Source of the DNA: an uncultured Armatimonadota bacterium
Lineage (GTDB): Bacteria; Armatimonadota; Fimbriimonadia; Fimbriimonadales; Fimbriimonadaceae
Reading direction: 5' to 3'
NCBI GenBank assembly: GCA_903899015.1
Contig: CAIUHP010000068.1
Span: 1-64,000, forward strand
Length of the DNA: 64,000 nt
Part shown: positions 1-64,000 of the stretch, piece after piece
Position numbering within the stretch: position 1 is the stretch's first letter
Layout: each line of letters opens with the position of its first letter
Position numbers and translations under genes: made by a program
The notes under the pieces: generated by a model
Told to the model about the DNA's origin: nothing
The model's input: only the letters and a program-made list of their open reading frames with translations
The model's database searches: none

Positions 1-167
1 ATGGCGCTCGTAACACGTTCGATAAGCCGGGCCCTGCTCCGGACTCTTACACGAAAGAGCGCTATATCTTCAGCGATTACTTCCAGTTCACTTTCACTGG
101 TTCACCTCCTCCACCCCCATCAAAGGTTAAGAGCAATGTGCACACCACAAGAAGAGGACTTGGCTAG
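1..167 (+). CDS. C-terminal tail of an unknown protein (5' end outside window)
   Basis: Reading from base 3, the frame stays open for 54 codons to a TAG at 165-167. The peptide is protein-like: an aromatic stretch with YIFSDYFQFTFTG, then a run of five prolines and a basic tail. The alternation of aromatic and polar residues would suit the edge of a beta-rich or exported domain. The other open frame here, starting at base 1, gives a low-complexity serine/arginine peptide and looks spurious. The gene runs in the same direction as the surface-protein genes that follow. No family is recognised. Confidence 0.5.
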   Translation, partial: GARNTFDKPGPAPDSYTKERYIFSDYFQFTFTGSPPPPPSKVKSNVHTTRRGLG

Positions 168-196
168 TCGCAGAAAATCAAGCGACCTAAATGGTG

Positions 197-230
197 GTCT
201 GCCCCCGTCTACAAAAAGACAGGGGCAGAC
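197..230 (+). terminator. Strong hairpin between upstream gene and 939-aa surface gene
   Basis: Two 14-base arms (197-210 and 217-230) pair with a single C-A mismatch around a 6-base loop. It lies 30 bases after the upstream stop codon and 25 before the next start. Only three T follow closely (241-243), so it is either a weak intrinsic terminator or a 5'-leader structure of the next mRNA. Confidence 0.55.
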
Positions 231-254
231 GCCTCGCACTTTTAAGGAAATACG

Positions 255-3074
255 ATGAACCGCAATTTGAAGAGGGCCATCCTCCTATTCGGCACTATGG
301 CGAGTCTGGCAACGAAAGCTGCCGCCGACGACTGGGTACAGGTTTGTGTCGATCCTGCATCGACGACTCCGCCGTATTCTACGGACTGGGGAATGTTGCT
401 TCGTGAGAACGACCTTTTCGGTGCAGCCCTGGGCTTATCAGGAACAGTTAATTTTTCTAAGTACTGTTTTCCTCCCAACGGCGTGACGTTGCCAATGCAG
501 GGCCGTCTAGGATTTACCGTTGGCGTAACAGGCTCCACTCAGGACAACCTTGCTGGAACTCCATGGGATGACCAGATGGGTCTCACCTTTGGAATGCTCA
601 CGGGTGTTTCGGGCAACTTTAGCATCGCCAAATTTTTCGTCGGCGACGCTACAGGCGCCAATATCAAGAGTGACTACTTTGGAAAAGGCGGTCTAGGCAA
701 CTACTGGACCGGTGCTAGCGATCGATATTTTTACGCTGACTATACGAGCAATGGTTTCTTAGTCGCACTTCGCGTTGACGTCATCGGCGATACCGCTCGA
801 TGTCAATGGACATTCCAGAACCAGCAAACCACCGCTGCAACCATCGCCTTTTGGTTCGGACAGTGGGTAGTCATGAACGGCCCACAGGGTGGACACTCTG
901 CGGACTACGTCACAGCACCCGGCCACAAGCCGATGTCGATTGACACTCGGTTCGTTCACAATGCCAACCCCGCTGCAACCTTGCCTCCTGAGCTAGAACT
1001 ACCACCGTACGTCAACTACGGCCTGTACCAGTCAAACGACTATGGGCTTCAAATCGTCTTGCAGCCATCAACCGCAATTCCCGATCAGACACAAGCTGAC
1101 GGAATTGACATCGGTAAGAATGGGTTCCTCCTCGGTAGCATGACTGCTAGCGATGGAGCTATGCCAGACGTGCTGTTGGCCGACACGTTCTTCACATTCG
1201 GTGCCGATGCTTACGTTGAGAAATGGAACGCTACTCCAGTAGCGCCGTTCACAAATCAGTCTCCTGGTGGAGCCGATACACGAACAATCGTCGCTTACTA
1301 TAAGAGCACATGGAGCACTTCTGACTATCAGAAGCCATACGCTGTAGTACTCGACGCTCCTCCAGTGATCGGAACGACGCCAGGCGCTCCTCAGACGTTC
1401 TCGAATGCACCGTTCTTCCTTACGGTTGATATCGACAACACTCGAGGTTTCTCGACTCAGGACACTGCTGTTCCTCTTCAAGACGTTAAGGTAACTCTCA
1501 ACCTCCCTCAGGGAATGAGCGATGCAAACGATGCTACTAAGCAGCAGCTCACTCAGTACATCAACACGATTCCGCCTAAGACGGTTCAGCGTGTAACTTT
1601 CCAAGTGGCAGTTGATCCGACACTCTTTGGCAACCAGCAATACACCGTTACGATCCAGCCGAACCCTGGCATCACGAAGGTTCTCACTGGAACGGTTGTC
1701 GTTGCTTCACAACCCTACTTGAGAATTGGCAACACCGCCAACCTCGTAGCCGCACCATGGCAGTTCTCTGACTCAACTTGGAACACAATCATTGGTGCAA
1801 ATAGTGGATTGGTTCTCGATCAGGACTATCAAGTCTTCGGTTGGGACGGCGCTGCTCAGCAGTATGTTCTGCAGACAAGCCCACTACGAGGTTATGGATC
1901 GTTCGTCATCTCAAATGTAAATGCCGGGTTTATTCCTCTCGGCGGAGCACCTCAGCAAGTCCAAGACATTCAAGCCGGTGCACCCCAGTTGATCGTTCAT
2001 TCCGGCTGGAACCTTATCTCGAATCCATACAACTATGCGATTCCGATTGGTCAGATCGTTGGTGTTCCTGCTTCGGATAACCAGAACAGCTATACGTTCG
2101 AGCAACTTGCAACTCAGAACATTATTAGTGGCTTCCTCGCCTATTGGGATCCGGTCACTCAGGGATACAAGTACACAACAAGCTTCTCTGATCTGATTCA
2201 ACCTAACACTGGATACTGGCTCTTTGTTCAGAGCGATCAAGACGTCGTTATCGACTACCCACCTGTCTTCCAAGAGTTCCTTCCAGGACTCCCAGATCCG
2301 GGCGGCAATGTTCCTAAGCGACACAACGTCTATCAGAAGCCAGCAGCGGCAGCTACTTGGAATGTTCAGCTTATTGCTCAATCCAATGGCTCAATTGATT
2401 CGGGCACTTCAATCGGTCAGGCAACAACAGCAGCCGTTGCGAAGAACCTGCTCCGATACAAGCCACCCGTTGCTCCGATGAAGAATGCGGTATGGACATC
2501 CATCCCAGTTCAAAGTGGAAAGAAGACTCTTCAGTTCGGTCGAGCAATCACCGCACAAGGAGTTGGAACTCAGACTTGGAATTGGCAGGTCTATACGAGC
2601 TCGGCAGGTCCCGTCAACCTCTCATGGCCAGGAATTGCAACCGTTCCAAACAACGTTCAGATTAAGATCGTTGACTTGGCAACCGGTGCGCAGAAGAACC
2701 TCCGACAGGCAGCAGGCTACTCATTCACTGGTAAGGCAAGGTCGACCCACAACTTCCAAGTAGTGGTTCAAACCGGCCCAGCACTGCCAGTCATCAGCAC
2801 TGCAACTGTACGAGCAACTGCTTCCAGCATGTCCTCAACCTACGTGTTGTCAGTCAACGCGAAGACATCTGTTACGATCAAGCAAGGTTCGCAAGTCATT
2901 GCAACTCTCGTTTCTGATCGTTCGGACAATTCCGGTGCGAACACTGCGGCATGGAACTACATGGACGCTGCCAACCGACCAGTGAAGAACGGTACCTATC
3001 AACTCGTAGTTAGCTCAACACCTTCCGGTGGAGCTACTGAGACTAAGACCGTCACCTTCGTCGTAAGACACTAA
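255..3074 (+). CDS. Exported surface protein with C-terminal FlgD-like Ig domain
   Basis: This 939-aa protein starts with a classical signal peptide: basic MNRNLKR, a hydrophobic core and an Ala-rich cleavage site near residue 24. The ATG has AAGGA about 6 bases upstream. The body is rich in Gly, Thr, Asn and Gln and looks beta-structured. Around residues 575-585 it carries a GWNLISNP motif, which I associate with large exported proteins of Armatimonadota. The last ~90 residues (VIATLVSDRS to NGTYQLVVSS) resemble the FlgD Ig-like fold often found at the end of secreted proteins. A cell-surface or matrix role is likely; no catalytic motif is visible. It heads a co-directional set with the LptD-like gene and the next exported protein. 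Confidence 0.75.
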   Translation: MNRNLKRAILLFGTMASLATKAAADDWVQVCVDPASTTPPYSTDWGMLLRENDLFGAALGLSGTVNFSKYCFPPNGVTLPMQGRLGFTVGVTGSTQDNLAGTPWDDQMGLTFGMLTGVSGNFSIAKFFVGDATGANIKSDYFGKGGLGNYWTGASDRYFYADYTSNGFLVALRVDVIGDTARCQWTFQNQQTTAATIAFWFGQWVVMNGPQGGHSADYVTAPGHKPMSIDTRFVHNANPAATLPPELELPPYVNYGLYQSNDYGLQIVLQPSTAIPDQTQADGIDIGKNGFLLGSMTASDGAMPDVLLADTFFTFGADAYVEKWNATPVAPFTNQSPGGADTRTIVAYYKSTWSTSDYQKPYAVVLDAPPVIGTTPGAPQTFSNAPFFLTVDIDNTRGFSTQDTAVPLQDVKVTLNLPQGMSDANDATKQQLTQYINTIPPKTVQRVTFQVAVDPTLFGNQQYTVTIQPNPGITKVLTGTVVVASQPYLRIGNTANLVAAPWQFSDSTWNTIIGANSGLVLDQDYQVFGWDGAAQQYVLQTSPLRGYGSFVISNVNAGFIPLGGAPQQVQDIQAGAPQLIVHSGWNLISNPYNYAIPIGQIVGVPASDNQNSYTFEQLATQNIISGFLAYWDPVTQGYKYTTSFSDLIQPNTGYWLFVQSDQDVVIDYPPVFQEFLPGLPDPGGNVPKRHNVYQKPAAAATWNVQLIAQSNGSIDSGTSIGQATTAAVAKNLLRYKPPVAPMKNAVWTSIPVQSGKKTLQFGRAITAQGVGTQTWNWQVYTSSAGPVNLSWPGIATVPNNVQIKIVDLATGAQKNLRQAAGYSFTGKARSTHNFQVVVQTGPALPVISTATVRATASSMSSTYVLSVNAKTSVTIKQGSQVIATLVSDRSDNSGANTAAWNYMDAANRPVKNGTYQLVVSSTPSGGATETKTVTFVVRH

Positions 3075-3081
3075 ACCCTCC

Positions 3082-3113
3082 GTGGAGACTAGCTTGGACA
3101 AGCTAGTCTCCAC
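3082..3113 (+). terminator. Perfect 14-bp hairpin between two surface genes
   Basis: Arms 3082-3095 and 3100-3113 are exact reverse complements around a 4-base GGAC loop, starting 7 bases after the TAA of the upstream gene. No T-tract follows. It may attenuate or stabilise mRNA between the 939-aa gene and the LptD-like gene, or act as a rho-linked end. A possible GTG start at 3082 lies inside the stem, which argues against using that codon. Confidence 0.6.
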
Positions 3114-3147
3114 ATCAAGGATGCAAATCGCAACCTTGGATTCTCAC

Positions 3148-5175
3148 ATGCAACTGGCGAAACGACTCTTCTCCATAACCACCCTAGCAATCGCTTTTGC
3201 ATGTGCTCACGCGGATACTTCTATCCGCCTAACTTCTTATCCTTCCGTCAGCGTGGCTGATGGCAAGAGCACGGTTACGATCTCTGCGGAGATTCGAGAC
3301 CAAAGTGGAAAACTCGTGCCAGATGGCACTCGAGTTGTTCTTACTTCAACACTTGGAGATTTCCGCGAGAATGTCGTGACCACAGTTGGTGGTATTGCTC
3401 GAGGCATTCTTGTTGCAGGATCAATCCCGGGAATGGCCACTATTACCGCCAAGTCTTTGACGGGTGATTCTAGTCCCACAACTCTGGAGTATCAGTTTGT
3501 GGGAGATCGAGGACAACTGTCTTCAGCGAAGGAATACATTGAAATCGTCGCTCCTTCCTACATGCAGTACACCGTTGATACCCATATTATTGGCGCAGCG
3601 GGAGCAAAGGAAAAGCCAGTTACGGTTCGATATCGAGAGATAGATGTTTCGGCAAGTGATGTTCAACTCAATATTCCGACATACGAGTTGAGAGCCAGAA
3701 ATGCCACTCTCAAAATGGGCAAATTCAGCCAGCATTTCGATGAGCTGTACATCAAGCTGAACACTCGTTTTGGTTTAGGTACGACCACCTTCAAAGTGAG
3801 ACGATCGGACACATTTGTCACCTTGGGTAAGGGAATGGCCTTCGTCAAGATGCAAGATAACGGGTCCTTGTCGATACCCGAGGAAACAGAACGTTACGGA
3901 CTTGCAGAGATTCATCGTACGGGTCTCACCCCAAGCGTTAATACCGATTCGACCCTCTTCAAGTTCGAAGATATAAGTGGGTCCCCTTCAACGGTATCGG
4001 CCAAGAAGGCCGTCGTTTTCCCGAGAAGAGAAGTGCAATTCCAGAAGGCAGAGATCTATGTCGCCAACACCAAGGCGATGTCTCTACCTCTGTTTGAAGT
4101 GCCACTCACAGGCACGACGAGTCCCCTTGTTACGGACCAAATCTTCTCGTTCAACAACAGCAATCTGGGTATCAACTTCCCATACTATATTTCGTTGCGC
4201 CCAGGAGTGACTCAACTCTTGAGGTTCCGAACCGGCCAAGTATCAGGACGGTCTGCCATGACCGACCACGGTGCTTACTTAGATTACGAGTTCAACTGGA
4301 ACCGTGGCGACGATATGGAAGGTGGATTATCGGTTCAAGGAATTGGACGCAATGACTGGTCTGTAGGAGCCAACCAATATATCCGCTTCAACGATCGCAC
4401 GACTGCTTTCGCTCAGGTACTTACCCCAGCGGGACGAAGCTTCTTTGGCACCGGTAATATCGGCGAACAATTCAACGGCTATTCGTTAAGCCTCACCGGC
4501 AGTGCGACGCGAACCCTGACAGGAATCCAATACGGGCAAACTAGCACGTCGGCTGTTCTAGAGAAGGACCCAATCAAGGTCGGTAATACGGGATTCCGGC
4601 TCTATCCTGGCCTTACTGCTTCGATGGATTCTAACCAACTGGATCATTCGAGCCAGAGTGGAGCAGGTGCTCGACTTCGCGCTCAATCCTCTCCAATGGT
4701 GATTGACTCTAACACTAACGTTACGACAAGTTTTCAAGCCTCCTACCTTCGAGGCCGAAACGAGCTGAACGGTGTTCAGTATCTTGCTAGCGCGACGGTG
4801 ACTAAACGACTCAGTTCCGCTATGTCGTTGCTTGCAACATACGATTTCACTCACGACGGGTTCAACGACCGAGTGTTAGGTGAGCATCGCCTAAGTCTCC
4901 AGGCCTATTACAACCAAGGTCGATTTAACATGTCGCTCTTCGGGGCAAAAAGTCTTGATCTGGAGCGCTCAAGTATTTTTGGAGACTTGTCATACCGCAT
5001 TAGCAATCAATGGCGTCTCACCTCCGGCTATACCTATGATCGATATCTTGGAGACTCGTTCCTAGATTATAATTTTGGTTTTACTTACCGACTTGGATGG
5101 CGAGAAGTAGGACTCATCTGGTCCGAACAAACGAAACGCATTGGATTCCAACTTCTTGGCACCACGATTTACTAG
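3148..5175 (+). CDS. Invasin-type Ig domain fused to LptD/OstA-like outer-membrane barrel
   Basis: The ATG at 3148 is chosen because it begins a clean signal peptide (MQLAKRLF, hydrophobic core, AHA site); earlier in-frame starts at 3082 (GTG, inside a hairpin) and 3121 only add a polar extension. After the signal, about 95 residues read like a bacterial Ig-like (Big_1/invasin) domain (SVSVADGKSTVTISAEIRD, VLTSTLGDF). A central region with repeated short beta strands and A-rich pairs (ELRARNATLKMGKF) resembles OstA/LptA strands. The C-terminal ~350 residues alternate aromatic and polar strands and end in ...GFQLLGTTIY, a typical barrel ending in an aromatic residue. A role in lipopolysaccharide or surface-polymer placement is inferred, not shown. 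Confidence 0.6.
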   Translation: MQLAKRLFSITTLAIAFACAHADTSIRLTSYPSVSVADGKSTVTISAEIRDQSGKLVPDGTRVVLTSTLGDFRENVVTTVGGIARGILVAGSIPGMATITAKSLTGDSSPTTLEYQFVGDRGQLSSAKEYIEIVAPSYMQYTVDTHIIGAAGAKEKPVTVRYREIDVSASDVQLNIPTYELRARNATLKMGKFSQHFDELYIKLNTRFGLGTTTFKVRRSDTFVTLGKGMAFVKMQDNGSLSIPEETERYGLAEIHRTGLTPSVNTDSTLFKFEDISGSPSTVSAKKAVVFPRREVQFQKAEIYVANTKAMSLPLFEVPLTGTTSPLVTDQIFSFNNSNLGINFPYYISLRPGVTQLLRFRTGQVSGRSAMTDHGAYLDYEFNWNRGDDMEGGLSVQGIGRNDWSVGANQYIRFNDRTTAFAQVLTPAGRSFFGTGNIGEQFNGYSLSLTGSATRTLTGIQYGQTSTSAVLEKDPIKVGNTGFRLYPGLTASMDSNQLDHSSQSGAGARLRAQSSPMVIDSNTNVTTSFQASYLRGRNELNGVQYLASATVTKRLSSAMSLLATYDFTHDGFNDRVLGEHRLSLQAYYNQGRFNMSLFGAKSLDLERSSIFGDLSYRISNQWRLTSGYTYDRYLGDSFLDYNFGFTYRLGWREVGLIWSEQTKRIGFQLLGTTIY

Positions 5176-6964
5176 CGCATTCATTCTGTTGCTAGTCGCC
5201 TCTCTCGGTTGGGGACAGGCTTTTGGGCGGTTTGGATACCAACAATCCGTTGACATTCCAGGATGGAAGGTTGACCGAACCGGATTTGTGGCCAAAGATC
5301 CTCAAGCGGAGAAGATTCGCTTTCCAGCGCCTTCTCAAGATTGGAAGCCAACGACGACGACGGACACCGAGCAAGTTGTTTCGCTTAACTGCCCGCCCGG
5401 TGGTCCCTCCAAGTTAGGAGTAAACCTATTTGGTCTGGGCTTCTCGCTTTACTTTCCAAAGGGGATCGACCTGCAAGTTGGTTCTACGGGGACTCCATAC
5501 CTGAGCTGGGAGCAGGGAACGGTAGAAGATGGTATTCCAACCCCGCCTTCGTCATGGCTAATGGTGTCGTTTAAGAACAAACAGCCAGCAATGGTTTTTG
5601 GCTTTCCAGATACGCCGACCAGCTTGACTGTCACCGGCGGACCCGGGGCATGGATCTTGAAAGGGCCTAAGGATTTTAAAGGATGGGTTCGAATAGCGTT
5701 GGCGAGGGGGCTTGACTCACAGCTTGCAAATACTCCCGGCGCGTTAGGCAGACTTTCACAAGACGCGGCAAGCCATTCCGGATTCTGGACCAATCCCATT
5801 CCGAAACTGCTCAAAACCTCCATTGAATCCGACCTTCATTCTGTAACCGCAACTTGGCAGTTCGATCGAGCGGGAGCAGTTGTCCCTGCTCCGGCAATGC
5901 TCGCCAACTTAGGGAACTACCCCGTGACCGTTAGGTCCCAAACAAAGCGACTACCAGGATTTAATGAGAATGGACCCCTTGATGTCTTGGTTGGTAAGGA
6001 ACTCTCGATTCGATTTCCTATTAAACGAATCCCGACCGGGCGAAGTTTGGCGATTGGGATTCAACCTTCTGACCCCATCGGCACGGTTTCACCGATTGAT
6101 ATCGCGAGCGTGGTTGAACTTGCATTGGATTCGTTAGTTGCCGGGCGAGACGCTTTGACCCGGAAGTCCGCTGAAGAAGCCGTGACTGAGTTTGTGAGTC
6201 AAGCATCCTTCACGCCTGAGCCGTGGACACAACAGCAGCTGCCCTACGATTCTTACGGTCATGGGCTCGACCTTGCTGCGGCGCACGCGCTTCTTTCGCA
6301 AGCGATTACGTCAACTTCGAGATCAACGTCGGAAGCAAATTCCATGCTCACGTCCGTTTGCTGGCGCCAAGATTGGGCTACCTGGCAGGTTTGGACGTCT
6401 GATGAGACAATTGCTCAGAGGACGGGAGCACTTGCGGCGCTAGCGGGAGCCTTTTGTCCCGAGCCCGAGCGACGATTGGCAGCCGCAATGTTCCAAGCAG
6501 GACTGTGTGGACGTCGTGGCCTTGATGTGTGGAGACGACGAAAAGAGTTCATTACGGACGTTCCCAAAATGATCGAACCTCTTTACGGTGTGCGAAAAGG
6601 CATTTTTGGTATTGAAGGTCCGGTGGAAGAAGGCGAGTCATTCGCTGCTTCTCTGTTGAGCCCCTTAAGGATTTTTACCGAACAAGCGGTCAACCTGACC
6701 AAACGCGGGAACGATTACTTCCTGCAGTGGAGTGTGGTCGACGCCAAACCGTCTGTTATGACTTTGGCCAACGCCTATCCAATCGAAGCAACGGCCTCAT
6801 CAAACATCTCAAAACTGAAGGTCGAGGCGGCACTTGGATTTACTGAGCTTCACTTCGTTCCTGAGACAAGTGGGGTATGTGAAGTTAAGATTACGCTTCC
6901 GAACTTTGGCAAAGCACCTATGGAGCTAGTAAAGATTCCCAACTACCGTGAAGTGTCTAGGTAA
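5141..6964 (+). CDS. Exported protein of unknown function (607 aa)
   Basis: The TTG start at 5141 lies inside the last codons of the LptD-like gene (35-base overlap in another frame) and gives a good signal peptide: hydrophobic FILLLVASLGWGQAFG follows a short basic start. The mature protein is mixed alpha/beta, with an early beta-rich half (GFSLYFPKGIDLQVG) and a helical Ala-rich second half. I recognise no domain. The overlap implies translational coupling with the barrel protein, so a role in the same envelope process is plausible. Its 3' end overlaps nadB on the other strand by 8 bases. Confidence 0.65.
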   Translation: MDSNFLAPRFTSAFILLLVASLGWGQAFGRFGYQQSVDIPGWKVDRTGFVAKDPQAEKIRFPAPSQDWKPTTTTDTEQVVSLNCPPGGPSKLGVNLFGLGFSLYFPKGIDLQVGSTGTPYLSWEQGTVEDGIPTPPSSWLMVSFKNKQPAMVFGFPDTPTSLTVTGGPGAWILKGPKDFKGWVRIALARGLDSQLANTPGALGRLSQDAASHSGFWTNPIPKLLKTSIESDLHSVTATWQFDRAGAVVPAPAMLANLGNYPVTVRSQTKRLPGFNENGPLDVLVGKELSIRFPIKRIPTGRSLAIGIQPSDPIGTVSPIDIASVVELALDSLVAGRDALTRKSAEEAVTEFVSQASFTPEPWTQQQLPYDSYGHGLDLAAAHALLSQAITSTSRSTSEANSMLTSVCWRQDWATWQVWTSDETIAQRTGALAALAGAFCPEPERRLAAAMFQAGLCGRRGLDVWRRRKEFITDVPKMIEPLYGVRKGIFGIEGPVEEGESFAASLLSPLRIFTEQAVNLTKRGNDYFLQWSVVDAKPSVMTLANAYPIEATASSNISKLKVEAALGFTELHFVPETSGVCEVKITLPNFGKAPMELVKIPNYREVSR

Positions 6965-8453
6965 CGAGATCCTGATTGAAGTGAAGCCCAATGTTGGATT
7001 TTCGATGAAGCGCTCCCTCGACAACTGAACGAGCCGCGATCAATAGATTTCGGGTCTCAAGAGGATGCTGGGAATACGGTGACGAAGGAAGTGAATCATA
7101 TTCCTCGATGATTCCATTGACCACTCCTAATGTGTCACGCAAGCCATCTAGAGATCGAACGATCCCAACATTAGCGGTCATCGTACGCTGGAGTGCTCGT
7201 CTCAATCGGATGGATTCGGCTTCAGAAATGCAGTGTACGGGATCACTCGCAACGATGGAAATCGCGGCAAATTGATCGTTCTTGGAAGCATCGGCCGCCG
7301 CAACCGCAAATACTAGAGCTTCGAGAAGACTGTTACTCGCTAGGCGATTTGCGCCATGGACGCCGGTGCTAGCGACCTCTCCAGCGGCATAAAGACCGGG
7401 AATGCTCGTCCGACCTTCCAGATCGGTCACCACGCCACCACACGAATAGTGCTGAGCGGGGACAACCGGAATCCATTCCTTTTCCATTTCCAGTCCTATC
7501 TGCTTGAGCTTTTCATAGATCATCGGAAATTCGTGGGTGAGAGTCTCCCGTTTCAGGTGAGTCATGTCCAGATAGACACACCAAGTCCCGTGCTTCTTCA
7601 TCTCCTCTTCGACTGCCCGGGCTACGACATCGCGAGGAGCGAGTTCTAATCTGGGATCGTAGTCGTACATGAAACGGCGGCCAATGTGGTTTCTTAAAGT
7701 TCCTCCTGCCCCTCGCAAGGCTTCGGATATTAAGAAGCTCCTCATTTGGGGATGGTAAAGCGTTGTAGGGTGGAACTGCATGAACTCCATGTTTTGAACG
7801 TTCGCACCCAAATCTAGAGCTAACGCGATTCCGTCTGCGGTCGCGACCCTCGGATTTGTGGTGTGTTGGTACATTCGGCCACATCCTCCGGTAGCCAACA
7901 AAACTGCGCGAGCTTCAAAAACTTTCGGCCCCAATCCGTCAATTTCAGCCGTGGCTCCAATGCATCTGCCCCCCGAAGTGAGAAGTTTAGTGACGAATGC
8001 ATGCTGGAATACCACGATATTCGAATTCGAACGAGTCGCGGCAACCATCGCCCTTTCAACTTCGGCTCCCGTAGCATCAGCGTGATGAACGATACGATTT
8101 CGGCTATGACCGCCTTCGCGGCCAAGGGCAAGGTCCGAGCCTGAAAAATCAAACTGAGCACCTAGCTGAATGAGCCATCTAATGGCTTCAGGTGCATGCT
8201 GTACAAGATGTCGGACTGCATTCTCATCGCAAAGACCCGCTCCCGCGATCAAAGTGTCTCGCTCGTGAAGTTCCCAGGAGTCTGCTTCACCGACGGCTGC
8301 AGCGATTCCACCTTGGGCCCAACTCGTATTTGACTCCGTAACTTCACCCTTTGTTAGGACACAAACCCTGCCAAATTGCGATGCCTTTAGAGCGTACGTT
8401 AGGCCGGCCAATCCGCTGCCAATGACGAGAAAATCAAACCTCTCGGTATGCAT
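6957..8453 (-). CDS. nadB: L-aspartate oxidase
   Basis: NadB oxidises L-aspartate to iminoaspartate, the first step of bacterial NAD synthesis, in the cytoplasm with FAD. The 498-aa product has the N-terminal dinucleotide fold (VIGSGLAGLTYAL), the family motif SNTSWAQGGIAAA near residue 45, the active-site stretch REGGHSRNRIVHHADATG near 113-130, and the C-terminal FAD motif GEVASTGVHGANRLASNSL. Length is usual for a form with a short C-terminal helical domain. It starts 11 bases after the stop of the glycoside hydrolase gene and is probably co-transcribed with it. nadA and nadC are not in the window. Confidence 0.95.
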   Translation of the reverse strand: MHTERFDFLVIGSGLAGLTYALKASQFGRVCVLTKGEVTESNTSWAQGGIAAAVGEADSWELHERDTLIAGAGLCDENAVRHLVQHAPEAIRWLIQLGAQFDFSGSDLALGREGGHSRNRIVHHADATGAEVERAMVAATRSNSNIVVFQHAFVTKLLTSGGRCIGATAEIDGLGPKVFEARAVLLATGGCGRMYQHTTNPRVATADGIALALDLGANVQNMEFMQFHPTTLYHPQMRSFLISEALRGAGGTLRNHIGRRFMYDYDPRLELAPRDVVARAVEEEMKKHGTWCVYLDMTHLKRETLTHEFPMIYEKLKQIGLEMEKEWIPVVPAQHYSCGGVVTDLEGRTSIPGLYAAGEVASTGVHGANRLASNSLLEALVFAVAAADASKNDQFAAISIVASDPVHCISEAESIRLRRALQRTMTANVGIVRSLDGLRDTLGVVNGIIEEYDSLPSSPYSQHPLETRNLLIAARSVVEGALHRKSNIGLHFNQDLVT

Positions 8454-8464
8454 AAGCTTTATAT

Positions 8465-10717
8465 CTATCTACGTTGCGAGTCAATCCTGGTCAGCTTCAG
8501 CGCTAAATCCTTGTCAAACGATCGTACGTCGACACGGGCTCTTCCGTTGAGTCCAACATGGATCATGTGAGACGACAGGGCCGTTCCCTTCCACGTGTCC
8601 CATACTTCAGACTTCCAATCACCTGCCGCTAATCCCACCAAAGTTACGAAACTTGGTGGAGTGGTTGGCGTTTTGACTTTATTGACGACAACATTGCGCC
8701 AAGTACGGCCTTCGGCTCGAAGCCACACGAGCGCGCTGCTATTTCCTTCAACTGCCCAACCTTGGATCGGTGGTGCGACTCGTTTGACGAGGTCGACAAA
8801 TCGGTAACCAGCCATGAACCAGTCGTTTCCGATATTCTCGACGAGCACAGTGTGTTCACCTTTAGGGACGGTTATTCCATAGTTACCACTGAACTTTGAG
8901 CTTGAGGCACCTTGAGTTCCGTTTTCAGCGGTCTTGAATTCGCGCGTCATCACGGGGTCTCCGTCGATCGAGATTTGCAGAACAGCTCCGCCGTAGCCTG
9001 ACACGTCTCCGACGATCGTTTCAAAACGGGTGTCCTTGGCCAGGTTCACCTTGAATCTCACCGGATTGTGCCAGTCACGATGATTACGAACTCCGTGCTG
9101 GATCCCCGGCAAGGGAAGATCTCCATCGGCTTTTTCACCTTGAATCGTCACAAAATGGGGTTTGTTGGATTCTCCGTCACTCCATTGAACGGGACCGTTT
9201 TCCAGAGCCAGATCTTTCCTGACGGCTATCTTGGGAGGAGTCTGATATCCAATTTCGATGTTTGTTCGCTTAAAGTCTTCGCCTGGCCAATCGATTCCTT
9301 TAGTGAAGTTCGCAACTGCTCCAAAGAGTCCGTAAAGGTTGTTTGGGGCAATCAAATTGTCCCACCACCACGGCATGGCCGTTCCTGAACTTCCGGTAGC
9401 CACACTCATCCACAAAGGGTCATGAATCTGTATTCCGGCTGGGTCTTCCGATGCTCGCGGACCCGAGGCATCGGCCCCAATTTCGCCCACATAATGCGCC
9501 TTGCCCCATTCCGATTTTCGCGACTGTTGGACCAAAACCCCGCCGGCGACATCGGGATTGTTATATGAGTGAGTCTGGTCGTAATCCAATTCGGGGAGAA
9601 GATCAAGATTGCGATTGCCCATGCTATCGCTCAGGCTAGTTGTCACGAGGTGATGATAAGGATCGATGGCGCGAAGTTCATCCCCCATTCGACGATGCCA
9701 AGCCTGTACGACTTCGGGCGAATAATCCTCGGTCAGATCTACTTCGTTCCAAAATTCCCAGGACATCAGGTTGCTGTAAGCGGAATATCTCGCAACCAGA
9801 TATCGAAGCTTGGACCGATACACTTGGTCGACTGAAGCATTGGTCCAGAAGTCGGTCCAAATTCGGATGGGACCGCCGTTATCCTTGTTCGCTGGCGCGT
9901 GGTCCCAGGCAGGGTAGGCATCGTGGGCTCGAAGCGTATTATAGGAGTCGATCGTAAGCATAACGTTCAAGCCATTTGCTTGAGCTTGAGTTAGCTCCCG
10001 ATCAAGTCTCCAGGCATTCGGTAATTCAAATTGACCGAAGCCTTGTCCCTCTTCTGTTTTTCCGCTGACTTCCATTGCGAAAGTTACCCAAGAGGGTCCC
10101 AGCCAGAAGCGCATGTAATTCGCTCCTACCTTTCCGTAGGCTGGAATCCAGTCATCGTAACTATAGGTGCCCTTATCGTTACCCCAGCAGACATTTGCGC
10201 CAATGGGAAAATAGGCGGTGCCATCGGAGTATTCAAAGTACTCGTGATTTCGAGGGCTTAGGCGAACGAGTCCGTGAGAAGTTGAATCCGTCGTCTTGAA
10301 CTCGAACGGACTCGATTGGGTCACTCCTGAACGGTCTCGTAGCTTGACGATTACTCGGTACGTTCCTGCCTCAGTAGGGCAAATTCTAAGTTTCCATTCC
10401 CCATCACCCGTAGGGGTGAGCTTCTCTTTTCCATTGACAAGGCTCCGCTCGAATGGGCGAGAGAAGAAACCGGGCAGGGAATAAGCCGCACCCTTTGGAG
10501 GAGTTACTTCGGCATCGAGCGAAACGTCAGACGGGTCGAACGGATTATCGTAAGTCGCACCAAGATTAACGTTCAGTTCTTCGACCCCAAAACGAGCCAC
10601 GGTAGGCAATACGGGAACGATTGATTTGATCGCAAGGGCCTCTTTGCGGAAGTAGGGCGTTACGATAGGATCAGACGAGCTCCGAATGGCGCAGCATAGG
10701 GCCAGGAACGTGATCAT
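8465..10717 (-). CDS. Exported glycoside hydrolase, DUF5060 plus GH5-like (beta/alpha)8 domain
   Basis: The 750-aa protein begins with a short hydrophobic stretch (MITFLALCCA), perhaps a weak signal peptide. Residues ~40-145 read as a DUF5060-type beta domain (FGVEELNVNLGATYDNPF). A (beta/alpha)8 domain follows with the clan-A pair: probable acid/base Glu325 in SWEFWNE and nucleophile Glu412 in YVGEIG, as in GH5-type mannanases and cellulases. The C-terminal ~270 residues hold a beta-sandwich with ISIDGDPV, perhaps carbohydrate binding. The exact substrate cannot be read off; a beta-linked glycan is inferred. It precedes nadB by 11 bases and is divergent from the SulP gene. Confidence 0.8.
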   Translation of the reverse strand: MITFLALCCAIRSSSDPIVTPYFRKEALAIKSIVPVLPTVARFGVEELNVNLGATYDNPFDPSDVSLDAEVTPPKGAAYSLPGFFSRPFERSLVNGKEKLTPTGDGEWKLRICPTEAGTYRVIVKLRDRSGVTQSSPFEFKTTDSTSHGLVRLSPRNHEYFEYSDGTAYFPIGANVCWGNDKGTYSYDDWIPAYGKVGANYMRFWLGPSWVTFAMEVSGKTEEGQGFGQFELPNAWRLDRELTQAQANGLNVMLTIDSYNTLRAHDAYPAWDHAPANKDNGGPIRIWTDFWTNASVDQVYRSKLRYLVARYSAYSNLMSWEFWNEVDLTEDYSPEVVQAWHRRMGDELRAIDPYHHLVTTSLSDSMGNRNLDLLPELDYDQTHSYNNPDVAGGVLVQQSRKSEWGKAHYVGEIGADASGPRASEDPAGIQIHDPLWMSVATGSSGTAMPWWWDNLIAPNNLYGLFGAVANFTKGIDWPGEDFKRTNIEIGYQTPPKIAVRKDLALENGPVQWSDGESNKPHFVTIQGEKADGDLPLPGIQHGVRNHRDWHNPVRFKVNLAKDTRFETIVGDVSGYGGAVLQISIDGDPVMTREFKTAENGTQGASSSKFSGNYGITVPKGEHTVLVENIGNDWFMAGYRFVDLVKRVAPPIQGWAVEGNSSALVWLRAEGRTWRNVVVNKVKTPTTPPSFVTLVGLAAGDWKSEVWDTWKGTALSSHMIHVGLNGRARVDVRSFDKDLALKLTRIDSQRR

Positions 10718-10826
10718 CAGTGATTCTGAGTGTACTCGCCAAGAGCCTTATTCGTTTCGCCTCAAGTTCAACGCAACACTTCGAGTTCGCCCGAGTCTAA
10801 AGGGTAATGGCAGGTAATTTATAGGT

Positions 10827-12527
10827 ATGTCCAAGGTAACCGGACTTGACCTCGATTCACGACTTCCGAAATCCATTCGAGCTATCCGCAAATATAATCT
10901 GCCCACGTTCTCTCAGGATCTCATCGCGGGCGTCACCGTTGGCCTAGTTGCACTTCCACTTGCAATGGCCTTTTCGATAAGCAGTGGAATGAGCCCTCAG
11001 GCAGGAATTTACACTGCCATCATCGCAGGCTTTTTGTCATCGCTTTTAGGGGGCTCGACGGCTCAAGTGAGCGGGCCGACCGGCGCATTTGTCGTCGTTG
11101 TGGCTGGCATCGTTGCGAAGTATGGTGTAGAAGGTCTGTTTGTCTGCACGATCATGGCCGGAGTGCTCCTTGTGGTGCTCGGGATTACCGGCTTAGGGAC
11201 CGCAGTAAAGTTTCTTCCTCGATCGGTCGTGGTCGGATTTACAAACGGAATCGCTGTCTTGATAGCAAGCACTCAGATTAAGGATTTTCTGGGCTTGAGT
11301 ATTGATAAAGTCCCAGGAGATTTTCTGGGCCGAATGGCTGTGATTTGGGCTCATATCCAAACCATTTCAGCTGCCCCGGCAATCGTAGCGTCAGTAGCTC
11401 TTGCGGGCCTCATCATCTTTAGAACATATATTCCTCGGATTCCTGGCGCGATTGTAATTCTAATTGGTGGAACAGCGTTGGCATTTGCCCTTCACCTGCC
11501 CGTCGAAACAATTCAAACCCGATTTCATGGAATTCCTCAGGGGATTCCAAAAATGCATCTTCCCCAAATCTCATTGGGAAGCGCAAAAGAGCTTCTTGCT
11601 CCCGCTATTACCGTCGCTATGTTAGGCGCAATTGAGTCGCTCATGTCAGCTGTGGTGTCAGATCGGATGACGAAGGACAAACACAATCCCAACACTGAGC
11701 TAGTCGGCCAAGGAATTGCAAACATCGTATCTCCTCTGTTTGGAGGACTTCCATCCACCGGAGCCATCGCCCGAACCGCTACTAACATTCGATCGGGAGC
11801 CAAGACTCCCGTTGCGGGAATGATTCACGCCATCGTCCTGCTGATCATCCTTTTGGTTGCTGCACCGCTAGCCAACCACATTCCCCTGTGTATTCTCGCT
11901 TCGATTCTGATGATGGTCGCTTACAATATGGGCGAGTGGAAGGAGATTCCTCAGATTCTCAAGCTTTCACCGGCGGACATTTTAGTTTGGGCCGTGACCT
12001 TTGGATTAACCGTATTTGCCGACCTGACGGTGGCTGTGCAATCGGGAATGATTCTAGCTGCCCTTCTCTACATCAGTAAAGTCACGCGAACGACGACAGT
12101 CGTTCAGGTGACAAATGAATACCTTGAGGACGGTAGAGACCACATGCTTCATTTTCGAGAAGTACCGGAAGGGGTCGCGATCTTTCGTATTCATGGTCCA
12201 TTTCTCTTTGGCTCAACTGACAAGATTTCAGAGATCCTCGATCATGAAAGCGAGCTTCCACCAGTTGTCGTTGTACGGTTGAGAAATATGACCGCCATCG
12301 ATGGCACAGGAATTCAAGCTTTAGAAGAGATGACTCACCAACTCGTTTCGGGTGGGCGCCACGTAGTGTTCTGCGGGATGAGAGAGCAACCGGCCCAGCT
12401 AATGAAGAAGATCGGTTTTGAAAAGCACGTTGGCGTCAGCAATATTTGCTCGAATGTGACGGAAGCTTTGGCTAGGGCTCAAGAGCTTTTGTCCGGGGCA
12501 TCTTCTCAGAAAGTTAACCTTGCGTAA
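10827..12527 (+). CDS. SulP/SLC26-family anion transporter with STAS domain
   Basis: This 566-aa inner-membrane protein has the SulP layout: a hydrophobic region with the family signature near its start (AGVTVGLVALPLAMAFSI), many membrane segments up to about residue 420, and the conserved GGLPSTGAIARTATN stretch. The last ~120 residues form a cytoplasmic STAS domain (VVVVRLRNMTAIDGTG). Members carry sulfate, bicarbonate or dicarboxylates; the substrate cannot be fixed here. No carbonic anhydrase or sulfate-assimilation gene is adjacent. Confidence 0.92.
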   Translation: MSKVTGLDLDSRLPKSIRAIRKYNLPTFSQDLIAGVTVGLVALPLAMAFSISSGMSPQAGIYTAIIAGFLSSLLGGSTAQVSGPTGAFVVVVAGIVAKYGVEGLFVCTIMAGVLLVVLGITGLGTAVKFLPRSVVVGFTNGIAVLIASTQIKDFLGLSIDKVPGDFLGRMAVIWAHIQTISAAPAIVASVALAGLIIFRTYIPRIPGAIVILIGGTALAFALHLPVETIQTRFHGIPQGIPKMHLPQISLGSAKELLAPAITVAMLGAIESLMSAVVSDRMTKDKHNPNTELVGQGIANIVSPLFGGLPSTGAIARTATNIRSGAKTPVAGMIHAIVLLIILLVAAPLANHIPLCILASILMMVAYNMGEWKEIPQILKLSPADILVWAVTFGLTVFADLTVAVQSGMILAALLYISKVTRTTTVVQVTNEYLEDGRDHMLHFREVPEGVAIFRIHGPFLFGSTDKISEILDHESELPPVVVVRLRNMTAIDGTGIQALEEMTHQLVSGGRHVVFCGMREQPAQLMKKIGFEKHVGVSNICSNVTEALARAQELLSGASSQKVNLA

Positions 12528-12560
12528 ATGCGCATGTTGGTATAGGTCTTTCGCTGAAAT

Positions 12561-12575
12561 TTGAAACCGAAGGTT
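12561..12575. repeat. Small inverted repeat upstream of DUF3352 gene
   Basis: GAAACC and GGTTTC arms flank a GAA spacer, about 35 bases after the SulP stop codon. It is short and could be a weak hairpin or an operator half-site pair; no further support is visible. Confidence 0.25.
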
Positions 12576-12658
12576 TCTAGAAGGCGTAGTCGCGAATGGA
12601 AATTTGCAAGCGTATCAAATGCATCTGCATTTTAAGTGGAAAGGAGAGAGAATAGGGC

Positions 12659-14392
12659 ATGAATCAGTTGGCACAGAACAAGACGCGACGAAACAAGATT
12701 GGAATTACGGTGGGGGTAGGCACCTTGTTGCTTGCTTCATTTGCGGGCGCTTACGTCTATCGAACTTTGTTTGCTCGTCCGGGTGAAGCCGCTCTTAACT
12801 ACGTGCCGGCCGATGCTCTTGCCGTCATCTCAATCGATCTCAGCCCATCACCAACGCAGGCGCTTGCATTCAAGCAAATCGATAACGCGCTCAGTCGAAA
12901 TGGATTAGAAAGGTACACCGAGAACTCGATCCTAGACATGATCCAGAAGAGCCCGCTTAACGCGGAACTTGCGCCGCTTGTTAAGAGGGGTGCGGCGGGA
13001 TGCCTAGATTCGAAACCGGGTCGATCCGACAAGGAAATGACGGGTCTCTTGTTCATAAGTGTCTCGGATGGTGGCAAGGCTTTAGAAATTATCCAGAAGC
13101 ACGCACAGCCCAAATTCTACAAAGGCTTGAAATACTATGTGGCCAATAATCAGCCATTTGGCATCTACGTTCTCGATGACCTGCTTGTGATGTCCGACGA
13201 CCCTGCCGAACTTCTCAAGGTCAAAGAAATTAAGGACGGAACTCGAAAGGCGATCACGTCTGTTCCAGAGTTTCTCGCCGCACGAGAAGACGTAGCGAGT
13301 GATGCCAATGTCATGGCCTTTGCTTCCCAGGCTCTATGGAATATTGCCTTCAAAGACATTGCCAAGACGTCTCCAAATTGGATGGCGTTGGGAATTGCGG
13401 TCCGAGACGGCGGTATTGGATTAAGCATGGCGGGCAAAACCGATCCGGCGAATTTCCCTGAATTGAAGACCTACGCCAGTATCCCACCCGTTCGGATTGA
13501 CCTCTTCCAAGTTCTGCCAGAAGGTTCGTACGGCATGTTTGCCACGAGCGATCTCGGGACTGCCCTAAGAATGGGTGAGTCTTCGGTTTCCAACAACAAG
13601 GATGCTAAGAAAGGCATTCAAGACATGGAAGATTCCATGGAAAAATCGATAGGACTTTCTGTTCAGAACGATTTGATCCCGGCGCTACGCGGAGACGTTG
13701 TTGCTGCCGTCTATCCTTCTCGGAAGGGTGAAGTCGTTGGAGTCGATGTTCTAGCCGTCATTGATGACCTAAACGGCGGAGATCCCTCTTCAGCGGTACA
13801 AAAATTCCAAGCGTTCATGGACAAGCAAATGTCCAAAGAAGGAAATGAGCAGAAACTCTTTACGTCGAAGTCGATCGACGGCGGGATGGAGTATCGAATC
13901 AACGACAAGTTGGAGGCCGATATGCAAAAGGGACTCGGTGACGGAATCGATTCTTCTCAGTTCAACAAGCCGTCACTGGTTGGAAACAAGACCGTTGTTT
14001 ACGCCGTTATTGGCAAGACGGTTATCGCATCCACTTCCCAGGAACTGCTCGACCGCGCGGTGAATACCTATCGATCAAAGACTAACGGACTTGAAGGAGA
14101 TACAAAGTTTGCTCCGTACGAAAAGTCGGTCCTAGACGGATCTCAATCCGTAATCGCATTCAGCCTGTCACGAATCGCAGAAGGTGTGAAGAACACGATC
14201 CATCCAACCAAGATGAATCAAGACGATGCAAAGCTGCTTAACAGCGTCCTCGACGCTTTTCTCCCGCTTAAGGATCCGTTCATGATCAAAGCCAAAGCAA
14301 CCCCCGACGGCATCGGCTCGGGAGGAGTCTTCATTCCCATGGACTACGACAAGATGATCGATCTCATCGGCTCCCAGATGAAGAAAAAGTAA
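12659..14392 (+). CDS. DUF3352-type membrane-anchored protein
   Basis: A 577-aa protein with one N-terminal membrane segment (residues ~14-36, IGITVGVGTLLLASFAGAYVY) followed by a large extracytoplasmic part. The mature region opens with NYVPADALAVISIDLSP, the usual entry of DUF3352 proteins, whose role is unknown. It is Lys/Asp rich with repeated beta-alpha units. The ATG is preceded by AAAGGAGAG about 15 bases upstream. A bidirectional terminator follows directly, so it is probably monocistronic or the end of a transcript from SulP. Confidence 0.75.
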   Translation: MNQLAQNKTRRNKIGITVGVGTLLLASFAGAYVYRTLFARPGEAALNYVPADALAVISIDLSPSPTQALAFKQIDNALSRNGLERYTENSILDMIQKSPLNAELAPLVKRGAAGCLDSKPGRSDKEMTGLLFISVSDGGKALEIIQKHAQPKFYKGLKYYVANNQPFGIYVLDDLLVMSDDPAELLKVKEIKDGTRKAITSVPEFLAAREDVASDANVMAFASQALWNIAFKDIAKTSPNWMALGIAVRDGGIGLSMAGKTDPANFPELKTYASIPPVRIDLFQVLPEGSYGMFATSDLGTALRMGESSVSNNKDAKKGIQDMEDSMEKSIGLSVQNDLIPALRGDVVAAVYPSRKGEVVGVDVLAVIDDLNGGDPSSAVQKFQAFMDKQMSKEGNEQKLFTSKSIDGGMEYRINDKLEADMQKGLGDGIDSSQFNKPSLVGNKTVVYAVIGKTVIASTSQELLDRAVNTYRSKTNGLEGDTKFAPYEKSVLDGSQSVIAFSLSRIAEGVKNTIHPTKMNQDDAKLLNSVLDAFLPLKDPFMIKAKATPDGIGSGGVFIPMDYDKMIDLIGSQMKKK

Positions 14393-14413
14393 CGCACGTC
14401 CACAGCACGCACT

Positions 14414-14446
14414 AAAAGCCCGGGACGAATTTCTCCCGGGCTTTTT
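14414..14446. terminator. Bidirectional intrinsic terminator
   Basis: Arms AAAAGCCCGGGA and TCCCGGGCTTTT pair perfectly around an 8-base loop, giving a T-run in both directions. It lies between the convergent DUF3352 and M28 peptidase genes and serves both. Confidence 0.92.
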
Positions 14447-14452
14447 GCGAAT

Positions 14453-15982
14453 TTACCGACCGACGTCGTGTTTTGGTGGCTCGATCTTGTCGCTGACTGC
14501 GTAGGCTGTCAGGTAGTAGAGCTTGGCCGCGTTGGCTAGTTTGAGGAAGTCGATCTTGTCGACGGTGTCGGATGGCTGGTGATAGTCGGGAGTGAATCCG
14601 TCGAAAAGGAAAGCAATAGGTATGTTGTTTCGAGCGAAATTGTAATGGTCGCTTCGAGTGTAAACATCTTCAGCGTCGTATTTGAACCTAAAGCCAACCG
14701 ACTTATTCACTTCCTGAATCGTTGCATCGAGTTCAGTGGCGATTCGCTTGCTGCCTACAAGCCGAATTGTGTCCATGTTCTCTTTTTCGACGTCCATGCG
14801 GCGGGTGTCACCATTTTGGGCTCCGTAAGAGTCGCGAGCGACCATATCCATCTGTAACTCGGCAACCATCTTGTTAAGCGGTACCGGTGGGTGAGCAACC
14901 AGCCAGCTGGAGCCGATCAACCCCAACTCTTCGCCGCAGAAAGTCATAAACAGGATGCTGCGCTTTGGCTTTCTAGGATTGAGTGACATCGCATGGGCGA
15001 TGGAAAGAACTGCAGTCGAGCCGGAACCATCATCATCTGCTCCCGGATAGACAACAGATCCCTGCTTTCCAAGGTGGTCGAGGTGTCCGCCAATTCCGAT
15101 GTATTCCGTTTTGAGCGTCGGGTCGGTACCTTCAAGCAGACCGACGACATTCGGAACACCAATTTGTCGAGCGTCGACATTTGCTTTGAGTTGAACGAGG
15201 CCGCGACTAAATTCAAGTGAGCCTCCGGTAATGGATCCGGTTGAGTCCGGTAATAGTGTGAGGCCAGCGATCAATTCCTTGGCTGCTTCAGTTGAAATGG
15301 TTCCCATGGGGCCACGGGCTGGACGTCGATTAGAATTAGAAGGTGCAGCTCCCGGATTGGCTCTTTGCGCTGAATAGCTGGTAGGTGGCACAGTTGGAGC
15401 TACCGTCAGGATTGCTGCCGGTGACTGTCTCATGATTGAGAAGCGTGCTGAGTTAGATAGCTTGTCTGCGTAGACAACTACGATTCTTCCCTGCAGATTG
15501 ACGTTGCTCAGGTCGACGGTATCACCTGTAACCTTGAGTACAGCGACAAAGCCTGAAATCGTTGTGCTTGCTCCCAATCCCGTCAATCGGAAAGCCTTGC
15601 CAGCTGGGATAACTTTGCCAGAGCCAACGATCTGGATGTAACTTCCCTCGTCGACGAAGTGAGATTGATTAAATGGGACGTTCTGGAAGTACGTTCCATT
15701 GTCACCCATCGGCTTTAGACCCCAAGATTTGAAATGAGCGGCAACATAATCGGCCGCTTTCTGAAAGCCCGGTTGGCCTGATCCGCGGCCTTCACACTCC
15801 GTAGCCAGAAACGTGAGGATCTCTTTGGCCTGGTTCATTGTCATCGAGTCCCAACCCTTCTTCAGGTCTTGTGGAGGCGCTACTCGCTCTCCAGGGAATT
15901 GGGCGTATGCCGATGATGCAACGAGTGCGGCAGGGAGTAAAGGCAAGAGCCTCATTAATTTGGGTCGAGAACGAAACGACAT
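14453..15982 (-). CDS. Exported M28-family zinc aminopeptidase
   Basis: The 509-aa protein has a signal peptide (basic start, LLPLLPAALVASSAYA). A protease-associated insert (residues ~130-240) splits the fold. The M28 metal ligands are visible in order: HLDH in IGGHLDHLG, Asp in GADDDGSGS, the EE pair in CGEELG, an Asp in MDMVARDS and His in DYHQPSDT. It would release amino acids from peptides outside the cytoplasm with two zinc ions. It stands alone, with its own terminator shared with the convergent gene. Confidence 0.9.
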   Translation of the reverse strand: MSFRSRPKLMRLLPLLPAALVASSAYAQFPGERVAPPQDLKKGWDSMTMNQAKEILTFLATECEGRGSGQPGFQKAADYVAAHFKSWGLKPMGDNGTYFQNVPFNQSHFVDEGSYIQIVGSGKVIPAGKAFRLTGLGASTTISGFVAVLKVTGDTVDLSNVNLQGRIVVVYADKLSNSARFSIMRQSPAAILTVAPTVPPTSYSAQRANPGAAPSNSNRRPARGPMGTISTEAAKELIAGLTLLPDSTGSITGGSLEFSRGLVQLKANVDARQIGVPNVVGLLEGTDPTLKTEYIGIGGHLDHLGKQGSVVYPGADDDGSGSTAVLSIAHAMSLNPRKPKRSILFMTFCGEELGLIGSSWLVAHPPVPLNKMVAELQMDMVARDSYGAQNGDTRRMDVEKENMDTIRLVGSKRIATELDATIQEVNKSVGFRFKYDAEDVYTRSDHYNFARNNIPIAFLFDGFTPDYHQPSDTVDKIDFLKLANAAKLYYLTAYAVSDKIEPPKHDVGR

Positions 15983-16094
15983 GGAACCATTTTAGACAAG
16001 TAGTCCAGTTTTTCCTATCAAATGGACCGTCACCCGTTCTAAATTCAAGCTCAGGTAAGAAAATTCCTATTTAGGATTTTAATGGAGCGGATTT

Positions 16095-16532
16095 TTAAGA
16101 CGAAGGCTGAAATTTCTTGTGGAGATAGATACGTTCAGCGCCGATCGGGAAATCAGCAATGCGACCGATTTCTAAGTAGCCACATTTTGCATAGAAGCCA
16201 GGGGCCTGAAAACTAAATGTGTCGAGATGTGAACCGATGCATCCTCGTTGTTTTGCAACGTCTTCAGCCATTTTAAGAATCTGGGCACCATATCCTTGAC
16301 CTCTAACGGTTTCGGATACGGCGAGGATTTCAACCGATAGCCAGCGATAGATGGTGTATCCCTTCAATCCTCCGACAACCTCTCCCAATTCATTCTTGAG
16401 GGTGATTATGAGTGGCACGTAGTCATACGGTCCTGCATGGGCGTTGTTGTGAGAAGCCAGTATCTCTATGAACGCCTTGACTTCGCTCGAATCAGGCTGT
16501 TCCGTGGCTGTAAGCGTGCAAGGCGTATTCAT
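16095..16532 (-). CDS. GNAT-family N-acetyltransferase
   Basis: About 145 residues form a single GNAT domain: strand VEILAVSETVRGQGYGAQIL holds the acetyl-CoA R/Q-x-x-G-x-G/A loop, and the end has the FYAKCGYLEIG motif near the C-terminus. Substrate unknown. The ATG at 16532 is preferred over an upstream TTG at 16544. It lies downstream of gap, separated by a terminator, so it is probably transcribed on its own or by read-through. Confidence 0.8.
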   Translation of the reverse strand: MNTPCTLTATEQPDSSEVKAFIEILASHNNAHAGPYDYVPLIITLKNELGEVVGGLKGYTIYRWLSVEILAVSETVRGQGYGAQILKMAEDVAKQRGCIGSHLDTFSFQAPGFYAKCGYLEIGRIADFPIGAERIYLHKKFQPSS

Positions 16533-16564
16533 TTGAGTAATCAAGTAGACGAGCAGGAACCAAC

Positions 16565-16599
16565 AAAAAAGGCACTCTTCGACATTGAAGAGTGCCTTT
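16565..16599 (-). terminator. Intrinsic terminator of gap
   Basis: A 13-bp perfect stem (arms 16568-16580 and 16587-16599) with a 6-base loop ends in a six-T run on the minus strand. It lies 20 bases after the gap stop codon. Confidence 0.9.
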
Positions 16600-16618
16600 C
16601 GAATTTTTGGTTGTGGGA

Positions 16619-17626
16619 TCAGAGTCGATCTGCAACAAACTTTGTGATGTCGGAGATGCGGCAGCTATAGCCCCATTCGTTGTCGTACCAAGCGACGACC
16701 TTAACGAAGCTACCGAGGCCAATCGTGTCGACAGCGGAGAAGATGGATGAGTGAGTGTTGCCCTTAAGGTCACTCGAAACGAGCTCTTCGGTGCTGTACT
16801 GAAGGATGCCTTTCATGGGGCCTTCTGCATACTCTTTGACAGCTGCGTTGATTTCAGCTGGCGAAGCATCCTTGGAAAGGAGGGCCGTAAAGTCCACGAC
16901 TGAAACAGTTGGAGTTGGTACGCGGAACGCCATTCCGGTGAACTTGCCTTGCAGTTCTGGAATAACGAGTCCGACTGCGCGGGCTGCTCCAGTTGAGGAA
17001 GGAACGATGTTCTGCGAAGCAGCTCTTGCGTCTCGGAGATCCTTAGCAGCCGTGTCTACAGTCTTCTGAGAGTTGGTGAAGGCATGAACCGTTGTAAGGA
17101 GACCTTTCTCAATACCAAACTTCTCGTGAAGGACCTTGGCTACCGGAGCAAGACCGTTTGTGGTGCAGCTAGCGTTCGAAATGACGTTATGCTTGCTGGC
17201 ATCGTAAACATTGTCATTAACGCCCAAGACGACGGTGAGATCTTCGTTCTTTGCAGGGGCTGAAATGATGACCTTCTTGGCACCATGGTTGCGGTGAGCT
17301 ACGGCCTTAGTTGCGTCCGTAAAAAATCCGGTTGACTCAATGACAATGTCAACTCCGGCTGAATCCCAGGGAATGGAGCCTGGATCGCGCTCAGCAAAAT
17401 TCTTGATTGCTTTGCCGTTAACGATAAATTCGTTATCTGTGTAGTCGACAGTGCCGTTGAAAGGGCCGTAGGTGCTGTCGTACTTGAAAAGGTGGGCGTT
17501 CGTCTTCGTGTCTGTAAGATCGTTGATCGCTACGACTTCTAGTTCTCCAGGATATCTAGCGAGAATGGTCCTTAGTGAAAGGCGACCGATGCGTCCAAAA
17601 CCGTTTATACCGATGCGAGTTGCCAT
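16619..17626 (-). CDS. gap: Glyceraldehyde-3-phosphate dehydrogenase, type I
   Basis: The 335-aa enzyme oxidises glyceraldehyde 3-phosphate to 1,3-bisphosphoglycerate in glycolysis. It has the NAD fold GINGFGRIGR, catalytic Cys154 in NASCTTN and the helper His181 in TTVHAFTNSQ. The AINDLTD stretch suits NAD rather than NADP. Length and motif order are those of the canonical bacterial enzyme. No pgk or tpi follows; a strong terminator ends the transcript. Confidence 0.97.
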   Translation of the reverse strand: MATRIGINGFGRIGRLSLRTILARYPGELEVVAINDLTDTKTNAHLFKYDSTYGPFNGTVDYTDNEFIVNGKAIKNFAERDPGSIPWDSAGVDIVIESTGFFTDATKAVAHRNHGAKKVIISAPAKNEDLTVVLGVNDNVYDASKHNVISNASCTTNGLAPVAKVLHEKFGIEKGLLTTVHAFTNSQKTVDTAAKDLRDARAASQNIVPSSTGAARAVGLVIPELQGKFTGMAFRVPTPTVSVVDFTALLSKDASPAEINAAVKEYAEGPMKGILQYSTEELVSSDLKGNTHSSIFSAVDTIGLGSFVKVVAWYDNEWGYSCRISDITKFVADRL

Positions 17627-17746
17627 AAAATTCTCTATTCTTCTTTAATCGGCAACGCCGCCGTCAGCTTGCCCTAATTTTACTCAAAGCTTGTGTTCCA
17701 GAGCACTTTTCGCCGCATAAACCCGTAGGATAAGGGTCGTGATTTT

Positions 17747-19069
17747 CTATGACACTTCGGCTGGTAAGTTCAAATGCTTATCTGGGTCTCGCAAAATTCT
17801 CATGCTGAGTGCCATTCCGAACGTGACGAAAATGGCGCAGGCGACAAAGGGCGAGTAGCGACCGAACGACTGACCAAGTCCTATTTGCAGTCCGATCGGT
17901 TGTAGTTTTTCATACATCGCGGACCCGATTGGGGCTCCAATAATCGCTCCAAGGCCCTGAGCGGTCATGATTGCACCCAAGTTTGCTCCTCGGCAATCCG
18001 GGTCAATATCGCTGACGCTCGCCATCCAAGCGGGAATCGCTAGTAGGAAGCCAATACCGCAGGGTACTCCGCAGATCATGAAAATCCAGGGGTTGCGTAG
18101 GACGGGCACGAAAGCGCCGACCGCAATCAACCACAGACCGATTGAGCAGGCTGCCAATCCAATGTGGACCGCCCTTGCACGACCAATTCGTTCGCCGAAC
18201 CGAGAAACGGGCACGCTGGCGATTCCCATTGCGATAGCTCCTGGACAAACCAGAAGTCCGACCATGGTCTCGCTGAAATGAAATTGATCAAGTGGGAAGA
18301 TCTTGAAAATGGCCATCGGGAAGCCGACACCGGCAAAAGTGACGGTTGCCAGCAGCAGGTAAGTGGGAATTTGGCGGGCTGATTTTGCGAAGGTTGCCAA
18401 CTCGGAGTGGCTTGTCGAAGCATCTTCGACTTTCTTCTTCGGCACGGAGTTAGGAACGAACCGCCAAACGGCAATGCCTACGGCGGCAAACATTCCGGCC
18501 GCCAAGACGAGTCCAGCCCATTTGGTTCCGGAAAGATCGTTGATTGCTCCGCCGAGCGGGAACGCGAATGCGATGCCCAACATGTAGCAGAGATTGAGGA
18601 GCGACATCGCCTGCTGTCTCTCTCCATCCTCCACTGTTTCACCTACCGCGGAGAATGCGGCTGGCCAAAGCATTGCGGCACCTAAGCCATCGCAAGCACG
18701 AAGGCAGATAAAGGCTAAGATCTCGAGAGGTTTTCCTCCCGTGGAAGGGATCATTAAGCTGAAAAGGGAAGTCGCCACACTGATAAGCGGACCCAGCATC
18801 ATGAGCTTCTTGGGACCGAAACGATCCGCAAAGTGTCCCATCGGACTCTTGAAGACAGCTTCGCAGAGCAAAAATGCGACAAGGACATAACCCAGCGCGC
18901 TCGCACCGAACTTTCTCTCACCCTGCAGGTAGACGGGCATGGTGGAGACATTGAGAACCGCGTAGCCAATTTCGGCTAACAAAGCAATGATGAGAAGTTT
19001 TGCTACGGCGGGCCTACGCATCAATGGGATGCTGTTTATTGGCTCTGGAGCTGTGACCGTACTTGCCAT
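17747..19069 (-). CDS. MFS transporter
   Basis: A 440-aa protein with about 12 membrane segments and the major-facilitator motif A (GHFADRFGPKKLM) after the second segment, repeated in weaker form in the second half (VSRFGERIGRARAV). The central loop is charged. It looks like a drug or small-molecule exporter type but the substrate cannot be told. It stands alone between gap and the ribosomal operon. Confidence 0.85.
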   Translation of the reverse strand: MASTVTAPEPINSIPLMRRPAVAKLLIIALLAEIGYAVLNVSTMPVYLQGERKFGASALGYVLVAFLLCEAVFKSPMGHFADRFGPKKLMMLGPLISVATSLFSLMIPSTGGKPLEILAFICLRACDGLGAAMLWPAAFSAVGETVEDGERQQAMSLLNLCYMLGIAFAFPLGGAINDLSGTKWAGLVLAAGMFAAVGIAVWRFVPNSVPKKKVEDASTSHSELATFAKSARQIPTYLLLATVTFAGVGFPMAIFKIFPLDQFHFSETMVGLLVCPGAIAMGIASVPVSRFGERIGRARAVHIGLAACSIGLWLIAVGAFVPVLRNPWIFMICGVPCGIGFLLAIPAWMASVSDIDPDCRGANLGAIMTAQGLGAIIGAPIGSAMYEKLQPIGLQIGLGQSFGRYSPFVACAIFVTFGMALSMRILRDPDKHLNLPAEVS

Positions 19070-19199
19070 CGATCTATTGATGCGGAATTTCTTTGAACTC
19101 CGTTGCGGTCAGTTTACAGAATGCCCAGGAAATAGGGCAAAAGGATGAAGAAACTGGGACCTGATGGTTGGGAGCGATAAACCGGCTGGATTGTTCCAC

Positions 19200-19231
19200 G
19201 AACAGGGCATTTACTTAAAAATTCCCTGTTC
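19200..19231. repeat. Inverted repeat after the ribosomal operon
   Basis: GAACAGGG and CCCTGTTC form an 8-bp stem with a 16-base AT-rich loop, about 40 bases beyond the rpsI stop. It may be the end signal of the operon, but no T-tract follows the stem on the minus strand. Confidence 0.35.
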
Positions 19232-19272
19232 CGAACAGTTCCAAGGTTATTGCACGCTCCCAAACAGAAGTA

Positions 19273-19668
19273 TCAGCGCTTTACGAACTGGAAGCCACGT
19301 CGTGCCTTCTTTCGGCCGTACTTCTTAGCTTCCTTAATTCGAGAATCTCGAGTCAGATAGCCGCCTGCTCGAAGTTCCTTTTTAAGTTCGGTATCAATTT
19401 CGAGAAGGGCTCGGGAGATACCTAGGCGAATTGCGCCAGCCTGGCCGGTGATTCCACCGCCTTTAGCCGTAGCCTTAACGTCGTAACGACCGTCCATGTG
19501 AAGGTGTACGAGTGGGCTCTTAACAAGAATCTCAAGAACGGGTCGACCAAGATATTCCTTGAAGTCCCTTCCGTTAATTGTGATCTTGCCTTCGCCTGGA
19601 GTAAGCCAGACACGAGCGATAGCGCACTTGCGGCGCCCTGTTCCGTAGTTCTGATGCGTGGATGCCAT
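19273..19668 (-). CDS. rpsI: 30S ribosomal protein uS9
   Basis: 131 residues with the uS9 start GTGRRKCAIARVWL and the conserved basic tail KKARRGFQFVKR, whose end reaches the ribosomal P site and contacts tRNA. It starts 3 bases after the rplM stop codon, the usual rplM-rpsI pair. It is the last gene of the operon. Confidence 0.97.
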   Translation of the reverse strand: MASTHQNYGTGRRKCAIARVWLTPGEGKITINGRDFKEYLGRPVLEILVKSPLVHLHMDGRYDVKATAKGGGITGQAGAIRLGISRALLEIDTELKKELRAGGYLTRDSRIKEAKKYGRKKARRGFQFVKR

Positions 19669-19671
19669 CGG

Positions 19672-20115
19672 TTAGTTCTTATCCTTTTTAATGTTCAGGG
19701 GCTGGGGGTTCTGGGCCTCGTGGGGGTGTTCGCTGCCGGCATAGACCTTAAGCTTCTTGAACAGGGCTTTACCCAGTTTGGTCTTAGGGGTCATTCCCCA
19801 AACCGCCTTCTCGACGAGCTTGACCGGATCTTCGTCAAGCATCTTGCCACGGCTGATGTTCTTAAGACCATCGGGCCAGCCGCTGTGCCAGTAGATAATT
19901 TCATCCCGCTTGTTGCCGGTGAGTACGACCTGTGATGCATTGATGATAATCACAAAGTCGCCGCAGTCGGCGTTATAAGCAAAAGTCGGTTTGTGTTTGC
20001 CTCGGAGTACCTGAGCAACTTGGGCTGCGAGTCGGCCTACCGGCATGCCGGCGGCGTCGACCACGTACCACTTGTGCTCGATGCTTCCTTCTTTATTCGT
20101 GTATGTCCTATTCAT
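19672..20115 (-). CDS. rplM: 50S ribosomal protein uL13
   Basis: 147 residues, standard for uL13, with the WYVVDAAGMPVGRLA start and YAGSEHPHEAQNP near the end. It is an early 50S assembly protein. It is paired with rpsI and follows truA in the operon. Confidence 0.97.
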   Translation of the reverse strand: MNRTYTNKEGSIEHKWYVVDAAGMPVGRLAAQVAQVLRGKHKPTFAYNADCGDFVIIINASQVVLTGNKRDEIIYWHSGWPDGLKNISRGKMLDEDPVKLVEKAVWGMTPKTKLGKALFKKLKVYAGSEHPHEAQNPQPLNIKKDKN

Positions 20116-20191
20116 TTCGGTTTTCCTGTTTGGCCCTCTTCGGGCTCGTGTCTGACGATATTGTTTGGTAGTGTCAGAGCACGCTCTGTCG

Positions 20192-21004
20192 CTACACGTT
20201 TTCGGAAGCTGTAAATCGGTTGTCTCCGGACTTGAGGGTTTTAGACCTGTTGTCTATGGGATGGCGACCGTAGCGTATCCGCATCAGACAAAGTCCGTTC
20301 GCGGGTAGCACCACTGGCCACATGAGACTATTCCGCTCCTCAGTGAGGAGTCTGCTGACCTCTTCGACGGGTCGATAGCCACGTCCTACTTCTAGTAGAA
20401 CCCCAGCCATTCGGCGCATCATTCCACGAAGGAATGCCGTACCGACCACGTCCACCCACACCTCATCTCGAACTTGGCTCACATTGACTGAGTAAAGGAC
20501 CCTTCTTGTGTTTTCAACATGAGGATCTAATTCTTCAGTAAATGCTAGGAAATCATGATCGCCAACAAGCGCCTTACTTGCTTCCTGCATATCCTGCAGG
20601 TTTAAGGGTCTTCCGTAGACATGAACAAAGCGCGATCGAAAGGGATCACGCTGAGCAGTCGAGATTCGATATCGGTAGAACCGGTCCATAGCGCTAAAGC
20701 GACTATGAAAGGAATCGTCGACTTGTTTAGACGACACAACGGCGATGTCAGGAGCCATCACCTTATTCAGAATGCGCGTCCACTTTGCAGGCTCAATATT
20801 CACCTTGGTATCAAAGTGACAAACTTGTCCTTTCGCGTGTGCGCCGCTATCTGTACGGCTCGCTCCAACGATCTCAATTTCCTCGCCCGAGATTCGGCGA
20901 ACAGCTTCTCTCAATGTACTCTGAACAGTTCGCTGCCCAGTTTGTGCGGCCCAACCGCAAAATTCGGTGCCGTCGTACGAGACGACGAGCTGAATTCTTC
21001 TCAT
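20192..21004 (-). CDS. truA: tRNA pseudouridine synthase A
   Basis: TruA makes pseudouridine at positions 38-40 of the tRNA anticodon stem. The family start (VVSYDGTEFCGW) and the catalytic Asp52 in SRTDSGAHA are present; the fold continues to FLRGMMRRMAGVL. The ATG at 21004 matches the usual start of the family; an in-frame GTG at 21028 would add eight residues. It sits between rplQ and rplM, a common arrangement. Confidence 0.93.
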   Translation of the reverse strand: MRRIQLVVSYDGTEFCGWAAQTGQRTVQSTLREAVRRISGEEIEIVGASRTDSGAHAKGQVCHFDTKVNIEPAKWTRILNKVMAPDIAVVSSKQVDDSFHSRFSAMDRFYRYRISTAQRDPFRSRFVHVYGRPLNLQDMQEASKALVGDHDFLAFTEELDPHVENTRRVLYSVNVSQVRDEVWVDVVGTAFLRGMMRRMAGVLLEVGRGYRPVEEVSRLLTEERNSLMWPVVLPANGLCLMRIRYGRHPIDNRSKTLKSGDNRFTASENV

Positions 21005-21073
21005 TTCTTTCGGCAAGGAATTCCTCACCAGGTGGATACAAGTTGAAGCACGGTTTCCCGTGCCTCTACAATT

Positions 21074-21526
21074 TTAGTCAACTAATTCGAGGACTGCTTC
21101 AGGTGCGCCGTCGCCGCGTCGTGGTCCGATCTTCGTGAGACGGGTGTATCCGCCTGGACGATCCTTGAATCGGGGGCCCACTTCGTCGAACAGGTGCTTG
21201 ACGAGGTCTTCGCCGTTGATCAAGCTCATGCTCTGAAGAATCTGAACTTTCTCTCCCTGAGTTTTACCGGCGAGTTTCTTCTCCGGCTTGGGGGAGGAAG
21301 CACTGTGTCCAACGAGTACTCGTCGAGCTCTACGTCGGGCTTCAAGTCCATCTTCCATCTTGGTGAGGGTGATGAGCTTTTCTACCAGTCGCTGCAGTTC
21401 CTTAGCACGACCAACGGTCGTGCGAGTGTAGCCGTGTCGAATAAACTGGCGTTGAAGGTTGGTCAGCAGGGCCATGCGCTGATCGGAAGGCAGCCCCAGC
21501 TTTCGGTGGTCTATTTTGTGTGTCAT
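21074..21526 (-). CDS. rplQ: 50S ribosomal protein bL17
   Basis: 150 residues with the bL17 start HRKLGLPSDQRMALLTNL and the end GGYTRLTKIGPRRGDGAPEA. It follows rpoA by 29 bases, as in most bacteria. The middle carries a charged insert (KPEKKLAGKTQGEK), making it a little longer than the ~120-residue forms. Confidence 0.97.
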   Translation of the reverse strand: MTHKIDHRKLGLPSDQRMALLTNLQRQFIRHGYTRTTVGRAKELQRLVEKLITLTKMEDGLEARRRARRVLVGHSASSPKPEKKLAGKTQGEKVQILQSMSLINGEDLVKHLFDEVGPRFKDRPGGYTRLTKIGPRRGDGAPEAVLELVD

Positions 21527-21555
21527 GATTCTAGTCCGTTAGGCTTGGGCCTGTT

Positions 21556-22566
21556 TCAGAAATCTTCGTCATCCTCGTCGTCAAGTGAATCGAGCGATCG
21601 GTAGCCGCCCTTAGGTGGCTTCAGCTCAAGACCATGCTCAACCAACTTGTCCCGAACTTCAAGAAGGGACTTCTTACCGAAACCGCGGATCGCAGTTAAG
21701 TCGGATTCAGTCGCAATCGCGAGGTTCTTGAGAGTCAAGATGCCAGCTCGGCGAAGACAGTTGAATGTTCGCTGCGAGAAGTCGAGCTCTTCAATTCGAA
21801 GATCGGGAACATTCTTCAGCAATTCGTCATTGTTCTCTTCATCGATGTCGAGATCAGCTTCAAAACCAGCCTCGCCGAGGTCGAAGAACATTCGGAAATA
21901 CTTATCAAGGATATGAGCCGATTGGGAAAGGGCATCGTTCGGACGAACCGTGCCATTAGTCCAAATATCAAGGACCAGTCGCTCATAGTCTGTTCGCATG
22001 CCAACTCGAGTCTGTTCGACGGTGTAGTTGACTTTCTTAACCGGGGTGTACTGGGATCCAGTAGGAATCACTCCGATCATGCCGCGATACTTCTCTTGCT
22101 TTTCTGGAAGAACATAACCTGCTCCCCAACCAACATAGAGTTCCATCGTTAGGCTTGCATTGGGATCGCTTAGCGTCGCAATGTAAACCTCTGGGTTCAC
22201 GACTTCAAGACCTTCTGGGCAGATGATGTCGGATCCCGTTACTCGGCCAGGTCCCTTTACGTCGATGCGAACAATCTGTTCGTCGAAAGGGCCTTCTCCG
22301 GTTGATCGGATCGCAACATCCTTCAGGTTAAGAAGGAGTTCAGTAGTGTCCTCTTTCACACCAGGGATCGGTGCGAACTCATGGAAAACTTTGTCAATGC
22401 GAATAGCTGCAATTGACGCGCCCTGAATGGAGCTAAGGAGGACGCGGCGGAGTGCATTGCCGATCGTCTGTCCATAGCCTCTCTCAAGGGGCTCAAGTAC
22501 GAACTTGCCGTATTCCTGGTGGAGATCAAGAGTGGAGATGTGTGGCATGGTTTCTTGCGCGGACAT
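21556..22566 (-). CDS. rpoA: RNA polymerase alpha subunit
   Basis: 336 residues with both domains: an N-terminal assembly domain (FVLEPLERGYGQTIGNALRRVLLSS) and a C-terminal DNA/activator-binding domain (LRRAGILTLKNLAIATESDLTAIRGFGKKSL) joined by an acidic linker. The tail ends in a run of acidic residues. The start may be the ATG at 22566 or the one six codons later. It directly follows rpsK, with no rpsD between. Confidence 0.97.
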   Translation of the reverse strand: MSAQETMPHISTLDLHQEYGKFVLEPLERGYGQTIGNALRRVLLSSIQGASIAAIRIDKVFHEFAPIPGVKEDTTELLLNLKDVAIRSTGEGPFDEQIVRIDVKGPGRVTGSDIICPEGLEVVNPEVYIATLSDPNASLTMELYVGWGAGYVLPEKQEKYRGMIGVIPTGSQYTPVKKVNYTVEQTRVGMRTDYERLVLDIWTNGTVRPNDALSQSAHILDKYFRMFFDLGEAGFEADLDIDEENNDELLKNVPDLRIEELDFSQRTFNCLRRAGILTLKNLAIATESDLTAIRGFGKKSLLEVRDKLVEHGLELKPPKGGYRSLDSLDDEDDEDF

Positions 22567-22609
22567 CCCGTCCGCAGGGCATGAGCAGGGGCCTTAGCCC
22601 CGCTCGTTC

Positions 22610-23002
22610 TTAGACACGGCGACGCTTTGGCGGTCGGCATCCGTTGTGGGGAACCGGCGTCATGTCGCAAATGCTTGTTACTTCCAAGCCAGAAGCCTGG
22701 AGGGCTCGAATAGCGGTCTCCCGTCCTGATCCAGGGCCTTTGATCTGAACGTCGACGCGTCGAAGTCCATGCTCCTGTGCCAAACGGCTCGCCTTATCGG
22801 CAGCAACCTGTGCTGCAAATGGCGTGCCCTTTCGAGAACCCTTGAAGTTCACGTTGCCAGCGCTGGCCCATGAAATTGTGTTTCCCGAAGGATCGGTGAT
22901 TGTAACCAGCGTGTTGTTAAACGACGCATGGATATGAGCGACACCCACTGGGATGTTCTTGCGCTCCTTCTGCTTGCCCTTTTGTACTTGCTTTCGTGCC
23001 AT
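22610..23002 (-). CDS. rpsK: 30S ribosomal protein uS11
   Basis: 130 residues with the uS11 core ([18 protein letters not shown]) and the conserved end [18 protein letters not shown]. It helps form the mRNA exit region of the 30S platform. It lies between rpsM and rpoA. Confidence 0.97.
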
Positions 23003-23063
23003 GTTGTGTCGGTTTTTTGCTCCTCAAGCCAGCTAATTAGCAAGCCTGAGGAGCGATCGTTCT

Positions 23064-23441
23064 TTACTTCTTCGCCTTCTTCTTTCCGGCAACCGTCTTC
23101 GGCTTACCCTTTCGAGTTCGGGCATTGTGCCGCGTGTTCTGTCCACGGGTTGGGAGACCACGACGATGTCGTAATCCACGGTAACAACCAATTTCCATCA
23201 AACGGCGAATGTTGCCATTCACTTCTCGTCGAAGATCTCCCTCGACTTGGAAGTCTCGGTCCAAAATTTCGCGGAGATGGGCGATTTCGGTTTCGGTTAA
23301 ATCTCGAACCTTCTTTCGTGGGTCGATCCCAGCTTTCTCAACGAGTTCGTGGACATTGTGCTTACCAATGCCGTACAGCACGGGCAAGGCGTATATAACA
23401 GCCTTGTCGCGTGGAAGGTCGATACCTGCAATTCTTGCCAT
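23064..23441 (-). CDS. rpsM: 30S ribosomal protein uS13
   Basis: 125 residues with the start [24 protein letters not shown] and the basic tail [19 protein letters not shown]. It forms bridges to the 50S subunit at the 30S head. It follows rpmJ by 30 bases. Confidence 0.97.
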
Positions 23442-23471
23442 GCTTTAAATCTCTTCCTGTCGTCCTACAGA

Positions 23472-23585
23472 CTAGCCTTGGCGCTGCTTGTGCTTCGGCA
23501 CCTGGCAAATCACCCTAACAACTCCGTTGCGCTTGATGATCTTGCACTTATCGCAAATTTTTTTGACGCTGGCTCTAACTTTCAT
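23472..23585 (-). CDS. rpmJ: 50S ribosomal protein bL36 (zinc-ribbon form)
   Basis: A 37-codon gene. The product begins [15 protein letters not shown] and ends [10 protein letters not shown], with the C-x2-C-x12-C-x4-H zinc ligands of the C+ form of bL36. It heads the operon and precedes rpsM, as in many bacteria. infA, which often precedes it, is not found upstream; the 144 bases to the divergent GNAT gene hold the likely operon promoter. Confidence 0.95.
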
Positions 23586-23729
23586 ATCAATTTTGCCTAT
23601 GTCGTCCGTCTCTATATTAGACAGCGGTTTTCGGGTTTCCCGAGACCGATGGCTATTCGTGGCCGACGCAAGAGGAAATGATACCTAACAAGCGCAGGGA
23701 TCGGCAAGATGCGCGGGTAGTTTCTGCAT

Positions 23730-24311
23730 ATGGAAACTGCAAGACGCTCTGAAATTCCCGGAAGAATCGTCACGAGGCGTCTCATTTTACGCAAACAAGA
23801 GCGTTCTGACGCTCGGCAAGTCCTTATTGCGATTGAGGAATCGCATGAGGAGTTAAGTCGCTGGCTAGTCTGGGCGAAGACAATTCCTAGCTTTGATGGG
23901 ATGGAAGATTACATTTCGAGGGCCCGAGCGGCTTGGGAATTGCGTGAACAACATCTTTTTCATGTTTTTGATCACGCAGATCGGTTTTTAGGTGCTTGCG
24001 GCCTGGAATTTATTGACTGGGAGCTAAGAGGATTTGAAATTGGTTATTGGTTACGATCATCTGCGGTAGGGAAAGGCTACATGACCGAAGCAGTTGAAGC
24101 GTTAGAAGTTCAAGTTTTTGAGAAGTGCCACGCTAGAAGGGTTGCGATCAAATGTGATGTGCTCAACCACCGATCTTCCGCGATTGCAAAGAGGCTAGGC
24201 TATGAACTGGAAGGCGTTCACCGCAATGAGCGGATTAACGCGCTGGGTGAGCCTCAAGACACGATGGTTTGGGCTAAGACTTCGAGCGAATCCCGACATG
24301 AAGTCACGTAA
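23730..24311 (+). CDS. RimJ/RimL-type GNAT acetyltransferase
   Basis: 193 residues with the start TRRLILRKQERSDARQVLIAIEES and the motif IGYWLRSSAVGKGYMTEAV, whose G-K-G-Y is the acetyl-CoA loop of RimJ/RimL-like enzymes, and a C-terminal NHRSSAIAKRLGYELEG stretch. Such enzymes acetylate protein N-termini or small amines; the target is not predictable. Divergent from the ribosomal operon; the next gene starts 18 bases downstream. Confidence 0.88.
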   Translation: METARRSEIPGRIVTRRLILRKQERSDARQVLIAIEESHEELSRWLVWAKTIPSFDGMEDYISRARAAWELREQHLFHVFDHADRFLGACGLEFIDWELRGFEIGYWLRSSAVGKGYMTEAVEALEVQVFEKCHARRVAIKCDVLNHRSSAIAKRLGYELEGVHRNERINALGEPQDTMVWAKTSSESRHEVT

Positions 24312-24329
24312 GATGAAAGTGTGGTGGGA

Positions 24330-24926
24330 ATGAAGAAGTTAAGCAATCGAGTTCTTCGAAGTTCTTTGGTTGTCGCAGTTCTATTCGCGATGATCTCTTG
24401 TCAACCTGAGTCTCAAAGTTCTCCCTCCGTAACTGCTAGCAAATCAGAGGTAGCACCATCGGATCCTAACGCGGGCAAATCCATTTCTCCAGTTGGCCCC
24501 GGTGAGAAAGTTCCTGATTTCAAAGTGCTGAGTTTTGAAGGGAAAGAGGTCCGGTTATCATCCTTTAAGGGCCATCCCGTGATGATTGACTACTGGGCGA
24601 CCTGGTGTCCGCCTTGTCTAGAAGGACTTCCTCATACCGAATCCATCTTCAAACTGGGCGCAAATCAGGGCCTTAAGGTGATGGCAATCTGTCATGAAGA
24701 CATCGGGCCTGTGCTCAAGCTGTTCGAATCCAAACAGTACACATTCCCAGCTTATATGGATAGGGAGAGTAATTTCCAAAGGCAATATCAAATCGACGAG
24801 ATCCCGGTTGTCGTGGTCATCGACAAGGAAGGGAAACTGGTGGACTATATCGTTGGAGGTGGGCAAGACGAGCGCATCAAGCACGCGCTCGCCCAGGTTG
24901 GCATCAAAATCGACTCAATCCTATGA
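24330..24926 (+). CDS. TlpA-like thioredoxin-fold lipoprotein
   Basis: About 198 residues. The ATG at 24330 gives a lipoprotein signal (hydrophobic VVAVLFAMISC with the Cys as lipid site), a Ser-rich linker and a thioredoxin fold with the active site YWATWCPPC. It would reduce or exchange disulfides outside the inner membrane, as ResA/TlpA proteins do. An upstream GTG at 24321 is less likely. Probably co-transcribed with the GNAT gene. Its end overlaps the convergent aldo/keto reductase by 6 bases. Confidence 0.88.
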   Translation: MKKLSNRVLRSSLVVAVLFAMISCQPESQSSPSVTASKSEVAPSDPNAGKSISPVGPGEKVPDFKVLSFEGKEVRLSSFKGHPVMIDYWATWCPPCLEGLPHTESIFKLGANQGLKVMAICHEDIGPVLKLFESKQYTFPAYMDRESNFQRQYQIDEIPVVVVIDKEGKLVDYIVGGGQDERIKHALAQVGIKIDSIL

Positions 24927-25901
24927 GTGCCCGGATACAGGATGGGGAATATAAGGGGCCTCAAGCTCTTTCATTTCTTCGGAAGAGAGATTGAGCGAAA
25001 GGGCAGCAACTGCGTCCGACAAATGACATTCCTTCGATGCGCCCACTATCGGTGAAGTGACGGGCTTCTTCTGGAGCACCCAAGCAAGTGCCACCTGAGC
25101 TCTCGGGACACCCCTTCTTTCAGCGACCTTAGCAACCGTATCAACGACTTTTTGATCGGCGTCGGCCATTACTGAATAGAGTGTCTTCCCAAACTCATCG
25201 GTTTCGGACCGAAGAGTGGTTTCGCTCCAGGGGCGGGTCAATCGACCACGGGCAAGGGGGCTCCAAGGAATCACTCCGATTCCTTCGTCAGCGCAAAGTC
25301 CCATCATCTCTCGCTCTTCTTCACGGTAGAGCAGGTTGTAGTAGTTTTGCATCGAGACAAACTTGGCCCAACCATTTTCCTTGGAGACGTGAAGGGCCTT
25401 GCAGAACTGCCATGCGAACATGGAAGATGCGCCAATGTATCGGACCTTTCCACTCTTAACCACGTCGTTGAGTGCTTCAAGGGTCTCCTCGATGGGTGTT
25501 TCGTAGTCCCAGCGGTGGATCTGATAGAGGTCCACATAATCCATTCCCAAGCGAGTTAAGCTGGCGTCGATTTCAGAGAAAACTGCCTTTCGAGAGAGTC
25601 CAGCCCCGTTGGCATCCGACCGCATGCGTCCGTTTAATTTGGTAGCGATGACTAATTCTTCGCGATTCGCAAAATCGCGGACTGCTCGTCCAAGGATTTC
25701 TTCACTTGTACCGTCGGAATAGACATTTGCCGTGTCGAAAAAATTGATTCCGAGTTCCAGAGCTTCCCGAATGAAAGGCCGACTTTCTTCCTCGTTAAGC
25801 GTCCACGGGTGATTGCCGCGCTCGGGTGTTCCGTACGTCATGCAACCGAGGCATAGTCGAGATACCTTTAAGCCAGTTTTACCGAGGTTGGTGTATTCCA
25901 T
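24921..25901 (-). CDS. Aldo/keto reductase
   Basis: 326-aa (beta/alpha)8 NADPH-dependent oxidoreductase. Motifs include FFDTANVYSDGTSEEILG with the catalytic Asp and Tyr, the Lys in VIATKLNGRM, the His in YQIHRWDYETP, and the nucleotide-binding IVGASKECHL near the end. It is of the potassium-channel-beta-like/YhdN group. Substrate unknown. It follows the GH5 gene by 41 bases on the same strand, so it may act on sugar-derived aldehydes. Confidence 0.92.
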   Translation of the reverse strand: MEYTNLGKTGLKVSRLCLGCMTYGTPERGNHPWTLNEEESRPFIREALELGINFFDTANVYSDGTSEEILGRAVRDFANREELVIATKLNGRMRSDANGAGLSRKAVFSEIDASLTRLGMDYVDLYQIHRWDYETPIEETLEALNDVVKSGKVRYIGASSMFAWQFCKALHVSKENGWAKFVSMQNYYNLLYREEEREMMGLCADEGIGVIPWSPLARGRLTRPWSETTLRSETDEFGKTLYSVMADADQKVVDTVAKVAERRGVPRAQVALAWVLQKKPVTSPIVGASKECHLSDAVAALSLNLSSEEMKELEAPYIPHPVSGHS

Positions 25902-25942
25902 AAATTCAGTTGTTCTACGAACCTAATGCTCCGTCGTTTGTT

Positions 25943-26941
25943 TCAAGGCTTGAGTAGTTCAAGTAGTTGACGGTCAACGTTATAACCGTCAAGCTTTTCG
26001 TAGGTTGTTCCGGGGCGACCATGTTCGACAATTCCGAAAGCTCCCTCAAAATTCCACATACCCCATCCCCAACCATATTCTCTCCAAAGAGAAAATAGAT
26101 CGGCAAACCATCTAAGGGCAACGTCGTTTGGAGTTTGGTTATAACAGCCGAACTCTCCAATGTGAACGGGACGTCCCATCGCGGCGACTTCTCTCCAAGG
26201 TGCGTAAAACTCATGAAGGGCTTGGCGATCCCACGCGTGTCCCCACCAGTCTCCTCCGGGATACTCAGCCGCGTGTCCCTTCCATCCATCCCACCAATTT
26301 GCACCTTGATGGCTCACTGGCATTGGCTGGTAGCCTCGGGTGGAATGAATGACCTCGAGGTCCGCAAGTTCGGGCATCGCAATATGCCCACCCTCTAACC
26401 CGTCAATCACAACCGGTCTGGATGGGTCGACCGCTCGAATGGCTGCAACAATTCGTCGAATCAAGGCACTATGAATTTCGCGAGTCATTCCGTATTGGCC
26501 GATATCAGGTGGCTCATTAATAAGATCAAAACTCAATAAATCACCTGAAACTCCCCGATACCGCTTGGCGAATAACTCCCATTGAAAAACGAGTCCATCT
26601 TGCGCTTCTCTATCGACCCACAGATTGTGTTTTTCGATTTCCGGCCGGTTGATGCAATAACCAGGAACGCGGTGCATGTTCAGGCTGAAATGGATTTTTC
26701 GCTGTCGGCAAGCTTCGATATAGGAATCAATGGCTTCAAAGGTCGATTCGACGGGGTGCAAGTAGTCGTAATCTCGGGTCCAAAATCGGTAGTCGCAAGC
26801 TAGTCTGGCAAAATTAAAGCTATGCTTGGCCAAGAAATCGAGTGCTCTCTCGTCTGGTGGCTCCGGTATTCGACCTTCTTCCCATGAGGTCATCCACTGA
26901 AAGTTAAAGCCGTACCAAGTCATAGGGAATTCTAGCCTCAT
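25943..26941 (-). CDS. GH5-like glycoside hydrolase (cytoplasmic)
   Basis: 332 residues with no signal peptide. The fold is a (beta/alpha)8 barrel with acid/base Glu143 in FDLINEPPD and nucleophile Glu263 in HIGEFGCYN, the clan-A pair; His90 in NMHRVPGY matches the conserved active-site His of GH5. Likely acts on beta-glycan oligosaccharides taken up by the cell. It precedes the aldo/keto reductase and may share its transcript. Confidence 0.85.
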   Translation of the reverse strand: MRLEFPMTWYGFNFQWMTSWEEGRIPEPPDERALDFLAKHSFNFARLACDYRFWTRDYDYLHPVESTFEAIDSYIEACRQRKIHFSLNMHRVPGYCINRPEIEKHNLWVDREAQDGLVFQWELFAKRYRGVSGDLLSFDLINEPPDIGQYGMTREIHSALIRRIVAAIRAVDPSRPVVIDGLEGGHIAMPELADLEVIHSTRGYQPMPVSHQGANWWDGWKGHAAEYPGGDWWGHAWDRQALHEFYAPWREVAAMGRPVHIGEFGCYNQTPNDVALRWFADLFSLWREYGWGWGMWNFEGAFGIVEHGRPGTTYEKLDGYNVDRQLLELLKP

Positions 26942-27103
26942 TTATGTGTTCGATTAATAATAATTCAAAGCGCCTTGACGGTAGCTCAATCGATTACACT
27001 CGAATAAAGTCGGCTCAGACCCCGCATATATGCCGTAAGCATGTTCCAACATCTTAAGAAGTTGCGATCCTGAACCAAAAGAACCTTATCGAATCTCTCT
27101 CAA

Positions 27104-29719
27104 ATGCGATATCCACCTCCAGCACCCCTCGATAGCTTTTTACAAACTCCGATTCCTGTATTGGAGAAATTAAGCTCTGATGATTCAGCCGCGAAACTAT
27201 CGGGTGGGCTTCGAGAGCAGGAGTTGATGTCGCGCGCCTATTCTGCATCCTCAAAGTGGTTATGCCAAATGGCTGGCTTGCAAAGGAATCGGGGTCGGAT
27301 TTTTGCGGCCCTAGCCTATGCCGATCAGGCGCTCGAAGTCGCTAATCGAGAGTTCGATCCCTTAGATATTACATCTGCATGTGCGGTCAAGGCATCCGTT
27401 CAAACGATACAAGGAAACTATGTTTCAGCTCGCCAGACTCTAACCGCTATCCCGCCGGTAGCGATAGGAAAAGACTCGGATGCCATCTTAGCCATCTACG
27501 AAGAATCGCTTGGTAAGTTGCTGCTTAGAGCAGTCGGAGTCGAGTCTTTTGAATTCAACGAAGCCACCGAACGATATCAACGTAGTCTTTCGCTCTACGA
27601 AGATTTAGACGATATTCCGGGCCAGATTCGATGTTTGATTGGGTTGTCGAGCGTGTCGTCTGGCGATGGCCGATATTTTCGAGCCCTTGAATATGTAGAT
27701 GAAGGGCTCGAACTGTGTGCCGAATTTGACGACTGGCGGTATCTCAACCAACTTATAGGATGCGCGGCATTTGCGTTTAGGGATCAAGGTTATCACCAAC
27801 ATGTGGCCGATCTTTTTCAGCTTTCGATCGACTGGTCAACGTTCATTGGCGATCGTCCTCAGAAGATTCGGAGTGCAATTGGATTGGGCGAATTTTATCG
27901 GATGGTCTTTTCACCCCCACGCACCACTGAATTTGATAAAAGCCTCGAGATTCTAAGGAAATCGGTTGACGAGGCACAAGACTGCAGCATGGGGCCACTC
28001 ATGTTGCAGGGACAGATGGCTCTTGCAGACCTATTCCATAAAGCGGGCGATTTCGATTCTCAGCGAAAATGCCGTGACCTAGCCGAAAAATGGGCGAAGG
28101 CCGAACCGTTTGAAGGCGCGATCAGGGTCATGGATTGGAATGATTTGATTGGTGCTGCTCTCGTGGTATCGCGTGAGCGAAGGATGGCGAGTCACCTTGA
28201 GGAAGCCATTGAAGGAAGTGCCGACCCATTCTTTGTTTTCGATGAACGTGAGGGCTCCGATCCTAGCCATGGTGATTTTATCAATGAGTTCAGAAATTCA
28301 GCTGCTAACAACCTATTAAATATCAATTCAACAGACATCCGTCTGCTCTCAGACTTGTCCGAGGTGGCCGCCTTCCAGGGGCTTCGAGACGTTGTCATTC
28401 AAGTAGCTAACAAGAGATCCACGTTTGAAGACGAGATTTCGATTGTCAAGGAAAACGGCGAAATCACGTGGTACGCCCGGCGGGTATCGCCAGCAGGAAA
28501 TGGGGCGGTCGTGACGCTACGAGATATTTCTTCAAATCGTAAAATCGAAGATGCTCTTCGAAATGCTGCTGATCGCGCTAAGGAAGCTGACCGCGCAAAA
28601 TCTGAGTTTCTGGCGAATATGAGCCATGAGGTTCGCACGCCTATCAATGGAGTTTTGGGATTAGCCCAGTTACTTGGCGAACTCGATCTTGATCCGACGG
28701 CACGAAAGTATGTCGACGGAATCGCTTCAAGCGGTGCGATTCTTTTGAAAGTCATCGGAGATGTCCTCGACTTGTCGAAGATCGAAGCTCGCAAAATGCA
28801 CTTGGACCCTCAGCCAACTCCGTTAGTGCCATTGCTGCAAGACGTGATCGGCCTATTTGAGGGGAAGGCCGCTCAGGGGGGCATTGATCTGACTCTCAAG
28901 ATTGATCCCGAAGTACCAGACGTTATCGTTGTGGACGGAACAGGTTTGCGGCAAGTCCTCGCGAACTTAGTTGGGAATGCTCTGAAATTTACTCCAGCGG
29001 GTGCGGTGCATCTTTCCGTGGTTTGTGAGAATTCTCAACTCATGTTTCGGGTCACTGATTCTGGGGTTGGAGTTCCGCCTCACCTGATCGATCTTATCTT
29101 TGAACCCTTCCAGCGCGCCGTTTCTGAATCAGACGGAATCGATGGAACGGGACTTGGATTAACGATTTCCCGAAGACTGATTGAATTGATGGGCGGGAAA
29201 ATTAGCGTTGTTAGTAAGGAAGGAGAAGGCAGCACCTTCTACTTTAGTTTGCCTTTGACGGTCGGGTGTGTGTCCGAACATGAAGGGGTTGCAAACCTTC
29301 AACCCGATGAAATTCGGTTCGATGGTTTCAAAGTTCTGCTTGTTGAGGACAACGAAGTGAATGTTTTAGTTTCGGAAGGCATGCTCGAACAATTAGGCTG
29401 TGAGATCACCCACGCCGAAAACGGCCAAGTGGCGCTCGAATGTGTGCGCGCGGCTTACTTTGACTTGGTTCTAATGGACGTACGCATGCCGATCATGGAT
29501 GGATTGGCGGCGACAAGAGCGATTCGGGAGATGGAAGGTGGGACCGACAAACACGTGCCGATTATCGCCTTAACAGCTGGTGCACTGGCGCAAGAAAAAG
29601 TTGCCTGCTTTGACGCAGGCATGGACGATTACCTTGTTAAGCCTTTCAGCAAGACAAGCCTCCGAGACGCGATGTCTCGTCAATTTGGGCCAGCCGGAAC
29701 CCGCAAACAAACTATTTGA
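27104..29719 (+). CDS. TPR-PAS hybrid histidine kinase with C-terminal receiver
   Basis: 871 residues, no membrane segment. Residues ~45-345 are helical repeats of TPR type; a PAS-like domain follows (~370-480, ending VVTLRDISSNRKIEDA). The HisKA has phospho-accepting His508 in NMSHEVRTP; the HATPase has GNALKFTPAG, DSGVGVP and GTGLGLTIS boxes. The C-terminal receiver holds VLLVEDNEVN, the phospho-acceptor Asp in LVLMDVRMP and the Lys in YLVKPF. All catalytic residues are intact. It senses an unknown cytoplasmic signal and would pass phosphate to its own receiver and onward to a phosphotransfer partner not seen here. Confidence 0.93.
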   Translation: MRYPPPAPLDSFLQTPIPVLEKLSSDDSAAKLSGGLREQELMSRAYSASSKWLCQMAGLQRNRGRIFAALAYADQALEVANREFDPLDITSACAVKASVQTIQGNYVSARQTLTAIPPVAIGKDSDAILAIYEESLGKLLLRAVGVESFEFNEATERYQRSLSLYEDLDDIPGQIRCLIGLSSVSSGDGRYFRALEYVDEGLELCAEFDDWRYLNQLIGCAAFAFRDQGYHQHVADLFQLSIDWSTFIGDRPQKIRSAIGLGEFYRMVFSPPRTTEFDKSLEILRKSVDEAQDCSMGPLMLQGQMALADLFHKAGDFDSQRKCRDLAEKWAKAEPFEGAIRVMDWNDLIGAALVVSRERRMASHLEEAIEGSADPFFVFDEREGSDPSHGDFINEFRNSAANNLLNINSTDIRLLSDLSEVAAFQGLRDVVIQVANKRSTFEDEISIVKENGEITWYARRVSPAGNGAVVTLRDISSNRKIEDALRNAADRAKEADRAKSEFLANMSHEVRTPINGVLGLAQLLGELDLDPTARKYVDGIASSGAILLKVIGDVLDLSKIEARKMHLDPQPTPLVPLLQDVIGLFEGKAAQGGIDLTLKIDPEVPDVIVVDGTGLRQVLANLVGNALKFTPAGAVHLSVVCENSQLMFRVTDSGVGVPPHLIDLIFEPFQRAVSESDGIDGTGLGLTISRRLIELMGGKISVVSKEGEGSTFYFSLPLTVGCVSEHEGVANLQPDEIRFDGFKVLLVEDNEVNVLVSEGMLEQLGCEITHAENGQVALECVRAAYFDLVLMDVRMPIMDGLAATRAIREMEGGTDKHVPIIALTAGALAQEKVACFDAGMDDYLVKPFSKTSLRDAMSRQFGPAGTRKQTI

Positions 29720-30482
29720 GGGCTTTTCTAAACGAGATCAAGGTGAATGACACCATGATCACAAACAAGACCAGCGCGGTTAGGAACCCTTGAATGATCG
29801 CTGGACTGTCCCACCCGTAAAGAACCAAAGCTCGAACGCCTTCGATGATCGACGTGACGGGATTAATCGTGGCGACAATTCTAAACCAGTCCGGTAGCAG
29901 GTTCTTGGGCGCTGCCGCGGTCGTAAGGTTTAGAAATGGGAAAACCAAAATGAAGAGAGACTGCACGAGACGGGCGTTCTGAGTTCGCAATGCCGTAATC
30001 ATTCCGATACAGCTCCAAGCCATAGCGAAGAGGATTAAAATCGTGAACATTGCGACGATTCCGAGGAACCCGGTCTTGATGTGAACTCCAATGAGGAGGA
30101 GTGGTATGAGCACGACCATCCCTTGGAACAGGGCAAGCACCGCAACTTCCGTTAACCTGCCAAGCACGATTGCTAGGCGATGAATCGGCATGATAAGCAG
30201 TTTCTTGAGATAGCCATTCGCAATGTCTTGCACCATTTCGATGCCCGCGTTTCCTGACGAAAAGAAGATCGCCGTAAAAATGGCTACCGGAGCGATGAAG
30301 TCTCGGTAGGAAATGTCTTTAGGGAAGTCTTTTAGATTTGCAAACGCTTGTAGTGACGAAGAGTTGACGATGAAGAAGAAAAGCGGAATAAAAAGTGACG
30401 GGATGAGCGCAAGTAGAGGTCTCCAAATCTGCTTGATATTCCGGATGGAGAGGTAGTACCAGTCTGAAAAAAATGTTGTCAT
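29712..30482 (-). CDS. ABC-2 type transporter permease
   Basis: 256 residues with six membrane segments, ABC-2 type layout (EMVQDIANGYLKKLLIMPIHR before a long membrane stretch, then GVRALVLYGWD near the last segments). It follows the ATPase gene by 4 bases, so the two form one exporter of the DrrAB type. Substrate unknown: drug, lipid or polysaccharide. Its 3' end overlaps the convergent kinase by 8 bases. Confidence 0.9.
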   Translation of the reverse strand: MTTFFSDWYYLSIRNIKQIWRPLLALIPSLFIPLFFFIVNSSSLQAFANLKDFPKDISYRDFIAPVAIFTAIFFSSGNAGIEMVQDIANGYLKKLLIMPIHRLAIVLGRLTEVAVLALFQGMVVLIPLLLIGVHIKTGFLGIVAMFTILILFAMAWSCIGMITALRTQNARLVQSLFILVFPFLNLTTAAAPKNLLPDWFRIVATINPVTSIIEGVRALVLYGWDSPAIIQGFLTALVLFVIMVSFTLISFRKALK

Positions 30483-30486
30483 AGGA

Positions 30487-31284
30487 TTAACCTCGCCTCC
30501 TTGCGTAAGGATCTGGGGCGTTCAAGTTCACTTCTTCATCAGCCAGATTACTGCCGGTAGTTTTCAGGAAGATCTCTTCAAGATTCTTCGCTTCGTGCTT
30601 CTCAAGTAACTCTGCCGGAGTTCCCATCGTGACGATTTGCCCTTTATCCATGATCGCGATCCTCTCGCAAAGAGTTTCAGCTTCATCCATAAAGTGAGTG
30701 GTGAGGAAGACCGTCATGCCAGCTTTGTTCAACTCACGTAGGTGATTCCAAATAAGTTGGCGGGCGTGGGGATCGAGTCCTTGAGTGGGCTCGTCAAGAA
30801 ATAGAATCCGAGGTTCGTGTATGAGGGAGAGCGCAAGATCAAATCGACGGCGCATTCCTCCCGAATAGGTCGAGGCATATCGGTCTGCAACCTTTTCGAG
30901 TTCAACCAGCTTCAGCAACTTGGCGATTTGGTCTTGAATTTTGGCTTTAGGCATGTGATAAAGCCGACCGTGAAGCTCGAGCATCTCGCGAGCGGTCGCC
31001 GTTTCATCGAGCCCGATTTCCTGCATGGCAAATCCGATGCGGCTGTAGATCTCTGAAGCATGGCTATCAAGGTCAAAGCCGTCGATTTTAATCGTCCCCG
31101 AGGTTTTCTTAACCAGGTTGACCATCATATTGATCGTCGTGGATTTTCCGGCTCCGTTTGGTCCCAGGAAGCCGAAAAACTCTCCTTCTCGAACATCGAA
31201 ACTGACGCCTCGAACAGCTTCGGTTCCTCCGGGATAAGTCTTGGCGAGGTTTCTCACCTGAATGATTTGATTTTCTTGGGACAT
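30487..31284 (-). CDS. ABC transporter ATP-binding protein (DrrA-like)
   Basis: 265 residues with Walker A GPNGAGKST, signature SGGMRRR, Walker B ILFLDEP and switch His in TTHFMDEAETL. The C-terminal extension after residue ~225 is typical of the DrrA/CcmA-type exporters. It pairs with the permease 4 bases downstream. Confidence 0.95.
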   Translation of the reverse strand: MSQENQIIQVRNLAKTYPGGTEAVRGVSFDVREGEFFGFLGPNGAGKSTTINMMVNLVKKTSGTIKIDGFDLDSHASEIYSRIGFAMQEIGLDETATAREMLELHGRLYHMPKAKIQDQIAKLLKLVELEKVADRYASTYSGGMRRRFDLALSLIHEPRILFLDEPTQGLDPHARQLIWNHLRELNKAGMTVFLTTHFMDEAETLCERIAIMDKGQIVTMGTPAELLEKHEAKNLEEIFLKTTGSNLADEEVNLNAPDPYARRRG

Positions 31285-31428
31285 GAGGTTGGTGTGGAAC
31301 GTTTCGGGCTTCGCTTCGTTTCCAAAGGATTATACGGAACGAGATGGAGAGATAGCTCCAATCCCAATGCCAATCTTCCTTGGTCGGAGCGTCATTTGAA
31401 CAACTGGCGTGCTGAGAGAGCCTAAGTT

Positions 31429-32682
31429 GTGCAAACTAGCCATATGCTACTGGGATTGATCGTTTCGGGCATCGTGGCTCTAGCAAGTGGATCGAAAGGG
31501 GACGTTGATGTTTCATCTTTTGGAGCAAAAGGTGATGGAGTTTTTGATAACACTGGCTCCTTTCAGCGGGCAATGGATGTCGCCGGCAAGCTCCATGTAA
31601 ATGTTTCGGTGGGGTCTGGGAATTTTCGATTTTTAGGGCGGCTTTCCGTTCCAGAGGGAGTTGCTCTTAGGGGGACTTGGGAATCAGTACCCGCACATAA
31701 CGGTATTCGTGACAAGGGTTTACCAAAGCCCACCGATGGCGGGACGACATTTCTGGTTGAAGCAGGCGAGGGAAGCGAGGCGGATCCTTTTCTGACTCTC
31801 AATACCAATACAACACTCAAAGGCGTCGTTTTCTATTATCCCAAACAGGTCGTCGACGGAGTTCCTAAACCCTATCCTTACTCAATTGCAATGCGGGGAA
31901 AGAACCCGGCCGTCTTGGACGTTGAATTACTGAACTCCTACAACGGGATTGATGCGAGCCAAAATGAGCGTCACCTCATTCGGAATGTTCAAGGTCAGCC
32001 GCTACGCAGAGGCGTTTACGTGGACGCCATTTACGACATTGGACGCATCGAAAATGTTCACTTCAATCCTTGGTTCAGCATGAATCCTAAGTTGTTTGAA
32101 TGGCAGCAACAGCATGGCGAAGCATTTATTATTGGTCGAGCCGACTGGGAGTACGTCCTCAATACCTTTTGCTTCGGATACAACGTCGGATATCACTTTC
32201 TGGAAACGAAGACGGGAGCATGCAACGGCAATTTCCTTGGTATCGGAGCGGATGACTGCTACTCCGCTGTGAAAGTCGATCAGAGTGCTCCCTTTGGAAT
32301 TCTCATAACAAACGGTGAATTCACAGCTTTTCACGGTCCGGACCCGACCATGGTTAATGTGAGTGCTTCGAATACGGGAGTCGTGCGATTTTCGAACTGT
32401 GCTTTTTGGGGACCTTGTAATCAATGTGCGGAGATCGCTGGATCGGGCACGGTCGGATTTAGTGACTGCACTTTTGTTCAATGGGACGGACGCCATGAAG
32501 GGCGATCCGCCATTCATGCTACCGGTGGAACGATTCTTGTTCGAGGATGCGATTTTCGAGAGGATAAGGGGGCGGTCAACTTGGAAAAGGGCGTTCGAAG
32601 AGCGATCGTCACCGACTGCGTCGGTCCCAAACAGGTCAAAGTGGTCGCCGCCGATCGGTCCGTATTGAAAGAGTCCAACTAG
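31429..32682 (+). CDS. Exported right-handed beta-helix protein, pectate-lyase-superfamily type
   Basis: 417 residues: short signal peptide (LLGLIVSGIVALASG), then the family entry VDVSSFGAKGDGVFDNTGSFQRAM, shared by pectate-lyase-3/tailspike-like beta-helices. Repeated short beta rungs run to the end (VRFSNCAFWGPC, VGFSDCTFVQW, ILVRGCDFRED). It may cleave or bind a polysaccharide. The start is GTG at 31429 with GAGAG upstream; an ATG at 31444 is possible. It ends in a hairpin shared with the convergent halogenase-like gene. Confidence 0.75.
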   Translation: MQTSHMLLGLIVSGIVALASGSKGDVDVSSFGAKGDGVFDNTGSFQRAMDVAGKLHVNVSVGSGNFRFLGRLSVPEGVALRGTWESVPAHNGIRDKGLPKPTDGGTTFLVEAGEGSEADPFLTLNTNTTLKGVVFYYPKQVVDGVPKPYPYSIAMRGKNPAVLDVELLNSYNGIDASQNERHLIRNVQGQPLRRGVYVDAIYDIGRIENVHFNPWFSMNPKLFEWQQQHGEAFIIGRADWEYVLNTFCFGYNVGYHFLETKTGACNGNFLGIGADDCYSAVKVDQSAPFGILITNGEFTAFHGPDPTMVNVSASNTGVVRFSNCAFWGPCNQCAEIAGSGTVGFSDCTFVQWDGRHEGRSAIHATGGTILVRGCDFREDKGAVNLEKGVRRAIVTDCVGPKQVKVVAADRSVLKESN

Positions 32683-32699
32683 GCGCACCGCGCCTAGTT
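32677..32699. terminator. Bidirectional hairpin that contains both stop codons
   Basis: AACTAGGCGC and GCGCCTAGTT form a perfect 10-bp stem with a 3-base loop. The TAG of the beta-helix gene (32680-32682) and that of the convergent halogenase gene (32694-32696, minus strand) lie in opposite arms, symmetric about the loop. No T-tract follows. It probably ends or protects both transcripts. Confidence 0.7.
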
Positions 32700-34385
32700 C
32701 ACTTTGATATAGGGACGGTCTGGGTTGACCGTGCCAGTGATCCAGCCTTCTAAGTGCATGGTTTCCAGCGCTTCGATCGTGAGAAGCTTAGCGTCTTCAG
32801 CATCGATATGGTCTTGGTCAATCATCGCGTTGACACAGTCCTCCAGGATCGCGATGCTATCGGTGTGACGTCGTAAACCGTTGACCGCGTGTTTAAATGA
32901 GTCGATGAGGGGAAGAATCTTCGTGCCGCGCTTCATACATGGAATCGGAAGCACACGGCCGTTTAGGTATCGGACAAATTTATCTTCTCTCGCTCCTTCG
33001 AAATCGAGTTTCCAGGAGTTCGTCTTCATGATTTCCCATTCAGGTGGGGATACGCCTAGTTGGACGGCGACAAGTTTGAGCCCGGAAACTCGGTAGGTTA
33101 GAGCCGCCGCAATGCCTGGTTCATCCAGTGTGAACCCACCGGTGGCTAACCAGCGGAAAGCTGTTTCGGGATCTAGAGTCAATCCTGCTGTCTCCGCGAT
33201 CTCTTGGCAATACTCTTTGAGGTCTTTGAACTGACCGTTTGAGGAGTACCAAAAATCGGCAAACTGCATGTGGTGCTTGATTTGAGCGCGATGCCCTTCC
33301 TCGTATTCGTGTTTGAGCCATTCAGGATCGACCAAACCGCGATTGAGCTCAAGAATGGTAAAGGCGACCTTTCTTGCGCTGGTGTGCGCGAGAGTCATTC
33401 CGGCAGACAAAATGGGGTCGGCGAATCCACAACTGTCGCCAGATAAGAACCAATTTTCACCCACCAATCGGTCGGATAAGAAATTCCAGTCTTTCGTCGC
33501 AAAGACCCCTGGTTCTGGTGTGGCAGAAGCGATCAATTCTCTGATGAGCGGTTCGGTTGAAATAGCTTCGTGATAGAGTTCTTCGACCGTTTTCCCGCTA
33601 TTTTTATAGTAGTCCGCTGGTAAAACAACCCCGACCGACGTTCGTGAGGGCGTAATGGGAATGAACCAAAGCCAGCCCCAGTCCAAACTCATGATTTGGA
33701 TTCGGGTTCCTCCCGTTCCAAGCGTGATGGCCCATTTTGCGTCATTGAAATACTGATAGAAGGCAATATTTCGTAGTGCAGTCGGCGCGTCGATCGTAAT
33801 GTTTAGGGCCCGACGGAGCATGCCAACTTCGCCGGTGCAGTCGACATAATATTTGGCCTGAATCCGGTCGTCATCGCCAACATATTCGGTTACTTCAGGG
33901 TCTTCTGAGGTGATGTTGAGGCCTAGAACCTTGTCTCCTTTTACATCGATGGAAGACACTTTGGTTTGTTCAAAGACTCGGCAGCCTAATTCTTTTGCGT
34001 GATCTAAAAGGATCTTGTCGTAAATCGACCGATCGGTTTGAAAGGCCGTTCGTTTACGCTGATCGACAAATTTTGCGGGACGCGGTTCGTCTCGGAATTT
34101 CTCAGAATGGAGGAAGTCGGTGTCCCAAAGATCTTTCGTGGCCCCCCACTTAAAAGTTGCCCCGATCTTAATGGGGAATTCCGCTGCCTCGATTTTGTCC
34201 CAGACTCCCATTTCGTCGAGAATTGCCGAAATGGCCGGCGTGTGGCTCTCTCCAATGTGGTCGCGAGGGAATTTCTCTCTCTCAATAATCGTGACATCCA
34301 TCGTCGGGCTGTATTTCTTTAGTAGTGAGCCCAAAGTCGAACCAGCTGGTCCGCCACCGATAATCGCAACATCCGTTTTAAGCAT
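32694..34385 (-). CDS. Flavin-dependent halogenase family protein (paralogue A)
   Basis: 563 residues. FAD-binding GGGPAG at 10-15, GES-x-x-P at 45-50, conserved Lys73 in PIKIGATFKWG, the halogenase marker WxWxIP at 238-243 (WLWFIP), and FxxPxxSxG at 321-329 (FADPILSAG). Such enzymes use FADH2, oxygen and halide to make HOX, which a Lys directs to an electron-rich carbon (phenol, pyrrole, indole). The last ~170 residues form an extra domain ending in ALETMHLEGWI. Together these separate it from plain monooxygenases. It is last in the operon, 11 bases after paralogue B, to which it is very close. Substrate and activity unproven. Confidence 0.82.
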   Translation of the reverse strand: MLKTDVAIIGGGPAGSTLGSLLKKYSPTMDVTIIEREKFPRDHIGESHTPAISAILDEMGVWDKIEAAEFPIKIGATFKWGATKDLWDTDFLHSEKFRDEPRPAKFVDQRKRTAFQTDRSIYDKILLDHAKELGCRVFEQTKVSSIDVKGDKVLGLNITSEDPEVTEYVGDDDRIQAKYYVDCTGEVGMLRRALNITIDAPTALRNIAFYQYFNDAKWAITLGTGGTRIQIMSLDWGWLWFIPITPSRTSVGVVLPADYYKNSGKTVEELYHEAISTEPLIRELIASATPEPGVFATKDWNFLSDRLVGENWFLSGDSCGFADPILSAGMTLAHTSARKVAFTILELNRGLVDPEWLKHEYEEGHRAQIKHHMQFADFWYSSNGQFKDLKEYCQEIAETAGLTLDPETAFRWLATGGFTLDEPGIAAALTYRVSGLKLVAVQLGVSPPEWEIMKTNSWKLDFEGAREDKFVRYLNGRVLPIPCMKRGTKILPLIDSFKHAVNGLRRHTDSIAILEDCVNAMIDQDHIDAEDAKLLTIEALETMHLEGWITGTVNPDRPYIKVN

Positions 34386-34396
34386 TTTGAATCTTT

Positions 34397-36088
34397 CTAA
34401 GTGACTTTAATGAATGGGCGGCTGGGAACAACTTTGCATCGAATCCAGCCTTCGAGCATCAGCGATTCTAAAGCTTCTATGGCGAGAAGCTCCGCTTCCT
34501 TTACCTCGACCCCATCTTCGTGAATCATCCGGTTCACGCAATCCTCAAGAATGAGAATGCTATCCATGTTGTTCTTGAACGCATTCACGACGTGTTTAAA
34601 CACGTCGACCAGTGGCAAGACTTTGGAACCGCGTTTCAGGCATGGAATGGGAACGACCCGGCCATCCATGTAGCGAACAAACTTTCCTTCAGTCGCATCC
34701 GATAGATTGAGGCGCCAGAAATTGGTCTTGGTTATCTCCCACTCCGGGGGTGATCCTCCAAGTTGAACAGCGACCAGTTTCAAGCCGGACACTCGATAGG
34801 TTAGGGCTGCTGCCACACCGGGTTCGTCGATGGTAAAGCCTCCAGTAGCGAGCCATTGGAATGCGGTTGCAGGATCAAGCGTGAGCCCAGCCGTTTCCGC
34901 AATCTCAGCGCAGTAGTCTTTGAGATCCGTAAACTGACCGTTGGACGTGTACCAGAAATCTGCAAACTGCATGTGATGCTTGATCTGAGTGCGATGGCCG
35001 TCTTCGTACTCGGATTTAACCCATTCCGGATCGAGCTGCCCACGGAATAGCTCGAGCAAAGTGAAGGCGACTTTCCTCGCACTTGTGTGGGCCAATGTCA
35101 TTCCAGCGGAAAGAATTGGGTCGGCAAACCCACAACAATCTCCAGCCAGAAACCAATTTTGACCGACTAATCTTTTCGAGAGAAAATTCCAATCTTTGGT
35201 CGCGGTGATTTCTTCTTCCGGGGTCGCATTTGCCAGGAGTTTTGAAATGAGTGGTTCTTCAGCGATGGCATCGGCGTAAATTTGTTCGACCGTCTTGCCG
35301 CTCTCTTTGTAATAGGATGCGGGAAGTACGAGTCCCACCGAAGTACGCGTGGGTGTAATCGGGATGAACCACATCCATCCCCAATCCAGGCTCATGATTT
35401 GGATGCGGGTTCCACCATTCCCGAGAGTTACCGCCCAGTCTGCATCTTGCCAGTACTTGTAGATCGCGATGTTTCGAAGCGCAGTGGGGGCTTCAATCTC
35501 GATGTCCATGGCCCGTCGTAAAATGCCGACATCACCCGAGCAGTCCACATAGTAGCGGGCTTCGACTCGACAGTCAGCTCCAATTTGATCGAGGACGTCC
35601 GCGTCCGTTGATTGAAGTTTGAGCCCAAGAACAGCGTCTCCGTCTCTCTCAATGGATGCAACCTTAGTCTGTTCAAATACCTGGCATCCAAGTGACTCAG
35701 CATGGTCGAGTAACACTTTGTCATAAACGGAACGGTCAACTTGAAAAGCCGTCTTCAGGCGTTGGTCCTCGAATTTCTGGGGACGCGGAACGTTTCGGAA
35801 TTCCTGGTGATGGAGGAAGTCGGTATCCCAAAAATCCTTCTTTGCACCCCATTTAAAGGTAGCGCCAATCTTAATTGGGAAATTTGCCGCTTCTACCTTA
35901 TCCCAGACTCCCATTTCGTCGAGGATTGCGGAAATGGCAGGTAAGTGGCTTTCTCCTACGTGATCTCTAGGGAATTTTTCACGCTCGATGATCGTTACGT
36001 CGAGCGATGGATTGTATTTTTTGATAAAGGTACCGATGGTGGCTCCAGCTGGTCCGCCACCAATGATTGCTACGTCGGTTTTATGCAT
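34397..36088 (-). CDS. Flavin-dependent halogenase family protein (paralogue B)
   Basis: 563 residues from the ATG at 36088, chosen because AAGGA lies about 10 bases upstream and its first residues align with those of paralogue A. All halogenase marks are kept at matching positions: GGGPAG, GES-x-x-P, the Lys in PIKIGATFKWG, WMWFIP and FADPILSAG. It is much closer in sequence to paralogue A than to C, so A and B look like a recent duplication. The last ~170 residues repeat the extra domain ending ALESLMLEGWI. It starts 26 bases after the stop codon of the TPR-sulfotransferase gene. Confidence 0.82.
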   Translation of the reverse strand: MHKTDVAIIGGGPAGATIGTFIKKYNPSLDVTIIEREKFPRDHVGESHLPAISAILDEMGVWDKVEAANFPIKIGATFKWGAKKDFWDTDFLHHQEFRNVPRPQKFEDQRLKTAFQVDRSVYDKVLLDHAESLGCQVFEQTKVASIERDGDAVLGLKLQSTDADVLDQIGADCRVEARYYVDCSGDVGILRRAMDIEIEAPTALRNIAIYKYWQDADWAVTLGNGGTRIQIMSLDWGWMWFIPITPTRTSVGLVLPASYYKESGKTVEQIYADAIAEEPLISKLLANATPEEEITATKDWNFLSKRLVGQNWFLAGDCCGFADPILSAGMTLAHTSARKVAFTLLELFRGQLDPEWVKSEYEDGHRTQIKHHMQFADFWYTSNGQFTDLKDYCAEIAETAGLTLDPATAFQWLATGGFTIDEPGVAAALTYRVSGLKLVAVQLGGSPPEWEITKTNFWRLNLSDATEGKFVRYMDGRVVPIPCLKRGSKVLPLVDVFKHVVNAFKNNMDSILILEDCVNRMIHEDGVEVKEAELLAIEALESLMLEGWIRCKVVPSRPFIKVT

Positions 36089-36114
36089 CTTTCTTATCCT
36101 TTTGGGCAAAGCAA

Positions 36115-37968
36115 TCAGGCATCAGGAAGTAAATCCTTAAATTCGCCGAGATACGCTTCGAATTTGCGCCATCGTTGAATCGACGACTTATAGAAAGGTT
36201 GTCGCACCTGCCAAACACTCGGAGTGATTACGGCTCGTTTATTTTCGTGTGGTCGTAAACAGGCATCGTTCCACTCCAGTCCGCAGAACTCGACAAGCTT
36301 CCGAGTTTCCGGCTCGCTGTTGCTCACAAGATTTTCGTATTGAATCTCAAGCATCGACTCTGGTGGCAGTGCCTTTCGCCAGTGCTTCATGATTTTGAGA
36401 TACTCGCCATAGGCGCTCACGATATTTCGTCGGTTATGAGCGAATTCGGTAAGGGCGCGGTTTGGAGTCGCATAAATCGAAAAGCACGTGTCAACCGGAT
36501 CGCGCATCACGTGAATAATCTTCGCGTTCGGGAATGCGAGGTGGATGATGCCAAGCCCGGCGTAGTTGATCGGCATCTTATCGACAACGTGTGATTTGCT
36601 AGGAGCGATGGACTGAAGAAGCGCGACATATCGATTCGCTGCTTCATTCAACCCGTCGACGTTGAGCTCGCCCTTCATTTCATTGAGACCAGAACGCCAG
36701 TTGTCGCCCCAAAAAGTTTGCTCGCCGGCAGCCCCTACTTCTGGGTGGCTGGAAAGAACTTGCTCGATAAGCGTCGTTCCGGAACGCATCATTCCGACAA
36801 CGAAAATGGGCATCGAACTAGCAGAACCAGCACCTGCATTTCGCTTGACGAAGCTCGTTGAGAACTGGCGAATCGTTCGGTCAAATCGATCCGAATATGC
36901 TTCGTCGTCGAATACTCCATCCTTGAACTTCAATTCATATTCAATCCGGTTGGCTTCGTCATATGCCGCAATCGACCCTGCAAAATCGCTTAGGTCTTCA
37001 AGTGATTTCGCGATGCCGTACTGAAGAAAACTGGCTTGCTTCGGCGGGAGATTCGATTTTGAGGCAAGCTTTTGCATCTGCTCGACTAAACCTCGATCTT
37101 CTTCGCCCATTTTCTTGCTGTTGGCAATCGCGAAATAGGCATATCCTTGGTTCGGTTCAAGAGCAATCGATTGCTGGAAGCAACGAATGGCCTCATCGAT
37201 GCGACCGAGGGCCTGGATAGCGGTCCCCATCATCCCATAGACCTGGTGATCTTTGGATTGACGAGCCATCGCCTGTTTGAGAAGATCTTCCGCTTCCGCC
37301 GACTGACTATCTTCGAGGAGAAGTCTGGCTAAGAGGAGCTTGGCAACATCCGAAGACGGCTGAAGTTGAAGCGCACGACGCGCAACCTCCTGGGCCGCAG
37401 TCGGATTGTTTTGGCTCAGTAAGAACTGGGCAAGCTTGAGAAGGCTGTCAGCATTGTGTTGGGAACCGCTAAGCGCGCGCCGAATAACATCCGATGCTTC
37501 GTCTCTTCTGCCTTGCAAGTGCAAGCACTGACTCAAGCTATAAAGAATGGGGATGACTTGGGGGGCACGAAAAGTTGCTTGCCGTAACCGCTCTTCTGAT
37601 TCTGGAAGTAGCCGAACTTCCAGAAGGCAGATTCCTAGTTGAGCCAGTGCCTGAGCGTCTTGTGGGTTGAGTTCCACTGCACGTCGGGCAGAATGAATCG
37701 CTTCCGGAATTTTGCCAAGCTTCTTGTAAACGTGAGATTGCCAAAACGCGGCATGGAAAGAGTCAGGCTCAATCCCTTGCACTTCGTCCAAAAGCCGAAT
37801 CGCCTTAAGCGGGTCCCCCACCTTTGCTTCGATGACACCGGCAATCATCAATGCTTGCACGTTATAGGGCTCGATCGCCAAAACTTGGCTGCAAAGGCGA
37901 CTCGCTTCTCCAAATTGGTTGGAAGCATGAGCGGTACTCGCTGCACGGATCAGATTATCTATATCCAA
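36115..37968 (-). CDS. TPR-repeat sulfotransferase (tyrosylprotein-sulfotransferase-like)
   Basis: About 617 residues: N-terminal TPR repeats (to ~residue 290; e.g. AIHSARRAVELNPQDAQAL) and a C-terminal sulfotransferase domain. The PAPS loop is FVVGMMRSGTTLIEQVL, and the 3'-phosphate motif is HVMRDPVDTCFS. Such domains move sulfate from PAPS to hydroxyl groups of sugars, phenols or protein tyrosines; a target cannot be chosen. The TTG start at 37968 is preferred because GGAGG, the last Gly codons of paralogue C, lies 11 bases upstream. It sits inside the halogenase operon, 7 bases after C and 26 before B. Confidence 0.85.
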   Translation of the reverse strand: MDIDNLIRAASTAHASNQFGEASRLCSQVLAIEPYNVQALMIAGVIEAKVGDPLKAIRLLDEVQGIEPDSFHAAFWQSHVYKKLGKIPEAIHSARRAVELNPQDAQALAQLGICLLEVRLLPESEERLRQATFRAPQVIPILYSLSQCLHLQGRRDEASDVIRRALSGSQHNADSLLKLAQFLLSQNNPTAAQEVARRALQLQPSSDVAKLLLARLLLEDSQSAEAEDLLKQAMARQSKDHQVYGMMGTAIQALGRIDEAIRCFQQSIALEPNQGYAYFAIANSKKMGEEDRGLVEQMQKLASKSNLPPKQASFLQYGIAKSLEDLSDFAGSIAAYDEANRIEYELKFKDGVFDDEAYSDRFDRTIRQFSTSFVKRNAGAGSASSMPIFVVGMMRSGTTLIEQVLSSHPEVGAAGEQTFWGDNWRSGLNEMKGELNVDGLNEAANRYVALLQSIAPSKSHVVDKMPINYAGLGIIHLAFPNAKIIHVMRDPVDTCFSIYATPNRALTEFAHNRRNIVSAYGEYLKIMKHWRKALPPESMLEIQYENLVSNSEPETRKLVEFCGLEWNDACLRPHENKRAVITPSVWQVRQPFYKSSIQRWRKFEAYLGEFKDLLPDA

Positions 37969-37975
37969 TGAGTGT

Positions 37976-39709
37976 TTAGCCTCCGATAGCAGGAGCAAGC
38001 TTCACCTTGGGATCCAAAGTGTCTCTGTTCCAGTCGATATTTGGGGTGCGGGGAATATCACCTGGTCCTAGAAGAGGCTTAGTAGGATCATAGGTCCCTA
38101 AAATCCAACCATCTTTGAGCATGACTTCCAAAGCTTCGATCGCGCTAAGTGCGACGATGGGGCCAAGTTTGGCAGACACCATTCTCAACGCTCGGATGAT
38201 TCCATCGAGCGTTGTTTCTCGTTCCAGGATCTCAAGTGCGGTTCGGAAACCACCCGAAATCGGTAATTCTAGTTTGCCCTTTCGGAGAATGCGTCCCAAG
38301 TGGATTTTCCCGTTCTCGTAGACCGGAGTCTTGTCGGCAACCACGCCATCAATGTTGAGATCGAATACGTTGACCTTCGTGATGGCCCATTCCGACTCTT
38401 CGTTGAACAGCATTCCCTGAATGTTCTTGATCTGCTCGATAGTGTGTCCGGCCAAGCCTGCACCTGCGGTCTCAAGAGAGACAAAACCTCCGGTTCCAAG
38501 CCATTGCCAGGCGGATTTGGCATCCATGTTGAAGCCAGCTTCTTTGGCAATCTCACCGGTGTATTCGACAAGGTCGGTGAAGTGCCCGTTGCCGGAGTAC
38601 CAAAAGTTTGCAAAGCGAATGTGCTGAAAGATGCGATTGGATTGTCGACTCTCAAAAGCCTTCTTGATCCATTCCTTGTCGTGCTTGCCTTCTTCGAGCT
38701 CGATGATGGTGTAGGCGCATTCCTTTGCCCCAACCATTGTCATCGTGATGCCAGCGGACAAAATGGGATCCGCAAAGCCAGCCGACTCTCCCACAAGAAA
38801 CCAGTTATCGCCGACCATTTGCTGAGCCGTAAATGACCAATCCTTTGTCGCCTTGACATGGCCATCCCGTTTCGCGTTGGCCACAAGGGAAGAGATACGC
38901 GGTTCCGATTGTACCGCTTCCAGATAGAGATCTTCTGGCCGCTTTCCAGACTTCTTGTAGTACTCGGCAGGACAAACCAATCCGATAGACGTTCGAGTTT
39001 CGGAAATGGGAATAAACCAAATCCAGCCATAGCCAAGACTCATGATCTGGATGCGCGTGCCACCGACGCCGATACTAACCGCCCATTCGGCATTCTCCCA
39101 GTGGTCCCACATCGCAATATTTTTGAGGGATGCAGGTTCGTCGACCGGAATGCCAAGCGCTTTACGTATGATGCCTGCATTGCCAGAAGCGTCAATGTAG
39201 TGCTTTGCGGTAATTGTTTTACCGTCCGTCAGTTGGAGACCCGAAACCGAGTTGCCTTCGGTGAGGACCTTTTCGACCCCTCGATCTTCAAACACGGTGC
39301 AACCCAGGCTTCGTGAGTGATCGAGAAGGATTTTGTCGAACCGAGCTCGATCTACTTGGAATGTGCTGCGCATGCGCCACGCTTCGAACTTTCCAGGTCG
39401 CTGATCTTCCAGGTTGATTTCTGCGGTCTCAAGTAAGTTGAAATCCCAAAGTTCGTCGGTTGATCCCCACTTGTAGGTAGCTCCAATTTTGATGGGGAAA
39501 TTTGCTGCTTCAACCTTTTCCCATGCTCCAATTTCATTGAGCACCCGTCCGGTTGTCGGCAACAAGCTTTCGCCGATGTGTTCACGAGGGAAATTTTCCT
39601 TTTCAAGAATGGTGACGCTGAGATGAGGAGCGTATTTCTTGATCATAGAGCCGACAGTTGAGCCCGCAGGCCCTCCGCCGACGACGGCGATATCATAAGA
39701 TTCAGACAT
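37976..39709 (-). CDS. Flavin-dependent halogenase family protein (paralogue C)
   Basis: 577 residues, more divergent than A and B. GGGPAG at 11-16, the typical GESLLP, Lys74 in PIKIGATYKWG, WIWFIP and FADPILSAG are all present. The C-terminal region again ends in a helical ALEVMLKDGWI unit, plus a ~30-residue Pro/Asp-rich tail absent from A and B. It is the first gene of the operon; a hairpin 24 bases upstream separates it from the lipoprotein gene. Halogenation of an aromatic compound or peptide is inferred. The final Gly-Gly codons double as the ribosome binding site of the next gene. Confidence 0.82.
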   Translation of the reverse strand: MSESYDIAVVGGGPAGSTVGSMIKKYAPHLSVTILEKENFPREHIGESLLPTTGRVLNEIGAWEKVEAANFPIKIGATYKWGSTDELWDFNLLETAEINLEDQRPGKFEAWRMRSTFQVDRARFDKILLDHSRSLGCTVFEDRGVEKVLTEGNSVSGLQLTDGKTITAKHYIDASGNAGIIRKALGIPVDEPASLKNIAMWDHWENAEWAVSIGVGGTRIQIMSLGYGWIWFIPISETRTSIGLVCPAEYYKKSGKRPEDLYLEAVQSEPRISSLVANAKRDGHVKATKDWSFTAQQMVGDNWFLVGESAGFADPILSAGITMTMVGAKECAYTIIELEEGKHDKEWIKKAFESRQSNRIFQHIRFANFWYSGNGHFTDLVEYTGEIAKEAGFNMDAKSAWQWLGTGGFVSLETAGAGLAGHTIEQIKNIQGMLFNEESEWAITKVNVFDLNIDGVVADKTPVYENGKIHLGRILRKGKLELPISGGFRTALEILERETTLDGIIRALRMVSAKLGPIVALSAIEALEVMLKDGWILGTYDPTKPLLGPGDIPRTPNIDWNRDTLDPKVKLAPAIGG

Positions 39710-39732
39710 CGGTGTTTGAGGTTTCGTAAAGT

Positions 39733-39755
39733 GGGCCCGGTTTGAAACCGGGCCC
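39733..39755. terminator. GC-rich palindrome between lipoprotein and halogenase genes
   Basis: GGGCCCGGTTT and AAACCGGGCCC pair perfectly about a single base. It lies just after the lipoprotein stop and 24 bases before the first halogenase start codon. The T-run (39761-39766) is on the plus-strand side, so termination in the minus direction is uncertain. Confidence 0.6.
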
Positions 39756-39764
39756 GACTATTTT

Positions 39765-40001
39765 TTACGGAGTGCCCGCTGCTGGGGCTGCTCCTGTGCC
39801 ACCTGCTCCAGGAGCAGTTGCCATCTTGTTCTTTTCGTTTTCACGAGCGCCGGTCGGATGCTTCTTGGCCATACCCTCTAGGCTGGGAGGACCATCGAGC
39901 AACTTGCGAACCTTTGCTTCGTCTGTTGTGGGACCGTTGCTGCAGCCAACTAAGACTGCGATTGCGCCCAAACCGAGAACGAGAGCGTTGAGTTTCTTCA
40001 T
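39765..40001 (-). CDS. Small lipoprotein of unknown function
   Basis: 78 residues starting [10 protein letters not shown] with lipobox VLVGC, so Cys21 is lipidated. The mature part is short and disordered, with KVRKLLDGPPSLEGM and an Ala/Gly/Pro-rich end. Its ATG overlaps the stop of the prepilin-like gene (ATGA), which implies coupled translation. Small lipoproteins directly after a prepilin-like gene are, to my knowledge, common in Armatimonadota; the role is unknown. A longer upstream frame exists but the lipoprotein signal fixes the start. Confidence 0.7.
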   Translation of the reverse strand: MKKLNALVLGLGAIAVLVGCSNGPTTDEAKVRKLLDGPPSLEGMAKKHPTGARENEKNKMATAPGAGGTGAAPAAGTP

Positions 40002-40936
40002 CAACCCTTCGGCCAGAATGCCTTGATGGCCTGCTGAGCACCACCGTTGACGGGGATGGTTTGACCCATCAGCTGTCTCCAAGGTGTCGCCTTAACGTGA
40101 CCGTCAACTCCAGCCCAAACGGTTAGACCAGTAGGCATACCCGTTGGTGTTGGACCGCCGTGCCACTGCCATACACCCGTTGCCAACGGATCCTGATCTC
40201 GTTGTCGAGCAACGGGAGCCGTGATAACTAGGTTACAGCCATAGGTGTTGAATCCGCATGAACCCCAGTAAAGGTCAAATGTGTCCGCATTGTCTTGCTG
40301 CCACATATAGTCCCAAGTACCGGACTGGCTGATCATAACGTTATCGGCTGGGTTAGCAACTGCGGTGGTTGAGAGAGACGGGGTACCGCCTGCCTTATAT
40401 CCGTATGCTGACCAGATGATTCCGTTGGAAGAGTTCGTCACACCGCCAATGCCGTCGTAAAGATAAGTCTTTCCGCCCGTCATTGCAGCAGCTTGGCTGG
40501 ATCCACCGAAGGTGTAGTTGCTGAAGCTGCCATCGGTAGCAGCTTGCTGAGGTCCCATGCCCCAAAGGCCATAGACTGCGAGTGCGGTACCGCCATTTTC
40601 GTCGTTACCGTTTGTATCCGTTGGGTTTGGACCCGTTGGATCAAGCAGAACGCCCCATGACTTCATGTATGGCTGCTGAAGGTAGCTGAATGGCATTACG
40701 TGCCAGTTGCTGTCGTATTCAACCGTCGGCGAGAAGTTATCGTCGGCGTCGTTTGAGTACATGAGCTGGCCAAGTGCCATCTGCTTTGCGTTGCTGATTG
40801 CAACTGAACCCTTAGCGGCTCGCTTTGCTTGGGCAAAGACAGGGAATAGAATTGCTGCGAGAATCGCGATGATCGCGATTACTACGAGCAGTTCAATGAG
40901 GGTAAAGCCCCTTCGCTTTGTTTGATTCATTGACAT
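40001..40936 (-). CDS. Prepilin-type leader protein (DUF1559/H-X9-DG type)
   Basis: 311 residues. The type IV prepilin leader [19 protein letters not shown] gives cleavage before Phe by a prepilin peptidase and an N-terminal helix for membrane anchoring. The rest is a globular exported domain rich in Asn, Gly and aromatic residues, with a [13 protein letters not shown] segment near the end, the H-X9-DG style known from large pseudopilin families of Planctomycetes and Armatimonadota. It starts 5 bases after the end of the regulator gene, so both may be one unit, followed by the lipoprotein. Confidence 0.85.
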
Positions 40937-40941
40937 ATCTC

Positions 40942-42096
40942 CTAATATTGAGGAATTGAGCGATGCAAGGAAGAATCTCGAACGTTCGGGGCAGCGGTTG
41001 AACCGCGGTCAAGAAGTGGGGCATCTAATAGTGCATGCCGGTAAGCCTTGGGAACTCCCGTGCGTATTCGATGAAACACCATCTCGGCAGCCAACCTACC
41101 GATGCGTTCGAAATCCTGAAGTGAGGTCGTGAGGTACCCGCCGCCGGGCAACCAACGTAAGAGTCCGTCAAAACCGATGACAGACATCTGATGAGGAATG
41201 GATATTTTGCGATCCCGCAAGGCATCGCAAATCTGGAGGGCAATATGGTCGTTTACGGCAAAGATCGCCGTCGGAGGATCTGCCAGTCCGAGGCAAGTAT
41301 CGAGCGCCGAGTCGACCCCTTCTGGACCATCAACGAGGTCGTGAATGATGTAATCCGGATTGAAAGGAATCCCTGCTTCCTTTAGCGCGCGGACATATCC
41401 TGCCTCGCGTTCTCGAACACTCGATACGGGTTCGATGTTGTTGATGAAAGCTATTTTTCGGTGACCAAGTTCAATGAGGTGTTGAACGGATCTTTGAGCG
41501 GAAGCTTCGTTGTGGGTTCCAACGAAGTCAGCATCGAACTCTACTGGGGGAAGGCGGTCAACGAATACGATCGGAACCCGTTCCGTTCGCAGAGCCCTGA
41601 GGGCTTCGAGGTTTCGCTCACCACCCAAATACCAAATGATGATTCCGGCTACCTGAGGATCGTTTGCAACCGATTTGAGGAACTTTGCCTCGGATTCGAA
41701 GATGGAGTCCCAATCCCCATCGACCGCATTAGCAACAACCAGATTGACATCTTGCCCAAGGTCGGCACTTTGGATACCTTTGAGGATCGAAGCAGCAGCG
41801 TAGTCTCCCGTGTGCGGCCACAACCATATCCCGATGTTTGGTTTGCGGAGCTTCGATAACGAGTAAGTCTTCGGTGCGGATGCGACTGTTGGCCGGCATC
41901 TCGGTTTGACTTCAATGAGCCCCTTCGAAGCTAATTCTTTGATGGCTGCCCGAATCACTCCTCTGCTCGCACCTAGCTCAACTGAAAGCTCACGCTCGCT
42001 CGGCAGAACATGACCATATGGCCAAGTTCCGTCGTCTATACGGGACTCAATCTGCCCTGTAATAGCGGCAATAAGAGGGGATTCCATGCTAAGCAA
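40942..42096 (-). CDS. GntR-HTH/LacI-type transcriptional regulator
   Basis: 384 residues: an N-terminal winged helix-turn-helix of GntR type ([32 protein letters not shown], residues ~33-66) joined to a periplasmic-binding-like sensor of the LacI type ([12 protein letters not shown] to [10 protein letters not shown]). The arrangement is that of AraR, which binds a sugar and leaves DNA. The ligand here is unknown. It lies upstream of the prepilin, lipoprotein and halogenase genes in the same direction. Inverted repeats in the intergenic region may be its operators. The start may be ATG 42096 or three codons later. Confidence 0.88.
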
Positions 42097-42120
42097 ATGT
42101 TAAGAAGGCGAAGACCATAT

Positions 42121-42135
42121 CAGACCAGAGGTCTG
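42121..42135. promoter_or_regulatory. Inverted repeat, candidate operator of the GntR/LacI regulator
   Basis: CAGACC-AGA-GGTCTG lies 25 bases upstream of the regulator start codon. The GACC/GGTC halves are of the size GntR proteins use. Autoregulation is inferred. Confidence 0.4.
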
Positions 42136-42193
42136 CAAGTGAGCCGATACTATAACAGAAAAAAGGCCCCATGCAAAGTAAATATGCAGTTGT

Positions 42194-42279
42194 GGTCCTA
42201 ATTTCTTACTTATTCATTGGTCAATTCACCAATAGCGGACCAAAAAGGACCAAAACGTTGGTTCCTGTCGCTTAGGTCC
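42194..42279. promoter_or_regulatory. Cluster of GGACC/GGTCC repeats and an ATTGGT inverted repeat
   Basis: GGTCC occurs at 42194 and 42275, and GGACC at 42237 and 42247, the latter two in a 10-base direct repeat (GGACCAAAA). ATTGGT-CAATTC-ACCAAT spans 42216-42233. This cluster fills the space between the regulator gene and the tRNA and may bind a regulator in several copies. Confidence 0.4.
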
Positions 42280-42383
42280 TTTAGTTGGCTTCCAGATTCA
42301 TAAGAATTCATCATTTGATGTCCGAGAAGCCCTTGGTGCCTTGCAAGGTTCAATAATCAGCAGGTATGCTCCTGTCTCGCTTC

Positions 42384-42460
<77 letters not shown>

Positions 42461-42467
42461 AGTAACT

Positions 42468-42501
42468 CCTCGAATTTGATTTCAAATTCGAGGTTTTTTT
42501 T
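42468..42501 (+). terminator. Intrinsic terminator of the tRNA-Ile gene
   Basis: CCTCGAATTTGA and TCAAATTCGAGG form a 12-bp perfect stem ending in eight T. It starts 8 bases after the tRNA. Confidence 0.95.
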
Positions 42502-42855
42502 AATAATCCTTGGCATTAGGCACTAGCCTCGGACGGGTGGCTCTACGCGATCAGATGCACCTTGATCTCTTATGATTGTCACAGGAAACCTGGCTACGGG
42601 AGGCGTTTACGGAAGCGACCACAGTTGTCCGCTTTGATCGTGTACTGCGAACATTTCTATGATTTCGTGGACAAGAAAATAAACAATCCATATGTTCCGT
42701 ACCATGAAAAGACACGACTCTTTGTGCATGGCGATATTCGTAGGCTCCCATGATCGCCGGGGTAGGTTCATGTTCATCGTGTAGAAGCGGTTATCAATTG
42801 CCTTCGATTACCCCTCTACCCAGGATCTGGAATCAAACCTGGCTGTGCAGCCGCG
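42502..42855. other. Non-coding 354-base gap
   Basis: Open frames on both strands here are short and overlap without ribosome binding sites or recognisable domains. I see no repeat or RNA gene. Decayed coding sequence is possible. Confidence 0.4.
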
Positions 42856-43740
42856 TTACTGTTGAGCCGTAGACCACATGTTATCCGTTGGCGAGACGTA
42901 ACTGGCATCGAAGGAGATCATCTTTACATGCCCGTCCATGAACGCGATGGGATGACCGCCAGGGTATCGGGACTGTTCAGGCGGAAAGTTCCAGAATCGT
43001 CCGTCGATGCTCCGGTATTCGTTGATGCAAGTCGGATCATTGGGAAACTTTTCGCACGGAGGCGAAGCCAAGCCTTTTGCCCAATAATAGGCGTCCGAAG
43101 GGTTACTAGCATAGCTCCAAGGATTCAGACAGATATCGAAATAGTCACTGAACCAAAACGCATTGTTCGGATCGTTAACGGGCAGTGGATTGGGCTCACA
43201 CGAGGCCCCTGTCCCGGTTGAGCACTGGTATGCCTTCCAGTTCTCAACCCTCAGCGTAAAGAAGATAGTGCTCGCAGGCTTTGTGAGGTCCGACTCTGAA
43301 CGTGCCACCCCAGTGATGAGGCCGTTATTGCGAATCGATCCGAACATTGGTGGGTCGTTCTTGTCGGGGTCGGACGGGTCCCACCAGACACTGCTACGAT
43401 TCCCTTGCTGGTCACTTCCGTTCACCCCACCCTTGCCGTTCCTGATGTAGGCATTCAGTGCCTCCTCGTAGTAGCCGATCGACCACCAACTGATATAGCC
43501 GGGTACTCCCGGATTGTCGGACGTCTGTGTTCTGGCATAGCGCCCATCGTAATCGCCGCTGTACATGATCATGGCGGTGTCTATCTGTTTGAAATTGTTG
43601 ATAAGCACCGACTTTTTGGCGGCTATCTTTGCGCGAGCGAAGACTGGAAAGAGTATTGCGGCAAGAATTGCGATGATGGCAGTGACAACCAAGAGCTCAA
43701 TGAGCGTAAACGCATTACGTTCTGCATGCATAACGGACAT
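42856..43740 (-). CDS. Second prepilin-type leader protein
   Basis: 294 residues with leader [21 protein letters not shown], then a helix and a Trp/Tyr/Asp-rich exported domain ending with the segment [21 protein letters not shown], again of H-X9-DG style. It resembles the protein at 40001-40936 in layout, though the exported domains differ. It is divergent from the GH78-like gene across 428 bases, and may be a partner of it, as such pseudopilins often sit beside glycoside-hydrolase genes. Confidence 0.82.
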
Positions 43741-44168
43741 TCTATCATGATTTGTATCCTAGGCTACATTATTAAGCCAAGGATAAGTTTGAATGTAGAA
43801 CAGCCGTCATGTTAAGACTTTCGGGGCAGCTCTGGTGTGGAAGGTATTTCCCGCTGGCGCGACGTCGCCACACAACCAACACTCAACGAAGCTTTGTCTA
43901 AAGATAGGTCCCAATCAATCGTCCTTTGAGTTATGTCCTTACTGTTGGTGAAAGGACGTCAATCCACCAACAACACCAGTCTCGACCCTCCGAGGGAGAG
44001 ATGTCGCAGACAGAGAGGGGCGGAATCCGATACTGGAAAAGTCCATATACTACACTTTCCATCTTGTCTGAGTTCCAGCACGACGGAACTGTGGTTGCTA
44101 TGTGGCAAGTCTCCGCACGATCGACCACCAAATCCGACTACACTCGAAAACGACCAACGGTTGAGTTT
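43741..44168. other. Divergent intergenic region with an inverted repeat
   Basis: 428 bases between the prepilin-type and GH78-like genes. TGTTGGTG (43943-43950) and CACCAACA (43965-43972) form an inverted repeat with a 14-base spacer, a candidate operator. An open frame from 43926 into the GH78-like gene gives no protein-like sequence and is not used. Confidence 0.4.
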
Positions 44169-46730
44169 ATGCGGGCTGACACTATGACAAGGCAATTACA
44201 AGGAATACTTGTTTCACTTGGAATCTGCTGCCTGATTTTGCCAGCTTACGCTGACTATCCAACTTACGATTCTCAGCACAACGCCCAAGCAAGGGGTGTG
44301 TTCGACAAATCGCCCGTCGATCAGCCTTACTCCTATCTTCGCGACGGTAGCCTGACTGGTCCAAGCGTTTCAGAATCCCCCGATCCCCTTGTCTCTTATC
44401 GATGGAAGAATCCAAAATCGTCCGATCCACTTCAGATCTACGCTTTACGTCCTGTACGCGCCAAGTCCGAGACCGCCGGAGCTTTTCGGCAACTGGCTTC
44501 CCTTACGACTGGCCAGCCAGATGTCACGGTCTTGGAAGCAGGCTCCATTCAACTCGACTTCGGAGTCGAATCTCCGGCATGGATTGAGTTCGATAGCCCC
44601 GATAGTCCGGGCGGGGTCGAGATGGGAATCAGCGAGACCAACGTCCCCCGTATCGAGAAGACTGGGCAACCGGTGAAGCATGGCAACACTTACCGTCTTG
44701 AACTCAATGGTGAACTCTACGATGGAGTCCGATTTGCTTGGATCCGTACCAAGGCGTGCTCCCGTCCATGGCATATCACTGGCGTACGAGCCATGTGCCA
44801 AGCCAAACCCACGAACTACATCGGGAGCTTCTCCTGCAGTGATCCCAAGCTAACTCGTATCTGGTACACGGCAGCTTACGGAGTCCGAGCGGCCCTGTGT
44901 AAAGACTACTTTGGGGCGATCCTCATGGATCGGGGCGATCGAATGTCTTGGACCGGCGATGCCCATCCAGCCCAAGCCGCCGCCCTGGTCGCCTTTGCCA
45001 ATTACGACTTCATCAAGCAGAATCTCGCCAACACATCGACCCAAGACAACGGCATTCGGAGCTACTCGCTCTATTGGGTGTTGAGTCTGCTCGATTACTA
45101 CTCCTACACCGGCGATGGAAGCACGGTCCAATCTTTTCTTGCCAATGCCTGCAAGAAACTCGATTTAGCCTATCAAGACTTTGGAAAGAACCCGGGCCTC
45201 GGGTTCTATGGCTGGGACGAGCGCCTTGGTGCTGGCTTCGAGATTTGGTTCCGACCCGCGATCGAACCTCAGAACGCTTACAAGATGCTATGCATCCGGG
45301 TTTGGCACGAGTTTGCCCAAGCCATGGGCTCCATCGGACGGCTTGACTTGCGTGATCGGTATGAAGGATATGCCCGAACAAAATTGACCGAATTGACCCA
45401 CGCTCCGAGTTGGTCCTCACGCTTTGGAATTCATGCGGCAGCCGATGCCGTCAACACCGGACTACTCAATCGAGTGACCCAGGACGGACTTTACGAGCGT
45501 GAGTTCAAAGATCGGGTCAATCGCCTTTCGCTTTCTCCATTCAACGAATATTTCATCCTTCAAGCGTTGGGTCGGTTGCACAAATGGGATGACGCTCTTT
45601 GCTCGATTCGGGACATGTGGGGCGGGATGCTGGATTACGGCGGGACCACCCCGTTTGAAGTGTATCGGCCCTCCTGGAACCGGGTGATTGGCCCGAACTA
45701 TCCGGTTCCGAATACTCAGTGTGGAATCACCAGCCTGTGCCATCCGTGGGGTGCAGGAGTAGTCAAGTGGCTGAGTGAAGAGGTGCTGGGAGTTGTCCCA
45801 ACTGCACCCGGCTTCACGCGATTCAAGGTTACACCTCATTTGGCAGGATCACTCACTCGTGTATCTGGAGTAGTTCCCACCCCACATGGCGAAATCCGGT
45901 TCAGATTCGACCAGAAGTCAGGCCAGGGATCGCTTTCCGTTCCAAACGGCACCAGCAGCACGCTTGGAATCCCGAAGAATGGACGAGCCATCACATCCAT
46001 TTCGCTAAATGGTGTGGTTGTTTGGGATGCAAAGACCAAGGCGGCATCAAAAGGCACATTAAGCCATGAAGACTCAGACTTCTTTTACTTGGATGGCCTT
46101 CCCGCTGGGGAGCATTCCTTTGTTGCCGCGTTTGAGGGCAACGTAGCCCCTTACAAAGAATCCAAAGAAGTCTATGCGGCAAAGTTCGTCAAGAGGGACG
46201 CCCATACTCGCGGGGACTGGGGTCGGACTTACGGACGCGACGGTTATGTCCTCTGCGGCTACAGAGCTGACGGATCCGACCAGCAGATCCTTCCGGACTA
46301 CGTTCAATCCATCGATTTTTTTCGGGCGTTTCCCCACTCAGGCAGACCAGACTCCGTGAAATGGTTAGCCAGCACAACGGACCGCCGTGCATTGGCATCT
46401 GACCGCAAGACTGAACCCACTCGTGCGGCCACCTGCCTGTCCAACAGCGATCAAACGATGACGGCTACGATTCAGGTCAAGGGAGTGCACAAGTATCGTA
46501 TCGCGCTGTACTTCGTTGATTGGGATGGTCAGGGGCAGCAGACGGCAGTCGAGACTTTCGACGCCAACTCACTCCGGATGATTGCTCCGGTTGCGGTGCT
46601 TCGCGGGCATCGGGGAGGTTGCTACCTCGTGTTCGAATATGATCGATCGGTGAAATTCCGATTCGATAAAGTTCGTGGGGATACTGTGACCGTGAGTGGC
46701 CTGTTCTTCGATCCGATTTCGGACCACTAA
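44169..46730 (+). CDS. Exported GH78-like protein (alpha-L-rhamnosidase fold)
   Basis: About 853 residues from ATG 44169, chosen because it begins just before the signal peptide GILVSLGICCLILPAYA. The central domain is an (alpha/alpha)6 barrel of GH78 type: GSFSCSDPKLTRIWYTAAYG, then MDRGDRMSWTGDAH, and the C-terminal beta region with VTPHLAGSLTRVSGVVPTPHGEI. Where GH78 enzymes normally read R-D-E-R-x-G-W, this one reads R-G-D-R-M-S-W, so the usual acidic pair is changed. The last ~170 residues form an added beta domain, perhaps carbohydrate binding. Substrate uncertain; activity may differ from rhamnosidase. Confidence 0.78.
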   Translation: MRADTMTRQLQGILVSLGICCLILPAYADYPTYDSQHNAQARGVFDKSPVDQPYSYLRDGSLTGPSVSESPDPLVSYRWKNPKSSDPLQIYALRPVRAKSETAGAFRQLASLTTGQPDVTVLEAGSIQLDFGVESPAWIEFDSPDSPGGVEMGISETNVPRIEKTGQPVKHGNTYRLELNGELYDGVRFAWIRTKACSRPWHITGVRAMCQAKPTNYIGSFSCSDPKLTRIWYTAAYGVRAALCKDYFGAILMDRGDRMSWTGDAHPAQAAALVAFANYDFIKQNLANTSTQDNGIRSYSLYWVLSLLDYYSYTGDGSTVQSFLANACKKLDLAYQDFGKNPGLGFYGWDERLGAGFEIWFRPAIEPQNAYKMLCIRVWHEFAQAMGSIGRLDLRDRYEGYARTKLTELTHAPSWSSRFGIHAAADAVNTGLLNRVTQDGLYEREFKDRVNRLSLSPFNEYFILQALGRLHKWDDALCSIRDMWGGMLDYGGTTPFEVYRPSWNRVIGPNYPVPNTQCGITSLCHPWGAGVVKWLSEEVLGVVPTAPGFTRFKVTPHLAGSLTRVSGVVPTPHGEIRFRFDQKSGQGSLSVPNGTSSTLGIPKNGRAITSISLNGVVVWDAKTKAASKGTLSHEDSDFFYLDGLPAGEHSFVAAFEGNVAPYKESKEVYAAKFVKRDAHTRGDWGRTYGRDGYVLCGYRADGSDQQILPDYVQSIDFFRAFPHSGRPDSVKWLASTTDRRALASDRKTEPTRAATCLSNSDQTMTATIQVKGVHKYRIALYFVDWDGQGQQTAVETFDANSLRMIAPVAVLRGHRGGCYLVFEYDRSVKFRFDKVRGDTVTVSGLFFDPISDH

Positions 46731-46850
46731 ATGCGACTGAGGTATTCGCTAGCCTTAGATCAAAATTGGGCGCAAAATGCATCGCGATCAGGTGAATGCT
46801 GATTTCATAGCGATCTACCTCGACACGTTGAATATTTAGCTATTTGAGGC

Positions 46851-46872
46851 TTACTCTTACAAGTAAGAGTAA
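46851..46872 (+). promoter_or_regulatory. Perfect palindrome at the vapB start, candidate antitoxin operator
   Basis: TTACTCTTAC-AA-GTAAGAGTAA is a perfect 10-bp inverted repeat ending 3 bases before the vapB ATG. It covers the ribosome binding region. Toxin-antitoxin operons are normally repressed by the antitoxin on such a palindrome. Confidence 0.7.
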
Positions 46873-46875
46873 GAA

Positions 46876-47109
46876 ATGCGGATAACGTCAAAAGGGCAGG
46901 TTACGATACCGGTGGAGATTAGGGAGCTTGCTGGCTTACTTCCCAACACGGAAGTTGAGTTCAAATTTGATGGTGAAGTTGTCTTCATCGTCAAGGCTCA
47001 ACATGGAAAAGGGTCTACGCGATGCTCTCGGCTCGTCGCTCAATTACGCGGTAAAGGGGACGTAGCACTGAGTACTGACGAGATCATGGCACTCACTAGA
47101 GGTGAATAA
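46876..47109 (+). CDS. AbrB-fold antitoxin (VapB type)
   Basis: 77 residues: a SpoVT/AbrB swapped-hairpin DNA-binding domain (MRITSKGQVTIPVEIRE, LLPNTEVEFKF) followed by a C-terminal tail that would cover the toxin. It would neutralise a PIN-domain RNase and repress its own operon, probably through the palindrome just upstream. The reading frame is complete, although the toxin gene behind it is frameshifted. Confidence 0.85.
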   Translation: MRITSKGQVTIPVEIRELAGLLPNTEVEFKFDGEVVFIVKAQHGKGSTRCSRLVAQLRGKGDVALSTDEIMALTRGE

Positions 47110-47121
47110 ACGGCTCCATGT

Positions 47122-47518
47122 TTGGTGGATAGTAATGTCATTCTCGATATCTTAACGCTAGATTCACGTTGGCTTGAATGGAGCGAGGCGGCTATCCAGG
47201 AAGCGGCAGACTCGTCCCGCCTTATTATTAACCCTATCATTTTTTGGCGAGATATCTATCCGATTTACAACAATTGAAGAATTGGAGGCGAGCGTGCCTC
47301 GAACCATGATCGAACGAGAGCCCATTCCGTTCGAAGCTGCTTTTTTAGCATGCAAATGCTTTAACGAGTATCGCAAACGAGGGGGTTCCAAAACGTCTAC
47401 TCTTCCAGACTTCATAGTAGGAGCCCACGCAGCTGTTGCCGGTTACACGCTTATTACTCGGGACTCGGCCAGGTTTCGCACCTACTTTCCTTCCCTCAAC
47501 ATCGTTGCGCCAAACTAA
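47122..47518 (+). pseudogene. VapC-type PIN-domain toxin, frameshifted
   Basis: From TTG 47122 the peptide LVDSNVILDILT begins a typical PIN domain, and the frame then hits TGA at 47275-47277. Removing one T from the six-T run at 47240-47245 restores INPIIFGEISIRFTT and the frame continues to 47518. The restored protein (~131 residues) has all four acidic residues of the PIN site: Asp in VDSN, Glu in GEIS, Asp in LPDF and Asp in TRDSARF. It follows vapB by 12 bases. Either the toxin is inactive or the base is a sequencing error in the homopolymer. Confidence 0.85.
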
Positions 47519-47723
47519 GCTTTTGAGCTGACCTTCCAGTTAGGTTGGAGTGCAGTAAATCGTCGTGATCAGGTGAATCGACCTCGAGCGAAACCCTGTT
47601 GTCAGCGAGTTCTAACTTGATAGGGTGATGGGTTGCGAATGGAGGTAACTCGAAATCTTGGAACCGATCTAATGCGACCCGCCATGGCTTATGTCGCTGC
47701 ATGCGAAAGGCTTGCACCAACAT
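47496..47723 (-). CDS. Short open frame, doubtful
   Basis: 75 codons on the minus strand between the broken vapC and the broken glycosyltransferase. The segment LPPFATHHPIKLELADNRVSLEVDSPDHD is protein-like but matches no family I know. It overlaps vapC by 23 bases at their ends. It may be a gene fragment. Confidence 0.2.
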   Translation of the reverse strand: MLVQAFRMQRHKPWRVALDRFQDFELPPFATHHPIKLELADNRVSLEVDSPDHDDLLHSNLTGRSAQKLSLAQRC

Positions 47724-47778
47724 GGCGGGATAAGTCGCTTCGAAGATGCGAAAAACTCAAAGCTCGGGCGTGAGTGCT

Positions 47779-48873
47779 TCACGGAAGGCTGGTGACGAAG
47801 GAAACGAGCTCTTTGGAACCGGCTAATGCTTGCTGAGCTATGGCTCGCTGGACTCCAAAATTCGTTTCGCGCATTTGGGAGACTTCAGCTGGGACGGGCA
47901 TGTCGTCATCGAGGCGAACGAATTGATATCCAAAGGTTGGGTAGTCACCAATGGCGGGAGAGTCTACGATGGGGATCACTCCATGCGAGAGATACTCGGC
48001 CATTTTCGTCGGAGACGAAACTTGGTTGACGATGGAGTCTTCGCGAAGGATCAGGCCGAACTCAAATTGACTCAGCTTCGCGGCAAGCTCTTCCGGAGGC
48101 ACCGAATCGGTTTGGCCTATGAATGGCTGACCGAAGGCCGACTCGTATTCCTTTGAAACTCCGACAGGATCGGGCGTGAAGAAGGAAAAGGTCATTTCCG
48201 GGTGTTAATAGACAAACTTCAACATCTTATCCATTTGCTGCCAAGGTTGAAATCCTCCCGCGTAAACAACACTGTTGGGCGTTCGGTTGCGGCCCGAATC
48301 GCCGATTAACATGCCAGAACTGATTGGCAAGACGAGCGCGCGGGCGATTTTTGCCTTTGTCTGCACATGCTTCAACAGCTCCTGCGACACCGAGATAATG
48401 AGCTGGGATTTCTCGACGGCTAACTTCTCAAGGTCAACCAGCAATTTGCTTCGATCAGCATCACCGGCCATGTTGGTTTCTTCTGGTACCGCTCCGTGCA
48501 GGTCGAGAATGCGGCACTTTGACGCTGCAAATAGTTGAGATTCAAGCGGGTTTTCGATGGAGAGGATGCTGTGAGCATATCCACACCGTGTCGACCTAGC
48601 CAACTTCAAGGCAAGGAGCCGATGCGCAGGGTTGCGTCGAGAGAACTGTATTTCAACGCCCCCATTATCAATCTCTCGAATCCTAGGCTGCAGCAAGTGA
48701 ATCGGGCCATCCGTCCGAATATAGATCCGTCGGACGCTCTTAGCAAAGATTCGATCAATCGCCCATATTCGCTGGTAGAAGCCGTCTCGGCGATCCACCT
48801 CAGTCGGATACCGAACCGTAAAACACACCGACGGTGCCGATTTCGCGAATGAAATGAGTTCAGATGTGGTCAT
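47779..48873 (-). pseudogene. Glycosyltransferase family 4-like gene broken by an in-frame stop
   Basis: The upstream part (ATG 48873 to 48208) ends in VVYAGGFQPWQQMDKMLKFVY, a glycosyltransferase group 1 linker and start of the donor-binding domain. It is cut by TAA at 48205-48207. After HPE the same frame continues without shift into MTFSFFTPDP, EELAAKLSQFEFGLILRED and PTKMAEYLSHGVIPIVDS, the donor-sugar site. Joined, this is ~364 residues, a full enzyme. A single base change in an AAA, CAA or GAA codon would explain the stop. Its acceptor is unknown. Confidence 0.8.
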
Positions 48874-49000
48874 AAGGCCTGCCAATTGGACCAAGGTTAC
48901 TGCGATCGACGCGTGTGAGTGAAGCAATTGGCGACTAGGCCCCGAATTCGCTATATGAATTGCTCACATGTCGTAATATCCCGGAAGGACGCAACTGACT

Positions 49001-50353
49001 ATGGCAGAACGACGAACCCATGATCTTAAGCGTTTTTACGATCTGCTTTACCGACTTGAATCGGTGAATGGAGGAAAGTGCAAGCTAGGGGACTGCAATC
49101 AAGAGACGCCCATGCCCACGCGAGGGGTGTACTTCTTCTTTGAGGAAGGCGAGCGCCGAAGCGATTCAGGATCTGGTCTTCGAGTGGTTCGGGTTGGAAC
49201 ACACGGTTTGAATATTGGAGGGAAAACGACGCTTTGGACTCGAATTTCCAAGCACAAAGGGGATGAGGATTCGGAAGGAGGAAATCATAGAAACTCAGTT
49301 TTCCGGCTGCTCGTTGGGGCTTCGATGCTGCGCCGTGACGGTAGGGAGCTGAATACCTGGGGTGTAGGGGACACCGCACCACAGTCCATTTCCGTTGACG
49401 AAGTGGAACACGAGCAGGAAGTAACTAGGGTCGTGCGCCGGATGCCTCTCCTGTGGCTGGAAGTACCCGATGAATCAGGCCCCAACAGCTTACGCGGGGT
49501 GATTGAGCGGAATTCAATTGCGTTGCTCAGTAACTATAAGAAGACACCACTCGACAAGCCCTCAAAAGGTTGGCTTGGTCTTCATTCCAATCGTGAGAAG
49601 GTCCGAAATTCAGGATTATGGAATTCAAACCACGTTGAAGAACCTTATGACCCAGCATTTCTTGAAACGTTCGAGAGTCTGTTAATGCCCGTCCCTTCAG
49701 GACCTCAGACCGCAATCATTCAATGTGCAGGTTCAAAAGCGTTGTTCGCAGGTTCAATGCGAACGCGGGAAGGCAAGCCAGTCGAGTTTGTCGCCGATCC
49801 AAGAAATGCTCCGATCAACTCAAGAATTCATTACGCTCATCCTGATGATGTTTCCGACACAGGACGGCGCTGGCGAGACGAACTCCTCGATTACAATGCG
49901 GCCCCAGGAGACAATCCGCTTCGATTGTTTCCGGCATGGCGTCTCTACCAGAATCCCGCTTATGCTCAGCTCGTGAGGAAGTTAGGAGTCGAGAATGTTT
50001 ACATCCTCTCCGCCGGATGGGGCTTGATCCGAGCAGACTTCCTAACTCCAAAGTACGACATCACCTTTAGTCAAAACGCAGAACCACACAAGCTTAGGCG
50101 AAGTTTGAACATCTACCGCGACCTCAACATGCTTCCCGAGCAATTCAACGGCGAGCTAGTCTTCTTTGGCGGACTGTCTTACCTCCCGCTCTTAGAGAAA
50201 TTACTGAGTGGCACGTCGTGTCGCAAGAAGATCTTCCACATCTCGTCACGCATGCCCAAAATGTTCGGGTTTGAATTTGAGCGGTATGAAGCCACTCAAT
50301 CGCAGAATTGGCACTACGAATGCGTGGACTGGTTTCTGAAGAATCTGACGTAA
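49001..50353 (+). CDS. GIY-YIG-like nuclease fused to a DUF6884/YaaA-like domain
   Basis: 450 residues. Residues ~40-160 look like a divergent GIY-YIG nuclease: RGVYFFFEEGE, then VRVGTHG in place of YIG, the Arg in TLWTRISKHKG and a later Glu in DEVEHEQE. The C-terminal half (from ~235) has IIQCAGSK, then PAWRLYQNPAYAQL, VYILSAGWGLI and PKYDITFS, the pattern of DUF6884-type small-molecule or nucleotide-binding domains. It stands just upstream of the type I restriction locus, so a role in foreign-DNA defence is inferred. GGAAGGA precedes the ATG. Confidence 0.6.
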   Translation: MAERRTHDLKRFYDLLYRLESVNGGKCKLGDCNQETPMPTRGVYFFFEEGERRSDSGSGLRVVRVGTHGLNIGGKTTLWTRISKHKGDEDSEGGNHRNSVFRLLVGASMLRRDGRELNTWGVGDTAPQSISVDEVEHEQEVTRVVRRMPLLWLEVPDESGPNSLRGVIERNSIALLSNYKKTPLDKPSKGWLGLHSNREKVRNSGLWNSNHVEEPYDPAFLETFESLLMPVPSGPQTAIIQCAGSKALFAGSMRTREGKPVEFVADPRNAPINSRIHYAHPDDVSDTGRRWRDELLDYNAAPGDNPLRLFPAWRLYQNPAYAQLVRKLGVENVYILSAGWGLIRADFLTPKYDITFSQNAEPHKLRRSLNIYRDLNMLPEQFNGELVFFGGLSYLPLLEKLLSGTSCRKKIFHISSRMPKMFGFEFERYEATQSQNWHYECVDWFLKNLT

Positions 50354-50473
50354 TCGCCTTACATCTCGTCTACGAAGAATACGCAACCTGGACCGATGTT
50401 TACTTCGGCATGGCGTGATCATGTGCATGAGCTATGCACTCGCATTGTAGTAGACTTACGATTAGAGGTTCAT

Positions 50474-51262
50474 ATGGTTCTAACTACAATTATTGCTTCA
50501 CTCTCGTTGCTGCAGGCAAGTCAATCAGCACTACCACCTGCACTCCAAATTGATCAGTCGGCATGGGATCGCATGTATGCGAAAGGGTTTGACGATGCTG
50601 ATCACCGAAGGAAGCTCGAAAGCATGTCAGACAAATTCAAACGGGGAATTGGAAAAATAAGGACTGCACCTCTTCGCGAAGAAACGGTCAGCTGGCTTTG
50701 GTATGTAGACCCGATGATTCAAGCATATGCATCTGGTTGGAATGCTCGGCACCTCTTTATGAGCGACGAAGAAGTAAGGAAGATGAAGGCTCAGGCTTAT
50801 GAAGCGATCTCAAAAGGACGAAAGCATCTGTACTTCAACGGCGTACTAAATATTTTGCCCAGCTTTGGGGGCCCCGGCGGTCGTATCGATCACAGGTCGA
50901 CTCCAGAGGAATTGAAGGGAGTGCGGATCGTCTTACAAATTGCGGATCGCATTTACCAACCCCAGAGGCAACCAGGCGATCTCGAACAAAAGGCTAATAT
51001 CGGCGAAAATGACCGCGTCGATACAGAAACATCAAGCACCTATTCCAGTTGGGGTAGCGCGACAAGCTACTATCAAGTCCTGAGAACACAGAAATTCGAC
51101 TATTACCAGGGGGTCTTCAATGTTGTATTCGATCTCTTTGATGCCGATGGCACACCACGCGTGAAGTCCGGGGATAAAGTGATAACCGCGATCGTGATCT
51201 ACGGACCGAACGAACGGAAAGCGGTTTATAACATCGACGACTTTCTAGCAATCAGAAAATAA
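50474..51262 (+). CDS. Exported protein of unknown function
   Basis: 262 residues from ATG 50474, which has GAGG 6 bases upstream and begins a signal peptide (MVLTTIIASLSLLQASQSAL). The mature protein holds a helical start (SAWDRMYAKGFDDADHRRKLESM) and a C-terminal beta part (QGVFNVVFDLFDADG). An upstream frame from 50396 is not needed. No family is recognised. It lies between the nuclease fusion and hsdM and may be unrelated to either. Confidence 0.65.
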   Translation: MVLTTIIASLSLLQASQSALPPALQIDQSAWDRMYAKGFDDADHRRKLESMSDKFKRGIGKIRTAPLREETVSWLWYVDPMIQAYASGWNARHLFMSDEEVRKMKAQAYEAISKGRKHLYFNGVLNILPSFGGPGGRIDHRSTPEELKGVRIVLQIADRIYQPQRQPGDLEQKANIGENDRVDTETSSTYSSWGSATSYYQVLRTQKFDYYQGVFNVVFDLFDADGTPRVKSGDKVITAIVIYGPNERKAVYNIDDFLAIRK

Positions 51263-51275
51263 ACGGCTGGCACCA

Positions 51276-51314
51276 AACTGATCAGGTTTAAGCTTAAGTT
51301 TGAACCTGATAGTT
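51276..51314. terminator. Imperfect hairpin after the exported unknown
   Basis: Arms AACTGATCAGGTT and AACCTGATAGTT pair 12 bases with one bulged G around a 14-base loop. It starts 14 bases after the stop codon. There is no T-tract, so it may be rho-linked or a leader structure of hsdM. Confidence 0.4.
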
Positions 51315-51419
51315 GCGACTGGACAACTGCACAGCTTGATTGCTGGCATACGGCAAAACTATGTTTATCTTGCTTCGGCTAGGTGGGACCTTGCAGACTG
51401 AACGGGTGAGTGGAAACGT

Positions 51420-53042
51420 ATGAAGTGGGTGGCGCCGACGGAACGGGATTTGAACAACCAGACGCTGGAGAAGCGGCTTTGGGAGGCGGCGGACCAGTTT
51501 CGGGCGAATAGTGGACTTACTGCCGCTCAATACTCTCAGCCGATTCTGGGACTTATCTTTCTCCGGTTTGCGGAGTCGCGGTTTGAACAGCGACGAACGC
51601 AGTTAGTCGCCGCTGGAGCATCCAGCCGCCAAGGATCGCGAGTGGATGACAAGACTGCTTATCATGCGGAAGGTGTGATCTTCCTGGTCGAATCCGCCCG
51701 GTATGCCCACTTGCTCAGCTTGCCAGAGGGAGCCGACATTGGTGGGGCGATCAACACCGCGATGCGTGACATTGAGCGGGACAACATCGCTCTCGCGGGT
51801 GTTCTGCCCAAGACCTACAACATTTTTAGCGGTCAGTTACTCAAAGATCTGCTCAAGAAAGTGTCCGAGATTCCAGTGAGTTTGGAATTCGATGCATTCG
51901 GTCGGATTTATGAATACTTCCTCGGTGAATTTGCCCGTACCGAAGGGAGCAAAGGGGGCGAGTTCTATACGCCTAGCCCGATTGTTCGCTTACTGGTAGA
52001 AGTGCTCGAACCGTACCACGGCCGAATTTTGGACCCAGCCTGCGGAAGCGGGGGCATGTTCGTTCAAAGCGCCCGATTCGTTTCCGAACACAAGAGTGAT
52101 CCCAGCGCCGAATTGAGTATTTTCGGAGTCGAGAAGACGGATGAAACCGGCAAGTTGGCCCGAATGAACCTGGCGATCCACGGGCTCGAAGGGGACATCA
52201 AGCATGGCGGTGAGATCAACAGCTATTACGACGATCCTCATACTGCGGTCGGACGCTTTGACTTCGTCCTCGCCAACCCGCCGTTCAACGTGAACGCGGT
52301 GGATAAAGAGCGATTGGCCGCGAATACTGGATCAGGAAAGCGGTACCCGCTTGGCCTTCCTCGGCCTGACAATGCGAATTATCTCTGGATTCAGCTTTTC
52401 TATTCGTCACTCAACGAAAAAGGCCGCGCCGGATTCGTTATGGCGAATTCCGCTTCGGACGCAAGGTCGTCTGAGCAAGACATCCGCCAGCAACTAATCG
52501 AAGACAGTGCTGTCGATGTCGTGGTCGCCGTCGGCCCCAACATGTTCTACACCGTCACCCTCCCTTGCACCCTTTGGTTTTTGGATAAGGGCAAGAAGGG
52601 AACCAACCGAGAAGACAAGGTTCTCTTCCTAGACGCCCGCCACGTCTACCGCCAAATCGACCGAGCCCACCGAGACTGGACCTCAAGCCAAATCGGTTTC
52701 CTCGCCAACGTCGTGAGGCTCTACCGAGGCGAGCAACCCGACTTCACCCTTGGAGGAGACGAGGCAAAAGAGAAACTGGCCGAAGTCTTCACCTCCGGAT
52801 TCGAATACCAAGACGTCCTCGGCCTCTGCAAGTCCGCGAGGAGAGCAGAGATCGCCGCTCAAGGTTGGTCTTTGAATCCTGGGCGGTATGTGGGAGTAGC
52901 TCCAGGGGAGGATGTTAGTGATGATGACTTTCGAGAAAAGTTATTGGCTCTGAATGAGGAACTATCAACGCTAAATCTGAAGGCTAGAGAGCTAGAAGCC
53001 GCTATTTCCCAGAATGTGGCCGAGTTAATGGTGGAAGCTTAG
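51420..53042 (+). CDS. hsdM: Type I restriction-modification methyltransferase subunit
   Basis: 540 residues. N-terminal helical HsdM domain ([23 protein letters not shown]), then an adenine-N6 methyltransferase with SAM motif [11 protein letters not shown] and catalytic NPPF. It modifies host sites and, with HsdS, forms the methylase core. Its TAG stop is immediately followed by the hsdS GTG, so translation is coupled. Confidence 0.95.
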
Positions 53043-54188
53043 GTGGAAGCCGGAATTACAACTCGCCTTGTTGAACTCGGAGATGTAATCGATGTTTTCG
53101 ACAATCAAAGAGTTCCGTTGAGTGGAAGCCAGAGACGATTGCGACAAGGAAACTTCCGGTATTACGGGGCCCAGGGAGTCATTGATTCAATTGATGACTT
53201 CATCTTTGACGGACAGTACGTTTTAGTGGCAGAGGACGGAGAGAATCTGAACAGCCGCAAATTACCATTGGCACTCATCGCTCAGGGCAAGTTTTGGGTT
53301 AACAATCATGCACACGTCATCAAGGGAAGACCGAAAGTCTTAGATGACCACTACTTACTCTACTGCCTGAACCAAATGGATATTCGACCATTCGTTACAG
53401 GAGCCGCTCAACCCAAACTATCCCAAGGAAATCTTAGACGCATCGAAATTGAGCTTCCTCCGCTCGAAGAGCAACGCCGCATCGCAGGAATCCTGTCGGT
53501 TTACGACGACCTGATCGAAAACTGCCAGCGCCGAATCAAAATCCTAGAAGAAATGGCGCGCAGCCTCTACCGCGAATGGTTCGTCCACTTCCGCTACCCC
53601 GGCCACGAATCAGTCCCCCTAATCAACTCCCCCGTTGGCCCAATTCCTAAAGGGTGGGATGTTCTCTTGTTAGGAGAAGCGTGCGAGCTTGTCATGGGGC
53701 AATCGCCTAAATCTGAGCACTATAACAGTGACGGGATTGGCTATCCATTTCACCAAGGCGTGACAGACTTTGGAACCCGCTATCCAACGGATCGACTATT
53801 TTGCTCCGTTGTCGGGAGAATGTCAAAACCAGGAGATATCTTGTTTAGCGTGAGAGCGCCAGTTGGGCGCCTAAACATTGCGAAAAATGCAATTGTCCTT
53901 GGTCGAGGCTTGTCGGCAATTAGGGCTAAGGATGGACTCCAAGAGCTACTCTGGGAGAATTTGTCGAATCTCTTCACTCAAGTCGATATGATTGGAAACG
54001 GTTCCATCTTCAACTCAGTCACGAAGGCTGACGTCTACAACGTTAAGCTCGTTTATCCCGATCCAACAATTGGCGAACATGCAAACGGCCTCCTGAAACC
54101 AATGCATAAAGAAATCGGTGCTCTATCTGAGATGATTTCCAACCTTTCGGTGACTCGCGAGCTACTTCTCTCCAAATTATTCAAATAA
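53043..54188 (+). CDS. hsdS: Type I restriction-modification specificity subunit
   Basis: 381 residues with two target-recognition domains (from ~residue 4 and ~195), separated by conserved helices (LPPLEEQRRIAGILSVYDDLIENCQRRI). The second half repeats the pattern LLLGEACELVMGQSPKSEHYN to NVKLVYP. Each domain reads one half of a bipartite site. GTG start, no gap to hsdM. Confidence 0.93.
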   Translation: MEAGITTRLVELGDVIDVFDNQRVPLSGSQRRLRQGNFRYYGAQGVIDSIDDFIFDGQYVLVAEDGENLNSRKLPLALIAQGKFWVNNHAHVIKGRPKVLDDHYLLYCLNQMDIRPFVTGAAQPKLSQGNLRRIEIELPPLEEQRRIAGILSVYDDLIENCQRRIKILEEMARSLYREWFVHFRYPGHESVPLINSPVGPIPKGWDVLLLGEACELVMGQSPKSEHYNSDGIGYPFHQGVTDFGTRYPTDRLFCSVVGRMSKPGDILFSVRAPVGRLNIAKNAIVLGRGLSAIRAKDGLQELLWENLSNLFTQVDMIGNGSIFNSVTKADVYNVKLVYPDPTIGEHANGLLKPMHKEIGALSEMISNLSVTRELLLSKLFK

Positions 54189-54253
54189 CTGGCTTGCAGC
54201 GGCATAGACTGTCTGCAGACGAGGCGACGCCCAAAAACGCAAATTGATTTAAG

Positions 54254-56359
54254 ATGAAAGCAGAAGATGTCCAGCTGACCAAACTCCTATCTGGTCCGAA
54301 GCAATTCGTGATTCCGGTCTTCCAGAGAGATTACAGTTGGGGGACAAGGCATTGCCTTCAACTCTGGAATGACGTGATTCGAGTCGGCATGAACGAGAAG
54401 GCTAAGGCTCATTTTGTTGGCTCGGTCGTATATATCGCGGCTGAGGATACCAGTGCGACGATTACCAAATGGCTCCTGATCGACGGGCAGCAACGGTTAA
54501 CGACCGTCACGATACTTCTGGCTGCTCTGCGGGCTAAGCTTGTCAAAATGGCGGAGGAAGGGGACCCTGTATGTCCGGAAATGGACCTGCCTGAGCCGGT
54601 TGAGATCGACGATTACTATCTGCGAAATCAACATGCAAAAGGGGATCGTAAGCATAAATTGATGCTGCGGCGTGCCGACCAGGCGACGCTTGAGGCATAT
54701 ATCTCGGGGACCGACTTCCCCGATCACCAATCTGATCGTATCAGGGAAAACTATGTGTTCTTCCGAGACCAGCTGGACGAAGCCGACTTAGAAGTGGTTT
54801 ATCAGGGTATCCGCAAGCTTGTAGTCGTAGACGTTGCGCTCAAGCGTGGGGAAGACGATCCGCAGATGATCTTTGAGAGCCTCAACTCGACGGGCCTCGA
54901 TCTGACACAAGCGGACCTGATTCGTAATTTCGTGCTGATGCGCCAAACCGAGGAGCGTCAGACGGAGTTATACCAAGCCTACTGGCATCCGATTGAAAAG
55001 TCTTTCGGTAGCAGCTACCGCACCCACTTCGACCGATTCATTCAGGACTATCTCAACCTCGAGCTTCGCCTCACTAAGCCAATCGTGTCAGACGAGGTTT
55101 ACACCCGATTCAAGGAGTTCTACGGGGCTCACACTCATGAGTCAGTCGACGATTTCTTGTCAGAGCTCAAGCGCTTTGCAATCTACTATGCGAAATACAA
55201 CCTTGGGATAGAGAAAAATTCGAGCCTGCACTTGGCATTCGAACGGCTGCGAAAAGTGGCAGACATTGCCAGCCCAGTCATGCTTGTTCTGTACGATGCC
55301 TATGACCGATTGAAGTCACTTACCGAGTCTGAGTTTGTAGAGGCGGCGGGACTTCTCGAAAGTTACGTATTGCGCCGTTCAGTTTGCGATCTTCAAACTC
55401 GAAGCCTGGGCGTTATCTTCCTGAGCTTGGCACTCAGAATCAAAAGCGACCAGCCGCTGGAGACTCTCAAAGTCGCGCTTTATCGCCAAGGCGACTCGCG
55501 TCAGTTCCCTTCAGATAGCGAATTCATGGAGAAGCTAGTGACCCGCGAGTTGTACAAGCTTCGCAATTGCGCCTACATCCTTGATCGGCTGGAAAACGAC
55601 AGCAAAGAGAAAATCGACACGACTACGTTTACGGTAGAGCACGTTATGCCTCAAACGAAGAACCTCAATCAAAAATGGGTTGAGATGCTTGGTCAGAACT
55701 GGGCTGAAATCCAAAGGACCTGGCTTCACCGCCTAGGCAACCTGACTTTGACTGGCTATAACTCCTCGTACAGCGACCGTGCGTTTGAGGACAAGAAAAG
55801 CATAAAGGGCGGCTTCAACGAGAGCCCGCTCCGCTTGAACAGTTACATCAAGCAACAATCCGGATGGCTGCCCCAGCAGATGGAAGAGCGAGGGATTTAT
55901 TGGGCTAAGCGGGCGCTAAGCGTTTGGCCCGCCCTCAATGTCGATCCGGTTGCGGTCAAACAAGCCGAGCTTGAAGACCACAAAGCATGGTCGGTCAAGC
56001 ACCCGATAGATGACATTCCGATGGATGCAAATAGCAGGGAACTGTTCAACCAACTTCGCCCCCATCTTCTGGCTTTAGGTGAAGACATTCACGAACTTGG
56101 TCAATCGCGCAGTGTGGTCTACCGGGTTTACGATTTCGTCGTCGAAGTCATCCCGAGAAAGGGTTACCTCTATCTCAATTTGAACTTAGAAATGTCCGAC
56201 CTCGACCCCGTACCCGAGCACGTTGATGACTTAACCATCTTTGCGTTTGTTCGCGACGCTAAGGAACGAGGATCTGTTGGATTCTCGATCTGGAGCGCTG
56301 ATCGACTGCCTGTCGCAATCGAACTCATCAAACGCGCATACGAGCGAGTTACGGAGTAA
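54254..56359 (+). CDS. DUF262/DUF1524 nuclease (GmrSD-like) with DUF5655 tail
   Basis: 701 residues. N-terminal DUF262 domain with IPVFQRDYSW and DGQQRLTT, the ParB-like NTPase site. The DUF1524 HNH nuclease reads VEHVMPQ and later RLGNLTLTGYNSSYSD. The last ~110 residues look like DUF5655. GmrSD enzymes use NTP to cut modified foreign DNA; here the gene is inserted between hsdS and the toxin-antitoxin-like pair. It probably adds a second, modification-dependent barrier to the type I system. Confidence 0.85.
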   Translation: MKAEDVQLTKLLSGPKQFVIPVFQRDYSWGTRHCLQLWNDVIRVGMNEKAKAHFVGSVVYIAAEDTSATITKWLLIDGQQRLTTVTILLAALRAKLVKMAEEGDPVCPEMDLPEPVEIDDYYLRNQHAKGDRKHKLMLRRADQATLEAYISGTDFPDHQSDRIRENYVFFRDQLDEADLEVVYQGIRKLVVVDVALKRGEDDPQMIFESLNSTGLDLTQADLIRNFVLMRQTEERQTELYQAYWHPIEKSFGSSYRTHFDRFIQDYLNLELRLTKPIVSDEVYTRFKEFYGAHTHESVDDFLSELKRFAIYYAKYNLGIEKNSSLHLAFERLRKVADIASPVMLVLYDAYDRLKSLTESEFVEAAGLLESYVLRRSVCDLQTRSLGVIFLSLALRIKSDQPLETLKVALYRQGDSRQFPSDSEFMEKLVTRELYKLRNCAYILDRLENDSKEKIDTTTFTVEHVMPQTKNLNQKWVEMLGQNWAEIQRTWLHRLGNLTLTGYNSSYSDRAFEDKKSIKGGFNESPLRLNSYIKQQSGWLPQQMEERGIYWAKRALSVWPALNVDPVAVKQAELEDHKAWSVKHPIDDIPMDANSRELFNQLRPHLLALGEDIHELGQSRSVVYRVYDFVVEVIPRKGYLYLNLNLEMSDLDPVPEHVDDLTIFAFVRDAKERGSVGFSIWSADRLPVAIELIKRAYERVTE

Positions 56360-56427
56360 GCCGAAACCCGTCCTGTTCAGTTGAACGATCTTGCCCCTTG
56401 GGGAGTCGTAGTATTCTGTGATTGGCG

Positions 56428-57582
56428 ATGTCGCTTCAAGTAACAATCAAACCTGAGGTTTTGCGGTGGGCGAGGGAACGAGTTTCTCTCGCACCTGCTG
56501 AGTTGGCTAGGGGGATGGGTTGGAAGAGCACGACGCTCATTGACCGGTGGGAAGCGACCGGTGAACTGAGCCTGAGCCACCTGGAGCGACTCGCGGTCCG
56601 CACTCATACGCCGGTCGGATATTTCTTCCTACCTGAACCTCCGGTTGATCGCCTTCCGGTCGCAGATTTCCGAACCACCGACGCCGCACCTCAGCTTCGG
56701 CCCAGTCCGGACCTGTTGGAAACGCTTTACACCTGCCAGCAACGCCAAGAGTGGTTTCGAGATTATCTTCTCAGTCAGGACGCCGATCAGCTCCCTTTCG
56801 TGGCTCGATCGCGAGTGACGGACTCGGTATCAGAAGTAGCGAAAGAAATTCGCGGTGTGATTCAATTCGACATTCCCGCTCGGGCACAAATGGCCACGTG
56901 GGAAGCAGCTTTGGCGAGCATGATGGAGGGAACGGAGCAGGCGGGCATTTTGGTGATGCGCAATGGCGTGGTGGGGAATAACTCGCACCGCAAGCTTAAA
57001 GTTGATGAATTCCGAGGGTTTGCTCTTTCAGACCCGTATGCACCTTTGGTCTTCATCAACGCATCGGATGCCAAATCAGCGCAAATGTTTACTCTCGCGC
57101 ATGAACTTGCCCATATCTGGCTTGGGGCAAGCGGGGTTTCGAATTGGCGACTCAATGCCGATCGAGCTGTTGAACGATTCTGCAACGCAGTCGCGGCAGA
57201 GGTCCTGGTTCCGCGCGAGATGTTTGAAGAGGACTGGCAAGTCGAAGCCGAGCCGTTGGCAGAAGCGAGCCGTCTCGCTCGAGGATATAAGACTAGTAGC
57301 TTAGTGATACTGATTCAGGCGCGAGAATTTGGACGTATCACCCAAGAGCAATTCGACATGAGCTACAACGCCGAACTGGCCGCGATCCGGGAAAACAAGG
57401 GGGCTAGTGGTGGGGATTTCTATCGGACTCAAGGAAGTCGGTTAGGTAAGCGATTTGCGCGGGCCGTCGTTGCGAGCGCGATGGAGGGGCACCTACCTTA
57501 CACCGAAGCCTTTGAGTTGTTGGGTGTGAGGAAATCGGAGACTTTTAACAAGTTAGCAAGGACGTTAGAGGTCACAAGCTGA
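56428..57582 (+). CDS. XRE-type ImmA/IrrE metallopeptidase, antitoxin-like
   Basis: 384 residues from ATG 56428 (a TTG 6 bases upstream is less likely). An N-terminal helix-turn-helix (PAELARGMGWKSTTLIDRWE) is followed by a ImmA/IrrE zinc peptidase with the site HELAHIWLG. Such proteins pair with DUF4411 PIN toxins as regulators or antitoxins. Its stop lies 1 base before the toxin start. Confidence 0.88.
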   Translation: MSLQVTIKPEVLRWARERVSLAPAELARGMGWKSTTLIDRWEATGELSLSHLERLAVRTHTPVGYFFLPEPPVDRLPVADFRTTDAAPQLRPSPDLLETLYTCQQRQEWFRDYLLSQDADQLPFVARSRVTDSVSEVAKEIRGVIQFDIPARAQMATWEAALASMMEGTEQAGILVMRNGVVGNNSHRKLKVDEFRGFALSDPYAPLVFINASDAKSAQMFTLAHELAHIWLGASGVSNWRLNADRAVERFCNAVAAEVLVPREMFEEDWQVEAEPLAEASRLARGYKTSSLVILIQAREFGRITQEQFDMSYNAELAAIRENKGASGGDFYRTQGSRLGKRFARAVVASAMEGHLPYTEAFELLGVRKSETFNKLARTLEVTS

Positions 57583-57583
57583 C

Positions 57584-58072
57584 ATGGCGTACTTGCTCGA
57601 TACGAACACTTTTATCGAGTCAAAGAACCAATTCTATCGATTCGCTGTTTGTCCGGGTTTCTGGGATTGGATCACTTTAGCTGCGGCAGAAGGCCGTGTG
57701 TTGAGCCTCGATAAGGTTCGCGATGAGTTGTTTGTAGTCGAGGACGATCTATCAAATTGGGCTAGTGGGTTACCTCCGACTTTCTTTAAGTCAGTTGACG
57801 CCAAAACCGTCCAGGCTGCGGGTGCAATAAGCGAGTGGACGCTTGGCAAAGCCTATCGACCAGCAGCAGTCCAAACGTTTTTTGACAGTGCAGACTATTG
57901 GTTAATTGCTTTTGCTCTCGCCCACAACCATGTCCTTGTAACCAGAGAACTTCCCAGTCCTGAGTCCAAGAGAGTGATTAAAATCCCCGATGTTTGCGTA
58001 GGGCTCGGGGTGAAATTCAAGTCGCCTTTTGACATGTTGACTGAAGAAGGGGCTGAGTTCGTTCTACAATAG
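57584..58072 (+). CDS. DUF4411 PIN-domain toxin-like protein
   Basis: 162 residues. The PIN start LLDTNTFIESKN, the Asp/Glu of LDKVRDEL, the DSADYWLIAFAL segment and VTRELPSPESK fit DUF4411 RNases of the PIN class. It would cleave RNA unless held by the preceding ImmA/IrrE partner. It stands between that gene and hsdR. Confidence 0.85.
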   Translation: MAYLLDTNTFIESKNQFYRFAVCPGFWDWITLAAAEGRVLSLDKVRDELFVVEDDLSNWASGLPPTFFKSVDAKTVQAAGAISEWTLGKAYRPAAVQTFFDSADYWLIAFALAHNHVLVTRELPSPESKRVIKIPDVCVGLGVKFKSPFDMLTEEGAEFVLQ

Positions 58073-58095
58073 CTTTACGTCTGCGGTAATGCTGT

Positions 58096-61000
58096 ATGCA
58101 AAACGACTTCTCTGAGAGCCTGTTAGTAGAGCAGCCCGCGATTGAGTTGCTGGGCGAGCTTGGGTGGCAGTCGTTTTCAGCCTTAAATGAGACGTTTGGC
58201 GAAGGTAGCACGCTTGGTCGCCAGGTTCGCGGCGAAGTTGTTTTGATAACACGACTTCGAGCATCCCTCATTAGCCTGAATCCTGCATTGCCCGAATCGG
58301 CGATTACCTCTGCGATTGACGAGATCACCCGTGACCGTACCGGTATGAGTCCGGTTGGGGCCAACCGAGAGGTTTACCAACTGCTCAAGGACGGAGTCCT
58401 TGTCTCACCGCCAGACCCAATTCACGGCGGACAGAAAAACGAACGGGTCCGAGTCATCGATTGGGTGGAAGTCGGCAATAACGACTTCTTGGCGGTGAGC
58501 CAGCTAAAGATTCAAGGTCCGATGTATGCGTGCATTCCGGACCTTATCGGTTTTGTGAATGGCTTGCCGCAGGTTGTCTTCGAGTTCAAAAAGCCGGGAG
58601 TCAGCGACCGGGTTGCGTTCGATGAAAACCTCACCAGCTACAAGCACGGGATGAACGGGGTTCCCGCCCTGTTCGCTTACAACGCTTTCCTCATTACCAG
58701 CAACGGCACCGAGAGCCACATCGGGTCTTTGACCGCCGATTGGGAGCGATTCTTTGAGTGGAAGCGGATTGAACGCGAGGACGAGCCGCGCCGAGTTTCG
58801 CTAGAGGTCGTGATTCGGGGCGCTTGCCAACGTGAGCGGTTGCTCGACTTGGTGGAGAATTTCACTCTCTTCACCGAGGTTTCGGACGGTACTGCAAAGA
58901 TCGTCGGACAGAATCACCAGTTTTTGGGCGTTAATAACGCGATTCTGGCTTCGATGAAGGCTCGGGAGACTTCGACAGGGCAAGGCGGTGTTTTCTGGCA
59001 CACGCAGGGCTCGGGAAAGAGTTTCTCGATGGTCTTCTTCGCCCAAAAGATCATGCGCAAGATTCCGGGCAACTGGACCTTTGTCGTAATCACCGACCGA
59101 GTGGAGCTGGACGACCAGATCGCCAAGACTTTCAAGGCCTGCGGCGCGGTTAGCGATGCCGAAAGCAAAGAGTGCCATGCCCGAAGCGGCGCGCATCTCG
59201 CCGAACTGCTCGCGGGCAACCATCGATACGTTTTCACACTGATTCATAAGTTCACGACTTCAGAAGAGCTATGCAACCGAGAAGATGTGATCGTGCTTGT
59301 GGACGAAGCGCATCGGAGTCAGTACGACACGATGGCGATGAACATGCGGGTGGCCTTGCCGAACGCGACATTTGTCGCGTTTACGGGTACGCCTCTCATC
59401 GTCGGCGAGGAGCGCACCCGAGAGATTTTTGGAGACTACGTCTCGATCTACGATTTCCGCCAGTCGGTGGAAGACCACGCAACCGTTCCGCTTTTCTACG
59501 AGAACCGGACTCCCGAGCTTCACCTGGATAACCTTCAACTCAATGAAGACATTTACGACGTGGTGGAAGCGGCTGGTCTCGACGAGGATGCCGAAGATCG
59601 GCTCGAAAAGCTGTTAGGCAAGCAGTATCACCTCATCACCCGTGATGATCGCCTGGAAACAGTAGCGAAGGATATCGTGCAGCACTTCCTTGGCCGAGGT
59701 TTCATGGGTAAGGCGATGGTCGTCTCGATCGACAAAGCAACCGCGTTGAGGATGTACGACAAGGTTCAGAAGTATTGGCTCGAAGAGTTTCACCGGGTAG
59801 AGCGAGATTTGGCAAAGAACAAGCTGCCTGAGACCGAGCTTGCCGAACTAAGGACAAGGCACAAGATTCTTGATTCAACAGATATGGCGGTCATTGTCTC
59901 GCCTGGTCAGAACGAGATCGAGCAGATGGCAGCAAAAGGATTGAACATCCTCCAGCATCGCGAGCGGATGAACAAAGAGGCGCTCGATGAAAAATTCAAG
60001 AAACCAGGAGACCCTCTCAGACTGGTATTTGTCTGCGCAATGTGGCTGACCGGATTTGATGCTCAGTCTTGCTCAACAGTTTATCTGGATAAGCCGATGC
60101 GGAATCACACCCTGATGCAGACAATTGCCCGAGCCAACCGGGTTTTCCCCGGCAAGTACAGCGGCGTGATTGTTGACTACGCGAACGTTTTCCTCTCGCT
60201 AGAGAAAGCGCTCTCGATTTACGGACAGGGCTCGGCGGGAAGCTCTCCGGTTCAGGATAAGTCGAAGCTGGCGGATGAACTTCGAGAAGCGATGACGGAA
60301 GCTACTGCTTTCTGCCTGGTGCGAGAGGTTGATTTGGCCGCGATTGAGGCTTTGCCACTAGGTGGCATGGCTCGCTTGAACAAGGTTGCCGACGCGGTGG
60401 AAGCCCTAATCGGACCCGAATCGGTGCGAAAGGAATTCCAAGCCCACGTTCGGCTAATTGTGACGCTTTATCGAGCCGTGAAGCCTCATCCAGCAGCAAT
60501 TGAGTTTGTGTCTCGCGTGTCGGCACTAAGTGTGATTGCAGATGAGATCAAACGGCGAATGACGCCGAACCCAATGAGCCTTGACACGGTGCTGGCAAAC
60601 ATCGACAAGGTGCTCGACAACTCCATCCACGGCGGTCCGCAGATCGCGCGCGATATTCCAAAGATTGACCTGTCGAAAATCGACTTCGAGGCCCTGAAAG
60701 CCAAGTTTAACAAGACTGAGCACAAGCAAACAGAAATCGAGATTCTCAAGGCCGCCATTCGGGCACAGCTCGACAAGCTCGTGATGCTGAACAAGACACG
60801 CATCGATTTCCTTGAAAAATTCGAGGCGCTGATTGAAGCCTATAACACCGGAGCGGCAAACATCGAACAACTCTTTGCTGATCTTGTTGACTTCACAAAG
60901 AACCTGAGCGTTGAAGAGCAACGTCACGTTCGAGAGCAGATGACGGAAGAAGAGTTGGTCGTCTTTGACATCCTAACTCGACCGGCCCCTGACCTCTCGG

Positions 61001-61254
61001 AAGAGGAGCAGAAAGAAGTCAAGAAAGTCGCTCGTGAGATGCTTACGAAGTTGAAATCGATCTTGGTTGTGGACTGGAGGTCGAAACGGGGCGCGGTTTC
61101 TAAAGTTCAACTTACGATTCAAGACACGCTCGACGCAGGGCTTCCTCAGAAATACACCCCCGATATCTACAAGAGCAAATGCGACGCGGTTTTCGACCAT
61201 TTCTACGACAAGTACGCCCAAGCGAACGACAGTGTTTATCGCCAAGCGGGTTAA
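58096..61254 (+). CDS. hsdR: Type I restriction endonuclease subunit R
   Basis: 1052 residues. The N-terminal PD-(D/E)xK nuclease has DLIGFVNGLPQVVFEFKK; the SF2 translocase has Walker A HTQGSGKS, DEAHRSQYD, FTGTP and QTIARANR. HsdR joins HsdM2S to pull DNA and cut unmodified DNA away from the site. The gene is separated from hsdM-hsdS by three accessory genes. Complete and apparently functional. Confidence 0.95.
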   Translation: MQNDFSESLLVEQPAIELLGELGWQSFSALNETFGEGSTLGRQVRGEVVLITRLRASLISLNPALPESAITSAIDEITRDRTGMSPVGANREVYQLLKDGVLVSPPDPIHGGQKNERVRVIDWVEVGNNDFLAVSQLKIQGPMYACIPDLIGFVNGLPQVVFEFKKPGVSDRVAFDENLTSYKHGMNGVPALFAYNAFLITSNGTESHIGSLTADWERFFEWKRIEREDEPRRVSLEVVIRGACQRERLLDLVENFTLFTEVSDGTAKIVGQNHQFLGVNNAILASMKARETSTGQGGVFWHTQGSGKSFSMVFFAQKIMRKIPGNWTFVVITDRVELDDQIAKTFKACGAVSDAESKECHARSGAHLAELLAGNHRYVFTLIHKFTTSEELCNREDVIVLVDEAHRSQYDTMAMNMRVALPNATFVAFTGTPLIVGEERTREIFGDYVSIYDFRQSVEDHATVPLFYENRTPELHLDNLQLNEDIYDVVEAAGLDEDAEDRLEKLLGKQYHLITRDDRLETVAKDIVQHFLGRGFMGKAMVVSIDKATALRMYDKVQKYWLEEFHRVERDLAKNKLPETELAELRTRHKILDSTDMAVIVSPGQNEIEQMAAKGLNILQHRERMNKEALDEKFKKPGDPLRLVFVCAMWLTGFDAQSCSTVYLDKPMRNHTLMQTIARANRVFPGKYSGVIVDYANVFLSLEKALSIYGQGSAGSSPVQDKSKLADELREAMTEATAFCLVREVDLAAIEALPLGGMARLNKVADAVEALIGPESVRKEFQAHVRLIVTLYRAVKPHPAAIEFVSRVSALSVIADEIKRRMTPNPMSLDTVLANIDKVLDNSIHGGPQIARDIPKIDLSKIDFEALKAKFNKTEHKQTEIEILKAAIRAQLDKLVMLNKTRIDFLEKFEALIEAYNTGAANIEQLFADLVDFTKNLSVEEQRHVREQMTEEELVVFDILTRPAPDLSEEEQKEVKKVAREMLTKLKSILVVDWRSKRGAVSKVQLTIQDTLDAGLPQKYTPDIYKSKCDAVFDHFYDKYAQANDSVYRQAG

Positions 61255-61297
61255 TTTCCGCCACTTTCAGGCGCTCCTTTCGTAGAAGTCAGTCGCG

Positions 61298-62731
61298 ATG
61301 AGTGTTTCCTACAAAAGGTCAATTTGTTGGGTTCGGCGAGATTTACGTCTGTTCGATCACACCGCATTAGCCGAAGCAACCTACCGATCCCATGAGGTCT
61401 TCGTGGTTTTCGTTTTTGACCCCACAATCTTAGATCTACTTGAAGATCGAGCTCACTTGAGAGTTTCCTTTATCCATCGTTCGCTTCAGGAGATGGATCG
61501 AAAGTTGCGAGAACAAGGGTCGCGACTTTGGGTGCTGCTTGGAAATCCGGCAACCGTCATTCCTCAGTTCGCGAAAGAAATTCAGGCGGAAGCGGTTTTT
61601 GCGTCACGTGACTATGAGCCTTTTGCTCGTAGGCGAGATTTAACGGTCCAAGAGAATCTCAAGTTGGCTGGCATCGAATTCCTCGATTTTAAAGATCAAA
61701 TTACTTTCGACCCGCACGAATTAGCGACTGCAGAAGGAAATCCATTTCGCGTTTTTACACCGTTTAGAAAGGCCTGGGAAAAGCTATTCATTGCCGATCG
61801 AGATGCCGCTGAAGCGGTTTCGGACTTGAACAAGCTTGCCCGGGACGACGAATCCATCGACTACCCAATGCCTAGCCTCAAAGATTTAGGATTCCAAGAG
61901 GTGGAACTTTGGCTTGAGCCAGGAGAAGACGCAGGGCGTAAGCGGTTGGCTAATTTTGCTTCGAAGCTTGCGGACTACAAGGCGAAACGCGATTTCCCAG
62001 CGCTGGATCAAACGAGCACACTCTCGGTCGATTTCCGATTTGGTACCGTTTCGATTCGTGAAGCCATTCGCCTGACGCTTGAACATCCAAGCGAAGGGGC
62101 GGATAGCTGGCGAAGTGAACTCATTTGGCGCGAGTTCTATCAGCACATTCTGTTTCACTACCCAGATGTCGTTGACCAAACGTTTCAGCCTCAATATCGC
62201 GATATCGAATATCCTGGCTCAAAAGAAGATTTTGAGGCTTGGAGCGAGGGAAGAACCGGATTCCCAATCGTCGATGCTGCGATGCGCTGCTTAAACGCCA
62301 CCGGATGGATGCACAACCGATTGCGGATGGTGGTGGCATCATTTCTCACCAAGGATTTACTCGTTGACTATCGTTGGGGCGAAGCCTATTTTCAGCGAAA
62401 ACTGCTTGATTTTGATTTAGCTTCCAATAACGGTGGGTGGCAATGGTCAGCTTCAACTGGGGCCGATCCTCAACCTTACTTTCGAATTTTCAATCCAATA
62501 TCACAGAGCGCGAAATTTGATTCAGAAGGGAATTTTATCCGCCGGTGGGTTCCGGAGCTTGCGGACCTTGAAGCACCTTCGATCTATTTTCCAGCGCTCG
62601 CGGCAGAATTTGACTTGCTCACCGCAAGCGTTGAGTTGGGGAAGACTTACCCTCACCCAATCGTGGATCATGCGATTCAGAGAGATCGGGCGATTGCTTT
62701 GCTGTCCAAAAAGCCGATTACCGAGTCTTGA
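61298..62731 (+). CDS. phrB: Deoxyribodipyrimidine photolyase
   Basis: 477 residues. The N-terminal antenna domain starts CWVRRDLRLFDHTALAEA; the C-terminal FAD domain has WRSELIWREFYQHILF and GGWQWSASTGADPQPYFRIFNP, the signature of class I CPD photolyases. It repairs cyclobutane dimers with blue light. Its end overlaps the convergent deacetylase by 14 bases. It lies just after the restriction locus. Confidence 0.94.
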   Translation: MSVSYKRSICWVRRDLRLFDHTALAEATYRSHEVFVVFVFDPTILDLLEDRAHLRVSFIHRSLQEMDRKLREQGSRLWVLLGNPATVIPQFAKEIQAEAVFASRDYEPFARRRDLTVQENLKLAGIEFLDFKDQITFDPHELATAEGNPFRVFTPFRKAWEKLFIADRDAAEAVSDLNKLARDDESIDYPMPSLKDLGFQEVELWLEPGEDAGRKRLANFASKLADYKAKRDFPALDQTSTLSVDFRFGTVSIREAIRLTLEHPSEGADSWRSELIWREFYQHILFHYPDVVDQTFQPQYRDIEYPGSKEDFEAWSEGRTGFPIVDAAMRCLNATGWMHNRLRMVVASFLTKDLLVDYRWGEAYFQRKLLDFDLASNNGGWQWSASTGADPQPYFRIFNPISQSAKFDSEGNFIRRWVPELADLEAPSIYFPALAAEFDLLTASVELGKTYPHPIVDHAIQRDRAIALLSKKPITES

Positions 62732-63413
62732 GCCGCTTGAGCAGTGGTTTGACTTTCAATTTGTAGAGCAGCATGGGAAGCGTGTCACTGTAGGCCACGA
62801 CGATTCGAGGTAGTTCGAGTCTCTTGTCGATGTCTTGAGAGATACGCTTGCCGAGAATGACGGCCGTTTTGTATCCAACCAGCCCGACTTGCTCGACGGC
62901 ACTCGCATTGTAGCTACCGTAGGGGTAACAGAACGATAGCGGTTGAATGCCTTCGGACAAGAGTCGTTCGTGGGCAGATCGGACTTCTTGAAGTTGAACC
63001 GATGCAGTGGCCCGATCTAAGTGAATGTGGTTGGCAGTGTGGTTGCCTATTTCATGGCCTCCGCTTTGGACGGAGCGCAAAACATCCCAATTTGCGAGGG
63101 GCCGGGCCAAGTTGGCGTCCCAAGCTGATGTGCCGCCAACTCGATTGCTTACGGCATAAAAAGTGGCTTTGCCGCCGACCTCGTCAAAAATTTGAGGCGC
63201 ATGAAACATTGTGGATTCATAGGCGTCATCAAAGGTGAAGCAGACAATTCCTGGTTTCCAAGGGGAAGAAAGGTCGCCAACTCGAAGAAAATCAAATTTC
63301 TTTCGAGAAAAAAATCGAACGTGAGAACGCAGTCTAGAGGGCTCAATATTAAGCCTTCGACCCTCTTCTGAGGCCGATCCGACCTTATGGTAGCAAAGAA
63401 TCGTAGCTTCCAT
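62718..63413 (-). CDS. Polysaccharide deacetylase (NodB-like)
   Basis: 231 residues with no signal peptide. NodB motifs: CYHKVG at the start, FTFDDAYEST with the catalytic Asp pair, and the metal ligands in HEIGNHTANHIHLD; FCYPYGSYN follows. It removes acetyl groups from a glycan or peptidoglycan. No polysaccharide-synthesis genes are near. Confidence 0.88.
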   Translation of the reverse strand: MEATILCYHKVGSASEEGRRLNIEPSRLRSHVRFFSRKKFDFLRVGDLSSPWKPGIVCFTFDDAYESTMFHAPQIFDEVGGKATFYAVSNRVGGTSAWDANLARPLANWDVLRSVQSGGHEIGNHTANHIHLDRATASVQLQEVRSAHERLLSEGIQPLSFCYPYGSYNASAVEQVGLVGYKTAVILGKRISQDIDKRLELPRIVVAYSDTLPMLLYKLKVKPLLKRLKTR

Positions 63414-63547
63414 GACATTTAGCGTGACAACGAAGGTCTTTCGCGCGTCCGAAGTATGGCCGAACTGCTGGTAGACAAACCTCAGGCGGCGTGACTAAAA
63501 TGGTTTGGAATCCAGAGTTTGTTCTGGAGGTGGAGACACAAGCACAC

Positions 63548-64000
63548 ATGCAGAAGATGCTCTCTTTAGCCGTCGGCTTTTCAGCGCTTATTATTTCAAG
63601 CGTTGCATCAGCACAATTCGACGGGCCAGCCCCCCTAGCGTGGCGCTGGCAACAATCGTCAACCTCAGCTCCCGGAGGCTCTCCGCTTGTTGTGGACAAC
63701 ACGATCTATCAGTCTTTGGGAGGACGTGTCTTCTCGTTGGACAAGGACTCCGCCAATCTTAAGTGGCGATTCCCGGCCTTAGATCCAGTGGATGGAGTTT
63801 TCCGATCAACCCCCGTGCTCCTTGGCGGAACATTGGTTGTTGCGGCTGACAATAAACTCATTTATGGCGTCGATCCCAAAACGGGCCAGTTAAAGTGGAG
63901 CCATCCGACTCCGAGCCCTGTTTATGGACAGCCGGTAGCTGTCGGGCAGTTCATCGTTTTCGCCTTAAGTGAGAACCAGCTGCTCGCAATCAAGCCGGAA
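63548..64000 (+). CDS. Exported PQQ-like beta-propeller protein (5' part)
   Basis: 151 codons are open to the window edge. A signal peptide (MLSLAVGFSALIISSVASA) precedes beta-propeller blades with the repeated motif LVVDNTIYQSLGGRVFSLD and LVVAADNKLIYGVDPKTG, typical of PQQ-binding-like or outer-membrane assembly WD-type repeats. The 3' part is outside. The ATG at 63548 or one three codons later could start it; TGGAGG lies about 15 bases upstream. Confidence 0.85.
   Translation, partial: MQKMLSLAVGFSALIISSVASAQFDGPAPLAWRWQQSSTSAPGGSPLVVDNTIYQSLGGRVFSLDKDSANLKWRFPALDPVDGVFRSTPVLLGGTLVVAADNKLIYGVDPKTGQLKWSHPTPSPVYGQPVAVGQFIVFALSENQLLAIKPE

Follow-up and report, generated by a model that had tools for sequence, protein, structure and literature searches.

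A putative halogenase and sulfotransferase cassette accompanying a pilin-like exported protein in Armatimonadota

To our knowledge, the flavin-dependent halogenases described so far yield small molecules or short peptides, and for CmlS, PltA, ChlB4, Mpy16, SgcC3 and others the substrates are small or carrier-bound. In RiPP pathways, the flavin-dependent enzymes MibH, SrpI and ChlH halogenate Trp residues of ribosomal peptides (PMC12615548). Flavin-dependent halogenases rely on an essential Lys, and the WxWxIP motif has been proposed to prevent hydroxylation (PMC10696468); the K87A variant of PltM is inactive (PMC6424973). The locus described here, which lies in a window of 64,000 nucleotides (the whole stretch of DNA that was analysed), places three halogenase-like flavoenzymes and a TPR-sulfotransferase behind a gene for a pilin-like exported protein (Table 1).

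The four enzyme genes follow each other on the minus strand in the order Hal-1, TPR-sulfotransferase, Hal-2 and Hal-3, with gaps of exactly 7, 26 and 11 bases, as originally predicted; these figures assume a TTG start at 37968 for the sulfotransferase, which agrees with the N-termini of its orthologues, and an ATG start at 36088 for Hal-2. They do form the operon that had been proposed, but not a stand-alone unit: it begins at the regulator and the pilin, and members of either enzyme family, halogenase or sulfotransferase, also occur without the other, adjoining pilins. The upstream regulator, pilin and lipoprotein, left out of the original prediction, belong to the same conserved cassette, in which the lipoprotein ATG overlaps the pilin stop codon. 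In the scanned proteins of the window (nearly all of those of at least 150 aa), domains of NRPS, PKS, carrier proteins and flavin reductases are absent, as had been stated, and among the ORFs listed near the operon we saw no candidate for a RiPP precursor with a leader. Elsewhere, the window encodes a sulfate permease at 10827-12527.

Table 1. Cassette genes and their positions in the window
Gene product	Position	Strand	Basis and remarks
Regulator, GntR-type HTH and LacI-type sugar-binding domain	40942..42096	-	Pfam PF00392, PF13377; first gene of the cassette
Prepilin-like exported protein, 311 aa, candidate substrate	40001..40936	-	PF07963/TIGR02532
Small lipoprotein, 78 aa	39765..40001	-	ORF; GC lipobox, PPSLEGMAKK motif
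Hal-1, putative FADH2-dependent halogenase, 577 aa	37976..39709	-	Glu47, Lys74, WIWFIP, FADPILSAG; C in the original prediction
TPR-sulfotransferase, Sulfotransfer_3, TTG start	36115..37968	-	Pfam
Hal-2, halogenase-like flavoenzyme, 563 aa	34397..36088	-	Pfam, motifs, tree; B in the original prediction
Hal-3, halogenase-like flavoenzyme, 563 aa	32694..34385	-	Pfam, motifs; sister lineage of Hal-2 in the tree; A in the original prediction

All three flavoenzymes carry GxGxxG, WxWxIP and FxxPxxSxG, as claimed (in some relatives, Ala replaces the Ser of the last motif), and match PF04820 (Trp_halogenase) at E values of 5e-29 to 8e-34. Glu47, Lys74 and WxWxIP are invariant across 54 family sequences; in alignments, Lys74 falls on the Lys of PltA and CmlS. 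The closest solved relatives are PltA, FasV (8zop), ChlB4, Mpy16, CmlS and CndH. An AlphaFold2 model of Hal-1 (mean pLDDT 82.6) finds its best structural matches in FasV (Z 39.4), CndH (39.2), RadH (37.2), Bmp2 (36.9) and CmlS (34.5), the last superposing over 455 residues, C-terminal domain included. That domain (about 440-560) was considered as a RiPP-recognition element, a role left unsupported, with no convincing Pfam match; because CmlS aligns through the same domain, it is not peculiar to the clade. In a maximum-likelihood tree, which left out QhpG, the family forms one clade (support 100/99) that excludes every characterised enzyme in the tree; its exact sister is uncertain because of long branches. 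Within it, Hal-1 and the Hal-2/Hal-3 pair represent two old, separate paralogue lineages, and none of the compared enzymes proven not to halogenate falls inside the clade. Taken together, catalytic residues, fold and tree position make halogenase chemistry the likely prediction for Hal-1, Hal-2 and Hal-3; all available sequence and structure tests agree with this putative assignment, the invariant Lys and Glu being kept.

Could these enzymes instead be protein hydroxylases like QhpG and LodB, so that Trp or Tyr of the pilin would be hydroxylated and then sulfated? QhpG, a proven peptidyl-Trp dihydroxylase (PMC7876137), superposes on the Hal-1 model over 406 residues (Z 31.5), and the NCBIfam models for QhpG and LodB match at 99-121 and 89-92 bits (joint range 89-134). 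These scores, however, lie far under the curated cut-offs of 240 and 400, whereas the CmlS model (NF033113, 167-177 bits, below its own curated cut-off of 900) and the halogenase structures fit much better, and both the halogenation Lys and WxWxIP are invariant (PMC10696468, PMC6424973). The supply of reduced flavin favours the hydroxylase alternative and counts against halogenation: no PF01613 flavin reductase was found in the genome, and QhpG is likewise without a known reductant. Three PF03358 reductases are encoded in the genome, a class that includes SsuE. SsuE provided the reduced flavin in PltM assays (PMC6424973). We consider it rather improbable that the family consists of hydroxylases.

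The fourth operon protein combines a Sulfotransfer_3 domain (Pfam, E 6e-41) with TPRs. TPST1/2 are the closest solved relatives of this domain (43 bits over 191 residues), and both its RSGTT segment, the PAPS-binding loop, and the catalytic Glu of GEQT line up with TPST2. Since an APS kinase (PAPS kinase, E 7e-57) is encoded in the genome, PAPS can be made. The Tyr content of sulfotransferase-linked pilins, at 6.39%, exceeds that of unlinked pilins (5.06%, p=0.006) and of halogenase-only pilins (5.00%, p=0.003), in one of several comparisons made and with p values that ignore relatedness.

The original prediction depended on the gene order being conserved in related genomes, and it survives this test because the order is kept there. 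Regulator, pilin and Hal-1 occur together in seven genomes, six of which also have the sulfotransferase. G005, G008 and G018 repeat the series regulator, pilin, Hal-1, sulfotransferase, Hal-2. In G013, Hal-1, sulfotransferase, Hal-2 and Hal-3 keep their order, and regulator and pilin lie several kilobases downstream. In G004 the sulfotransferase is relocated on the opposite strand, and G059 keeps the pilin and three halogenases, the sulfotransferase being absent within the stretch read. The regulator holds the same position at five loci (L047, L048, L050, L051 and L052) and is displaced at L049. Translation of the stretches between pilin and Hal-1 recovers the lipoprotein in five other cassettes, in the same frame and with the same motif, although its PPSLEGMAKK-type motif is degenerate in G018. 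Because Hal-1 identity across the cassette genomes is 64-82%, this conservation of order does not merely reflect recency. The cassette pilins form an orthologous set with 62-90% mutual identity (other sampled pilins reach at most about 50%), and Hal-1 adjoins one and the same orthologue in six of the seven cassettes. Given that the halogenase and sulfotransferase operon travels with one exported pilin-like protein, decoration of a surface protein is probable, rather than small-molecule synthesis.

After its leader, the cassette pilin contains 12 Trp and 13 Tyr. It has no match to the DUF1559 family in the Pfam scan, and structure prediction from its single sequence was unusable (pLDDT 37). The source genome encodes a prepilin peptidase and holds 85 matches to prepilin-like paralogues, among which the halogenase and sulfotransferase genes are placed far from randomly: a pilin gene lies at most 500 bp from five of nine halogenase loci (two of the nine at contig ends; p=4e-5 against a chance of 0.05 per gene) and at most 2 kb from 9 of 11 sulfotransferase loci (p=2e-8), while in the closed relative G008 a pilin lies within 2.5 kb of 6/7 halogenase loci (p=5e-5) and 3/3 sulfotransferase loci (p=0.002), all these p values ignoring relatedness and coming from several comparisons. 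Many loci have one enzyme family without the other, so that the two are tied to pilins independently. Both are unusually expanded in the genus, the halogenases to as many as 14 matches per genome; by comparison, each of 12 genomes from outside Armatimonadota carries one or two halogenases. Distances among halogenases also track those among their neighbouring pilins (Mantel r=0.75, n=25), and still do so without the Hal-1 cassettes (r=0.63, n=20, p=2e-4, again ignoring relatedness), with a weak correlation among distant pairs (r=0.33).

Several observations count against the pilin as the halogenase substrate. Linkage and co-divergence could simply mirror the co-inheritance of linked genes, and some halogenase copies (L040, L117, L139 and L152) have no pilin neighbour. 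In halogenase-linked pilins we found no excess of Trp or Tyr, no specific motif that survives correction for 1000 tests and no HTW motif. With Tyr enrichment seen only in sulfotransferase-linked pilins, one could suppose that the pilin is modified by the sulfotransferase alone and that the halogenase-like proteins have a different target, some exported or regulatory protein that belongs to the same islands and is encoded in trans. We regard such a split as quite improbable, since the halogenases co-diverge with the adjacent pilin and Hal-1 sits beside the same orthologue in nearly every cassette.

The same halogenase family is present in Phycisphaerae, Cyanobacteria and Proteobacteria, where its occurrence is sparse: among the genomes sampled, it was found in 1 of 369 from Gammaproteobacteria and in 7 of 386 from Cyanobacteria. 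An exported P-domain (PF01483) protein adjoins the halogenase in Halieaceae, Alteromonadaceae, Okeania, a Pelagimonas MAG and another gammaproteobacterium. These neighbours differ in architecture (PEP-CTERM, IPTL-CTERM or autotransporter), and all six contain H-(T/S)-W-x-G-D and G-(T/V)-W-(T/S) segments, with an H-T-W-x-G-D-L stretch at L229; the shared Trp segments may simply be the P-domain consensus. Outside Okeania, in Microcoleus, Trichormus and other filamentous cyanobacteria, each of the ten loci encodes a repeat peptide immediately ahead of the halogenase and on its strand. This peptide, 60-100 aa long, has three to seven decapeptide repeats of the HTWTE(N/T)L(D/E) type, HTWTENLDI(A/S); one example, of about 100 aa, is encoded at L227:9433-9738. 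The peptide gene is in turn preceded by the gene of a conserved protein of about 247 aa that matched no Pfam or NCBIfam family. Literature searches on the HTWTENL repeat, and on halogenases with PEP-CTERM or with Armatimonadetes/Planctomycetes, returned nothing relevant. As Trp repeat peptides and exported Trp-bearing neighbours recur in unrelated phyla, a gene-encoded protein is the simplest substrate for the family. Many phycisphaeral (planctomycete) copies lie among unrelated genes, which counts against this explanation, and signal peptides were not significantly enriched among neighbours outside Armatimonadota (14/60 vs 37/252, p=0.12) according to a home-made predictor that misses obvious cases.

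These partners also bear on a further alternative, in which a small phenolic or indolic metabolite is halogenated and sulfated, and the pilin gene is adjacent only through a shared sugar-responsive regulator. The small or carrier-bound substrates of the characterised relatives would fit such a role, as would the glycosidase-like genes that surround several loci and the halogenase copies that stand apart from any pilin. Yet the proteins scanned in the window include no biosynthetic core gene, the closest solved relatives of the sulfotransferase are protein-tyrosine sulfotransferases, two enzyme families are independently linked to pilins with a paralogue-specific pairing, and in other phyla the partners are repeat peptides and P-domain proteins. 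A small-molecule product is, in our judgement, unlikely.

We put at about even the chances that the cassette tailors its own pilin-like exported protein, with aromatic residues halogenated and tyrosines sulfated. The earlier suggestion of halogenation and sulfation acting on a peptide or protein thus gains indirect support, and linkage, co-divergence and TPST kinship narrow it to the pilin. From gene content, catalytic residues, fold, linkage and co-divergence we infer the reactions, the substrate and the modified residues as follows. A sugar-responsive cassette of LacI/GntR type would yield a prepilin-like exported protein together with dedicated modifying enzymes. Two kinds of halogenase, Hal-1 and Hal-2/Hal-3, would halogenate Trp or Tyr side chains of the cytoplasmic pilin-like precursor, the FADH2 coming from a reductase whose gene lies elsewhere. 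With PAPS as donor, the TPST-like sulfotransferase would sulfate pilin tyrosines while its TPR domain grips the protein, and prepilin peptidase would then process the modified protein for display. More tentatively, and as a possibility rather than an expectation, the whole family may be dedicated to genetically encoded proteins: in Armatimonadota, pilin-like surface proteins halogenated and, with the TPST-like sulfotransferase, sulfated; in other phyla, exported P-domain proteins modified at Trp; and in cyanobacteria, the undescribed class of HTWTENLDI(A/S)-repeat peptides beside their small partner protein.

Each component belongs to a known type; as far as our searches reach, their combination and the partner proteins are new, and we know of no system that halogenates and sulfates a surface protein by such a cassette. 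If our reading is right, bacteria possess a dedicated pathway for protein halogenation and sulfation, built on a widespread clade paired with exported proteins. It would also give a reason for the expansion of the halogenase family in Fimbriimonas-like genomes and could supply enzymes that halogenate proteins site-specifically. As a small candidate substrate, the cyanobacterial repeat peptide can be tested at once.

Among known systems, the CmlS/CndH/PltA group (including FasV, SgcC3, ChlB4, Mpy16 and Bmp2) shares with the window enzymes the fold, GxGxxG, WxWxIP, FxxPxxSxG, the Lys and the Glu, whereas the window enzymes have about 30% identity to that group, form a separate clade and are linked to an exported protein without a biosynthetic cluster. 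Compared with MibH, SrpI and ChlH as described, the candidate substrate here is a large exported protein, with no RiPP precursor or leader. The maturases QhpG, LodB and GoxB have a related flavoprotein fold, and QhpG modifies Trp within a protein (PMC7876137), but theirs is hydroxylation for quinone cofactors, and the window enzymes miss the curated cut-offs. With TPST1/2, and with the bacterial RaxST, the sulfotransferase has in common the RSGTT loop and a GE(Q/E)T segment with an aligned Glu; in contrast to TPST1/2, it is bacterial, carries N-terminal TPRs and shows weak identity. Finally, the cassette pilin resembles the prepilin-like and DUF1559-type proteins of Planctomycetota and Armatimonadota in its N-terminal methylation motif and numerous paralogues, and it differs from them in that it does not match DUF1559 itself and its orthologous set is bound to a modification cassette.

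At the cyanobacterial loci listed below, halogenases of the Hal-1/Hal-2/Hal-3 family belong to a three-gene set with an unassigned protein of ~247 amino acids, which carries conserved Glu/His residues (EDDHHW, ETGH), and a peptide with 3-7 HTWTENLDI(A/S) repeats. Pfam and NCBIfam gave no family for this protein or the peptide, we found no paper on the repeat, and the peptide looks like an undescribed RiPP-like precursor. At further loci listed below, from unrelated phyla, a halogenase of the same family is directly adjoined by an exported P-domain (PF01483) protein whose end is of the PEP-CTERM, IPTL-CTERM or autotransporter type.

Features at halogenase-family loci (L, stretches around family members)
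Feature	Locus	Positions	Strand
HTW-repeat set, cyanobacteria	L193	8792-9076	
HTW-repeat set	L195	9536-9805	
HTW-repeat set	L216	9429-9719	
HTW-repeat set	L227	9421-9738	
HTW-repeat set	L232	6885-7184	
HTW-repeat set	L275	1124-1342	
HTW-repeat set	L276	992-1261	
HTW-repeat set	L277	1031-1264	
HTW-repeat set	L278	3371-3589	-
HTW-repeat set	L280	3410-3715	-
Exported P-domain protein	L162	11899-13392	
Exported P-domain protein	L164	9216-9884	
Exported P-domain protein	L165	11809-12483	
Exported P-domain protein	L168	9226-9822	
Exported P-domain protein	L228	8292-9770	
Exported P-domain protein	L229	3204-4163	
Antiporter-halogenase pairs, Armatimonadota	L117, L127, L131, L135, L136, L138, L139, L146		

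The window's own genome (G000) holds at least 11 TPR-sulfotransferase loci, mostly adjoining pilin-like genes even where no halogenase is present, and 85 prepilin-motif matches genome-wide, versus 105 in the closed genome of a relative (G008). One halogenase paralogue in G000 (G000:C105:24254-25953) is interrupted by a TGA stop, with its parts in different frames, and is either a pseudogene or an assembly error. The window also encodes a SulP sulfate permease with a STAS domain (10827-12527), possibly relevant to sulfate supply. The Type I restriction-modification genes HsdM, HsdS and HsdR lie at 51420-61254, where one gene for a GmrSD-type endonuclease and another for an IrrE-type peptidase break up the run.

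At eight Armatimonadota loci, the halogenase is adjoined by a sodium/hydrogen exchanger-type antiporter (a PF00999 match in L139); the C-1027 halogenase gene on a Streptomyces plasmid is likewise adjoined by a cation:proton antiporter (L239:1984-3351).
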